From assembly GCA_021777995.1 (NCBI GenBank), contig JAJYCW010000019.1, positions 1 through 44,188 on the forward strand: 44,188 nucleotides of DNA. The letters run 5' to 3'. The DNA is from a bacterium. Its GTDB lineage: Bacteria; Armatimonadota; Chthonomonadetes; Chthonomonadales; Chthonomonadaceae. The notes under the pieces were generated by a model that worked only from the letters and a program-made list of their open reading frames with translations, was not told the DNA's origin and made no database searches. Positions 1 to 44,188 of this stretch are shown piece after piece. The position numbers were made by a program, and so were the translations under genes. Numbering within the stretch: position 1 is the stretch's first letter; the number at the start of each line of letters is the position of its first letter.

Positions 1-318
1 CTGATAGGCATGAAACTGTGTCCTCAAGTGGTTGTTCCTGAATATTTATAAAACAGATCTTACCTGCACGAGCCAGCCAATCCATACTGCTTAACATAAA
101 TTTAACAATACTGGCTAAGGTAGAGATAGCGAAATTCACAAATCTTTAGCCCTGAAAATTACCAGTTTATTTACCAACAATGGAGATGGAGTTGCAGAGT
201 TCAATGCATACGTCATGATGCGGCGGCTCGCACGACTAGCACACCAGATCCCTAAAAAGGGAGCCCAATCCGGTAGGATGCCGGATATCGGCCACGAAAG
301 TGTCCATGGGCATTTCAC
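1..318. other. Non-coding stretch upstream of flagellin
   Basis: No convincing gene is visible on either strand; the short frames here lack ribosome binding sites and protein-like composition. The stretch must hold the flagellin promoter. I looked for a sigma-28 type promoter (TAAA, about 15 bases, GCCGATAA). TAAA at 253-256 and GCCGGATA at 280-287 are present, but they are 23 bases apart, so I do not call a promoter. The upstream neighbour lies outside the window. Confidence 0.5.
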
Positions 319-335
319 GGAGGAGACCGACAGCA

Positions 336-1829
336 ATGGGATTGTACATTAATACCAACGTCACAGCGATGGACGCACTGCGAAACCTGTCCAACATTTC
401 AGGCGTAGTCGCAGGTGACATTCAGAAACTATCTAGCGGCCTGGCCATTAACTCTGCAGCGGATAACCCATCGGGTCTTATCATCTCGGAGAATTTGAAG
501 GCGCAGATAAACGGGCTCAATCAAGCTGTTGCCAACAGTCAGGATGCTAACAACCTCATTAAAACCGCCGATGGCGCCCTTTCGTCGGTCAGTGGCTTGC
601 TCGACACCATTCGACAATTGGCAGTGCACGCCGCGAACACTGGTGTAAACGACCAGGTGGCTGTTCAAGCAGATCAACAGCAGATCGACTCAGCGGTTGG
701 CAGCATTGAGAGGATTGCTGAGAACACACAGTTTGGGTCTAAGCACCTCCTCGACGGAACCTCGGGCATCACCGCTTCCATTGTTAACACCAAGGATGTT
801 GCTGGCATTAACATTGGCGGCACGTTTAATAACCTTGCAACCCAAACAGGTACGCTCAGCATGCAGGTTAACAACGTGGCAACGCGGGCCATCTCCATCG
901 GTAACGTTACCTATGCAACCGTGAATGCCAGTTTGGCAACGGCAAATGGCACCAACGTTAATAATAACGGTGGAACCATCGTTATTAACGGCCAGACTGT
1001 TAAAGTTGCGGCGTCGGACACAGTCCAGACGGTACTGAATGACATTAACAACCTGTCGAGCAGCACTGGGGTTTCTGCGCAGTTCAGTTCTGGAAATGGC
1101 TCAGGTGTAATCGTCCTTACGCAGCAGACCTACGGCGCCAACTTCAAGATCAACGAGAATGAAAGCAGCGCTCTCATCAACGGCACCGCAGGCACACTTG
1201 TTGCCGGTCAGAATGCAACGGTAACTGTTACAGCTTACGCCCTGTTGAACGGGGTGGTGACAACAACGGTATCGACGTTCGTAGGTGGTAGAAGCACAAG
1301 CGACAGCGGTCTGCTCGTTTCGGACACACTTGGCAACTCTATCCTGCTAACCGAGGGCGCACTTACCGACGCCACCGGTTCTACAGTCGCAGTGGCCAGC
1401 GTAACCGCAGGCAGTCTGCAGTTCCAGGTAGGTGCAAATGCAGGACAGGTGGTAAATGCTAACCTGGGGAACATCCGAACAACAAACCTGGGTACAACTG
1501 CTGTTGCAGGGTTGAACCTCTCTAACATAGACGTTACGACAGCGACAGGCGCGTCGAATGCAATCCTTGTTACAGACAACGCCATTCAGCAGATCTCCCA
1601 GTTGCGTGCAGGCCTGGGTGCCTTCGAAGCTGAAACATTAAATCCCACCATTCAATACCTCGGCATAGGCGCAGAGAACCTTTCGGCCTCTCAGAGTCAG
1701 ATCGCCGATACCAATGTTGCGGCTACGGTCGTTGACCTTACGAAGTCACAGATAATAGAGCAGGCTGCTACCTCCGTGTTGGCGCAGGCGAACACCGAGC
1801 CGCAGAATGTGTTGAAACTCATTCCGTAA
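336..1829 (+). CDS. fliC: Flagellin
   Basis: Structural subunit of the flagellar filament, 497 aa, exported by the flagellar type III apparatus. The N-terminus (MGLYINTNVTAMDALRNL) and the region to about residue 140 match the conserved flagellin D0/D1 helices. The last 80 residues (from ISQLRAGLGAFE to LKLIP) are the conserved C-terminal helix. The variable centre contains a flagellin hook-IN type segment near residues 210-265 (VINGQTVKVAASDTVQTVL). The start is set at 336 rather than the GTG at 300 because flagellins begin MGLxINxN and GGAGGAG at 319-325 sits ten bases upstream. It heads a filament block with fliD and fliS and is followed by a strong terminator, so it is probably transcribed alone at high level. 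The family assignment is secure. Confidence 0.97.
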   Translation: MGLYINTNVTAMDALRNLSNISGVVAGDIQKLSSGLAINSAADNPSGLIISENLKAQINGLNQAVANSQDANNLIKTADGALSSVSGLLDTIRQLAVHAANTGVNDQVAVQADQQQIDSAVGSIERIAENTQFGSKHLLDGTSGITASIVNTKDVAGINIGGTFNNLATQTGTLSMQVNNVATRAISIGNVTYATVNASLATANGTNVNNNGGTIVINGQTVKVAASDTVQTVLNDINNLSSSTGVSAQFSSGNGSGVIVLTQQTYGANFKINENESSALINGTAGTLVAGQNATVTVTAYALLNGVVTTTVSTFVGGRSTSDSGLLVSDTLGNSILLTEGALTDATGSTVAVASVTAGSLQFQVGANAGQVVNANLGNIRTTNLGTTAVAGLNLSNIDVTTATGASNAILVTDNAIQQISQLRAGLGAFEAETLNPTIQYLGIGAENLSASQSQIADTNVAATVVDLTKSQIIEQAATSVLAQANTEPQNVLKLIP

Positions 1830-1843
1830 CCCGGTAACAAGTT

Positions 1844-1886
1844 AGCCGACTACAGAACAAAAATTCTGTAGTCGGCTTATATTTTT
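1844..1886 (+). terminator. Intrinsic terminator after flagellin
   Basis: A perfect 14-bp stem (AGCCGACTACAGAA at 1844-1857, complement at 1864-1877) with a 6-base loop is followed by TATATTTTT. This is a textbook rho-independent terminator 15 bases after the flagellin stop, separating abundant flagellin transcription from fliD. Confidence 0.9.
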
Positions 1887-2014
1887 GCGAGTTTTTGCCG
1901 ACAATCACGGTGAACTACAAAAACTGGCAATGATTTCAGCTAAACGCCGGCCATGGAATTGAAGGAATGAACGTTTGTGTGTGAGGCATAAGCTGCCCAC
2001 ATCAGGGGGATATT

Positions 2015-4579
2015 ATGGTTAGTGGAACATCAGGAACTTCATCTACTGGCACCTCAAGCAGCGCGAGCACAACGACGGTGCCGGGAATTGGCAACGGGCT
2101 CAACGGTACATATGGGGTTATAGGGCAACAGGCCAGCAACCCAATATCGTTCTCAGGCCTGGCGAGTGGCATCAATACATCTCAAATCATTCAGGAGATG
2201 TTAACCATCGACCGCCTGCCAGAGCAGCCGTTGGTTGCAGACCAGCAGCTTGCCCAAAACAAGATGAACGCCTACAATGCTCTTAGTGCTCAACTGCTCG
2301 GCCTTCAGGCAACTGTTTTTCCCCTAAACGGATTGCGCTCATTCGATCTTGTTACGGCAACCACCGCCAATCCCGCGGTAGCCACTGTCACCGCTCAAAC
2401 GGGGGCGCAAACAGGCACACATACCCTTTCGGTAAGCCAGTTGGCCACGGCTCAACTGGTAAGCGCTGCCCCGCAGTCCAGCCAGACGGCTCCTTTAGGT
2501 ATCACAGGCGCGTTTCTCATTAACGGCAAAACGGTAAACGTAACATCCTCCGACAGCCTGCAGACGCTGGCATCGAACATCAACGCGGTTCAGGCAGGCG
2601 TTACTGCATCCATTCTTTCTCCCAGTGCTAACCAGTTCTATCTCACGTTAGGCAGCAACAACTCTGGTGTGCAGGGTACGATGAGTCTGGCAGACTCCGG
2701 TAACAGCACCGTACTCTCACAGCTTGGAATTACCGGGACCACGGCCAGTATAAGCCATGTTCTAACAGGTACTGGTGGTGGAGCGGGTTCCGACCTCTTT
2801 TCGGATAGCGCAACGCCGGTCAATACACTTTTAGGACAGCAGACAGCAGCCGCAGGCACGGTTACCATTAACCTAAGTGGTGGACAATCGGCAAGCGTAA
2901 ACATTAACCTTAGCCAATCGCTTACGGACATTGCAACGTCTATAAACTCGGCCTTTGGCAGCTCGGTGGCTAACGTCGTCACTGTAAACAACCCGATTAC
3001 GAACACCAACGAGCAGCAACTGCAAATTACTGGCGCCTCTGGTTTTACCGACAGTAACAACGTATTGGCCGATCTTGGGCTGTATCAGGCTAATATTGCG
3101 GCTGGTAGAACCCTTACACAAGCGCAGGATGCCAAGTTTACACTTGACGGCATCTCTGCAACGCGTGCCACCAACAGCTTTTCCGATGCAATCTCAGGCG
3201 TAACCATCAACCTACTTCAAGACTCAACGAGTTCATCAACAGGTACACCACCTACGACAACTTTTACCGTTGCGCCAGACATTAAGACGATGCAGGGCAA
3301 TATTGACGCGTTTGCGAAAGCTTACAACTCAACAATTGACCTGATGAATAACTACACGCAGTTCAACACGCAGAACAGCCAGACCGGCGCACTCTTTGGA
3401 GATTCGCTGACAGAGTCCATCCAGAATCAGATGGGTAATATGGCTAGTGGGCAGATTGCTGGCCTACCCAACAACCTGTCTGCACTGTCGCAGGCAGGTA
3501 TCACATTAGATCAGTATGGCCACCTCGTTGTAGATGACACCGCACTGGGCAAAGCGCTCACCAGCAATTTGCAGGGCGTTGCAGATCTGTTTCAGGCCAA
3601 TGGTCAGGCTAGCGACTCCAACGTTCAATTTGTAAGCAGCACTGCACAATCCCAGCCGAGTTCGGCTGCTGGGTACGCCGTGCAGATAACTTCGCCTGCC
3701 ACACAGGCAGTATATACCACTGCAACTGCCCAGACATCCCCCACTACTGCGGCCGAATCCTTAACCTTTCAGGGATCGCTGTTTGGTACGGCAGACATTG
3801 CCCCTGGTGGTCAGGGACCCCTTAGCGGACCCTCAATCAACATACCAGTAGGCAGCACTGCAGCAGATATTGTATCGTTAATTAACTCAAATACCGCGGT
3901 AAGCTCGCAGCTTTCTGCCTCGCTAGATTCAACCGGTCACCTTAAGCTCACATCAAAGTTGTACGGTTCCGCTGCCTCCTTCCAGGTAGTCTCCAGTGCA
4001 GCAGCGGCGACCAATACAAGCGGTATTGGTAACCTGGTACTTGCGGTCACCGGCCAGGACGTACAGGGAACAATTAATGGTGAACCGGCAACGGGCAACG
4101 GACAGTATCTAACGGGCTCAATGCAGGGCTCAAACGGCTCCGCTAATGGTCAGGCACTGGGACTCGAACTTCGGGTAACTGCAACTCAACCCGGATCCTA
4201 CGGAAATGTGGTCTACACAAGCGGTGTAGCAAACCAGCTGAACAACATGATCACCAACCTGACCGATCCGTCAGTTGGCCTTATCACGGTAGCAACGCAG
4301 AATCTTCAAACTCAATACAACAACGACCAGACAAACATCAACCAGATTGAGGCAAACATCACTCTGGAACAACAGACCCTTCAACTTCAGTTTACTGCTA
4401 TGGAGCAGGCAATCTCCACGCTGCAGGCGAACAGCGCAGGTTTGGCAGCTCTCACCAGTGCAGGTTCTGCTACCGCGAGCGCTGGATCCGCGGCAGCCGC
4501 TGCAGGATCAAGCAGCACGGCAAGCGGCGGTACCACAAGTTCGAGTTCGTCCGGTTCGGGCACACCGCCCGGCGGCTAA
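2015..4579 (+). CDS. fliD: Flagellar filament cap protein FliD (HAP2)
   Basis: Caps the filament tip and guides flagellin assembly. At 854 aa it is longer than the usual 450-650. The FliD N-terminal domain lies at about residues 45-140 (SFSGLASGINTSQIIQEM, then a long helix). A hook-IN motif follows at about 165-200 (FLINGKTVNVTSSDSLQTL). The C-terminal domain covers about 365-480, and the terminal coiled coil about 730-805 (NLQTQYNNDQTNINQIE). Both ends carry low-complexity tails: about 25 Ser/Thr/Gly residues at the N-terminus and about 40 Ser/Ala/Gly residues at the C-terminus. The start is supported by AGGGGG at 2003-2008. It lies between fliC and fliS on the same strand. Function is secure; the role of the extensions is unknown. 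Confidence 0.95.
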   Translation: MVSGTSGTSSTGTSSSASTTTVPGIGNGLNGTYGVIGQQASNPISFSGLASGINTSQIIQEMLTIDRLPEQPLVADQQLAQNKMNAYNALSAQLLGLQATVFPLNGLRSFDLVTATTANPAVATVTAQTGAQTGTHTLSVSQLATAQLVSAAPQSSQTAPLGITGAFLINGKTVNVTSSDSLQTLASNINAVQAGVTASILSPSANQFYLTLGSNNSGVQGTMSLADSGNSTVLSQLGITGTTASISHVLTGTGGGAGSDLFSDSATPVNTLLGQQTAAAGTVTINLSGGQSASVNINLSQSLTDIATSINSAFGSSVANVVTVNNPITNTNEQQLQITGASGFTDSNNVLADLGLYQANIAAGRTLTQAQDAKFTLDGISATRATNSFSDAISGVTINLLQDSTSSSTGTPPTTTFTVAPDIKTMQGNIDAFAKAYNSTIDLMNNYTQFNTQNSQTGALFGDSLTESIQNQMGNMASGQIAGLPNNLSALSQAGITLDQYGHLVVDDTALGKALTSNLQGVADLFQANGQASDSNVQFVSSTAQSQPSSAAGYAVQITSPATQAVYTTATAQTSPTTAAESLTFQGSLFGTADIAPGGQGPLSGPSINIPVGSTAADIVSLINSNTAVSSQLSASLDSTGHLKLTSKLYGSAASFQVVSSAAAATNTSGIGNLVLAVTGQDVQGTINGEPATGNGQYLTGSMQGSNGSANGQALGLELRVTATQPGSYGNVVYTSGVANQLNNMITNLTDPSVGLITVATQNLQTQYNNDQTNINQIEANITLEQQTLQLQFTAMEQAISTLQANSAGLAALTSAGSATASAGSAAAAAGSSSTASGGTTSSSSSGSGTPPGG

Positions 4580-4665
4580 TGACGGCTTTGTCGTTCAGGA
4601 AGTCGAGAAGTAGGTAGCTGTGCGAGTAAAGAGGTAAGAAATACGCAGGGAGTTACGTTCACCTT

Positions 4666-5148
4666 ATGAACCGACCCGATATGCTTGCGGGACGCGACCG
4701 TACCAGCAGAAATGCTGGCGGACGCAACATGAAATACTTGCGGGCGAAAGTGGAGACTGCAACACCCACTCAGCTCATTGTAATGCTTTATGATGGTGCA
4801 GTTAGGTTCTGTTCACTTGCTGCAGAAGCCATGGCAATACACAACTTTGAAGAGCAGAACATTAATATTAAGCGGGCAGAAGACATTGTTTGCGAGCTAA
4901 TGGGATCGCTGAACCAGGAGGCTGGTGGTGAGGTAGCGGCAAACTTGCTTAGAATCTACACCTACCTGTACCAGGAACTGGTGCAGGCCAACCTTAACGA
5001 CGACATTGAGGCGCTAAAGCGTGTGTTGGTGCACCTTGAGGCGCTTCGTGAAAGCTGGGTGGAGCTCGATAAACAGGCACGAGCAGGAACCGTTACCAGT
5101 AGCCCCAGCACTGATAACAAACAGAGATTGGGAGACTTCAATGCCTGA
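4666..5148 (+). CDS. fliS: Flagellin export chaperone FliS
   Basis: Cytosolic chaperone that binds the flagellin C-terminus before export. The core matches FliS: YLRAKVETATPTQLIVMLYDGAVRF followed by a helical bundle of usual length. The 160-aa reading starts with about 22 unusual polar residues; the ATG at 4729 would give a more typical N-terminus (MKYLRAKVETATP). AGGGAG at 4647-4652 is 13 bases before the first ATG, and GGCGGA precedes the internal one, so the start is not settled. It lies downstream of fliD, and its last eight bases overlap the next gene. Confidence 0.93.
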   Translation: MNRPDMLAGRDRTSRNAGGRNMKYLRAKVETATPTQLIVMLYDGAVRFCSLAAEAMAIHNFEEQNINIKRAEDIVCELMGSLNQEAGGEVAANLLRIYTYLYQELVQANLNDDIEALKRVLVHLEALRESWVELDKQARAGTVTSSPSTDNKQRLGDFNA

Positions 5149-5521
5149 CGCTCCAACCGAATCAGATGCTGGCAACAGGTTGAGATCACGGTCGCTTGCG
5201 AATCTTGAGTGGTTAACCGTACGGATAGAGCAGGCAATAGCAAAACGGGACTTTGATCAGGCGGTACAGTGTGTGGGTCTGTTAGGCGCAGTAGTAGACA
5301 GATGCCGCGTCGAATGTGAAACCCATCATGACGATGCCTACGGCAAAGCGGCAGCTGCGATTGGCAAAAGACTGGAGTATTGCACATCACAGCTGACCAT
5401 AGAACGAAACAATATCGCTCGAAAGCTGCTCAGGCTCCGTCGTGGCAAGCGGATGATACGGCAAACTAATAAGGTAGTACCGGTCTTTCGTGCGGCTGTT
5501 CGAATTGACCGTGCGGGGTAA
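5141..5521 (+). CDS. Small protein in FliT position, possible flagellar chaperone
   Basis: A 126-aa, mostly helical, charged protein with no clear signal peptide or membrane segment. Its ATG lies inside the end of fliS (8-base overlap) and is preceded by GGGAG at 5130-5134 with six bases of spacing, which implies translational coupling with FliS. In many bacteria the gene after fliS encodes a FliT-like chaperone that handles FliD. Position and helical character fit that role, but I cannot identify a FliT signature in the residues. The Arg/Lys-rich second half (KLLRLRRGKRMIR) is unusual for FliT. The gene is very likely real; the function is inference from context only. Confidence 0.75.
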   Translation: MPDAPTESDAGNRLRSRSLANLEWLTVRIEQAIAKRDFDQAVQCVGLLGAVVDRCRVECETHHDDAYGKAAAAIGKRLEYCTSQLTIERNNIARKLLRLRRGKRMIRQTNKVVPVFRAAVRIDRAG

Positions 5522-5555
5522 CGCCCCACTATCCGTTTCAGTTTGACAGGCACAA

Positions 5556-5596
5556 GCAAAACTCGGCCACCAGATTACCTGGTTGCCGAGTTTTGC
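5556..5596. terminator. Bidirectional terminator between convergent genes
   Basis: GCAAAACTCGGC at 5556-5567 pairs with GCCGAGTTTTGC at 5585-5596, with a further inner stem ACCAG/CTGGT. The long symmetric hairpin lies between the end of the flagellar block and the end of the opposite-strand NlpC/P60 gene, with four T or A residues inside the stem on each side. Confidence 0.65.
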
Positions 5597-5608
5597 ACGA
5601 TTTCTAAC

Positions 5609-6274
5609 TCAGCGATGGCGAGTTGGCCCAACTACGATTTTTACATCGTGTCCACCTTCGTGAACAGTAACCGTTATGGGCTTAACATCTTCCTTATCTT
5701 CTGGCACAGGCTTGAGTTTGATTCTCCGCGCCTCTAGCCAGTGATGTTCGTTATACGCCGAATTCAGCTGGCTTAGGGTGACACCCTGCCCATAACTCGC
5801 GGCATTAATAAACCAGCCTTCACCCACATAAATACCCACATGACTTACGCCGTGCCTATAGGTGTTCTTAAAGAATACCAGGTCACCGGCCTGCAGTTCA
5901 CTCTTAGGTATTCGCCTACCCAGATGGATCTGTTCTGACGTGCAATGCGGAAGATAGATGCCCCACTTGCGGTAGACGGCCTGCACGAAACCTGAACAGT
6001 CAAAGCCGGATCTAGGTGATGCTCCGCCCCACCGGTATGGAAGGCCGCGATAGCTGAGGGCAGTACGCATTAGCAGTTCAGCCCTGGTATAAGTGCGATC
6101 GACGGGCTTATGAGGCACAGTGGAACGGGTTTTGGATGGTTTCTCAGATTTCTGAGGGGGGGTTTTTGCTGCACTAGCTACAGAAGGTGGGAGAATCAAG
6201 CTAAAAACGGTGATTAATGCAAATCGCGAGAGGCCGACATGGCGCGAAGTGTTTGGATCTTTTTTACCTGTCAA
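5609..6274 (-). CDS. Secreted NlpC/P60 cysteine peptidase
   Basis: Peptidoglycan endopeptidase of the NlpC/P60 superfamily, likely cleaving the D-Glu/diamino-acid bond in stem peptides outside the cytoplasm. 221 aa. The N-terminal signal peptide (about residues 1-36, hydrophobic run FALITVFSLILPP) is followed by a basic linker. The papain-like domain lies at about 65-185 with Cys93 in FDCSGF, His145 in HVGIYV and the third polar position Asn157 (FINAAS; His is more common there). The start is a TTG at 6274; the only nearby ATG (6281) is out of frame and closes after five codons. AAAGG lies about 11 bases upstream. It is transcribed towards the flagellar block and stands alone. The long Lys/Asp-rich tail after the domain is not recognised. 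Confidence 0.9.
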   Translation of the reverse strand: MTGKKDPNTSRHVGLSRFALITVFSLILPPSVASAAKTPPQKSEKPSKTRSTVPHKPVDRTYTRAELLMRTALSYRGLPYRWGGASPRSGFDCSGFVQAVYRKWGIYLPHCTSEQIHLGRRIPKSELQAGDLVFFKNTYRHGVSHVGIYVGEGWFINAASYGQGVTLSQLNSAYNEHHWLEARRIKLKPVPEDKEDVKPITVTVHEGGHDVKIVVGPTRHR

Positions 6275-6281
6275 TAATCAT

Positions 6282-6632
6282 GTTACCTTTCCCCATAACG
6301 GGCAGTGTTTAACACCTGGTAACAATTATGGCAGATTATTGCCTGCTTTTGAGTCGTCACTGGCCATTCGAGCGCAAATCTTCAAATACTCTAAGGAACT
6401 TGATACCTCAACCGATTTATTGCCTGGTTTTGGTGCACCGTTTCTGCCAACCGACCCTTCCTTTGGTGACTTTCGGGCAATTACTGAGCCCAACAACACA
6501 ATTTTGGTATATTTCTGGTGAATGCAATACCATTTGTGGTGAGAAGTAAGGTTTAATAGAGACCGAACATGTACCGGGTGCTTGCTCGCCCTGGTGCATT
6601 GAGATATTCCCCAAGATACACAAGGAATGAAT
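6282..6632. other. Divergent intergenic region, NlpC/P60 and GH92
   Basis: About 350 bases between divergent genes. No convincing reading frame, no copy of the ATGTTATCGATAACAT operator and no strong -35/-10 pair is visible. It must carry the promoters of the NlpC/P60 gene and of the first GH92 gene. The absence of the operator separates this GH92 gene from the regulon found further right. Confidence 0.5.
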
Positions 6633-8951
6633 ATGCAACGTTCACTGAATCATTTACTGCGGTGCAGTGTTGCCTGCGTAGCGCTCACTCTAGCGGCTTG
6701 GCAACCGGCACACGCTAGCAAGAATGCTGTACATGCACAGGCAGCAGAACCAAATTACACTGCTCGTGTAAATCCGTTTATTGGCACCGGTTCTGGCCCC
6801 GGCGGAAGCATTAACCTCTTTCCTGGCGCATCTGCACCCTTTGGAATGGTACAGATTAGCCCAGATACGGAGCCTCAGGGCTACGGATACCACTATTGGG
6901 AGCACACCATACAGGGCTTCAGCATGACTCACATGAGTGGTCCGGGCTGCAGCAATGAGGGCGATGTGTTCTTTACGGCGACCACTGGACCAGTGCACAC
7001 TCAGCTCAAGAACATTGAATCGCCGTATAGCCACTCGGACGAGAGCGCGCATCCTGGCTACTACAGTGTCATGCTGAAGCGGTGGTCTGTAGGTGCAGAA
7101 CTCACGGCTTCCACCCGCGTGGGTATGGCAAGGTTCACGTATCCAGCGGGAGTGCGAGCGAACTTCCTGGTTCCCATTAGCCACACCTTAAACTACACAA
7201 CGGGTGCAAAGGTCAGTATTGTTGGCGACAATATCATTGAGGGCTATGTCGACGATCGATGCTTTTGCGGCAGCCAACATGTGTACAGGGTGCACTACAT
7301 CATGAAGTTCAGCCAACCATTCACTAGCCACGGCACGTGGATGAATGGTGACTTCTCGCCCGATACCACCACGATGATACAGACCCACGATGACCAGTGG
7401 GACGGCGGTTATGTCCGCTGGCCGGCAACCAATGCAAAACGAATAATCACGGTCAAAATCGCAATCTCCTACGTCGATCTGGCCGGTGCACAGAAAAACA
7501 TGAACGCGGAAGCACATCATCTTTCGTTCAATGCTATGCACAAGCGTGCAACCGACGCATGGAACACAGAGTTGTCCGTGGTGGATGCCAGGGGCGGCAG
7601 CCCAACCGAGCAGCAAGTGTTTTACACAGCACTGTATCACTCGTTTCTAACACCGTGTATTTTTAATGACGTCGACGGAAGATATCTGGGGTTTGATAAC
7701 AAAGTACATCATGTCGCCACAGGGCACAACGTCTACTGCAACTTCTCAGGTTGGGACGTGTACCGGTCGCAGTTACCGCTTGTTGCTCTACTCCAACCGG
7801 CTGCGATGGCAGATATGTGCCAGTCGATTGTACTGATGTATCAACAGGGTGGTTGGATTGGTAGATGGCCACAGATCAATCACTACACGAACGTGATGTG
7901 CGGCAGTCCACTCACCACAGTGCTATGTACTGCCTGGATGGACGGCATTCACGGATTCAACATTAACGCTGCTTACAAGGGAATGTTGAAGGATGCAACG
8001 GAGGCCGCCCCTCCGGGGCACGACTACGCTGGCGAGTCTAGTATAAGCTGGATCAATAAGCTCCATTTCGTACCCGACGACAAAGAAGGCTACGGCTCCG
8101 TATCCCAAATTCAAGAGGACTGCGTAGCTTATGCCTCACTGGCATACGTCGCCCATGCACTGCACCATGACAAGGACGCCGCCATGCTTCTTAAACGTGC
8201 AGAATATGAACGGAACGTTTTTGATGCCGCTGACGGTTATTTTCGGCCCAGACTATCCAACGGGAAGTGGCGTACCCCATTTGATCCCAACCAGACGCAG
8301 GGTTATGTAGAGGGATCCGGCTGGCACTATCAGTGGTTAGCCCCCGCTGATATGTCCTGGTTGGTATCTGCAGTGGGCAAACAACGGTTTAACAACAGGC
8401 TTGAGGCGTTCTTCAGCTATCCCAAATCCCAGTGGAATGCGAAGTACTATAACCCGTACAATGAAACCGATCTGGAAGCGCCATTCGAGTTTGACTACTC
8501 GGGCAAACCTTGGCGAACACAAGCCGCGGTGCGGCGCGTACTTCGAGAGGACTATACCACCAGTCCCAACGGTGTACCTGGCAACGATGATCTTGGTGAA
8601 ATGTCGTCTTGGTGTGTTTGCAGCATGATGGGTATCTACGCAATTGACCCTGCAAGCACCACTTATGCACTTTCAACACCGGTATTTCCGAGTGTCACAA
8701 TTCACCTATCGAGGCCCTACGGTGGGAAGAAATTCACGATTTTGACCACCCCTACGGGCATCAAGGCAGTATATACCAAGGCAGTGCAGCTGAACGGGCG
8801 GCCCCTTAACGACGATTATATTACGGCAGACGAGATTACTGCAGGAGGAACCCTGCATTTCGAAGCGGCCACTTCGCCAAATCGCAAATGGGCTTCCACG
8901 GCAGCAACAGAACCGGCATCTATTGGATCTCTAACGTGGGGCAGGCACTAA
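6633..8951 (+). CDS. Secreted GH92 family alpha-mannosidase (first copy)
   Basis: Calcium-dependent exo-alpha-mannosidase of glycoside hydrolase family 92, acting on mannose-containing glycans outside the cytoplasm. 772 aa, usual for the family. A Sec signal peptide (about 1-30, SVACVALTLAAWQPAHA) precedes the N-terminal beta-sandwich (VNPFIGTGSGPGG, FPGASAPFGMVQISPD) and the (alpha/alpha)6 barrel. Conserved catalytic blocks are visible: YVEGSGWHYQW with the likely acid Glu560, and GNDDLGEMSSW with Asp652/Asp653 in the position of the general-base and calcium-site acids. The start is placed at the second ATG because AAGGA at 6622-6626 directly abuts the ATG at 6627 but is six bases from 6633. 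It is followed by a terminator and a LacI gene. Linkage specificity cannot be read from sequence. Confidence 0.93.
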   Translation: MQRSLNHLLRCSVACVALTLAAWQPAHASKNAVHAQAAEPNYTARVNPFIGTGSGPGGSINLFPGASAPFGMVQISPDTEPQGYGYHYWEHTIQGFSMTHMSGPGCSNEGDVFFTATTGPVHTQLKNIESPYSHSDESAHPGYYSVMLKRWSVGAELTASTRVGMARFTYPAGVRANFLVPISHTLNYTTGAKVSIVGDNIIEGYVDDRCFCGSQHVYRVHYIMKFSQPFTSHGTWMNGDFSPDTTTMIQTHDDQWDGGYVRWPATNAKRIITVKIAISYVDLAGAQKNMNAEAHHLSFNAMHKRATDAWNTELSVVDARGGSPTEQQVFYTALYHSFLTPCIFNDVDGRYLGFDNKVHHVATGHNVYCNFSGWDVYRSQLPLVALLQPAAMADMCQSIVLMYQQGGWIGRWPQINHYTNVMCGSPLTTVLCTAWMDGIHGFNINAAYKGMLKDATEAAPPGHDYAGESSISWINKLHFVPDDKEGYGSVSQIQEDCVAYASLAYVAHALHHDKDAAMLLKRAEYERNVFDAADGYFRPRLSNGKWRTPFDPNQTQGYVEGSGWHYQWLAPADMSWLVSAVGKQRFNNRLEAFFSYPKSQWNAKYYNPYNETDLEAPFEFDYSGKPWRTQAAVRRVLREDYTTSPNGVPGNDDLGEMSSWCVCSMMGIYAIDPASTTYALSTPVFPSVTIHLSRPYGGKKFTILTTPTGIKAVYTKAVQLNGRPLNDDYITADEITAGGTLHFEAATSPNRKWASTAATEPASIGSLTWGRH

Positions 8952-8980
8952 CACCAGCACACTAGTTTTCAATTCGAAGG

Positions 8981-9014
8981 CGGGGTTTCGGCAGTTTGCC
9001 GGAGCCCCGTCTTT
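8981..9014 (+). terminator. Terminator after first GH92 gene
   Basis: CGGGGTTTCGGCA at 8981-8993 pairs with TGCCGGAGCCCCG at 8997-9009 (two G-T wobbles, loop GTT), followed by TCTTT. It ends the GH92 transcript before the lacI promoter. Confidence 0.7.
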
Positions 9015-9144
9015 ATGTCAACTGCATGCCGGACTACTGCCCTGGTGCCACTCAAAACACCCGGCCCAATATTGGAACCATCCTTTTATCACAGGTACTA
9101 ACATAACTCTGATTAAAAACTTTGATTAATTTGCATCTGTGCCC

Positions 9145-9173
9145 TTGACAATTGAGACTAATCGCAGTATAGT
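9145..9173 (+). promoter_or_regulatory. Sigma-70 type promoter of first lacI gene
   Basis: A perfect TTGACA (9145-9150) is followed after exactly 17 bases by TATAGT (9168-9173, five of six consensus positions). It lies about 80 bases upstream of the LacI-family gene and downstream of the GH92 terminator. Confidence 0.65.
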
Positions 9174-9176
9174 TAA

Positions 9177-9191
9177 CGAAACTTAGTTTCG
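9177..9191 (+). promoter_or_regulatory. Putative operator of the first LacI regulator
   Basis: Inverted repeat CGAAAC-TTA-GTTTCG, starting four bases after the -10 element and so covering the expected transcription start. Its position suits autoregulation by the LacI protein encoded just downstream. The odd 3-base centre differs from the classical even-centred LacI operator, and I found no second copy in the window. Confidence 0.45.
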
Positions 9192-9255
9192 GTCGCAATC
9201 TGCAGGCAGATTAGGGCAGTTAGTAAACTTGATCAAGGGACGAGGCTAAACAGTC

Positions 9256-10284
9256 ATGGTATTACGAAGGGCAAAGTTAAAAGACGTCGCGGCTCAAGCT
9301 GGTGTCTCGATTAGCACCGCTTCAAAGGCGTTTAACAATAAGCCGCAAGTATCTCAATCAACGAAGGCACGTGTCTTCGAAGCAGCCGCAACACTTCATT
9401 TTGCACCCAACGCGCTAATTCGTACCTTGCAGTGCGGCAGCGCAAACACGATAGGTATCTGTACCTGGCCATTTAGCCTTGATAACGTAACACGTTCATT
9501 AGCCATGCATGTGATGCACGGAATTTACGAGGCTAGCAACTCCTACCGTAAAGACCTGCTGCTCTTCTCCCGGCTTCTTGAGCCCAACACCGACTCGCTG
9601 CTGCCTACGTTTATGGATGGCAGAGTGGACGGTCTCATATTGAGCCCACACGTACTATCACACCGTGACCTTACGCAACTTGCAGAAGGCGGCTTGCCCA
9701 CAGTGGTTCTGTACAACGGCGAGCTGCCAGATAATATGGGGTCTGTGCTCGTTGATAACTACAGCGGCATTCGGAGGTCAATACAGCATCTTCACTCGCT
9801 TGGGCACACGCGAATTGCGTTCCACCGACCTGGAGACACATTCGATTTTCGGCAGCGAACGGCAACCTACCGTCAGGTGGTGTCAGAACTGGGTCTTCAA
9901 TGCTCGGCGCAAATGCTGTTACTAGACGACACATTTTCTAGCGACTTAGAAAAACATTGGCATCACCTTCAATCGCTGCCAGAGCCGCCCACAGCACTCA
10001 TAGTTGGGCACGATGCCACGGCGATAGAATGGTTGGAGATGTTGAGGGCAAAAGGCGTGCAGGTGCCGGGCGATCTCTCGGTAATTGGTTTTGATGATGT
10101 ACCTGCTGCTAGTAGCCCGTATGGTTTAACAACAGTTCGTCAGGATGCAGCAGAAGTTGGTCGTCAGGCAATGCATATGCTCTGGTGGATTATGGCTGGT
10201 GAACGTCCATCGGCGTGTCGAAGAACGTTGGACGTCGAACTGATCGTACGCTCGACCACGGGTCCACCGCGCAAAGGAAAATAG
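9256..10284 (+). CDS. LacI-family transcriptional regulator (first copy)
   Basis: Sugar-responsive DNA-binding regulator of 342 aa, usual length. The N-terminal LacI helix-turn-helix (LKDVAAQAGVSISTASKAFN, about residues 8-27) is followed by the hinge region. Next comes a periplasmic-binding-protein-like effector domain with typical blocks (VDGLILSPH, HLHSLGHTRIAFHRP, DLSVIGFDDVPAA, TTVRQDAAEVGRQA). Recognition-helix residues SISTASK differ from SAMTVSR in the other LacI of the window, so different operators are expected. It has its own promoter and candidate operator, and lies between the GH92 gene and the DUF1559-lipoprotein pair, its most likely targets. The effector is unknown. Confidence 0.93.
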   Translation: MVLRRAKLKDVAAQAGVSISTASKAFNNKPQVSQSTKARVFEAAATLHFAPNALIRTLQCGSANTIGICTWPFSLDNVTRSLAMHVMHGIYEASNSYRKDLLLFSRLLEPNTDSLLPTFMDGRVDGLILSPHVLSHRDLTQLAEGGLPTVVLYNGELPDNMGSVLVDNYSGIRRSIQHLHSLGHTRIAFHRPGDTFDFRQRTATYRQVVSELGLQCSAQMLLLDDTFSSDLEKHWHHLQSLPEPPTALIVGHDATAIEWLEMLRAKGVQVPGDLSVIGFDDVPAASSPYGLTTVRQDAAEVGRQAMHMLWWIMAGERPSACRRTLDVELIVRSTTGPPRKGK

Positions 10285-10323
10285 AACGGGAGGTACTGGA
10301 CTAATTTACCGGGCTTCATTCCG

Positions 10324-10357
10324 CCGGAGGCAGCTTTTGCCTTGCGTTTGCCTCCGG
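10324..10357 (+). terminator. Hairpin after first lacI gene
   Basis: CCGGAGGCA at 10324-10332 pairs with TGCCTCCGG at 10349-10357 around a 16-base loop. No T-tract follows, so termination efficiency is uncertain, but it separates lacI from the DUF1559 gene. Confidence 0.45.
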
Positions 10358-10376
10358 AAATAAGAACCTATGTCGA

Positions 10377-10395
10377 TTATCTAACCTAGAGATAA
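10377..10395 (+). promoter_or_regulatory. Inverted repeat before first DUF1559 gene
   Basis: TTATCT (10377-10382) and AGATAA (10390-10395) are separated by 7 bases and lie just before the ribosome binding site of the DUF1559 gene. It could be an operator or a weak leader hairpin. It does not match either of the two operator types proposed elsewhere in the window. Confidence 0.25.
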
Positions 10396-10410
10396 TATCA
10401 GGAGAAGATC

Positions 10411-11316
10411 ATGCATCGCAACTCGTCTCGTGTTAAAGCCGACACACAGAATGCAGCTGGTCGCCGCAGCGCATTCACGCTTATAGAACTGTTAGTAGTA
10501 ATTGCTATCATTGCAATTCTTGCCGCAATACTTTTCCCTGTCTTTGCGCAGGCCCGTGAAAAGGCGAGAGCCATCACCTGCATCTCAAATATGAACCAAA
10601 TTACACTTGCAACCCTAATGTACGTTCAGGACTACGATGAGTCGTTCTGTAATGAGGGGGTAGCCGGGCCAACGAACGGCTGGGGCTGGCAAGACACGTG
10701 GCTGGTAGAAACCCAGCCTTATATTAAGGACTATAACGCCCTGCGGTGTCCCGACGACTCTCACTACACGCCCACTGGCTCGGGACCGGCATTCAGCTAC
10801 GCGGCAAATGGAAACTTCTGCTGGACCGGCACGTGGTCACTCTGCGGTCTGATTAATCCCGCACGAACCTGGTGTAGCGACTATGCACTGGCAGTAAGTG
10901 ATGCGTCGGTTAATTTCCCTGCGGAGACAATTCTGTTCTCGGAGAGGCGTACTATGGGCCCCAACTCCTGGATGTACCAGCAGGACAACGGTGGGATTCA
11001 GGGCGCCTTTAGCCCCTGGGCCACTGTAATTATTGGTGACGATGGCGTGGATGCTGGCAACCAGCTTCCCGGTCAGGCTGGCGGCATGGATAACGGACAG
11101 TTCACGGTTGGAGTGGACGGAACGTGGAAACCTGCGGATCCAAACTCCACGGGTACTGTTGGCCTGCACAATGGATTTGGTAACTTCGCCTTTGCCGATG
11201 GCCACGTTAAGGCTATGATCCCTCAGCAGACCGTGAATCCAGATCCAAGTATCGGAAACACCTGCACCAGCCCGTTCCTGAAAATGTGGGATCGTACTCG
11301 CACCACATCAAACTAG
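10411..11316 (+). CDS. DUF1559 prepilin-like protein (first copy)
   Basis: Type IV pilin/pseudopilin-like protein of 301 aa with the DUF1559 architecture found in large families in Planctomycetes and Armatimonadota. After a basic leader (residues 1-21) comes the prepilin motif [19 protein letters not shown], where peptidase cleavage and N-methylation are expected. The following block is [13 protein letters not shown]. The C-terminal part is a secreted globular domain ending in the family signature FADGHVKAM. The residue before FTLIE is Ala instead of the canonical Gly, which could slow processing. AGGAG precedes the ATG. It is followed after 10 bases by a small lipoprotein gene, an arrangement repeated at 20445-21516. 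The molecular function of DUF1559 is not established. Confidence 0.92.
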
Positions 11317-11326
11317 GAGGTTTCGA

Positions 11327-11551
11327 ATGGTCAAAAGCACTGCCGGTCGATTTGCAATGCTGTTCGTGCTAACGGCAGTTGTGTGCCTAGCCTCTGGTTG
11401 CTCGCACAAGGCACAGTTCGGCAGCAAAAAACAGGATTGGGCGAAGACACCGCCCCCATCATGGTACCGGGGTCCGGGTCAACCAGGTGGTCCTGCTACC
11501 GGCCCTAAAAGCGCACCAGCGGCAGCGCCCGCCGCGCCAGCCAGCCGCTAA
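11327..11551 (+). CDS. Small lipoprotein paired with DUF1559 (first copy)
   Basis: A 74-aa predicted lipoprotein. The signal peptide is FAMLFVLTAVVCLASGC, with lipobox LASGC and Cys25 the likely lipidated residue. The mature part is short and rich in Pro, Gly and Ala (PPPSWYRGPGQPGGP) with no recognisable domain. The perfect AGGAGGT directly after the DUF1559 stop and the 10-base gap indicate co-transcription and strong translation. A similarly placed, sequence-divergent lipoprotein follows the second DUF1559 gene. The gene is very likely real; the function is unknown. Confidence 0.85.
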   Translation: MVKSTAGRFAMLFVLTAVVCLASGCSHKAQFGSKKQDWAKTPPPSWYRGPGQPGGPATGPKSAPAAAPAAPASR

Positions 11552-11564
11552 TCGACCGCATCGG

Positions 11565-11607
11565 CCAATGGGCTGCGTTCACAAAAAGGATGCAGCCCAT
11601 TGGTTTT
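11565..11607 (+). terminator. Strong terminator after DUF1559-lipoprotein pair
   Basis: A perfect 12-bp stem (CCAATGGGCTGC at 11565-11576, complement at 11592-11603) with a 15-base loop is followed by TTTTCT, directly after the lipoprotein stop. Confidence 0.88.
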
Positions 11608-11852
11608 CTAGTCAAAATGTAACCGCAATCTTTCCCCTACAAGTTCTATTCCACTGCACTCGCGCAACCTTCCCATGGGTCGAGCTAGTACACGCCGTTC
11701 ATGCTCTCAATGTCGTACGAAGCTGCCATCTCCAAAGCATCTCAAACTTAAATCGCCAGGCATTGCGGCAGCTTACAAAGAGTCCCCCTGTAATGTGTGG
11801 ACCGACTCTCCCGGGCATAATACTATAAACTACAAATGTGCCCGAACACCAC

Positions 11853-11882
11853 TTGACAATAACGTTAGCGATATGACAAAAT
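11853..11882 (+). promoter_or_regulatory. Candidate promoter of GH2/propeller operon
   Basis: TTGACA (11853-11858), 18 bases, CAAAAT (11877-11882). The -10 match is modest (four of six), but the position just before the operator at 11889 supports it. Transcription would start at about 11889, inside the operator, leaving a leader of some 360 bases before the GH2 start. Confidence 0.4.
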
Positions 11883-11888
11883 CGATCC

Positions 11889-11904
11889 ATGTTATCGATA
11901 ACAT
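11889..11904 (+). promoter_or_regulatory. LacI-type operator, GH2/propeller operon
   Basis: The perfect 16-base palindrome ATGTTATCGATAACAT is even-centred on CG, as in LacI/GalR-family operators. The same element lies in front of the second lacI gene (24622) and twice before the DUF1559-lipoprotein-GH92 operon (21599, 21641). It is the evidence for placing this operon under that regulator. Confidence 0.8.
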
Positions 11905-11906
11905 AC

Positions 11907-12206
11907 GGACCACCGAGTGTGGTCCCACCAGCAACACGGTGGCATCGTTTTCGGGCAATACTTACTATAGCCCGAGCCCCTAAGCCTGATAATATCGTTC
12001 GATAGGATCATTTCGGTGTTATGTTCGATAGGAACGACGACGGTACGGTGAGATCAAAAATGCAGGCTTGCTTCTTGCCGCCGCAGCAGAGAAGGTTTGC
12101 CGTTCTCCAACAAGGTTTCCCCAAACGCAACTTTCTGCAAAAGTGCGTAACAGTCGCACGAAATGATGAGTTATCGCGGCCCACATAAGGTCATTACCTC
12201 GTGGGC
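11907..12206 (+). promoter_or_regulatory. Long structured leader of GH2 operon
   Basis: Several stem-loops follow the operator in succession: GGACCAC/GTGGTCC (11907-11925), CCACC/GGTGG (11925-11942) and TCGGGC/GCCCGA (11951-11975). The 11-base direct repeat GTTCGATAGGA occurs at 11997-12007 and 12023-12033. A final hairpin GCCCAC/GTGGGC (12179-12206, inner stem AGGT/ACCT) buries a potential GTG start at 12201. No known riboswitch class is recognised. The frames read through this region lack protein-like features, so I treat it as a leader RNA or regulatory DNA. The stretch 11608-11852 before the promoter holds nothing I can identify. Confidence 0.35.
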
Positions 12207-12251
12207 ATAGAAATACCAGACCTGATCGTAGGCGGAACACGAATTAGCCAA

Positions 12252-15200
12252 ATGCAATTTTCAACTCAATCGCATAGTACTCTGCAGTGGCTGTGGCGCC
12301 ATACGATGCTTGTATCGGCTATGATTGCCACCCTGGTGGGAGCTTCCTATGCTCAGGCAGCGCCATTCCCTACCGAGTTCAACTTATCAACTGGATGGTC
12401 GATGCAGGACGCACACCTGGTGAGACAGCCCGGAAAGGTTGTTTCTACAGAGCGGTACTTTCCGGCGACACACTGGTATCCCGCTGTGGTGCCAGGTACC
12501 GTTCTTACCACGCTGGTTGCAGATGGGGTGTACCCAGAACCGTTATATGGGCTCAACAGTCTACCGAGTGTCATTCCAGACTCGCTCTGCCGAACCGCTT
12601 ACTGGTACCGCACCGTTTTTACGCTGCCGATTAGCTATTTGCATCGTCAGGTGTTTCTTACCTTTAATGGCATCAACTACCAGGCTAGAATATGGGTTAA
12701 CGGTAGACGCGCAGGTTCTGTTACGGGTGCCTTTAGGCGCGGAATATTTAACGTCGCCAAACTGGTTGTGCCGGGTGCCAAGAATGTTCTTGCCGTAGAG
12801 ATACTGCCCCCCTTCCAGCCAGGGCATCCAGCTATTCAGACTCTTGGAAAGGGATACGGCCCAAATGGTGGTGTGATTGAGGGCAATACCCCCACCTTTT
12901 TTGATACGATTGGCTGGGACTGGATGCCAGGGATAGCCGACAGAGATATGGGAATCTGGCAAAGCGTCACAGTCCATGCTACCGGTCCTGTTATAATCGA
13001 GCATCCGTACGTTACAAGCCAAATTACCTTTGCAAGGGTTAATCATGCTGTTATCACTGTTCAAGCAACCGTCCGCAATGAAACGGGTAACCCTCAAATT
13101 GGACAGTTAACAGGTACGTTAGCAGGTAGAACGTTTGAGTCATCCACCGTCTCGCTGCCAGGTTTTGCAGCAAGAACTCTAACATTTACCGCCAGCAAGT
13201 TTCCTGCCCTCTACCTGCGATCACCCCATTTATGGTGGCCAAACGGCTACGGGGCACACACTCTGTACCATCTCACGCTCAAATTTGCGCAACGTCACTC
13301 TCTAAGTGACCGCCGTGTTGTTCCATTTGGCATCCGGTCAATTTCCTACGGCTTGAACCAGGGTACCCATACCCTAAAGATTGCTGTTAACCACGTGCCT
13401 ATCATGATAAGAGGTGGCGATTGGGGCATGGATGAGGCCATGAAGCGCACGTCGGAGGCTCGCCTTAACGCCCAGATCAAGCTGAACGCTGAAGCCGGAT
13501 TTACTATGATAAGGAACTGGTGCGGCCAAACCACCCAGGAAGACTTTTATCGCCTGTGCGACAAATATGGCATTCTTGTGTGGAACGACTACTGGCTTGA
13601 CGACACCGTACATTATGGCATTGCACGGCAACGCAATGTATTCCTTGCAAACGCGAAAGACATGCTGTATCACTATCGCAATCACCCGTGCATAGCCGTT
13701 TGGTGTGAAAAAAACGAATTTCCAGTGGGTCCCCCGTTTGAAAGTGGTTTACGGCTAATTACAAAATCCCTAGACCCTAGCCGCTTACTTCAGGCTTGCT
13801 CATCTAGTGGCGATGGTGTTGGTGACGGATATTACGGCATTGAACCCGTCAGCTTTTACTTTAAGAAGCGCCCGGACGTGTTTCACACAGAGACGGGTGC
13901 CCCTTCCATCCCGACGCTACAGGATATTCATGCCATGATGCCGAAGCGCGACTGGAACACATTCAATGATGACTGGACGGAACACGACATGTGCCAGTAC
14001 AATTATCAGGAGGCGCTCGCTTCGCGGTACGGCCCCATTACTGGGACCGCGGATTTTGTGCGCAAAGCCCAACTCGCAGACTACGAAACGTACCGTGCGA
14101 TCTTCGAGGGTGCCAACGCTCGAATGTTAAATCCCTATACTGGCATCATGATATGGATGAGTAACCCTGCGCAACCCAGTATGGTGTGGCAAATTTATTC
14201 ATATTACCTGGAACCTGACTCCGCCTATTTTGCAGTAAAACGCGCCTGTGAGATGATACATGTGCAGATGAGTCCCACCGGTCAGGTCGCCGTCATTAAC
14301 AATACCGCGCGCAATCTACACAAATTGGATGTAGAGGCGCAGGTTTACAATTTGAATGGCAGCCTTTCGAGCACCCAGAAGGACCTAGTGTCTGCTAAGG
14401 CGCTTTCAGCCACCTATGGTATGCAGATCGTTTGGAACTCGGACATGTCCCCGGTAACCTTTGTACGCCTCACCCTTCGATCCCGCGAAGGTAGTGTGAT
14501 ATCGCGCAACTTCTACTGGCATAACAGTACTAAAAAGAGCGAAGACTACCGCGACTTGCAATCAATGCCGCATACCATTGTGTCGATTAACGGCATTAGT
14601 AAGCGTGTTGGTAGCTCTGAAGTGATCAAGCTTTCAGTAACTAACCCAGGTGGCGCTGTTGCACTGCTTACCCACCTTCAGGTGCGTAGCAGCACTTCCG
14701 GTAAGCGCATCCTGCCCGCATATTACAGTACTAACTACTTTTCACTCGTGCCTGGCGAACGGCGTGCCGTGACCATTCGAGTTGCGAAGAAGCTATTGGG
14801 TAACGCGCTGCCACTAATCGTTGTTGACGGGTGGAACGTCACCTGTCGGCGTAATTACTACCCCACGTTATGGGTTGCCCCAGACAAGTCCACAGGCTTT
14901 GCACATACAGAACAGATACAGAATATCGACTGCGGTGTGGGTTGGCTGCCAGGCTATAGCGCGGACTGCTATTTCCATGGCGGAAACCAGGAGGCCTGTG
15001 ATGAGACCGTCACGACCGTAGACACACCGCTTGCCGCACCCGCTATTCTCTACCGCACGGACCGCCACGGTCCTTGTAACTACCGGATACCCGTCGGCAC
15101 CCGGCACACCTACACCATACTTCTCCACTTCGCCGAAACTTACTACACCGCACCGAACGAACGCGTCTTCAATGTACTCATAAACGGGAAGACGGTACTG

Positions 15201-15404
15201 AGAAATTTTGATATCTTTAAAGCCGCGGGCGGCAAAAACAGGGCATTGGTAGAGAAATTTACCGATGTACGGTCGGAGAATGGTGAAGTTAACATACGGT
15301 TTGAAAATGGTAAAGTGGACCAACCTACCATATGTGGTATTCAGGTAATTCCCCAACCAGTTACGCCGTTACCAAAGCGCGAGGATCTTCATGCTCACCA
15401 ATAA
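12252..15404 (+). CDS. Secreted GH2 beta-mannosidase-type enzyme with malectin domain
   Basis: Retaining beta-glycosidase of family 2, most like beta-mannosidases, acting outside the cytoplasm. 1050 aa from the ATG at 12252. A signal peptide (about 1-37, ending ASYAQA) leads to the sugar-binding jelly roll and Ig-like domains. The TIM barrel carries WCEKNE with acid/base Glu489 and FHTETGAPSIP with nucleophile Glu547. After further beta domains, residues 888 to about 1040 form a malectin-type carbohydrate-binding domain (IQNIDCGVG, YTILLHFAETY, FNVLINGKTVL, CGIQVIP). A GTG at 12201 would add 17 residues but sits in a stable hairpin, so I prefer 12252; the ribosome binding site there is weak. 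The next gene overlaps its end by 14 bases. Substrate could also be another equatorial beta-glycoside. Confidence 0.9.
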   Translation: MQFSTQSHSTLQWLWRHTMLVSAMIATLVGASYAQAAPFPTEFNLSTGWSMQDAHLVRQPGKVVSTERYFPATHWYPAVVPGTVLTTLVADGVYPEPLYGLNSLPSVIPDSLCRTAYWYRTVFTLPISYLHRQVFLTFNGINYQARIWVNGRRAGSVTGAFRRGIFNVAKLVVPGAKNVLAVEILPPFQPGHPAIQTLGKGYGPNGGVIEGNTPTFFDTIGWDWMPGIADRDMGIWQSVTVHATGPVIIEHPYVTSQITFARVNHAVITVQATVRNETGNPQIGQLTGTLAGRTFESSTVSLPGFAARTLTFTASKFPALYLRSPHLWWPNGYGAHTLYHLTLKFAQRHSLSDRRVVPFGIRSISYGLNQGTHTLKIAVNHVPIMIRGGDWGMDEAMKRTSEARLNAQIKLNAEAGFTMIRNWCGQTTQEDFYRLCDKYGILVWNDYWLDDTVHYGIARQRNVFLANAKDMLYHYRNHPCIAVWCEKNEFPVGPPFESGLRLITKSLDPSRLLQACSSSGDGVGDGYYGIEPVSFYFKKRPDVFHTETGAPSIPTLQDIHAMMPKRDWNTFNDDWTEHDMCQYNYQEALASRYGPITGTADFVRKAQLADYETYRAIFEGANARMLNPYTGIMIWMSNPAQPSMVWQIYSYYLEPDSAYFAVKRACEMIHVQMSPTGQVAVINNTARNLHKLDVEAQVYNLNGSLSSTQKDLVSAKALSATYGMQIVWNSDMSPVTFVRLTLRSREGSVISRNFYWHNSTKKSEDYRDLQSMPHTIVSINGISKRVGSSEVIKLSVTNPGGAVALLTHLQVRSSTSGKRILPAYYSTNYFSLVPGERRAVTIRVAKKLLGNALPLIVVDGWNVTCRRNYYPTLWVAPDKSTGFAHTEQIQNIDCGVGWLPGYSADCYFHGGNQEACDETVTTVDTPLAAPAILYRTDRHGPCNYRIPVGTRHTYTILLHFAETYYTAPNERVFNVLINGKTVLRNFDIFKAAGGKNRALVEKFTDVRSENGEVNIRFENGKVDQPTICGIQVIPQPVTPLPKREDLHAHQ

Positions 15405-17412
15405 ACACACACGCCGTATTGCACAGCGCTACGTGGCAGCACTTCTCGTAATCGCAGCCTGCATGATAGCCGCAACAGCAGAACGAGCCGCGGCAACACC
15501 GGCCCAGTACTTTAAAATCACTGTGGTGGATGCAGCCACGCGACGAGGTGTTCCGCTTGTGGAGCTACGAACAGTGAACCACATTCGTTACTACACCGAT
15601 AGTAACGGTGTCGTAGCCATAGACGATCCAGACCTACTGGGTCACTCCATATACTTTCATGTATCAAGCCCCGGTTATACCTATCATAAGGACGGGTTTG
15701 GTTACAGTGGCATTGCGCTAAAGGTAGTTGCAGGGCAAAGTGCCACTATTGCCGTAAAGCGACGAAATATTGCGCAGCGTCTTTACCGCATGACAGGCGC
15801 CGGAATATACCGTGACAGCATCCTAACGGGGGAAGCGACGCCGTTGAAGTACCCACTGCTCGATGGCAAGGTCATGGGCCAGGATACGGTGGAAGTGACG
15901 CCCTACAACGGCCGTATATATTGGTTTTTTGGTGATACTCAACGGCCCTCTTATCCCCTTGGCCAATTTGCAACGTCCGGTGCCACATCAAGACTGCCTG
16001 CTAACGGCGGCCTGAATCCTTCACTGGGCGTAAACCTGAATTATTGGGTAGGAAAAGACGGCTTTAGTCGGCCCATGATTGACGTACATAATCCACCCGG
16101 CCCGGTTTGGGTTGGCGGACTCTTCACACTGAAGGTAAATGGGCAGACGCATCTGTTTACCAATTTCGCAGAAGTAAGGCACGATGGGTCGATTGCAAAA
16201 GACGGTCTGGCTGAATTTGACGATAAGCAGGCAGTATTCGTGCCGGTGTGTACTTTTCCGTCCGGCAATGGTCTACGACCAGAGGGCCACCCCTTCCAGG
16301 TAGTCGAACATGGAGTACAGTACCTCTATTTCCAATCAACAGCCATGGGTGCGTTTCCACTGGTGAGGGTGAGGGCAAATCTTAAGGATGTAATGAACGC
16401 TGCGAGTTATGAATCATACACGTGCCTTAAACCAGGCGACACATATGACGGCACTAAAACATTACTTCAGCGAGCAAAGAATGGAGCACTGGTGTGGGGT
16501 TGGAAAAAGAATACAATGGCGCTTGGTGAAGATCAAGCTAACAAACTGGTAGCCGCAGGCATCATGAAAGCCGACGAGCGCATAACGTGCCTGCACGATA
16601 TTACTAACAATGATGAAGTGCTTTCACACGGTGGTTCGGTATATTGGAGTCCCTATCTTAAGCGCTGGATCATGATCACCACACAGGCGTTCGGTTCACC
16701 CTCTTTCCTGGGTGAAGTCTGGTTCGCCGAGGCGGATACCCCAGTCGGTCCCTGGGCGTATGCTGTCAAGATTGCTACACACGGTGGATACACGTTCTAT
16801 AATCCCACTCAGCTGCCTTTTTTTGATCAGAAGAAGGGACGGCTAATCTACTTTCAAGGTACCTATACCAATACCTATTCCAATGTTACAGACATTACCC
16901 CTCGGTACAACTACAATCAGCTCATGTATAGCCTCAACCTTGCAAATCCTCGTTTAATGCTTCCGCAACCGGTGTATCAGGTACGTGTAAACGACGCACA
17001 TTCTCAATATGTACAACGTGCTGATCTTGCACACAATAACCTGTGGAAGGATGTGGTCTCCATTCCATTCTACGCCATGCCGCGTAACAGCGGTTTACAA
17101 GGTCTCATACCGGTTTATGAGGTTTTGCACCAACCAGGCAGCAGTTCAATTGAGACACTGGAGACTGAACGCCCCGAAGGGAACGCGACCCCCGTTTTTT
17201 ATGGGCTTCCGGCAGGCACGAAGCCAACTGGTGCCACGATTCCTCTCTACGCCTACACAAACACTGCCACTGGCCGGCACTGGTATGCAGCCTCAAACGG
17301 AAAAGACGTGCGAAATGTCTCTCGCTCGGCACAGCCGGTTTGCGTGGTCTGGAAGAATCCAAGTATTGCGGTCGCGCTCGACCGAGGCGCAAAGCAGGTA
17401 AGCATGCCGTGA
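15391..17412 (+). CDS. Secreted beta-propeller protein, possible glycoside hydrolase
   Basis: 673 aa, unassigned. The signal peptide (about 1-35, ending AERAAA) is followed by a transthyretin/carboxypeptidase-regulatory-like beta domain (about 38-125: FKITVVDAATRRGVPLVELRT). A large middle part (about 130-520) has repeated Trp/Tyr-rich strands such as GRIYWFFGDTQRPSYP, WVGGLFTLKVNGQTHLF, GSVYWSPYLKRWIMIT and GEVWFAEADTPVGPW. These are typical of five-bladed propellers in the GH43/GH117 and DUF4185 groups. The C-terminus (about 565-660) has IPVYEV and IPLYAYTNTATGRHWYAA, resembling the DUF5648 repeat. It overlaps the GH2 gene by 14 bases (translational coupling) and shares its promoter and operator, so a role in the same glycan pathway is likely. 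Catalytic acids cannot be assigned. Confidence 0.75.
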   Translation: MLTNKHTRRIAQRYVAALLVIAACMIAATAERAAATPAQYFKITVVDAATRRGVPLVELRTVNHIRYYTDSNGVVAIDDPDLLGHSIYFHVSSPGYTYHKDGFGYSGIALKVVAGQSATIAVKRRNIAQRLYRMTGAGIYRDSILTGEATPLKYPLLDGKVMGQDTVEVTPYNGRIYWFFGDTQRPSYPLGQFATSGATSRLPANGGLNPSLGVNLNYWVGKDGFSRPMIDVHNPPGPVWVGGLFTLKVNGQTHLFTNFAEVRHDGSIAKDGLAEFDDKQAVFVPVCTFPSGNGLRPEGHPFQVVEHGVQYLYFQSTAMGAFPLVRVRANLKDVMNAASYESYTCLKPGDTYDGTKTLLQRAKNGALVWGWKKNTMALGEDQANKLVAAGIMKADERITCLHDITNNDEVLSHGGSVYWSPYLKRWIMITTQAFGSPSFLGEVWFAEADTPVGPWAYAVKIATHGGYTFYNPTQLPFFDQKKGRLIYFQGTYTNTYSNVTDITPRYNYNQLMYSLNLANPRLMLPQPVYQVRVNDAHSQYVQRADLAHNNLWKDVVSIPFYAMPRNSGLQGLIPVYEVLHQPGSSSIETLETERPEGNATPVFYGLPAGTKPTGATIPLYAYTNTATGRHWYAASNGKDVRNVSRSAQPVCVVWKNPSIAVALDRGAKQVSMP

Positions 17413-17579
17413 TCACTGCCCGGTGCAAAGCGTTCCGTGGCAAGAGCGTCACGAGTACCGACCATTGGAACGATTTGAACTTTTCGCCTCATCGCATAGC
17501 CACCTTGAGGAGGTATCGAGCGGCTCATTCAATCATAGCCGTCCCAAACCTGCCCGTAATCTAGTTCACAATCCAGAAA

Positions 17580-17622
17580 GACAACCGCCCTTGCACACAC
17601 CAATTGTGCAAGGGCGGTTGTC
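17580..17622. terminator. Bidirectional terminator between convergent operons
   Basis: A perfect 18-bp stem (17580-17597 with 17605-17622, core CAACCGCCCTTGCACA) and a 7-base loop lie between the convergent propeller and GH92 genes. A second hairpin, TGTCAGCA/TGCTGACA (17619-17639), partly overlaps it. Confidence 0.8.
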
Positions 17623-17655
17623 AGCACCCTCTGCTGACAGCAGTTGATAACTCGC

Positions 17656-20427
17656 CTAGGCAGAAACAGCCCGGACTTTCCAGGCGGCGAGGTTGGCAGC
17701 GGAGTCTGGGCTGCCAACCGAAGGGGTAACCTGCACTAGAATATAACCATCTGCTGCAGGCCTGAGCGGCTGAATGAAATGAACCTCACCGCCGGTTTTA
17801 GCGGTTGGCCGAAAATCGCGCAGTACCGTGAGGCCGTTTACTGTCACATTCATCGTTCCGTTCGAGCGTGGTGCTGCAAAGTGAAGGTCCAGGGCGTAAG
17901 CTTCCCCATCGGCCGGCATAGGCAGCGGTATCCGGTAATAAAACGTACCTTGTCGTTGCGTATCCAATATGCCTGCGGGATTGGTATTGGTTTGAACAGG
18001 CTCACCACCTGTTCCGTAGCAATCTGCAACATAGTCGGTGATCTCCGCACCACCGCAGTTAACCGCCACCTGAAGTGGAATGTCGTCTGTCATTGGCGTC
18101 TCCGTACCGTATGGCGACATGGATGGTGGCAGATCCAGCACACTTATTCGCCGCTTGAGAGGGCGCAACGCCATTTCAAATTGCAGGTCTCCACCGTTCA
18201 CCAGATCAGCATGGGTAATCCACAGCCGGTTCTGAAGATGCCCATTCAGTCTTACGCTTCGCACATAAGGTGAGTACTCGCTGGTATTGGGTGCGTTGAT
18301 GATCAGTTTTTTACCGCCCCGCAAGGTCACCTCCGCTCGTGGAAAGAGTGGTGAAGTAAATACGTAGGATGGTCGTCCGGGGCAGTGTGGAAAGATACCC
18401 AGAGCTGCAAGAACGTACCAGGCAGACATCTCTCCGTTGTCCTCATCACCAGGGAATCCGTCGGGTGAATAGAGTTCATTAAGCACCCTGCGTGACCAGT
18501 ATTGCAGACGGGCAGGGCAGCCCGCAGCCACATAATGGGCCATCACCTGATGAACCGGTTGATTTCCCTGGTCATACTGGCCAAACGGCACTGCTGCCAT
18601 TTCTGCCATCTCGTGGATGACACCACCATACCCCCCGACGTGAAAGACTGGCCGCTGCCAGAATAGGTGATCGAGTTTGCGCACCATCGCAGCTTGACCG
18701 CCCAGCAGCTTCATTAAACCCGCGGGATCGTGCGGAACCGAAAGCGACCACTGCCACGGACCGCCCTCGGTGTATGCATCACCCCAGGCGTACTGGTCAA
18801 ACGGTTCTACAAAAGTACCATCCGCATTCTTCGGACGCATAAATCCCGTGACAGGATCATACAACAATCGATAGTTCAGGGCGCGTTTTGATAGAATGGT
18901 GTGCTGTTTCACATTCCCAAGCCGCTGTGCCGAAAGTGCTATACACGCATCGTCATACGCATAGTCGAGAGTGTTGGACACCACTGCACCTGTTTTGCCG
19001 TGGGGTAGGTAGCCGTTTGCAAGGTAGTCCTGCAGATCAGGTCGGCCGTCTCCGTGGCCATTCGGCGGCACAGAGGCGTCCGCCCACATCGCATCAAAGG
19101 CACCCTTGTGGTCAAAACCAGGGATATTCTTCATAATTGCGTCTGTGATGACTACATCACTGTGCGTCCCTCCCATGGTACCGTGATACCCAGGGTGCGG
19201 CCACTGCGGGAGCCAGCCACCTTCGTGAAACGCATTGATAAAGCCCTGAACCATCTCTCCCAGCCGTTCAGGCTGCAGTATGGATAGTAGAGGGTACTGC
19301 GTATGGTAGCCATCCCACAAGCCAGTATCCGTGTACATTACCCCCTCATGGATCTTGCCATCGAATGGGCTGTAGTAGATAGTCCGGCCGTTTACCCCAG
19401 GCTCATGAAACATTCGCGGGTACAGATTTGTGCGGTACAGACAGCTATAAAACGTTTTGCGCTGTCGTATTGTGCCACCGGTTACCTTCACTACGCCCAG
19501 TGTGTCGTTCCATACCTTTCGCGCACCTGCCCGCACCGCATCGAAGGAGCGGCTGCCAAGCTCGTGGCTGAGGTTGAACTTTGCCTGCTCTACACTAATA
19601 AAAGAGGTAGCCACTCTTACAATTGCCGTGCGCAAGGTACCAAACTCAGCGACCGCACCCACGCCCTGGCCTGTTAGCTCCATTTGTCCTGCAATGGGAT
19701 TCTCATCGTGGAACACTTCGGCAGAAATAAATGGGTGATCCGATACCGCTGCAAAATAGCAAGCGGCCGTGTCCGAGCCGGCGTATCCCATCCTGGAGTA
19801 GCCAGTAATCGTGCGATTGTCTGGCTCAATCTTCACCTGAGATTGGGTATCGAGAATGAAGCGACCATTGGACCCGGAAGGGAAAGTAAACCGGAAAATC
19901 GCACAGTGCTCTGTTGGAGCGACCTCTAAGCGTACGCCGTCCCGCTTTAAGAGGACTGAAAAGTAGTCTGGTCCTGCGTGGAAGTCTGCGGGTAGGTAGG
20001 TGGACACGCGATCCTTAGGAAGCAGCGACCGCTCCCCTGCCTGGGCCATTACCGTACAGTGGCCGTAATCACCCATCCATGGGCTCGGCTGGTGCGTAGC
20101 TCGAACTCCCTGTAACGTGTGCGCCGTGGGGTCAAAAAACCAGCCGTCACCTGTTTTGTTCTGAGGTGTCCAGTTGGACATGCCGAATGGGGCGCTTATG
20201 AGAGGGAGCGTATTTCCGTGGGAAAAGGTCCAGACGGAGTTGGTTCCCTGCATTACATTAACCAGGTCCACCAGGTCTCCCGAATAGCCTTGGTGACCGT
20301 CGGCAGCAGCCGTTCGGACTCCAACGCTCTCTAGTCCTGACAGACTCACGACGCCGAGCATTCCCTGCACTACTCGACGTCGTGAGATCCCCTGTTTAGC
20401 TCTCCTTTTCGGCTTTTGAAAACGCAT
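17656..20427 (-). CDS. Exported GH92 family alpha-mannosidase (second copy) with C-terminal binding domain
   Basis: 923 aa, longer than the first GH92. The N-terminus (KQGISRRRVVQGMLGVVSLS) has a twin-arginine motif, suggesting export by Tat in folded form. The GH92 sandwich and barrel follow, with YTEGGPWQWSL carrying the likely acid Glu554 and GDEDNGEMSAWYV carrying Asp661/Asp663 at the base and calcium positions. After about residue 770 an extra beta-rich module (QVAVNCGGAEITDYVADCY, YALDLHFAAP, MNVTVNGLTVLRDF) resembles a malectin-type domain, related to that of the GH2 enzyme. AGGAG precedes the ATG. It lies 17 bases after a small lipoprotein gene and closes the DUF1559-lipoprotein-GH92 operon controlled by the double operator at 21599-21661. 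Confidence 0.93.
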   Translation of the reverse strand: MRFQKPKRRAKQGISRRRVVQGMLGVVSLSGLESVGVRTAAADGHQGYSGDLVDLVNVMQGTNSVWTFSHGNTLPLISAPFGMSNWTPQNKTGDGWFFDPTAHTLQGVRATHQPSPWMGDYGHCTVMAQAGERSLLPKDRVSTYLPADFHAGPDYFSVLLKRDGVRLEVAPTEHCAIFRFTFPSGSNGRFILDTQSQVKIEPDNRTITGYSRMGYAGSDTAACYFAAVSDHPFISAEVFHDENPIAGQMELTGQGVGAVAEFGTLRTAIVRVATSFISVEQAKFNLSHELGSRSFDAVRAGARKVWNDTLGVVKVTGGTIRQRKTFYSCLYRTNLYPRMFHEPGVNGRTIYYSPFDGKIHEGVMYTDTGLWDGYHTQYPLLSILQPERLGEMVQGFINAFHEGGWLPQWPHPGYHGTMGGTHSDVVITDAIMKNIPGFDHKGAFDAMWADASVPPNGHGDGRPDLQDYLANGYLPHGKTGAVVSNTLDYAYDDACIALSAQRLGNVKQHTILSKRALNYRLLYDPVTGFMRPKNADGTFVEPFDQYAWGDAYTEGGPWQWSLSVPHDPAGLMKLLGGQAAMVRKLDHLFWQRPVFHVGGYGGVIHEMAEMAAVPFGQYDQGNQPVHQVMAHYVAAGCPARLQYWSRRVLNELYSPDGFPGDEDNGEMSAWYVLAALGIFPHCPGRPSYVFTSPLFPRAEVTLRGGKKLIINAPNTSEYSPYVRSVRLNGHLQNRLWITHADLVNGGDLQFEMALRPLKRRISVLDLPPSMSPYGTETPMTDDIPLQVAVNCGGAEITDYVADCYGTGGEPVQTNTNPAGILDTQRQGTFYYRIPLPMPADGEAYALDLHFAAPRSNGTMNVTVNGLTVLRDFRPTAKTGGEVHFIQPLRPAADGYILVQVTPSVGSPDSAANLAAWKVRAVSA

Positions 20428-20444
20428 ATGGTTACTCCTGCTAG

Positions 20445-20702
20445 TTATGGCGCCGCCCGGGAATGGTTGACCGGGCCGGTCTGGATTCGTAGGTGCCCTT
20501 CCAGCATGTTGATCGTGGCAGCTTTTTGGGCGGGTGTCATCTTGGGATTGTTATAGACCGACTGAATTGCTTGCCTCATCTGCATGGGCGTCACCGTCGT
20601 TGGGTAGGTACGCACGGGCGTGGCGGTGTGGGAGTGGCAGCCTGCAAGAAGGCAGGCTACCACTGAACAGACTACGATGCTCACGCGACTCTTTTGAACC
20701 AT
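20445..20702 (-). CDS. Small lipoprotein paired with DUF1559 (second copy)
   Basis: An 85-aa predicted lipoprotein starting at 20702: signal VSIVVCSVVACLLAGC, lipobox LLAGC. The mature part (TPMQMRQAIQSVYNNPKMTPAQKAATINML) is predicted helical and unlike the Pro-rich first copy. The longer in-frame reading from 20879 runs back into the DUF1559 gene and is rejected; AGGAG lies six bases before 20702. It sits between DUF1559 (46 bases upstream) and GH92 (17 bases downstream), so all three form one transcription unit. Function unknown. The helical part might act as a binding or anchoring element, but that is a guess. Confidence 0.85.
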   Translation of the reverse strand: MVQKSRVSIVVCSVVACLLAGCHSHTATPVRTYPTTVTPMQMRQAIQSVYNNPKMTPAQKAATINMLEGHLRIQTGPVNHSRAAP

Positions 20703-20748
20703 CAGCCTACTCCTGGATAACTTTGAACCGTTAATATGTTTTTGTATC

Positions 20749-21516
20749 CTAGTTGAAGCTTGGGTAAGTCTGCGCATAGTTAAGATTAGTATAGCCCTTA
20801 CTTTGAGGATCTGTGGCACCGTGACTAGTGAAACTGGATCCGTCAATGGTCCACATATTCGTATCCGCAGCTCCCCCATCCTGCTTATCGAGGGTCTGAA
20901 GCGGCCGCAGCGATTTCACATGGCCATCCAGGAACCAGAAATTTGCATGCCCGTTGTGCCCCGCAAACATCAAGCTTCCAGGACCATCCCACGTGATGCC
21001 CCAGTAAGGCGCCGTAGTTACGCGATAGTCACTATACGCACCCTCAAATTCCACCACTCCCACTGTTTCAGATGGCTGTGTGAGCTGCGCGAGCGTAGCC
21101 GAGCTTGGGCACGGTCCACCCCACCAACCATTACAGTCTATAAATGGCTGAAGCAGTGGATTGCCGTTCCCGGAGTCGGTATTAGCAGCATAATTAGCTG
21201 GAAAACTGGAACCATCTGCATCTAGCCCCCGATAGGGATCCGACGGGCACTGCCATACTTGATGCGACTTAACATAAGGATTGATGTAGGTCTTCCAGTT
21301 TACCGTGGGCTCATTTTTTCGATTTGGCAGAACCTCGTCATTGTCCTGCACATACATCATGATCGCCAGCCCGATCTGGTTTTCATTGCTTATGCACATC
21401 GCCTGCCGTGCCTTCTCTCTTGCCTGTGCGAATACCGGAAAAAGAATTGCTGCGAGAATTGCAATAATTGCAATTACAACCAAAAGCTCTATGAGCGTGA
21501 AACCCGATCGTTTCAT
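20749..21516 (-). CDS. DUF1559 prepilin-like protein (second copy)
   Basis: 255 aa from the ATG at 21516, chosen because AAGGGGACC lies upstream and the product begins [14 protein letters not shown], a classical prepilin N-terminus with Gly before the cleavage site. The hydrophobic helix continues into [15 protein letters not shown]. The globular part contains [17 protein letters not shown]-like segments of the DUF1559 family and ends in the signature FLDGHVKSL. It is the first gene of the operon DUF1559-lipoprotein-GH92, behind a promoter with two LacI-type operators. Expected location is the cell envelope, anchored by the N-terminal helix or assembled as a pseudopilin. Biochemical role unknown. 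Confidence 0.93.
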
Positions 21517-21598
21517 AGTAAGGGTCCCCTTAAAATGACAGTGTGGAGTGTGCACCTAGATGCAGATGCCCACTGAACTGGGAGTTAGCACGAGAAAT

Positions 21599-21614
21599 AT
21601 GTTATCGATAACAA
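21599..21614 (-). promoter_or_regulatory. LacI-type operator, downstream site of DUF1559-GH92 operon
   Basis: Contains the perfect 14-base palindrome TGTTATCGATAACA (21600-21613). It lies in the transcribed leader, about 40-50 bases downstream of the predicted start. Its centre is 42 bp, close to four helical turns, from the centre of the second site, an arrangement suited to cooperative binding. Confidence 0.8.
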
Positions 21615-21635
21615 CTGACTTGTTGCCACGTACCA

Positions 21636-21661
21636 ACACTATGTTACCGATAACATAGTGT
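21636..21661 (-). promoter_or_regulatory. LacI-type operator overlapping the -10 element
   Basis: A 26-base inverted repeat with the core ATGTTACCGATAACAT (21641-21656), extended on both sides by ACACT/AGTGT, with a single mismatched pair. It overlaps the proposed -10 hexamer of the leftward promoter, so binding should block RNA polymerase. Confidence 0.82.
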
Positions 21662-21685
21662 ATCACATTCCATGCCTGCTGTCAA
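21657..21685 (-). promoter_or_regulatory. Promoter of DUF1559-lipoprotein-GH92 operon
   Basis: On the minus strand a perfect TTGACA (21685-21680) is followed after 17 bases by TACACT (21662-21657). It lies 140 bases before the DUF1559 start and is overlapped by the extended operator. Confidence 0.6.
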
Positions 21686-21705
21686 TATCACAAGTTGAAA
21701 ATCGG

Positions 21706-23550
21706 TTAGCGCCTGCTCGCCAATTTGTTGGTTCTAGGATCCTCTATTGGTGCAGATCCTTCCTGAAGCCAGTAGAATTTGTCGGCTGCTAAACCCTCAT
21801 GATGCTGCACGCGTCCAGACGGCCACCGCACTACTAGCGAGATCACTCTTGCTGCGTTCCCCAGGCCAAATGTAAGCCGCATATCACTGTGTGAGCAGTA
21901 ACTGGACCCACTTCGAACCCACTGGGTCTGTCTGCCTCCCACGGTGGCAATAGTCACCTTCGTTCCAACAGCGTCGCGATTACACTTCACGCCCTCCAGC
22001 CGAAGCGTAAGCCAGTGATTCTGATTGCCTCCATCATTCCGAAATAATGAGAGTGGTCCTAGCTCCGAAACCATCGCAATATCCACATCCCCATCATTGT
22101 CGAAATCGCCCACTGCAAGCCCTCGGGTAACGCGGGGTTGTACAAGGTCACCTAGTGACCGGTCATCCTGAAGGAAGGTTCCGTTTCCCTCGTTGTGAAG
22201 CAGCAACTGGCTTTGGGCGAACGTTTCACCATCGACCGTTGCCTTGGCTACCATGGGTGAGACATGACCGTTCCCAATCACTACATCCTGCCAGCCATCA
22301 AGGTCGTAATCGAAGCATTCCAGCCCAAATCCCAGATACTGCATGTTGTCAGCCGACAGTCCCGAGGCCTGTGAATTGTTCAGAAATGTACGACCGGTAT
22401 CCTCCAGCACTGTTTTGGCTTCTCCCGCATAGTTCACGACAAAGAGATCCGGTCGTCCGCTGTGCAGGTAGTCACTTACGCCTATCCCCATGCTGGCGGT
22501 GGCATGACCCATTTTATCGTAAGCAGCTCCTAACTCCACCGCCACGTTCGTGAACGTGCCATTGCGGTTGTTGTGAAACAGGAAATCGGCCATGGTATCG
22601 TTCGAGACAAACAGATCTGGCCAGCCGTCGTCGTCGTAATCAAACCATACTGCAGAAAGGCTTTTGCCCCATTGACCAAGCAGGTTTGCGCCTGCAGTTA
22701 CATCGGTGAACGTACCATCACCGTTGTTGTGGTACAGGCAACAGTGGCTAGGCGGAAACTGCATAGGTGCGGGAAATTGGCCGAGAGTATCTTCACGGTC
22801 CATCTCAGGCGACCATTGGCAGTAGTGGCATACAAACAGGTCCAGGTACCCATCATTGTCGTAATCCGCCCAGGCAGAACTTGTGGGCCACGTTGGGTGC
22901 GCCTTAATGCCTGGTATTAACCGGTCCGCAACACCGGCCTCTTCGGTGACGTCCGTAAAGGTGCCGTCACCGTTGTTTCGAAACAGGTGATTACCGCCAA
23001 TTGCCGTAATGTATAGGTCTAACCAGCCGTCATTGTTGTAGTCTGCTACAGAAACACCCTGCCCGTAGCCTGTGGGACCTGCCAATCCTGCTTCCCTTGT
23101 GACATCTGCAAAAGTACCATCGCCATTATTGCGGTAGAGCACGTTCTGCGTACTGTAAGCACCAGGCAATTCTGATGCCCCAGGCAGTGGACCGCCCTGA
23201 ACTGCAAATATATCTAACAGGCCGTCGTTGTTGTAATCCCACAGTGCAACGCCACCCCCCGTCTGAACAATGAAGGGCTCGCGTGTACCCGCACTGTTGT
23301 GCGCACCATTGTTGAACTGCCAGGTGATACCTGCTGCCTTTGAGATATCCGTGAACCGGATTGGCACTGATGCAATTTGCCTACTTGCAGCCGCAACTCG
23401 AGAATCAATGACCGTAGCGACCTTTGGCGTTAGCACGTTCCTGCTACTGCGTGCAAGATAACGGCAGCCCGCGAGCGCTGCACTGGCGGCGGTGACCAGA
23501 AAGGTTCGCCGACCCAAAGTAGCGGGCCGAGTCTGTGAGCTTCGCTCCAC
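21706..23550 (-). CDS. CRTAC1-type FG-GAP/VCBS repeat protein with ASPIC/UnbV domain
   Basis: Exported beta-propeller protein of 614 aa. The N-terminus has a twin-arginine motif and an adjacent lipobox (GRRTFLVTAASAALAGC), so a Tat-exported lipoprotein is likely. Seven calcium-binding-loop repeats follow, for example DYNNDGLLDI, DYDNDGYLDL, DYDDDGWPDL and DFDNDGDVDI; the fifth (DYLHSGRPDL) is degenerate. The C-terminal ASPIC/UnbV domain (about 515-595) includes RDAVGTKVTIATVGGRQTQWVRSG and VVRWPSGRVQ. The start is GTG at 23550, directly abutting the TAG of the lacI gene, so translation is coupled to that regulator. Family members are common in secreted glycan and adhesion contexts, but activity is unproven. 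Here it is probably co-regulated with lacI by the operator at 24622. Confidence 0.9.
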   Translation of the reverse strand: MERSSQTRPATLGRRTFLVTAASAALAGCRYLARSSRNVLTPKVATVIDSRVAAASRQIASVPIRFTDISKAAGITWQFNNGAHNSAGTREPFIVQTGGGVALWDYNNDGLLDIFAVQGGPLPGASELPGAYSTQNVLYRNNGDGTFADVTREAGLAGPTGYGQGVSVADYNNDGWLDLYITAIGGNHLFRNNGDGTFTDVTEEAGVADRLIPGIKAHPTWPTSSAWADYDNDGYLDLFVCHYCQWSPEMDREDTLGQFPAPMQFPPSHCCLYHNNGDGTFTDVTAGANLLGQWGKSLSAVWFDYDDDGWPDLFVSNDTMADFLFHNNRNGTFTNVAVELGAAYDKMGHATASMGIGVSDYLHSGRPDLFVVNYAGEAKTVLEDTGRTFLNNSQASGLSADNMQYLGFGLECFDYDLDGWQDVVIGNGHVSPMVAKATVDGETFAQSQLLLHNEGNGTFLQDDRSLGDLVQPRVTRGLAVGDFDNDGDVDIAMVSELGPLSLFRNDGGNQNHWLTLRLEGVKCNRDAVGTKVTIATVGGRQTQWVRSGSSYCSHSDMRLTFGLGNAARVISLVVRWPSGRVQHHEGLAADKFYWLQEGSAPIEDPRTNKLASRR

Positions 23551-24600
23551 CTAGTAAGAGCCTGGGGGTGTGCAGGGCGAGTCATTGCCAAGTGACAGCC
23601 GGGTTGACGACTCGCGGTTATAGAACTCGTAGGAGAGCATCAACGCCTCTGCGGGCGCATGCACATCGGCCATTCGCCGCTGTAAGAGCTGCCACGCCTT
23701 TGTACACATTTCATTGACGGGGATTGCAATGGTGCTAAGAGGAGGGTCGAAATAGGCCATGAACTCGTTGCCCTCGCAACCTATAATCATCACATCCTCG
23801 GGGATCTTCAAATCTAGATCGCGGATTGCCCGAAAGGAGGCTATTGCGATCTCATCATAGTGGCAATATATTCCGTCTGGTGCACCGTGGGAAGCGATGT
23901 AGTCTCGCGTGCTAGCTCGAATACCCGGTAGGCTCCAGTCTGAATGGTGAATGTACTCGGGTATGAGCCCGGCTGCCGCCACGGTATCTGTAAAGTCGCT
24001 AAAGTTACCCAGCCCGGCGCGATTGACCCACGAGGGGGTAGCGTACGCAATACGCCGGCATCCGGAGTCAATCAGGTGCTTCACTGCGGCGCGTGTTCCA
24101 GATTGAAGATCTACACGCACATAGTCACCTGACCATACGACACCGTGACCTGAACCGATATTTACGCGTAGAAGTGGTTTCGCTGGCAAGAGATTCAGGT
24201 ATTCGTTTAGTTCTGGCTCGGATGGCGGATCAACAGCAATTACACCGTCTACCGCCCACTCTGCGCGATGGTACTTTGCAGGCTCCTGAAAATGCCATCC
24301 CATCTCGCAAATGTTGACATCATACCCGGCGGATTGAATCTGGCTTCTACACGCTTCAGCAATCTGTGCATAGACCGACGAGTGCAAATGGTCGATCCAA
24401 ACCGAAATCGCGTTAGTCTTCTTGGTCACCAACGCACGGGCATTGCGGTTAGGCGTATAGCCCAATTCACGGGCAGCCTGCATCACACGGCGACGCGTTT
24501 CAGGCGACACGTAGCTTTTTTCGTTTTGGTTGAGAGCACGCGATACGGTCATTGCCGACAGGTTGAGCCTGCGAGCTATATCATAGATTGATGCTGCCAT
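23551..24600 (-). CDS. LacI-family transcriptional regulator (second copy), proposed master regulator
   Basis: 349 aa. Helix-turn-helix at residues 4-24 (IYDIARRLNLSAMTVSRALN), hinge (ELGYTPNRNARALVTKKT), then the effector domain (DGVIAVDPPSEPELNEYL, LIDSGCRRIAYATPSW, EDVMIIGCEGNEFMAYFDPPLSTIAIP). It is a full-length GalR/LacI protein. The palindrome ATGTTATCGATAACAT lies 21 bases before its ATG, indicating autoregulation. The same sequence controls the GH2/propeller and DUF1559-lipoprotein-GH92 operons, so this protein is the best candidate for their regulator. The effector is probably a mannoside or its breakdown product (inference). No obvious Shine-Dalgarno site precedes the ATG. Its stop touches the start of the CRTAC1-type gene. 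Confidence 0.94.
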   Translation of the reverse strand: MAASIYDIARRLNLSAMTVSRALNQNEKSYVSPETRRRVMQAARELGYTPNRNARALVTKKTNAISVWIDHLHSSVYAQIAEACRSQIQSAGYDVNICEMGWHFQEPAKYHRAEWAVDGVIAVDPPSEPELNEYLNLLPAKPLLRVNIGSGHGVVWSGDYVRVDLQSGTRAAVKHLIDSGCRRIAYATPSWVNRAGLGNFSDFTDTVAAAGLIPEYIHHSDWSLPGIRASTRDYIASHGAPDGIYCHYDEIAIASFRAIRDLDLKIPEDVMIIGCEGNEFMAYFDPPLSTIAIPVNEMCTKAWQLLQRRMADVHAPAEALMLSYEFYNRESSTRLSLGNDSPCTPPGSY

Positions 24601-24621
24601 GGTGGGTCATGCTTTTCTAGA

Positions 24622-24637
24622 ATGTTATCGATAACAT
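24622..24637 (-). promoter_or_regulatory. LacI-type operator, autoregulatory site
   Basis: The perfect palindrome ATGTTATCGATAACAT, identical to the site at 11889, lies 21 bases before the lacI start and over the expected transcription start. Confidence 0.82.
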
Positions 24638-24664
24638 AGTAACATATTCGTGGCATTGCGTCAA
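24636..24664 (-). promoter_or_regulatory. Promoter of second lacI gene
   Basis: On the minus strand TTGACG (24664-24659), 17 bases, TACTAT (24641-24636). The layout matches the promoter at 21657-21685, with the operator beginning at the end of the -10 element in both. Confidence 0.5.
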
Positions 24665-24767
24665 GCCTTGCCCCGACAGTGGTGATCGACGACAGGCTGC
24701 GAACGTAAATGCCTAAACCTTTCAAAGTGCCAGGAGGGGTTTATTATGTCCATGCTGCCCAGCAAGC

Positions 24768-26585
24768 TTACTCATGCAGGTATCTGTAGTTAAACCGGCC
24801 GTCGGGCGCGCTGTCACCTTCCGTCCAAAACCTGTTAATATCTCCGCCAATCGGTACGTTATCAACCCAGTGAAAATCAAACTGAAACTTAAGTCCAACA
24901 GGAACACCAACTAGGATTCTTGGTATTTCTATTACCATTTCACAACCCTGCGTGCGATACGGTACTTCTGAAACTCTACCATCCTCCAGCCTTTTCAGGG
25001 TGGTGATACCAGGCGTGGGAACCGCGGTGTTCACTGCATAATCATACCCCTCCCATCCGTTCAGGTTATCCGGTTGTGTGTTCAAGAGGAGTTGCATCCA
25101 ATCACTATCGGTATAAGGCGTAATAGGCGCCGCAGTCCTTATGTAAAACCAGAGGTGGGTATCGTTGGCAGCCACCCTGGCTTCTACCAGGTCGTTTCTA
25201 CCGGTATGATTGCGGTAGTGGAGATTACCCCAGCCTGACCAGTCCCTATGCACAACATCACCCTCTGCGTCCAGGTACACAGGTTCAACGCCATGCCACT
25301 GAGTCCATGGCTGGTCAAGCTTCATGTTATGGTAATCACGGCAGGTTTGAAGGGGGCGCGAACCCTTAAACTGCCGAAGAGCTGCGACCAGCTGAAGGTA
25401 ATAGCAATCTGTGTAGCCGCCCTTCATCGGCTGCACATCTCGGCTAAACTCCTCGTTGTAGTTATCAACAAAGAACGTTTGGCCAGCCTGAAGTCGTTGC
25501 CCCATAAATTGGATCTGCTGTCCCGGTGCCACAACAAACCGTTGAGCAACCCACTCATTCCATCCGGTAATAAAAGCGAACTGAGGGTCAATTTTCAAAA
25601 GTCGCTCCAACTGCAGACCAAAATTGACACCTTTGCGAGTGTCCGGAGCTAGAAAACGGCTGTCGAGCCGTGGTTCACCACCGGGGTGCCAACTGCGACC
25701 GATATCATTGTCTGGGTGAGAGGCAACCGATGCGGGTGCCTCCTCAGGTAGTGAAGGGGAGGTATGCCACCCAAAGCGTTGAGGATAAGTATCGATCCAC
25801 TCCCACTTATCTTTACCGGGATCCCACGCCCAGGAATACCGCCAGGTAAAGAACTTCTGCACTTCGGGCTTGAGAGGCTGACCACGCTCATCCTTAGCCG
25901 ATACATCTCCCAGAATGAGCGGCTTTCCGTCCCAATGAAACCATAATTCGGAATACCGCCGTGGTACGTACACAAACTCATACAAATCCATGACCGTACG
26001 CACTGTAGCTGCGTGGGTAACAAACGCAAACTGAGGAACTACTCCCCCAAGGGCCATGATTCGCCGCGCCTCACGGCAAAGTGTCACCAGTTCGTTGTGA
26101 TAGGTGAATCCATTTGTAACGTCAATTAGTAGCACATCTATTCCGGCATTGGCAAGCATTCTTAGATTGTGTTGCGCTACCCATGGGTCATCAGAGCGAA
26201 AATATCCAATGGCTGGCTCGCCCCACCAATGAAAGGCACCCACTGGTCCATAATCAGGCCTTTCGGGATTCTCTGAGATGAGCTTAGAATTATCATACGG
26301 ACCCGGTGTGCCGTGTGCCCCATGCCACAGAAAGTAGAAAATACCCACTGTACGGTCTTTACGCGGTTGTCCCACCACGTCGTGAAGAGGCAGCGACCGA
26401 CCAAGAGCGTCGGTGCAAACCCAGGTATCTGCCCGCACGTCTCGTTTACGTGCAGCTTGCATAGTATCATCGAGAGCGAGACCGGTGCCATCTGCAGGCT
26501 GGATCGTCGCGTTTACCGCAGCTCCCAATACTGAAAGTCGCCCCGTAGCTTTCAATAACTCGCGCCTTGTTGTACGACCACCCAT
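24768..26585 (-). CDS. Tat-exported GH71/99-like glycoside hydrolase
   Basis: 605 aa. The twin-arginine signal TTRRELLKATGRLSVLGA is followed by a TIM-barrel-like domain (about 75-400). Landmark segments are VGIFYFLWHGAHGTPGPYD, LRMLANAGIDVLLIDVTNG, GKPLILGD and FAFITGWNEWVAQRF. These resemble GH71/GH99 and related DUF4434/DUF5010-type enzymes; GH99 members are endo-alpha-mannosidases or endo-mannanases. A C-terminal beta-sandwich (about 455-600: VEARVAANDTHLWFYIRT, YDYAVNT, FDFHWVDN) resembles CBM9 or DOMON-type sugar-binding domains. The ATG at 26585 is chosen over 26603 because GGGAG lies nine bases upstream. It is 26 bases after recO and may be read with it. No operator copy precedes it. 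Its specificity is inferred only from the mannosidase neighbours. Confidence 0.75.
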   Translation of the reverse strand: MGGRTTRRELLKATGRLSVLGAAVNATIQPADGTGLALDDTMQAARKRDVRADTWVCTDALGRSLPLHDVVGQPRKDRTVGIFYFLWHGAHGTPGPYDNSKLISENPERPDYGPVGAFHWWGEPAIGYFRSDDPWVAQHNLRMLANAGIDVLLIDVTNGFTYHNELVTLCREARRIMALGGVVPQFAFVTHAATVRTVMDLYEFVYVPRRYSELWFHWDGKPLILGDVSAKDERGQPLKPEVQKFFTWRYSWAWDPGKDKWEWIDTYPQRFGWHTSPSLPEEAPASVASHPDNDIGRSWHPGGEPRLDSRFLAPDTRKGVNFGLQLERLLKIDPQFAFITGWNEWVAQRFVVAPGQQIQFMGQRLQAGQTFFVDNYNEEFSRDVQPMKGGYTDCYYLQLVAALRQFKGSRPLQTCRDYHNMKLDQPWTQWHGVEPVYLDAEGDVVHRDWSGWGNLHYRNHTGRNDLVEARVAANDTHLWFYIRTAAPITPYTDSDWMQLLLNTQPDNLNGWEGYDYAVNTAVPTPGITTLKRLEDGRVSEVPYRTQGCEMVIEIPRILVGVPVGLKFQFDFHWVDNVPIGGDINRFWTEGDSAPDGRFNYRYLHE

Positions 26586-26611
26586 AGGTGTGTACTCCCT
26601 CATTGAAAGGT

Positions 26612-27379
26612 CTAGAGACCTCTGCCCATTCGCAGTGCCTGTAAGAATTCTGCGCTCTTTAGCAACCTGCCCGCATGAAACTGGACGTAACCCTGAATTG
26701 CATTCGTGGCAAGTGCAGCGGGCTTTTCAGGTGGGCAAAGTTCAAGAAGCGTTCTTGCACCCGCCCGAGAGAGAATCCCAATGAGTGCCACTGCTTCCGC
26801 GGAGAGCGAAACGGCATCCTTGATGCTGCTGGCGCACACTCTGCACGTAACGCCACCGCTAGACGGACTGAAACCTGCCGGTCCTCCATCCAGTGGCTCA
26901 ACACAGCAGCTGCAGCTTTCAAGATGAGGTGCATAGCCTAGTTCTGCCATTAAGCGCAGCAACGTAGCATTGATGATCGCGTCGGGCCACATCGCAGGTT
27001 GCTGCATAAGGTTCAATGCGTGACATAGAAGGTTGAATACTGCGGCAGCAGACTGTTGATCGTGCTCGTGCAACAGCGCATCCACGACATCACACAAGTA
27101 ACAGGCGCCTGCCAGGCCGGCCATCGACGAGCGAAGTGCACTGTAAACTGCCACTACCTCACACTGTGTCACCACATCGAGCGATTTACCAGTAGCAACA
27201 AGAACCCTTAGTCGCGTGAACGGCTCAGTCGCACCCGACAGTTTGCTGCCTGATCTGCGTGCTCCACGCATAACGAAGTTCCGTTTTCCGTGTTCGGGTG
27301 TTAAGGCAGTAATGCACCGGTCGTTCTCGCCTATATCACGCCGGGTGAGCACAAGGCACTGCGCAGGATACGTGGGCAT
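26612..27379 (-). CDS. recO: DNA repair protein RecO
   Basis: Recombination mediator that acts with RecF/RecR to load RecA on SSB-covered DNA. 255 aa, usual length. The N-terminal OB fold starts PTYPAQCLVLTRRDIGENDR, with TPEHGKRNFVMRGARR typical of the family. The helical C-terminal domain carries a zinc site formed by Cys156/Cys159 (CSCC) and Cys179/Cys182 (CRVC). It is a housekeeping gene in the middle of accessory glycan genes, which argues that this is stable chromosome. The secreted enzyme gene follows after a very short gap. Confidence 0.93.
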   Translation of the reverse strand: MPTYPAQCLVLTRRDIGENDRCITALTPEHGKRNFVMRGARRSGSKLSGATEPFTRLRVLVATGKSLDVVTQCEVVAVYSALRSSMAGLAGACYLCDVVDALLHEHDQQSAAAVFNLLCHALNLMQQPAMWPDAIINATLLRLMAELGYAPHLESCSCCVEPLDGGPAGFSPSSGGVTCRVCASSIKDAVSLSAEAVALIGILSRAGARTLLELCPPEKPAALATNAIQGYVQFHAGRLLKSAEFLQALRMGRGL

Positions 27380-27453
27380 CTTAATCTAATGCCCCGGGCG
27401 ATGGTAACCGGCTTTTAGATCCGGATTGAAATCGGGCAACAACCGTTTCTGCC

Positions 27454-28839
27454 TTATTCATCCATTGAACTCACAGGTCCCTTAGATTTTAACATTCGGC
27501 CGGAAATGAACTGGTTCTTGTACATTTCAAATTTGCGGTTAAGCGCAGAAAGCGCAAACCTCTCAGCATCTTCAACTACTACCGTAAGGCTGCTGCTGCC
27601 ACCTGCCCATTTTACACCAGAGTGCATAGTAGCCGCCCCAACCCCACTCCAGAGCATCCGTCCGTTTGATGTATCTAACAGGTAACCTACCGAGCGGGCA
27701 TACGCAGAGTCTGCCGGCTCCTTTCGCCTGTCGCTGCCTGTAGAGGCTTCCACGTCAACAATACGACTGAGAAAGACCATCTTGACACGCAGCTGCTTTC
27801 CCAATGCCAGTGCTGCCTTTACATTTGGAACGATTCCATCCCACAAATCCGCCATGCCCGCTCTGGACCTTAGAAGTACTTCACGGCATGCAGATGGTGG
27901 TTCCACGTTACGCGACATTATGGGCTGGAGATCGAGGTTCATCAGGTGTGATACGTCGCGCTGCAGGCCGTTTATTCCGGAAGGTATTACCCTTCTGCCC
28001 GTTTCTGCAAACACCAGGAGGTCAGCCGCTGACGGACCTGCGATTGGGGCGATTGCCACGGAGGTGCTTGGTCGAGCAAATGGAGAACTCTCTAGAAGTT
28101 CCAATGTGCTTACTGCCATTCGCGCTGCCCCCCAGCAAGCCCTGGCAAGTACGGCGGTTCTGGTTTTAAGGTAAGCGGTACCAAACAGTACGCGCGGCGC
28201 GGCATATGTACCACTGCAGTCAATATGGTGCAACTGCATTTTGAGAGTTGAAGAGTTGGTTGCTCTCATATAAAACGAGATACGCGCCCAGACGTTTACG
28301 CGACGCTGTGACTTTTCGCTGATCGCCACGTGTAGAATGACAGGTAATGCTGCCGCCACTAAGTCATTAGTCTTGAGCAATCGAGCTATTTCAGCGGGTT
28401 GACCCTGGTTCCGTGAGGGCGCCTGCACGCCTAACACGTCGAGCCGTAGACGGTGGTTAAGTGCTATTTTAAATGATGCACAGAAAAGCTGCAGGGCGGC
28501 GGCCGGCAGCTCCTGGTAATTTGGCTGAGAGGGGGGTGCGGGCGCTGCCTTGCCAAACAGCTTGAGATTACCCCAGTCATCGTCTTTAGAGCGCGACCTA
28601 TTGGCACTGCGCGGCTGCCATTGGTCAATTTGCGTCGTAACAGATTTTTGGACTTGCGCAGGTAGAGATGTTTTTGGTGTAACGAGCACAATAGTCGAGC
28701 CAGGAGCTAACGCAGCATATGTCGACATGCGGTGTGGTATTGCCTGAGCCGACGCGCTATTCACCAGGACAAGCAGCATAGCCAAGCAGGTTGACAATGC
28801 TACCCCTGTTTCTGTATACTCCAACTGTCCTATTCGCAA
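27454..28839 (-). CDS. Secreted protein of unknown function
   Basis: 461 aa, not recognised. The N-terminus has a hydrophobic export signal (ALSTCLAMLLVLVNSASAQA). The mature part opens with ALAPGSTIVLVTPKTSLP, followed by a basic, Ser-rich linker and a mixed alpha/beta body. Near the C-terminus, VGYLLDTSNGRMLWSGVGAA resembles envelope proteins that report a stored value or assembled state, but I assign no family. The start is a TTG at 28839 with AAAGG nine bases upstream; alternative TTG starts exist closer to the signal. It is divergent from the HTH gene, with only about 45 bases between starts. Composition supports a real gene. Confidence 0.65.
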   Translation of the reverse strand: MRIGQLEYTETGVALSTCLAMLLVLVNSASAQAIPHRMSTYAALAPGSTIVLVTPKTSLPAQVQKSVTTQIDQWQPRSANRSRSKDDDWGNLKLFGKAAPAPPSQPNYQELPAAALQLFCASFKIALNHRLRLDVLGVQAPSRNQGQPAEIARLLKTNDLVAAALPVILHVAISEKSQRRVNVWARISFYMRATNSSTLKMQLHHIDCSGTYAAPRVLFGTAYLKTRTAVLARACWGAARMAVSTLELLESSPFARPSTSVAIAPIAGPSAADLLVFAETGRRVIPSGINGLQRDVSHLMNLDLQPIMSRNVEPPSACREVLLRSRAGMADLWDGIVPNVKAALALGKQLRVKMVFLSRIVDVEASTGSDRRKEPADSAYARSVGYLLDTSNGRMLWSGVGAATMHSGVKWAGGSSSLTVVVEDAERFALSALNRKFEMYKNQFISGRMLKSKGPVSSMDE

Positions 28840-28885
28840 ATGAAAAGCCTTTGCCAGTTTCGCTATATCACCTGGAGGTAGTATG

Positions 28886-29113
28886 ATGGTTCAGGCGGGC
28901 CGTGATCTATTGACGGTTGAACAAGCGGCCGATTATCTGCAGGTGAGCGAGTCAAGTATTCGTTCCTACATACGGCAGGGCTGTTTACAGGCATTTAGGG
29001 TGGCCGGTAAGCGAAAAGTACTCATACCACGCGAATCCGTTTTAAGCTTGCTGCAGCCCGTTAACCCCGAAACTATTGATGATCTAGCCGATGGAAATTC
29101 TACAGAAGAGTAG
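28886..29113 (+). CDS. Excisionase-type helix-turn-helix protein
   Basis: A 75-aa DNA-binding protein of the excisionase/HTH_17 (MerR-like winged helix) type: LLTVEQAADYLQVSESSIRSYIRQG, then AFRVAGKRKVLIPRESVLSLL. GGAGGT at 28874-28879 suits the second of two adjacent ATGs (28886) better than 28883. It lies 9 bases before the ABC permease gene and looks co-transcribed with it. No integrase or att site is visible, so despite the family name it is more likely a small transcription factor for the exporter operon or for the divergent secreted protein. Confidence 0.82.
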   Translation: MVQAGRDLLTVEQAADYLQVSESSIRSYIRQGCLQAFRVAGKRKVLIPRESVLSLLQPVNPETIDDLADGNSTEE

Positions 29114-29122
29114 CATATTTTA

Positions 29123-30028
29123 ATGCCGTTAAGAGACAACGAGCCGCCGGTAACAATGCGGGGTGAACTTCGTGAGCTTTGGAAGTTTCGGGAACTGGTT
29201 AAGATGCTCGTTACGCGCGAGCTGAAGATCCGCTACAAGAATTCAGTCCTGGGATTTGTTTGGTCCATCATTCCACCGCTTATGCAGGTACTCGTCTTTA
29301 CGTTTCTTCTGAGGAACGTTCTAGGCGTTCCTGCCAAAAACTTTAGTGCTTACCTGCTAAGCGGGATTATACCGTGGACGTTCTTCAGTACCGGAATTCA
29401 GGATGCGAGCCAGTCTATCGTCATCAATTACACAATGATACGAAAGATTTACATGCCTCGCGAGGCCATTCCGTTAGCCAATGTTATTAGCAATGGTGTT
29501 CATTTCTTGCTAGGCTGGTTAGTCTATTTTGTTGCTTTTTATCTGGTCGCACCGTTCTTTCATGGCGGAATTCCAATACTTCCAACACTCGTCTTCTTCC
29601 CATTTGTGGTTGTAATGGAAACAATGCTTGTAACCGGATGTGCGCTGTTCGTGGCGGCGTTAAACGTGTTTTACGAGGATGTGAAATTCATTCTTCAAAC
29701 TGTGTTTAACCTTGCATTTTTTATCATGCCGGTGCTGTACCCATCCGACCAGATATATTACACGTCTTCGCTTGTAAGAAAGCACCCCTGGATATTCACC
29801 CTGTATATGCTTAATCCCATAGCGTCGTTCATCAACGCCTTTCGGCATTTCATCCTTCAACCTATTGGTCCTTCGGCGTTTAACCAGAGCCCCAGGCTCA
29901 TCGGGAAACCGCCTCTTCCGTTCGACTGGACAACATTTGGTGGCGCCTGCCTTATTACTGTACTTGTTGCGTGGGGAGGATATACCTATTTTAACTACCG
30001 GAAATGGCAGTTTGTGGAGCGGCCATGA
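29123..30028 (+). CDS. ABC-2 type permease, Wzm-like polysaccharide exporter
   Basis: Inner-membrane component of an ABC exporter for polysaccharide or glycan precursors, 301 aa. The N-terminal amphipathic segment is ELVKMLVTRELKIRYKNSVLGF, a block typical of Wzm/TagG permeases. About six membrane segments follow (WSIIPPLMQVLVFTFLL, NGVHFLLGWLVYFVAFYL, VVVMETMLVTGCALFVAAL, TVFNLAFFIMPVLYP, and others). The stop overlaps the ATPase start as ATGA. The Shine-Dalgarno site is weak; an alternative ATG at 29156 would remove 11 polar residues. No glycosyltransferases are present nearby, so the cargo is unknown. Confidence 0.9.
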   Translation: MPLRDNEPPVTMRGELRELWKFRELVKMLVTRELKIRYKNSVLGFVWSIIPPLMQVLVFTFLLRNVLGVPAKNFSAYLLSGIIPWTFFSTGIQDASQSIVINYTMIRKIYMPREAIPLANVISNGVHFLLGWLVYFVAFYLVAPFFHGGIPILPTLVFFPFVVVMETMLVTGCALFVAALNVFYEDVKFILQTVFNLAFFIMPVLYPSDQIYYTSSLVRKHPWIFTLYMLNPIASFINAFRHFILQPIGPSAFNQSPRLIGKPPLPFDWTTFGGACLITVLVAWGGYTYFNYRKWQFVERP

Positions 30029-30807
30029 CAAGCGCAGAAAACGCCATTATAGTTGAAAACCTTCATAAGCATTTTAGGATACGGTACCGCACCCACCTAA
30101 AGACCAGAATGCTGAACCTTCTAAAGAGACAGCCACCACTTCAGGAGTTTACTGCACTGCACAACGTGAGCTTTACCGTGCCTCGTGGGCAAACTGTAGC
30201 AGTTATTGGTCGCAACGGGAGTGGAAAATCGACATTGCTATGCCTCCTCGCAAGGGTTTATCGCAAAACTGGTGGTGTCATACAGATGTCTGCGGAAGAC
30301 GGGTCGCCCGCTCGAATCGCTCCACTGCTTGACCTTAGCGCTGGCTTCCACCTCGACCTCACAGGGGCAGAGAATATACTGTTCTACGGAGCTGTTCTGG
30401 GCAATACTGCCAAAGAGATGCGAGCCTGCTTTGACAGCATTGTAGAATTCGCTGAGCTAGGTAGCAAAGTCGACACCCACCTGCGCAACTGGAATGAGGG
30501 CGCACGACTTCGCCTAGGCTTCTCTATTGCGGTACACACCAACCCGGATATATTGCTTGTGGATGAGGTACTTGCCGTGGGAGACGAGGCTTTTCAGGCA
30601 AAGTGCTACGCCTACATCCGTAAGATGCAGTCGCTGGGCAAGACCATCGTTTTCGTTACCCATGATCTTAGAACAGTAGAACGTGTTGCTCAGCGGGTGA
30701 TCTGGCTAAACCAGGGCAACATTCAGATGGACGGCGATGTGGGCGAAGTGCTGCAGTCATACCGTGTATTTTCGGCCGGCGCGGCATTTACCGATGGTCT
30801 TAACTGA
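30025..30807 (+). CDS. ABC transporter ATPase, Wzt-like
   Basis: Energises the Wzm-like permease. 260 aa from the ATG at 30025, chosen because GGAG at 30016-30019 is well spaced and the ATGA overlap with the permease stop is a classic coupling arrangement. Walker A GRNGSGKST (62-70), signature region NEGARLRLGFSIA (157-169; the usual SG is replaced by NEG), Walker B DILLVDE with Glu181, and H-loop His213. The strongly diverged region LLDLSAGFHLDLTGAENI is typical of the TagH/Wzt branch. It lacks the C-terminal carbohydrate-recognition domain of O-antigen Wzt, so it resembles capsule or teichoic-acid type exporters. It converges with the next gene with only 6 bases between stops. Confidence 0.92.
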   Translation: MTSAENAIIVENLHKHFRIRYRTHLKTRMLNLLKRQPPLQEFTALHNVSFTVPRGQTVAVIGRNGSGKSTLLCLLARVYRKTGGVIQMSAEDGSPARIAPLLDLSAGFHLDLTGAENILFYGAVLGNTAKEMRACFDSIVEFAELGSKVDTHLRNWNEGARLRLGFSIAVHTNPDILLVDEVLAVGDEAFQAKCYAYIRKMQSLGKTIVFVTHDLRTVERVAQRVIWLNQGNIQMDGDVGEVLQSYRVFSAGAAFTDGLN

Positions 30808-30813
30808 GCCGAA

Positions 30814-31587
30814 TTAAGCACCCCCGGCAAGGGTATGCCTGCGCATAAGCTGATACCCAATCTGCAGCAGTTCTGCCATGTTCTTTACGTCCTCAGCATT
30901 ATAATTTAACAATAGGTCCAGCGAATGCTTTCTCCCTAGCCTATACTCCTGCCACAGTCTCACGGCGTCCATTCCATTGAGCCCATCCGCTGCACTGGAT
31001 CGCACTATACCGAGCTGTCGCTCGATAGATTTTAAGCCACCCTTCCTGCCAACACGGCGAAAGAGGTAGCAGAGGTCTACGTGGAGTTGGGGAAGCTGTA
31101 TGCCAGGGAAAGCGCGTTTAATAAAGGGTATGTCGAATACCGTACCGAAAAAGGTGACCAGCAAGGCACATTCCGCTACGGCTTCTGGAAAACGGTGCAG
31201 GTTTACCCCTGCCACAAACTGCTGCATCTTGCGGCCATCGTACAACCCAATAACCGTGATGTCGTCTGCATTCTGCCCGCCATTTGTTTCAATATCCAGA
31301 AACCCAAGCTGGTAACCGAACTCCGGTACCGCACGCCAGTGTTCCTGTGCAGGAAGCAGCCTGGCAAACCAGGCATAATCGCCCTCGGCTAACCGCTCTC
31401 TAGACTCTTGCAGCGTGCGTACAAGCGACGAATTCTGTGAATCGGTAACGGGCCACGAACCACTCCGGTCCAGATAGCTTTCCCATGTAGTTGCGCCCAC
31501 ACTCCATAGAGCCTGTTCTGTAACGCGACCAATGCCCGGGGCGTGCAGGAAAGTGCGTTCTAGCATATTATTCTCTGATGAACCCAC
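30814..31587 (-). CDS. YprB-like RNase H-fold exonuclease
   Basis: Predicted metal-dependent 3'-5' nuclease of the YprB/RNase_H_2 (DEDD) group, 257 aa, cytosolic. Conserved acids are visible in order: Asp98 and Glu100 (GFLDIETN), Asp152 (FGTVFDIPFI), Asp171 (HVDLCYLFRR) and Asp233 (YNAEDVKNM). The N-terminus HAPGIGRVTEQALWSVGATTWESYL resembles a helix-hairpin-helix DNA-binding element. The start is GTG at 31587 with AGGAGA seven bases upstream; the ATG at 31566 is less well supported. Single-gene unit, probably housekeeping. Substrate (DNA or RNA) is not predictable. Confidence 0.85.
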   Translation of the reverse strand: MGSSENNMLERTFLHAPGIGRVTEQALWSVGATTWESYLDRSGSWPVTDSQNSSLVRTLQESRERLAEGDYAWFARLLPAQEHWRAVPEFGYQLGFLDIETNGGQNADDITVIGLYDGRKMQQFVAGVNLHRFPEAVAECALLVTFFGTVFDIPFIKRAFPGIQLPQLHVDLCYLFRRVGRKGGLKSIERQLGIVRSSAADGLNGMDAVRLWQEYRLGRKHSLDLLLNYNAEDVKNMAELLQIGYQLMRRHTLAGGA

Positions 31588-31660
31588 GCTCTGTTCTCCT
31601 GCGGTACGTAAACCGCTCTCGGTTGACGCCGTGCTACAGACCTTACGAAATTGAGGTGAA

Positions 31661-32422
31661 TTATACCTTCATTGGAGTGCGCTGTTGGCTGTAGACGTGA
31701 AGATAGCCAATGGTGTGGTATCCCAGAGTTGTATAGAGCAACTCGCCAGCCCGGCTGGCAACGAGAATAGAGGTTGGAAGCCCCATCGTGCAGTCGTCAG
31801 CAATCATCGCATTCATCAGGTCTGTTGCAATACCCGTGCGACGATACTGCTTAAATGTCTCAACTCCAGCCACATAACTAACGGTAGGGCTTATCGATAT
31901 ACAGCGGACGAATCCCGCTACCTCTCCTTGCTTGAGGGAATAATAGGCCCGAACGGCAGGTGGACTAACATCGAGGTGGTCCGGCAGAACCTGCCTGGCA
32001 TGGGTCGCACGATTTAGTGCATCTGCCTGTGCCGGGCTCTGCACCCGAATTGACTCGTGTAGAGGCGGTCGGCCCTTGTAACCAGTGGTCTTAAGGGCCA
32101 TAACGGGTTCGCTGCGCCGATACCTGTACCCGGCACCAATGAGTTGAGGTTTTAATTCCTGTAATACGGCAGCGTCTGTTCCGGCCGCGCACAACCGGTG
32201 TGCCCGGCTACCTGTATGCTCCGCAACGGCTTGTTGAATGGCCGTGATTGTGCTGGTCGCTGGTACTACCCATTCATCGCTTCGAGCCACACCTTTACCA
32301 GAACAAGTATCATGCACCAACCAGAAGGTACCAACCCTAAGGGCTTCGCACGGCCGGTAAACTGCGCGGCCAAATGCAATACAGTGAACGAATACATCAA
32401 TGGCTTCATTCAGATCAATCAT
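31661..32422 (-). CDS. GNAT family N-acetyltransferase
   Basis: 253 aa from the ATG at 32422 (AGGAG seven bases upstream); the upstream in-frame extension to 32476 lacks such a site. The C-terminal half holds the GNAT fold: VAGFVRCISISPTVSYVAGVET, then the acetyl-CoA loop QYRRTGIATDLMNAM and the closing LYTTLGYHTIGYLHVY. The N-terminal half (about 1-120) is unlike single-domain GNATs and may be a second, degenerate GNAT-like or substrate domain. The acceptor substrate is unknown. Confidence 0.82.
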   Translation of the reverse strand: MIDLNEAIDVFVHCIAFGRAVYRPCEALRVGTFWLVHDTCSGKGVARSDEWVVPATSTITAIQQAVAEHTGSRAHRLCAAGTDAAVLQELKPQLIGAGYRYRRSEPVMALKTTGYKGRPPLHESIRVQSPAQADALNRATHARQVLPDHLDVSPPAVRAYYSLKQGEVAGFVRCISISPTVSYVAGVETFKQYRRTGIATDLMNAMIADDCTMGLPTSILVASRAGELLYTTLGYHTIGYLHVYSQQRTPMKV

Positions 32423-32476
32423 GCGGTCGCTCCTGGCCGATGACCTTGAGTACTCCCGCATTGTAGCACCAACCAA

Positions 32477-32508
32477 CCCGCATGAGTCCTAACCGGAGTA
32501 CATGCGGG
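32477..32508 (-). terminator. Hairpin after YncE/phosphoesterase gene
   Basis: CCCGCATG (32477-32484) pairs with CATGCGGG (32501-32508), with an inner TCC/GGA stem. On the minus strand it is followed by TTGGTTGGTG. It lies 13 bases beyond the stop at 32521. Confidence 0.45.
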
Positions 32509-32520
32509 CGGTATCCGAAA

Positions 32521-35157
32521 TCATTGCGCGGCGTCCGGCGGTGGAAACGGGGCGTTTCCGTGAGTGTGAAACCAGAGCATGGCGGTCACTTTGGCAGGAT
32601 CGGCAAGATCCGGTGCGGAGAAGTTCAACCTCGATGCGACCTCGGCCCAGTGCTTTGCCTCGCCAGAAAGTGCCGCGGCTTGCGGGTTCCTTTCATCAAG
32701 GGCGATTTTGTTAGGCACGAAATCATAGGGTCGAAAGTCCCCTTTGCTGGTGAAGGCATTTCGCATAGACGTAGCAGCCGCATCAAACTGATTTTGTGGC
32801 GGCATTCCCAGCATAAGCTCCATGGTTCTGTCCATGGTTAGCTGATCATAAAAGCTACTATTAACCTGATGTTCCCGATTGAAAGGGCTGATCACGAGTC
32901 CAACAGTTCTATGGCCGTCGATATGGTCCAGCCCGCCCTGAGCATCGTCCTCCACGACAAATATGCAGGTAGGCTCGTCGTGCCAGTATTTACGACTATG
33001 GGAGATGAAGCTTACAAGCCTGCCCAGCGCGAGGTCGTTATCTGCAACGTCGGACTCTGGTGTGTATGCACCGGGTCGCAGCCCGGATGTATGGTCGTTC
33101 GGGAACCAGAGGTAGGTTAGGCGAGGAAGTCCGTGTTGTTTCACATCCGCCTCAAACTGATGTTCGTGGTTTACGTCTTCATTCTGCGAGGCAGTGATGG
33201 CAGCAGGCATATTGTAGGTTGGGTCTGCATGCCGTGCAATGGAGGGTAACGGGCCGTACTCTCCATAATCTCTAAATGATATGCCCCGATTCATAGCCGC
33301 CTGCCAGAGGAATTGAGTACCTGCAAAGGATAGCGGATCGGTACCACAGCACGGATACGACCGCGGATACCTGTCTAGCATACGTTCGTCGTAATCATCG
33401 GCGAAGGCTTCATCAATCCAGTGGTGACCGTCCGCGCTTATCTCACCGGAGCAGTAGAGGTTGTCAAACAGGCCGAATCTGGCTGCCAACGCGTGATGGT
33501 TCGGAGTTACCACCCTTCCAAACATCACAAGGTTGGGATCGCCCCCGGGCGTTCCAATCGGCGTCTTGACGTCGCCGAATACCTGGTCATAGGTCCGGTT
33601 TTCCTTAATGATCATGATTACATGCTTAAACCGTGACCAGAACGGCGAGGGCCGGTTGTTTACGGCAACTGCCATTCGGACGAAATGGTCGTACTCGGCT
33701 GTGTTAGCGGTATCCTCACGCAAACGAGCATCGTTGGGTATTGGCACCAAACCCAGCGTGCCTATCACGTTATAAACCGTGTGACCAACAAAGCCTCCAG
33801 CGGGGACGTTCAGGCCGCCTGGCCCCTGCGCAGGTGATGCAGCACCGTAGGGATCAGGATGGAAGTGATAGAGGCTGCCGAGAGAACCAACCCCCTTGCT
33901 GTTAGCAATACACAAGGTGGTATCGTTGTCCACGAGGCACACATCAATGGGAAACCAGGCAGTAGGAATCAGGCCCAGCCGCCGCGTTGTGCTGCCTTCT
34001 CCACCGTCCGCAGTAGAAAGCTGGTACTCGGCAATCGCATTATCGCCACCAAGTGATACGAAGAGCCTGCGGCCGTTTCGCGTCACCGCCAGCCCGTTAG
34101 GACTGCTGTCACCGAGCTTAGCTGGCGCTGGGCTTGTGTCTAATTTGTCTACCAGTTGAAAATTTGCTGTATTGATTACGTCGAGTTCATCGCTATTGGA
34201 GCACGCCACGTAGAGACGCAAACCAGACGGCGAAACTGCAAGCGCAGTGGGCTGCAGGCCAACAGCAATTTCGGCCACCACGGCGCGTCCGGGTTCCAGG
34301 GCCGCCCGTTGCGTATCAATGACCGTCACCTCGCCGGTATCGGCCTTGTAGGTTACCGGATTAACGACCACCGGGTCCCCCAGGTCCTCGGTGTCCCCTG
34401 CTTGAGGTCGGCGTCCGCCTCGGTCTGCAGCATAGAGCCTGCTACCGTCTGGGCTAATTGCCAGAGCGTCAGGTGAACTGCCCACTGGCACCTCGGTGTA
34501 GCCCGCTATGCCCGTCGCGGCATTGTAGGTTGCCAGGTTAACACAGGCAACAGCGGCGTTTTCAAATAGTGAAACGTACAACCACTTTCCATTGGGCGAG
34601 ATCACCATTCCGCAGGTACCAGAATTTTTTGCGCGAATATCTGGCTGAATTCCTACCTTAAGCGGAATAGTGATTGACTTCAGCGGCACAAGAGTTCCGT
34701 CGGCATTCACCCTGTCTACTGCAATCGCCCCCTGCATCCTGCCGTCTGGCCCACTCGCTGTGGCAGACGAAAGGAGGCGAGTACCGTCGTGTGACCAGGC
34801 AATTCCGGCAAAGTTATGGCGGGATCGGTTTAGATCACCTACGAACGCACCCTTTGCAACGTCTACCAGCCGGATACCAGTTGGCAGAAGCAACGCCAGT
34901 GTTTTACCGTTCGGCGAAAGTGCCATGTCAACGGGCCTGCCATCAAACTGCAGTTGCTTGCCTACAGGTCGCAAAATCTGGCCTGTTGGCACAAGGTAGC
35001 TGCCGTTCCGCTGCAGCCCCACTACTTCGTGTACAGGCACGTCTGCTCGCGACGCGTCTGCAGTGGAGGATCGCACGTGCGCCCACCCACCCGCCACTGC
35101 AAGCCCTACAACGGGCAGCAGCCAGGCTGCTTTCCGTCCCTGTTTTGTTGCACTCAT
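32521..35157 (-). CDS. Bifunctional YncE-like beta-propeller / phosphoesterase family protein
   Basis: Exported two-domain protein of 878 aa. An N-terminal signal or anchor (AAWLLPVVGLAVAGGWA) is followed by a seven-bladed YVTN/YncE-type propeller (about 60-430) with repeated motifs such as DMALSPNGKTLALLL, ALAISPDGSRLYAADRGG, ALAVSPSGLRLYVACSN and GLAVTRNGRRLFVSLGG. The C-terminal part (from about 515) belongs to the phosphoesterase/phospholipase C-acid phosphatase family (PF04185): HVIMIIKENRTYDQVFGD, SGEISADGHHWIDEAF, VVEDDAQGGLDHIDGHRT. The conserved ENRTxD and EDD/DGH acids are present, consistent with a metal-dependent alkaline-phosphatase-like fold. AAGGAG precedes the ATG. Physiological substrate unknown; phosphate ester scavenging is plausible. 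Confidence 0.9.
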   Translation of the reverse strand: MSATKQGRKAAWLLPVVGLAVAGGWAHVRSSTADASRADVPVHEVVGLQRNGSYLVPTGQILRPVGKQLQFDGRPVDMALSPNGKTLALLLPTGIRLVDVAKGAFVGDLNRSRHNFAGIAWSHDGTRLLSSATASGPDGRMQGAIAVDRVNADGTLVPLKSITIPLKVGIQPDIRAKNSGTCGMVISPNGKWLYVSLFENAAVACVNLATYNAATGIAGYTEVPVGSSPDALAISPDGSRLYAADRGGRRPQAGDTEDLGDPVVVNPVTYKADTGEVTVIDTQRAALEPGRAVVAEIAVGLQPTALAVSPSGLRLYVACSNSDELDVINTANFQLVDKLDTSPAPAKLGDSSPNGLAVTRNGRRLFVSLGGDNAIAEYQLSTADGGEGSTTRRLGLIPTAWFPIDVCLVDNDTTLCIANSKGVGSLGSLYHFHPDPYGAASPAQGPGGLNVPAGGFVGHTVYNVIGTLGLVPIPNDARLREDTANTAEYDHFVRMAVAVNNRPSPFWSRFKHVIMIIKENRTYDQVFGDVKTPIGTPGGDPNLVMFGRVVTPNHHALAARFGLFDNLYCSGEISADGHHWIDEAFADDYDERMLDRYPRSYPCCGTDPLSFAGTQFLWQAAMNRGISFRDYGEYGPLPSIARHADPTYNMPAAITASQNEDVNHEHQFEADVKQHGLPRLTYLWFPNDHTSGLRPGAYTPESDVADNDLALGRLVSFISHSRKYWHDEPTCIFVVEDDAQGGLDHIDGHRTVGLVISPFNREHQVNSSFYDQLTMDRTMELMLGMPPQNQFDAAATSMRNAFTSKGDFRPYDFVPNKIALDERNPQAAALSGEAKHWAEVASRLNFSAPDLADPAKVTAMLWFHTHGNAPFPPPDAAQ

Positions 35158-35389
35158 ACACCGCTCCTTTTTAACGCACCTTGATTACGCAAAGCGTTTA
35201 ACCCTCAATATTGCCATAGTACCCTTGTAACTATTAAGTGTCTATTAAGGTCCAAATGGCAATTTGCGCCGCGAGTTGTCAACGATAGGTGAGAAGGATA
35301 ATAGCCCCATAGCGATGAACTAATAGGCCAATAGCTGCATGGTCGAGAAGTGATCTGCAAGCGGCTCACCAATCTTCGGGGTCTCCTTT

Positions 35390-36886
35390 ATGAAGCAACT
35401 GAAATACCTTGCATTCGATCTTGGTGCCGAAAGCGGCCGCGCAGTATTGGGACGATTTGACGGGGATAAGCTTTCGCTACAAGACGTTCACAGGTTTCCT
35501 ACTGGCGCAACCACCGTTCTCGGTACCATGTACTGGGACGCACTGCGCCTTTTTGATGATTGCAAACGTGGTCTTGCAATGGCTTCTGCCGCTCACGGAG
35601 AAGAGATTGATGGAATGGGTATTGACACCTGGGGCGTCGACTTTGGCCTGTTAGACGACAGTGGCCGCCTTCTGGCTAACCCGCGCCATTACCGCGATCA
35701 TGGCAACGACGGCATGGTGGAGCAGGCCATTGAGCGTGTAGGACGAGAGCGGCTGTTTAGCGCTACTGGTATTCAGATCCTTCAGATAAACTCACTGTAT
35801 CAACTGCTGGCGCTACAGAGCCAAAAATCACCCACCCTTGGTGCTGCACGCAGGCTGCTTTTCATGCCAGACCTGTTGAAATACTGGTTCTCCGGCGTAC
35901 AGTCGTCAGAATACACTATCAGCAGTACAAGTCAGATGCTGGATCCGTCCACACGTACCTGGGCAGTAGGCCTGCTGGCGGCCTTGGATATTCCGCGCTC
36001 AATTCTCGGGGATATCGTGATGCCTGGCAGTGAGGTTGGTACTACAGGTAAGGATATTCAGGCAGAAACAGGCTGCGGGGCCGTGCCTGTTCTGGCAGTA
36101 GGCGAACATGACACGGCTTCGGCGGTAGCGGCGGTACCCTCCACTGGCAAGGATTGGGCATACCTAAGCTGCGGCACCTGGTCGCTTATGGGAATTGAGG
36201 CGCAGGGCCCCATCCTCACCACGGCAATGGCCCGTGCAAACTTTACGAACGAGGGCGGCGTGTGTGGAACTGTGCGCGTTCTAAAAAATATCATGGGCCT
36301 ATGGCTCGTTCAGGAATGCAGGCGGTCCTTTGCCCGTAAAGGAAGTGATTACAGCTATGCGCAGCTAACCACCATGGCAGAAATGAGCAAGCCCTTTGGC
36401 CCCGTAGTTGACCCAGATGCGTCCGTATTCCTCTCACCTGTTGACATGACTGAGGCCATTACTGCATTCTGCATTGGTACAGGTCAAGCACCGCCAGCCT
36501 CACCAGGCGAGTTTGTACGCTGCTGCCTCGAGAGTTTGGCATTGAAGTTTCGTTGGACAATGGACAGACTGGAAGGGTTTCACGGCGGACCGCTGCGAGT
36601 TCTGCACATGGTAGGCGGTGGTACTCAGAATCGGCTGCTGTGTCAGCTTACGGCTGACGCCACGCAACGGCAGGTAATTGCTGGTCCCGTGGAGGCCACC
36701 GCTGCCGGTAATATACTGTTACAGGGCATCGCCCGCGGTCGTATTGGTTCGTTAGCTGAAGGACGGGATATAATACGTAACTCGTTTGAAATTGAACGCT
36801 ATGAGCCTGGTGCAAGCACCAGCGAGTGGGAGCAGGCTTGGCAACGCTTCACTGCTATGCGCACGTCTGCTGGGCTGGAGGATTAG
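35390..36886 (+). CDS. rhaB: Rhamnulokinase (FGGY family)
   Basis: Phosphorylates L-rhamnulose to rhamnulose-1-phosphate in rhamnose catabolism, cytosolic. 498 aa, usual length. FGGY kinase landmarks: N-terminal phosphate loop FDLGAESGRAVLGRF, substrate block IDGMGIDTWGVDFGLLD, then RHYRDHGNDGM, VGEHDTASAVAAVP, LSCGTWSLMG and the C-terminal adenosine motif LRVLHMVGGGTQNRLLCQLTADA. The pattern (DTWGVDFGLLD, CGTWSLMG) fits rhamnulokinase better than xylulo- or glycerol kinase. No rhamnose isomerase or aldolase is adjacent, so the rest of the pathway must lie elsewhere. The Shine-Dalgarno site is weak. Confidence 0.9.
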   Translation: MKQLKYLAFDLGAESGRAVLGRFDGDKLSLQDVHRFPTGATTVLGTMYWDALRLFDDCKRGLAMASAAHGEEIDGMGIDTWGVDFGLLDDSGRLLANPRHYRDHGNDGMVEQAIERVGRERLFSATGIQILQINSLYQLLALQSQKSPTLGAARRLLFMPDLLKYWFSGVQSSEYTISSTSQMLDPSTRTWAVGLLAALDIPRSILGDIVMPGSEVGTTGKDIQAETGCGAVPVLAVGEHDTASAVAAVPSTGKDWAYLSCGTWSLMGIEAQGPILTTAMARANFTNEGGVCGTVRVLKNIMGLWLVQECRRSFARKGSDYSYAQLTTMAEMSKPFGPVVDPDASVFLSPVDMTEAITAFCIGTGQAPPASPGEFVRCCLESLALKFRWTMDRLEGFHGGPLRVLHMVGGGTQNRLLCQLTADATQRQVIAGPVEATAAGNILLQGIARGRIGSLAEGRDIIRNSFEIERYEPGASTSEWEQAWQRFTAMRTSAGLED

Positions 36887-36893
36887 CAACTCA

Positions 36894-37835
36894 TTGACAA
36901 CCTCGCTTAAGCGCCTAATGACGGTCGCATTATGCGCGTCTCTCTGGTGCACGGCAGCCTATGCCACGCAGAAACATGCCTCTGCACAGTCGCCTGGCCA
37001 GCCGGTTCAAACTATTGTAAGCACGCAGAAGCGGTATCGCATCCCGTTCGAGCTTAGCCCAATTGACCACATTCTCCTGCGCGCACGCGTAAATGGCCAT
37101 GGACCATTTCTGTTCATCCTGGATACAGGGGCACCAACGGTATTTCTGTCACCGGCAGCAGCCAAACGGTGTGGAGTTATTAAGGGCACCACTTCGCGAG
37201 TAGTACTCAACTCGTTTCACCTAGAAGGCGGGCTTCGCATGCGAAACGTTACAGGTGCGGTGCAAGAATTGGCACAACTCCAGGGTATGAATAACATCAA
37301 TCTTACCGGTGAGCACCTTGACGGGGTCATAGGCTTCACCTTGTTGGCACAATTCAGGCTCCACATAGACCTCTCCCGATCGCATCTAATATTTACTCCC
37401 ACTGGCTGGATGCCTCACATTCAGACGCTTGACAGCCTGCCTGCGGCACAGCGTAATACACTGCAGGCAGGCGCGGACAAATCCCAACAGCAGATGCGCG
37501 ATCTAGCTAAAATGGCAGGCTCGTTTCTCTCTCCCGCGCAGAACGTGACCACCACTCGACGACCGTTTTACGGTATTCAGTTCTCAAATTCGGGTCAGCC
37601 GGCATCCATCGCCTCCGTCATTCACGCCGCACCAGCCTGGAGCGCGGGTCTGCAGCCCGGGGATCAGATCGTGCGCGTTTGGTTCCCGGGTAAACCACCG
37701 ATCAATATCACCTCAACTATGGCGGCCATAGCGGCTCTTAATCGCGCAACAAACAGCGCAGGAGTGGTCGTGGTGGTGCTGCGCGATGGGCTACGCAAGA
37801 AGTTCACCGTAGTACCAAACCTGGGAGGGTTTTAG
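36894..37835 (+). CDS. Secreted retropepsin-like aspartyl protease with PDZ domain (first of tandem pair)
   Basis: 313 aa. The TTG start at 36894 is preferred: GGAGG lies at 36877-36881 at the end of rhaB and the product begins MTTSLKRLMTVALCASLWC, a good signal peptide. Longer readings run into rhaB; an ATG at 36918 has no ribosome binding site. The protease domain (about 50-185) has the catalytic motif FILDTGAPTVFLSP with Asp77 and the second hydrophobic block HLDGVIGFTLL. The C-terminal PDZ domain (about 225-313) includes ASVIHAAPAWSAGLQPGDQI. As in bacterial single-lobe retropepsins it should dimerise. Starts 8 bases after rhaB and abuts its paralogue. Confidence 0.85.
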   Translation: MTTSLKRLMTVALCASLWCTAAYATQKHASAQSPGQPVQTIVSTQKRYRIPFELSPIDHILLRARVNGHGPFLFILDTGAPTVFLSPAAAKRCGVIKGTTSRVVLNSFHLEGGLRMRNVTGAVQELAQLQGMNNINLTGEHLDGVIGFTLLAQFRLHIDLSRSHLIFTPTGWMPHIQTLDSLPAAQRNTLQAGADKSQQQMRDLAKMAGSFLSPAQNVTTTRRPFYGIQFSNSGQPASIASVIHAAPAWSAGLQPGDQIVRVWFPGKPPINITSTMAAIAALNRATNSAGVVVVVLRDGLRKKFTVVPNLGGF

Positions 37836-38666
37836 ATGCGCCGAGGTTTCCTCACGGCTATGTTTATAGCGGCGGTGCTATACCCCATAAGCGTGCAGCA
37901 TGCAACCGCACAATCGCTGCCTGTTGCTCATTCCTCCAGAGTTCCACTGGAGGTATTAGAAAGCGGACACATCGCCCTAAGTGCAACGCTTAACGGTAAG
38001 GGCCCTTTTCGATTTATACTTGATACCGGCTCGCCCATCACTTTTGTAGACGTGGATACAGCTCTTGCCGCCGGGCTTATTAAAGGAATAAAGCCCACTA
38101 CCACTCCTTCGCTGCTGCCAGTTAGCATGACAAGCGCAGGCACCATTAAGGTGGGCAGTGAAGAGGTCTCCAACGTTGCAGTGATGGTATTGAACCACCC
38201 TGTTATCAGCTTGCTGTCTCAAATTGAGGGTCCATTGCACGGCATACTGGGATTCTCATTCTGGGCCCGCTTCAACCTTATTCTCGACTACGCGGATGGC
38301 ACCATCACCTTGAGCCCCGGCCATTTTCACCCGCCAGACGTAGTATCGCGGCTAATGTCGAGGCTATTCGGATCGACAACGGTTAAACATCTGGTTCCGG
38401 CTGCCCAGTGGGGTGCCTCCGTTACCAAACCTGTCGGTCAGAAACGGGGCGTCACCGTTACCTCGGTGTATGCCGGCACCCCCGCAGCGGAAGCCGGCTT
38501 ACAACCAGGGGACGTACTGCTCTCGGTGGACGGACGCTGGACGGATACATTGGATGACTGTTGGAACGCCCTTTCGATGGAAAAACCTGGTAAACCCGTG
38601 GAGGTCACCATACTTAGGGGTGCGAAGCGCATGCATATCATGGTAACGCCCGCGCCCGGAATTTAG
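37836..38666 (+). CDS. Secreted retropepsin-like aspartyl protease with PDZ domain (second of tandem pair)
   Basis: 276 aa paralogue of the preceding protein, starting directly after its stop, with GGGAGGG seven bases upstream. Signal peptide MRRGFLTAMFIAAVLYPISV; protease motif FRFILDTGSPITFVD with Asp63; second block HGILGFSFWARFNLILDY; PDZ at about 200-276 (VTSVYAGTPAAEAGLQPGDVLLSVDG). The two proteins share domain order but differ clearly in sequence, so the duplication is old, or kept because a heterodimer is needed. Substrate unknown; periplasmic processing is likely. Confidence 0.87.
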   Translation: MRRGFLTAMFIAAVLYPISVQHATAQSLPVAHSSRVPLEVLESGHIALSATLNGKGPFRFILDTGSPITFVDVDTALAAGLIKGIKPTTTPSLLPVSMTSAGTIKVGSEEVSNVAVMVLNHPVISLLSQIEGPLHGILGFSFWARFNLILDYADGTITLSPGHFHPPDVVSRLMSRLFGSTTVKHLVPAAQWGASVTKPVGQKRGVTVTSVYAGTPAAEAGLQPGDVLLSVDGRWTDTLDDCWNALSMEKPGKPVEVTILRGAKRMHIMVTPAPGI

Positions 38667-38681
38667 CCGTCAGGAAATATC

Positions 38682-39017
38682 ATGACTTTTCAATTCGATC
38701 ACATTGCCCAACAGGTAGATGACATCGCCTCCGCAGTTAACTGGTATATCGAGTTTATTCCTGGTGCACGCGTGCTTTATCAGGATGACACGTGGGCGTT
38801 TGTAGAGGCGAATGGTGTTCGACTGGCTTTTGTCACGAGCGATCAACACCCAGATCATATCGCCTGGCGCGTATCGATAGAAGAATTGGAAGCACTTGCG
38901 CTCAAGACCGGCAAGGAAATTAAAATTCACCGTGACAAATCAAAGAGCATCTATATCGAAGGCCCAGGGGGCAGTGCAGTTGAGGTAATCTCTATGCAGG
39001 GATCGCGTTGGGAGTAA
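38682..39017 (+). CDS. VOC superfamily protein (glyoxalase/bleomycin-resistance fold)
   Basis: 111 aa with one pair of beta-alpha-beta-beta-beta modules. Metal-ligand candidates are His7 (FDHIAQ), His59 (DHIAW) and Glu101 (AVEVIS), in the positions expected for a VOC metalloenzyme. AGGAA lies six bases before the ATG. It follows the protease pair after 15 bases and may be in the same transcript. Enzymatic role (epimerase, dioxygenase, lyase or other) cannot be told. Confidence 0.85.
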   Translation: MTFQFDHIAQQVDDIASAVNWYIEFIPGARVLYQDDTWAFVEANGVRLAFVTSDQHPDHIAWRVSIEELEALALKTGKEIKIHRDKSKSIYIEGPGGSAVEVISMQGSRWE

Positions 39018-39042
39018 CTTCCAGGCCCGTAATGCTAAAGAT

Positions 39043-39058
39043 AGAGAAGGTATTCTCT
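39043..39058 (+). terminator. Short hairpin after VOC gene
   Basis: AGAGAA/TTCTCT with a 4-base loop, 26 bases after the VOC stop. It is A/T-rich and weak, and could end the upstream transcript or be part of the leader of the next gene. Confidence 0.25.
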
Positions 39059-39060
39059 GA

Positions 39061-39088
39061 TTGACCGGTGAATTTATTAAGGTATTAG
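39061..39088 (+). promoter_or_regulatory. Candidate promoter of Gfo/Idh/MocA gene
   Basis: TTGACC (39061-39066), 16 bases, TATTAG (39083-39088), about 70 bases before the start codon. The same segment contains the inverted repeat GGTGAAT/ATTCACC (39067-39096) across the promoter, which could be an operator. Confidence 0.4.
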
Positions 39089-39159
39089 CATTCACCGTGC
39101 ACACGGTTGGAGCGGTACCTACAAACCACATTTTATTTCGAGGATGAGAGGGATAACCG

Positions 39160-40239
39160 ATGTCTGAAAAGCTGAAAATCGGTATCGTCGGCTGCGGCGG
39201 TATCGCCAACGGCAAACACCTACCCAGTCTTTCAAAACTGGCGACGGCCAAGCTTGTGGCATTTTGCGACATAGTTGAAGAGCGCGCTGAAAAAGCGAAA
39301 AAGGACTATGGCGATGCCAAGAGCCTTGTAAGCAAAGATTACAGAAAGCTTTTGGAAGACAAGAGCATTGACGTTATCCACGTTTGCACGCCAAACAGTT
39401 CTCATGCAGAGATCGCAATTGCTGCTATGGAAGCTGGAAAAGATGTCCTTTCAGAGAAGCCTATGGCAAAAACAGCCAAGGATGCCCGCCGGATGGTGGA
39501 AGCCGCCAAGCGTACAGGTCGCAAGCTTACTGTGGGATACAACAACCGCTACCGACCCGACAGCTGGCACCTGCATCAGCTCTGCGAGCGCGGTGACCTT
39601 GGCGACATCTATTTCGCTCGTGCCCATGCAATTCGTCGGCGCGCTGTACCAACCTGGGGCGTTTTCCTGGACGAGGAGAAGCAGGGTGGCGGCCCGCTGA
39701 TCGATATCGGCACCCATGCACTTGACCTCACGCTGTGGATGATGAACAACTACAAGCCCAAGACTGTGTTGGGTTCGGTATATCGCAAGCTTGCGGACAC
39801 CGAGAACGCTGCCAATGCCTTCGGACCATGGAACCCAAAGGACTTCACCGTTGAGGACTCCGCCTTCGGCTTCATCACCATGGAGAACGGTGCAACAATT
39901 GTTCTAGAGAGCAGCTGGGCGCTCAACACCCTGCAGGTCGACGAGGCCAAATGTACGCTCTGCGGCACCAAGGCTGGTGCCGACATGATGGGCGGCCTTC
40001 GCATCAATGGCGAAGAGTTTAGCAGGCTGTGGGATAAAAAGGTTGATCTCGGCGCTGGCGGCGTGGCGTTCTACAGCGGTCGATCGGAAAGCGATGCCGA
40101 TATCGAAGCGCGCCTCTGGATCGACTCGCTCCTTCACAACACTCCTCAGGTCGTGCTCCCGGAGCAGGCCTGCGTAGTATCCGAAATTCTCGAAGCGATT
40201 TACACATCTGCTCGCACGGGCAAAGCCGTCGAGTTCTAA
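39160..40239 (+). CDS. Gfo/Idh/MocA family oxidoreductase
   Basis: NAD(P)-dependent sugar or inositol dehydrogenase-like enzyme, 359 aa, cytosolic. Rossmann nucleotide loop GIVGCGGIANGKHLPSL at the N-terminus, catalytic-region motif LSEKPMAKTAKDARRM (about 95-110) with the conserved Glu-Lys-Pro, and the C-terminal domain block GGGPLIDIGTHALDL with the conserved Asp/His pair. It lacks a Tat signal, unlike exported members such as GH109. A strong hairpin and a sugar kinase follow, suggesting sugar acid or amino-sugar metabolism. Substrate not predictable. Confidence 0.92.
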   Translation: MSEKLKIGIVGCGGIANGKHLPSLSKLATAKLVAFCDIVEERAEKAKKDYGDAKSLVSKDYRKLLEDKSIDVIHVCTPNSSHAEIAIAAMEAGKDVLSEKPMAKTAKDARRMVEAAKRTGRKLTVGYNNRYRPDSWHLHQLCERGDLGDIYFARAHAIRRRAVPTWGVFLDEEKQGGGPLIDIGTHALDLTLWMMNNYKPKTVLGSVYRKLADTENAANAFGPWNPKDFTVEDSAFGFITMENGATIVLESSWALNTLQVDEAKCTLCGTKAGADMMGGLRINGEEFSRLWDKKVDLGAGGVAFYSGRSESDADIEARLWIDSLLHNTPQVVLPEQACVVSEILEAIYTSARTGKAVEF

Positions 40240-40260
40240 AATCGGCTTACCGGGATTTGC

Positions 40261-40290
40261 GTATCCCCCTGAGATGTCTCAGGGGGATAC
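40261..40290 (+). terminator. Hairpin between oxidoreductase and sugar kinase
   Basis: The 14-bp inverted repeat GTATCCCCCTGAGA / TCTCAGGGGGATAC has only two unpaired central bases and is followed by TTATC. It swallows the ATG at 40274, which argues for the kinase start at 40313. Confidence 0.55.
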
Positions 40291-40312
40291 TTATCAGAAA
40301 GGGTTCCATTCT

Positions 40313-41287
40313 ATGCCGCCTGACACGACAGCGCTCATCTTGGGCATAGACGGCGGAGGAACCAAAACGGCCGCCGCGGTGGCCACGTTCTCAGGTACTA
40401 TCCTGGGGCACGGCGAAGGAGGCGTGGGCAGCCTGAATGCTCGGACGGACTGCCTTCACCTTTCGCTGAAAACGGCAGTGGCCAACGCATGTGAGATGGC
40501 CGGCTTGGACTCGCTAGTCACTCGTTTTACCAGCGCATGCCTCGGGGTTGCCGGCTACTCGCTGGAACAGAAGCGGCTTGACCTGTTTACCTCTTTACCC
40601 TCTTTGATCTCTTCCCATTTCTTTCGGCTCGAGCCCGACTACCGCATAGCATTTGAGGGTGCTACTGGTGGAAATCCCGGAATTGTTGTAATAGCCGGCA
40701 CCGGAGCGATAACATACGGACGTGACAATCTCAACCGAGAATGGCGCGAGGATGGTCTGGGTTACCTTCTGGGTGATCGCGGTTCTGGCTTCAATCTTGG
40801 CCTTCAGGCCCTGCGGTACACCTTGGAGATGATGAAAGACGGGCGGGAAGACGCAATAACCCAGGCTGTACTAAAGCAGACGGGAGCCGGTACTCAAAGT
40901 CAAGTGCTGCAGTGGATCTATAGCGACTTTCAAACCGCACGCGTAGCGGGAATCGCACCAGTCATTGGCCGCTTAGCCGACGAGGGCGAGCCACAGTCCA
41001 GATCTCTCGTCGCGCTCATGGCGCGCCGCCTGCGCCATTCTGTACGGGAAGCTAAACACCGCCTGTTCATGGCGCACGATACTCCCGTGTATCCTCTCGG
41101 TGGTCTGTGGAACATCAGCAGGTTCCTGCAACAGGAGTTTGCAGAACCCTCGTGGCAATTTACCGCGCCCTGGGAGCGAGAGAACGAGACCAACAGTGGC
41201 CGTAGATTTAATGTCCAACAGCCAGCAGGCTCCGCTGTGCAAGGTGCCCTCGCACTTGCGATGCTGTCCGTCGTTGCCCCAGACTAA
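40313..41287 (+). CDS. BadF/BadG/BcrA/BcrD-type sugar kinase (N-acetylglucosamine kinase-like)
   Basis: ASKHA-fold ATPase of 324 aa, the size of N-acetylglucosamine or glucosamine kinases in this family. Phosphate-1 loop LILGIDGGGTKTAAAVA, phosphate-2 region GIVVIAGTGAITYGRD and GYLLGDRGSGFNLGLQAL match the kinase branch and not the iron-sulfur dehydratase activators, whose cysteines are missing. AAAGGG precedes the ATG at 40313; the ATG at 40274 lies in a hairpin. It probably acts on sugars released by the glycan-degrading enzymes of the window, but the identity of the sugar is inference. Confidence 0.87.
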   Translation: MPPDTTALILGIDGGGTKTAAAVATFSGTILGHGEGGVGSLNARTDCLHLSLKTAVANACEMAGLDSLVTRFTSACLGVAGYSLEQKRLDLFTSLPSLISSHFFRLEPDYRIAFEGATGGNPGIVVIAGTGAITYGRDNLNREWREDGLGYLLGDRGSGFNLGLQALRYTLEMMKDGREDAITQAVLKQTGAGTQSQVLQWIYSDFQTARVAGIAPVIGRLADEGEPQSRSLVALMARRLRHSVREAKHRLFMAHDTPVYPLGGLWNISRFLQQEFAEPSWQFTAPWERENETNSGRRFNVQQPAGSAVQGALALAMLSVVAPD

Positions 41288-41361
41288 CGGGGGGGCGGCC
41301 ACCCCGCTTCGCAGATTCTTAATGCCCCCTATTTCGCAGCGCGCTACGCACGCCACCTCGC

Positions 41362-41390
41362 ATGTAAAATCGCATAACTCGCGTTATAAT
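41362..41390 (+). promoter_or_regulatory. Candidate promoter before Hsp70 remnant
   Basis: A perfect TATAAT (41385-41390) with a weak -35 ATGTAA 17 bases upstream, about 100 bases before the GTG of the truncated Hsp70 frame. Confidence 0.4.
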
Positions 41391-41491
41391 GAGTGTATCC
41401 CAGCGTCAACAGGGTGCCTTTCACCAATTAACAACGACTTTGGTTAGGCCTTTCCACCCATTCGTTAAGTTTAGAGAGCGAGGCTTAAAAC

Positions 41492-41647
41492 GTGGCACAT
41501 AACAACACCGTAATAAACAGCTCGCAAAGACCCGAGCAAATGACAGTAATCGGAATTGACCTCGGTACCACTTACTCCTCAGTTGCCTACATCACTGCGG
41601 CAAGGAATGCTGCCTTTAAAAAACGCTACGACACGGCTTCCAACTGA
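41492..41647 (+). pseudogene. Truncated Hsp70/DnaK N-terminus
   Basis: A 51-codon frame starting GTG (GAGG eight bases upstream) encodes TVIGIDLGTTYSSVAYI at about residues 18-34. This is the phosphate-1 ATP-binding motif of Hsp70 proteins, which normally run on for 500-600 residues. After VAYI the sequence turns into unrelated residues and stops at TGA. Reading on in the same frame, or in the others, does not restore Hsp70 sequence. A ribosome binding site and an upstream TATAAT remain, so this looks like the surviving 5' end of an hsp70 gene cut by a deletion or rearrangement. A genuine short peptide is less likely. Confidence 0.65.
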
Positions 41648-42215
41648 CTCGCCTCGTTAAACGACTTCACTGTTATTCCTTACAACAGCAGAATCGGCCC
41701 GCCTCCTTATATCTCGTCTAAACCAGGGCGGGCCTCCTCAATGAGACCTGTTCCGCATCGACTAACCGTTCGCTGTTGGAATAGCCTCCACGTTAAGCGT
41801 AATTACCCTTCACCGTTAATTAATAGATCGATTTCCCGCTAGACGTGAATTACTTAGCTAACCCTCGTTTACAAGCATTGTGAACAATCTAACACCTGCA
41901 CTATGACTTATATCACAGCCGCACCGCCAAGGTTAAAAGTACAATAATTGCATGTGAAACGGGTAGAAATCAGGTGGCCTATTGCTTCGTGAGCCATTGG
42001 TGAGGATCATCTAATCCTGGCGTGCGTGGTCTCAGTTCACTGGTAACCAGTGCGTGGAACCTTCTATGATTGGATGACTTTTCGCAGTACTGACGCTCCG
42101 GGTACTCCCGGCTGATCCGGGCCGATACCGCAGTGCTCACGCCGTCAGGAACGTTTCTGGCGTCGTGGTCACCGTGACTGATAACCTCTTTCACGTTAAT
42201 AGCAGGACGAGTTTT
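41648..42215. other. Long non-coding stretch after Hsp70 remnant
   Basis: No supported gene. A hairpin GGCCCGCC/GGCGGGCC (41696-41734, 23-base loop, no T-tract) lies soon after the truncated frame. The rest, A/T-rich around 41800-41960, has stop codons in all frames. It is probably decayed sequence left when the hsp70 gene was lost, plus the promoter of whatever follows. Confidence 0.5.
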
Positions 42216-42467
42216 ATGGCATCGCTAATGATGGCGCACAGTGGCACATGCTTAAGCACTAACATCAGCACCGCAATGGGTGGCAACAACTGCGCGGTAA
42301 CCAACAGTGATTATCCAGATGCCGTTGGCCCTCTCCAGACGGTTGCGGTAGCCATGAAATATGCGTCGCTGAGGCTGCTATATGACATGCTTGGTATGGA
42401 TCGTAGGGGTACTGGGCCCGTTTGCCAGAACGAGCCTCCAGTCTATCCACCGAATTGTTATGAGTGA
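42216..42467 (+). CDS. Possible small Cys-containing protein
   Basis: An 83-aa frame, MASLMMAHSGTCLSTN and onward, with four cysteines and a Pro-rich end (PPVYPPNCYE). AGGA lies about eight bases before the ATG; a GTG at 42165 would extend it by 17 residues. No domain, signal peptide or homologue is recognised. It sits 49 bases before the head-repeat protein on the same strand. Coding status uncertain. Confidence 0.3.
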   Translation: MASLMMAHSGTCLSTNISTAMGGNNCAVTNSDYPDAVGPLQTVAVAMKYASLRLLYDMLGMDRRGTGPVCQNEPPVYPPNCYE

Positions 42468-42516
42468 CAATTCGGACTGAATACAGGTCACACACTAGAA
42501 AGAGGCACAAACCGAC

Positions 42517-43455
42517 ATGGCAGTAGAACCAATAGTTAGTCTTGATACCCGCATTACTCAGTTGGAGACGGAACTCCTACAAATCCGAAAAGCCCACGGT
42601 TCACTGGTTCGTAAAGTACGGGCAAGCGGTGCAGGCGTTCTCGCCATTTCGTGCATCTGCCTGCTGAGCAACTCGCTCCCTACCGCCCTTGCACAGGGCT
42701 ACGGCACTACCTTACGATCCATTTTGCAGCGCATCACGGCTCTAGAGACCGCACAGAAGGCCACCACTGCCAACCTCACCAGCCTTAACAACAGCGTTGC
42801 GTCACTAGATACCAAAACAAAGTACCTAACTACAGGTGTGGACAGTAACGGCTATCCCGCCAGCTACTTCACAGCTTGCAATGTCTACATTCAGGACGGG
42901 TTGGGCAGCACGTCAGGTATCTCAGACGACCCTACACTCACCTCGGCTTTATATAATGAGCTTGACGGTGCCGGACAAATGCACGCGGTTTCCAATGGGC
43001 TAGGCAACCTCATTATTGGTTACAACGAACCTTCCAATATTTCTGCAGGCGGCTACACTGGTTCACATAATCTAATCGTGGGTGCCGACAACCACTACAC
43101 GTCCATAGGCGCCATTGTATCAGGTCTAGGAAACAGCGGTAATAGTCCGTTTGGTTCAGTCGTAGGAGGCATCGGTAACGAGACTACTGGTGACCTCGCA
43201 GATGTGTATGGTGGCTACCAAAATGTCGCATCTGGATTTATTAGTGCCGTAAGCGGCGGAGCATCCAACACCGCTTCTGGCATTTTCTCTACCATTTCTG
43301 GCGGAGAGTCCAATGGCAGTTCTGGCGCATTTTCTACGGTCTCTGCGGGATACGGCAACACTGCATCAGGTTCGTGGGCCAGTGTCAGCGGCGGGGCCTT
43401 TTTAAATGAACAAACGCCCGACGGTTGGGCTGGCGGCACGTACCACACGCCTTAG
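42517..43455 (+). CDS. YadA-head-like repeat protein with coiled coil and membrane anchor
   Basis: 312 aa. An N-terminal cytoplasmic heptad region (about 5-30) is followed by one hydrophobic segment (VLAISCICLLSNSLPTALA), a coiled coil (about 65-100: ILQRITALETAQKATTANL) and a long Gly/Ser/Asn-rich region. From about residue 195 it holds 14- to 16-residue repeats such as VSGGASNTASGIFST, ISGGESNGSSGAFST and VSAGYGNTASGSWAS, the pattern of left-handed beta-roll heads in trimeric adhesins. It ends soon after the last repeat with no YadA-type beta-barrel anchor or intramolecular chaperone domain, so it is either anchored by the N-terminal segment or truncated. The weak Shine-Dalgarno site is AGAAAGAGG. 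Confidence 0.8.
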   Translation: MAVEPIVSLDTRITQLETELLQIRKAHGSLVRKVRASGAGVLAISCICLLSNSLPTALAQGYGTTLRSILQRITALETAQKATTANLTSLNNSVASLDTKTKYLTTGVDSNGYPASYFTACNVYIQDGLGSTSGISDDPTLTSALYNELDGAGQMHAVSNGLGNLIIGYNEPSNISAGGYTGSHNLIVGADNHYTSIGAIVSGLGNSGNSPFGSVVGGIGNETTGDLADVYGGYQNVASGFISAVSGGASNTASGIFSTISGGESNGSSGAFSTVSAGYGNTASGSWASVSGGAFLNEQTPDGWAGGTYHTP

Positions 43456-43507
43456 TATTGGATCAGGGCGATTCTATGGTAGTTTTCGCATTGGATGACT
43501 TACTAGA

Positions 43508-43540
43508 TTTAGCCAGCCTTCGGTGTGCAGGCTGGCTAAA
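43508..43540. terminator. Bidirectional terminator, head-repeat protein and opposite gene
   Basis: The perfect 12-bp stem TTTAGCCAGCCT/AGGCTGGCTAAA with a 9-base loop lies 52 bases after one stop and 9 bases before the stop of the opposite frame. The three A/T pairs at its foot give short U-runs on both sides. Confidence 0.7.
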
Positions 43541-43549
43541 CTCGATCCA

Positions 43550-43870
43550 TCAACTTAATCCTGTTGCCCGCAGTTCCCGCGTAACCTCTGTAGGAGCCCC
43601 GTCGTTATGGCTCCGAGGTGTGAGAAGGTTCGTAAGTACTCGCTCCACGGGCATAAGTTTGATCGCGCGGTAGCCGTTGAAAGCTAGCGGTTGCAGTTTA
43701 CCTGCCTCCTCATAGCGCTCGGCTGCTTTGTTAAAGCGTGTGATATAAGGGACCGTAAGGTACACGGTCGCACCGCGGCCAAACGGCACTACCCTGCGAA
43801 CGCACCTTCTGACCATGGATCTAGATGCAGGTACGAAGGCTGTCGCTCGCAGTATTCTGCGTAGCCTCAT
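43550..43870 (-). CDS. Small basic hypothetical protein
   Basis: A 106-aa frame from the ATG at 43870, with an alternative ATG at 43816. The N-terminus is Arg-rich (MRLRRILRATAFVPASRSMVRRCVRRV). The body, TVYLTVPYITRFNKAAERYE and PLAFNGYRAIKLMPVERVL, has protein-like composition with amphipathic stretches, but no family is recognised. No clear ribosome binding site is seen before either start. The main support is the strong terminator placed nine bases after its stop. Moderate confidence that it is real. Confidence 0.45.
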   Translation of the reverse strand: MRLRRILRATAFVPASRSMVRRCVRRVVPFGRGATVYLTVPYITRFNKAAERYEEAGKLQPLAFNGYRAIKLMPVERVLTNLLTPRSHNDGAPTEVTRELRATGLS

Positions 43871-44095
43871 ATTTGTAGCGATCGTTAGGTTAGGGCTGAC
43901 ATTGATTATGCAGCGGAGATTTACATAATCTGCCTGGAAAATATACTGAGTTTACATTCAGGCTTCCAGAGACTAAAATATGACGGATCGGAATTTTGGC
44001 CTTGGCTGTTGATATAAGGCTACAGCCTATCTTCTGAAAAGTTATATTTTAATGCTGCACGAACGGCATTCGTTGAAAACTCAGAAGGATGGAAG

Positions 44096-44188
44096 GTGAA
44101 GCCTCTCATGAAGAACATCGTTCTACCTGCCGTGATTCTCATGGCATTACCCGCATTGGCTAGCGCAAGTGGTACCCAGCTTATTGCC
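44096..44188 (+). CDS. Start of a secreted protein, cut by the window end
   Basis: An open frame running off the right edge. From the GTG at 44096 (AAGGA six bases upstream) it reads MKPLMKNIVLPAVILMALPALASASG, a clear signal peptide. The ATG at 44108 in the same frame is an alternative start with a less well-spaced GGAAGG. Only the leader is visible, so the mature product is unknown. Confidence 0.6.
   Translation, partial: MKPLMKNIVLPAVILMALPALASASGTQLIA

What the first reader, a model, noticed from the sequence alone, without database searches (positions are those of the whole stretch)
15391..17412. Secreted propeller protein that may be an undescribed glycoside hydrolase
It overlaps and is probably translationally coupled to a GH2 enzyme under a sugar-responsive operator. 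It has a propeller-like core similar in style to GH43/GH117, but I cannot match it to a characterised family. The combination of transthyretin-like N-terminal, propeller and DUF5648-like C-terminal domains is unusual.
Basis: partly seen in the sequence, partly recalled or inferred. Interest (0 to 1): 0.55.

Follow-up and report, generated by a model that had tools for sequence, protein, structure and literature searches.

The report
Unannotated propeller enzyme related to GH183
A secreted bacterial protein with no family name turns out to belong to a large, separate sister group of the enzymes that cut mycobacterial cell-wall arabinan; it keeps their two catalytic residues, so it is probably a sugar-cutting enzyme of a new family with an unknown target.

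Summary
In detail: 15391-17412(+) is a real 673-aa protein with a signal-peptide-like start that overlaps the GH2 gene by 14 nt; three close genomes encode 69-70% identical proteins. Structure prediction (pLDDT 93) plus fold comparison places residues 123-523 closest to the GH183 endo-D-arabinanase EndoMA1 (Z 26.8, 301 aligned; GH32, GH43 and sialidase rows 17.1 or less). Profile-profile comparison with DUF4185/GH183 gives probability 97.2%, E 3e-11. The GH183 nucleophile (D33) and acid/base (D51) align with D165 and D182, invariant in 75 of 75 rows. The third essential acid of EndoMA1 (E243) is opposite an Asp (D408) in the window but an acid in only 7 of 75 rows; its partner R198 has no counterpart. 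The protein fails the Pfam DUF4185 cut-off (14.3 of 39.5 bits), and its family splits from 31 sampled DUF4185 rows on one 100/100 branch. The family is large (576 relative-encoding stretches, capped, in a one-genome-per-species scan) and unnamed in Pfam and NCBIfam. Best reading: a secreted retaining glycosidase of a sister family of GH183, substrate unknown. GH2/GH92 neighbours hint at a mannose/glucosamine glycan for this clade only. The 'sugar-responsive operator' was not supported. New variant of a known kind.

The parts
15391..17412 (+). 673-aa secreted propeller protein (the finding)
   Evidence: ORF; homologs; AF2 model pLDDT 93.0, pTM 0.91
15381..15384 (+). GAGG Shine-Dalgarno-like string, 6 nt before the ATG; the same GCGAGGAT string precedes the gene in G002
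15391..15498 (+). Signal peptide (residues 1 to about 36)
   Evidence: basic start then hydrophobic helix 5-30 in the model; read from sequence, no signal-peptide program was run
15511..15762 (+). N-terminal all-beta domain (residues 41-124), present in 74 of 74 aligned homologs
15766..16962 (+). Beta-propeller of GH183 type (residues 126-524)
   Evidence: VIA Z 26.8 to 8hhv; hhalign prob 97.2 E 3e-11
15883..15885 (+). D165, aligned with the GH183 nucleophile (EndoMA1 D33); 75 of 75 rows
15934..15936 (+). D182, aligned with the GH183 acid/base (EndoMA1 D51); 75 of 75 rows
16597..16614 (+). D403 (acid in 75 of 75 rows: D 74, E 1) to D408 (aligned with EndoMA1 E243, but an acid in only 7 of 75 rows)
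16714..16716 (+). E442, family-specific acid (74 of 75 E; G, A, R, N, K most often in DUF4185), candidate third pocket carboxylate
   Evidence: role inferred
16780..16803 (+). H464 to N471 stretch: H464 75 of 75, Y470 75 of 75 (aligned with EndoMA1 Y293), N471 74 of 75
16813..16857 (+). L475 to Q489: His and Glu respectively in 71 of 75 rows, changed to Leu and Gln in the window's own clade
16963..17409 (+). C-terminal accessory all-beta domain (residues 525-673), DUF5648-like; absent in 9 of 74 homologs
12201..15404 (+). GH2 enzyme with malectin domain, nearest solved relative exo-beta-D-glucosaminidase 2vzo; upstream operon partner
17656..20427 (-). GH92 (alpha-mannosidase family), convergent neighbour
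6627..8951 (+). second GH92 gene of the cluster
9256..10284 (+). LacI-family regulator of the cluster

Best explanation
A secreted glycoside hydrolase of a separate family, sister to GH183. Shown: the predicted fold is that of GH183, and residues aligned with the GH183 nucleophile and acid/base aspartates are both present and invariant (D165, D182). Inferred: it cleaves a glycosidic bond by double displacement with retention, D165 attacking the anomeric carbon and D182 giving and taking the proton; Y470 stacks on the sugar as Y293 does in EndoMA1. Inferred: the substrate is not, or not only, D-arabinan, because R198, which holds the sugars at subsites -2 and -3 in EndoMA1, has no counterpart and its partner acid E243 is not kept across the family, while D403, E442, H464 and N471 are. 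In this genome it is probably made with a GH2 enzyme, beside two GH92 mannosidases, so it probably opens or trims a mannose/glucosamine-containing glycan outside the cell; the exact linkage is unknown.
For: AF2 model pLDDT 93.0, pTM 0.91 from 75 rows. VIA: EndoMA1 8hhv Z 26.8 (rmsd 3.2, 301 aligned, 18% identity) and its D51N mutant 26.6 rank first, then 4hbs (uncharacterised) 23.6, M. tuberculosis AraH2 8an0 18.5, GalNAc deacetylase 6n1a 18.3, then GH32/GH159/sialidase/GH43 at 17.1 or less. hhalign against an 11-member DUF4185 set: probability 97.2, E 3e-11, 265 columns; 97.4 and E 1.4e-11 for the propeller with EndoMA1 added. A GH183 HMM hits 54 of 74 family members and 0 of 25 other window proteins at E up to 0.001 (first run at E up to 10, same counts). 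D165 with D33 and D182 with D51 in hhalign and in three MAFFT runs, two of which gave the same columns; D at both in 75 of 75 rows. D33 and D51 as catalytic pair, retention, and the roles of E243 and R198: PMC10509167 (section 8 and passages); retention and two essential Asp in PMC10115798 (passages). That paper also found a third conserved carboxylate, E381 of DgGH4185b, not essential ('broadly retained'); whether E381 is the equivalent of E243 I did not check. GH2 directly upstream in the window, G002 and G005.
Against: In EndoMA1 the third acid was essential (E243A and E243Q nearly dead); the aligned position here is an acid in only 7 of 75 rows (K in 44), although the window itself has D408 there. 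No coordinates were available, so a shared pocket is inferred from alignment. In the window's own clade two otherwise nearly invariant residues are changed (H475 to L, E489 to Q), so this copy may have altered or lost activity. Surroundings of the family are not conserved: apart from the family, no ORF cluster recurs in more than 9 of 80 loci; by tblastn a Gfo/Idh/MocA oxidoreductase like the one at 39160 is in 12 of 80 loci. The GH92 association seen in Armatimonadota (8 of 13 with against 6 of 48 without) is absent in Planctomycetota (3 of 35 against 15 of 211, p 0.73). The window protein alone hits DUF4185 only at E 0.025. Foldseek by itself ranked a GH43 entry first.
Confidence: 0.66

Rival explanations
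1. It is simply a divergent GH183 endo-D-arabinanase that cuts D-arabinan or a D-arabinofuranose-containing glycan such as lipoarabinomannan, with the GH92 enzymes removing mannose.
For: Nearest fold and profile are GH183; catalytic pair kept; in the window itself an Asp (D408) aligns with the third acid E243; alpha-mannosidase-family genes beside it; GH172 genes in 60 of 61 genomes including this one.
Against: R198 has no counterpart, and the E243 position is an acid in only 7 of 75 family rows; separate branch of 2.76 changes per column with 100/100 support; below the Pfam cut-off. GH172 is nearly universal in these genomes, so its presence says nothing.
Confidence: 0.16
2. A propeller enzyme that is not a hydrolase of glycosidic bonds, for example a sugar deacetylase like the F. 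plautii GalNAc deacetylase (metal dependence recalled, from no call).
For: 6n1a is fifth by fold (Z 18.3); the family has several conserved His/Glu/Asn residues that could hold a metal (H300 65 of 75, H464 75, H475 71, E442 74, E489 71, N471 74).
Against: GH183 is 8 Z units nearer, and both catalytic Asp are in place; no residue-level match to 6n1a could be made here; H475 and E489 are lost in the window's clade.
Confidence: 0.08
3. A secreted carbohydrate-binding or structural protein, or an enzyme that has lost activity in this clade, serving the GH2/GH92 system as an adaptor.
For: H475L and E489Q in the window clade; accessory N- and C-terminal all-beta domains.
Against: D165, D182, D403, E442, H464 and Y470 remain intact in the window clade; strong conservation across phyla.
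Confidence: 0.1

Closest known systems
GH183 / DUF4185 endo-D-arabinanases (EndoMA1 8hhv; AraH2 8an0; DgGH4185b)
   Same: Propeller fold over about 300 aligned residues; nucleophile and acid/base Asp; stacking Tyr (Y293/Y470); secreted, with extra beta domain(s)
   Different: R198 has no counterpart; E243 position is an acid in 7 of 75 rows only (D408 in the window); below the Pfam cut-off; about 400-residue propeller with inserts, plus an N-terminal domain in all 74 aligned homologs; separate branch; 58 of the 80 best loci are Planctomycetota, whereas the papers report GH183 mainly from Actinobacteria
BACOVA_04882 (4hbs), putative hydrolase of Bacteroides ovatus
   Same: Best fold match outside the EndoMA1 entries, Z 23.6, 314 aligned, 14% identity
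   Different: No sequence-level hit; 2 papers name it; the one whose passage I saw calls it a hypothetical protein, the other I saw as a listing only
GH43 / GH32 enzymes
   Same: Propeller architecture; GH43 catalytic base at the place of the EndoMA1 nucleophile (PMC10509167)
   Different: About 10 Z units further away; the GH43 general acid Glu is placed differently from the GH183 acid/base
F. plautii GalNAc deacetylase (6n1a)
   Same: Fold, Z 18.3

Membership tests
GH183 (DUF4185) | Match to the DUF4185 profile above its curated cut-off | tested here: not met
   14.3 bits against 39.5 for the window protein. 42 of 75 family rows match at E up to 0.1, best 1.7e-6; bits of the other rows were not printed
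GH183 (DUF4185) | Catalytic-domain propeller fold | tested here: met
   VIA Z 26.8 to 8hhv, 301 aligned
GH183 (DUF4185) | Nucleophile Asp33 and acid/base Asp51 (EndoMA1 numbers) | tested here: met
   D165 and D182 by MAFFT, 75 of 75 rows, and by hhalign
GH183 (DUF4185) | Third active-site carboxylate Glu243 | tested here: inconclusive
   Both programs put the window's D408 opposite E243, but the column is an acid in 7 of 75 family rows and K in 44, in a gapped loop; D403 and E442 are conserved acids nearby in sequence or on the propeller. DUF4185 rows have E there in 21 of 31
GH183 (DUF4185) | Arg198 that holds the sugars at -2 and -3 | tested here: not met
   Gap in hhalign; window A318, gap in 22 or 23 of 26 family rows by MAFFT. 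Only 13 of 31 DUF4185 rows have R there, so it marks EndoMA1-like members rather than the whole family
GH183 (DUF4185) | Groups within DUF4185 proteins on a tree | tested here: not met
   26 family rows against 31 DUF4185 rows: one branch, 100/100, length 2.76; unrooted, so a position as sister or as a long internal branch cannot be told
GH183 (DUF4185) | Endo-D-arabinanase activity with retention | not testable with these tools
   needs enzyme assay
GH43 | Match to the GH43 profile | tested here: not met
   Window protein no hit at E up to 0.5; 2 of 75 rows at E up to 0.1, best 0.0097
GH43 | Propeller fold of GH43 | tested here: met
   Foldseek rank 1 is a GH43; VIA Z up to 16.8, i.e. the broad fold only
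GH117 | Fold match to GH117 entries | tested here: inconclusive
   no row named GH117 among the 50 listed, which does not exclude it
GalNAc deacetylase (6n1a type) | Catalytic residues of the deacetylase | tested here: inconclusive
   Fold Z 18.3; residues not compared
DUF5648 (C-terminal domain) | Match to the DUF5648 profile | tested here: inconclusive
   3 of 59 C-termini, best 7.5e-5; window none

The most novel reading that the evidence does not exclude
A large, so far unnamed glycoside hydrolase family, mostly in Planctomycetota with members in Armatimonadota, Verrucomicrobiota, Sumerlaeota and others, that shares the catalytic aspartate pair of GH183 but has rebuilt its substrate site (third acid taken over by E442 or D403, with H464 and N471) and acts on a glycan other than D-arabinan. 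The window's clade went further, losing H475 and E489 while its gene came to lie beside a GH2 gene.
Probability: 0.42. Interest if true: 0.6.

Novelty: new variant of a known kind. Interest (0 to 1): 0.43.

Why it matters
If true, it adds a whole family of secreted glycosidases, in phyla known for degrading complex polysaccharides (recall), that Pfam and NCBIfam do not name. In the two papers I read passages of, GH183 acts on D-arabinan; a sister family with the same catalytic pair but a different sugar-holding site would show what sets substrate choice in this fold, and gives named residues (D165, D182, D403, E442, H464, N471) to test.

Tried and rejected
Sequence search against solved structures found nothing (window alone, best E 0.11, unrelated; profile of 13 homologs, best 0.016, unrelated). 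NCBIfam, PADLOC and PHROGs: no family for the window protein. Viral contigs: none of 2 pattern matches was a relative. Plasmids: no match. Canonical DUF4185 in the window's own genome: none at E up to 1.

GH172 as a D-arabinan marker: present in 60 of 61 genomes, hence uninformative. GH92 as a partner: associated in Armatimonadota (8 of 13 against 6 of 48, p 7.6e-4; outside the window's taxonomic family 4 of 6 against 5 of 38, p 0.011; not corrected for relatedness; G012, below the cut-off, counted as without), not in Planctomycetota (p 0.73). I therefore do not claim a mannan substrate for the family.

Gene surroundings: 782 ORFs of 120 aa or more in 80 loci, clustered by BLAST; after the family itself the widest cluster is in 9 loci. 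tblastn of 25 window proteins: a Gfo/Idh/MocA oxidoreductase in 12 of 80 loci, the others in at most 2. A Pfam scan of 68 close same-strand neighbours, picked by eye from 256 listed, gave at most 4 members per Pfam family. Five loci (L042, L050, L066, L067, L095) gave no family ORF in my simple ORF caller and are missing from that list.

C-terminal domain: no Foldseek match at E up to 0.001, one weak VIA row (9uj0, Z 7.2), so its fold is left open. GH117 does not appear in the listed rows; that proves nothing. Operator: 15 matches with up to 3 mismatches against 14.2 expected by chance, though the two upstream of GH2 are exact; not found in front of GH2 in G002 and G005.

I mended this, and for that reason lowered the best explanation from 0.68 to 0.66 and the novel case from 0.45 to 0.42, and raised the GH183 rival from 0.14 to 0.16.

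Rows dropped: 6 of 80 loci (L041, L048, L060, L072, L082, L092) because the match range holds a stop or a frame change; L035 and L084 (of 60 candidates) left out of the C-terminal alignment A5; in the tree 26 of 75 family rows were used, and two DUF4185 pieces under 200 residues (L124, one piece of L107) and L130 (no hit) were left out. The 80 loci are the best-scoring of 576 and so lean to the window's closest and longest relatives.

Literature: searches listed no paper whose title or abstract start concerns this family. DUF4185 together with Planctomycet: 0 papers. PMC10115798: abstract and passages and section 14. PMC10509167: abstract and passages and section 8. All others seen as search listings only. 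CAZy itself could not be searched, so I cannot say that CAZy does not already list some members. Lipoarabinomannan as a target in combination with GH92 is my inference.
Full report
What is there. The ORF at 15391-17412(+) is a 673-aa protein with an ATG start. Its first 36 residues look like a signal peptide (read by eye). It overlaps the GH2 stop codon by 14 nt; a GAGG string at 15381-15384 precedes it. 13 of 61 genomes, the window's own included, match at E up to 0.001; three others encode 69-70% identical proteins in open frames of 679-709 aa. The organism is very probably an Armatimonadota bacterium: G007 and G014, of the same family as the window's genome, hold contigs of the same length and match as L056 and L045, titled uncultured Chthonomonas. 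The cluster GH92 - LacI - pilin - GH2 - this gene - GH92 is kept in G002, GH2 and this gene in G005, this gene and GH92 in G001, where the contig begins at this gene. The gene overlap is not kept: the GH2 stop lies 18 nt before the ATG in G002 and 10 nt before the nearest ATG in G005. Co-transcription with GH2 is therefore likely; strict translational coupling is only possible.

The surroundings. GH2 has its nearest solved relatives in exo-beta-D-glucosaminidase (2vzo, E 1.5e-65) and then beta-mannosidases; the two GH92 proteins match solved alpha-1,2-mannosidases. The claimed sugar-responsive operator in front of GH2 is not supported. There is an exact direct repeat, GTTCGATAGGA at 11997 and 12023, but it is not a palindrome, and its core was not seen in front of GH2 in the two relatives examined.

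What the protein is. Pfam gives only DUF4185 far below its cut-off for the window protein (E 0.025, 14.3 of 39.5 bits). NCBIfam gives nothing. An alignment of the window protein with 74 of 80 loci found in one scan of species genomes was folded: pLDDT 93.0, pTM 0.91. Foldseek ranked GH43 and related propellers first with modest scores. The structural aligner, on 994 of Foldseek's 1000 best chains, put EndoMA1 of GH183 first (Z 26.8, rmsd 3.2, 301 aligned, residues 123-523, 18% identity), then its D51N mutant, the uncharacterised 4hbs (23.6), AraH2 of M. tuberculosis (18.5) and a GalNAc deacetylase (18.3); GH32, GH159, sialidase and GH43 rows follow at 17.1 or less.

Test of homology with GH183 by sequence. 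Eleven DUF4185 proteins from genomes of the same phylum were aligned. One of them matches EndoMA1 at E 1e-82, and the printed alignment shows that D33 is the Asp of TDLG and D51 the Asp of FGDT (numbering checked). hhalign of the two alignments gives probability 97.2 and E 3e-11 over 265 columns. A GH183 HMM hits 54 of 74 family members and 0 of 25 other window proteins at E up to 0.001. The family is thus a true relative.

The active site. PMC10509167 (section 8) reports that D33 is the nucleophile, D51 the acid/base, E243 the third essential acid that holds R198, which holds the sugars at -2 and -3, and Y293 a stacking residue. By MAFFT (three runs, two with identical columns) and by hhalign D33 pairs with D165, D51 with D182 and Y293 with Y470; each of the three is the same residue in 75 of 75 family rows. 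The DUF4185 rows have D at the D33 column in 20, 20 and 27 of 31 rows and D at the D51 column in 30 of 31. R198 has no counterpart. E243 falls opposite D408 of the window in both programs, but that column is an acid in 7 of 75 family rows and K in 44, in a loop with gaps; so in the family as a whole it is not kept, and for the window alone the matter is open. Conserved acids that could serve instead are D403 (D in 74 of 75, E in one) and E442 (74 of 75), besides H464 (75 of 75) and N471 (74 of 75), positions at which DUF4185 rows mostly differ. Which of them lines the pocket could not be tested without coordinates. In another GH183 a third conserved carboxylate was not essential (PMC10115798, passages), whereas EndoMA1 needed its own.

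A separate family. A maximum-likelihood tree of 26 family rows (of 75), 30 DUF4185 rows and EndoMA1 puts the family on one branch with 100/100 support and a length of 2.76 changes per column. Long branches can mislead placement, and the tree is unrooted, but the split itself is clear. With the Pfam cut-off failed, R198 absent and the E243 position not kept across the family, I do not file it as GH183. It works like GH183, as far as the catalytic pair shows.

How common it is. At E up to 1e-20 it occurs in 38 of 291 genomes of the window's phylum and 35 of 246 genomes of the phylum of Singulisphaera acidiphila, mostly once per genome (G072 and G160 have two long copies; many other double rows are pieces of one gene). 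All 74 aligned homologs have the N-terminal domain; 9 of 74 lack the C-terminal domain, and in all 9 the gene ends within 12 residues of the match. The C-terminal domain folds on its own with pLDDT 89.6; 3 of 59 such domains hit DUF5648, and no solved fold matches well.

What it acts on. The neighbours in this clade suggest a glycan with mannose and perhaps glucosamine. In the window's phylum the family and GH92 occur together more than expected (8 of 13 against 6 of 48, p 7.6e-4), but four of the eight are one close clade, and in Planctomycetota there is no link (3 of 35 against 15 of 211, p 0.73). Family-wide gene surroundings are not conserved. The substrate stays open. The window clade is also unusual in carrying L475 and Q489 where 71 of 75 rows have His and 71 of 75 have Glu; the same pair of changes is in all four clade members, not in the next nearest relatives L019-L022, so the window protein may differ from the rest of the family.

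Verdict. The closest characterised family is GH183. It belongs to a discrete sister family with a conserved catalytic pair and an unknown substrate.

Noticed in passing
window 16813-16857 (L475, Q489): Two nearly invariant family residues (His and Glu, 71 of 75 rows each) are both changed in the window's four-genome clade, in which the gene lies beside GH2 and/or GH92.
   Followed up: partly
G046:C412 (1323-2042 and 4736-6289) and G087:C1 (4853338-4853730 and 4857660-4859588): A gene over the DUF4185 cut-off lies about 3-4 kb from the family member in two genomes of the phylum.
   Followed up: no
window 11997-12033: Exact direct repeat GTTCGATAGGA x2, 26 nt start to start, about 170-200 nt before GH2; function unknown.
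   Followed up: partly
L097-L108, L112-L131 and rows: DUF4185 proteins are common in the window's phylum (47 of 201 genomes over the cut-off) and fall into several deep branches, most of them far from EndoMA1.
   Followed up: partly
window 10411-11316 and 20749-21555: Two pseudopilin-like proteins flank the sugar cluster: the first has Pfam N_methyl and DUF1559 hits; the second was judged by its similar start.
   Followed up: no
window 24768-26603 and 27454-28839: Two ORFs of 611 and 461 aa without any Pfam match at E up to 0.001.
   Followed up: no
window 21706-23550: FG-GAP / ASPIC-UnbV repeat protein next to a second LacI regulator (23551-24600).
   Followed up: no
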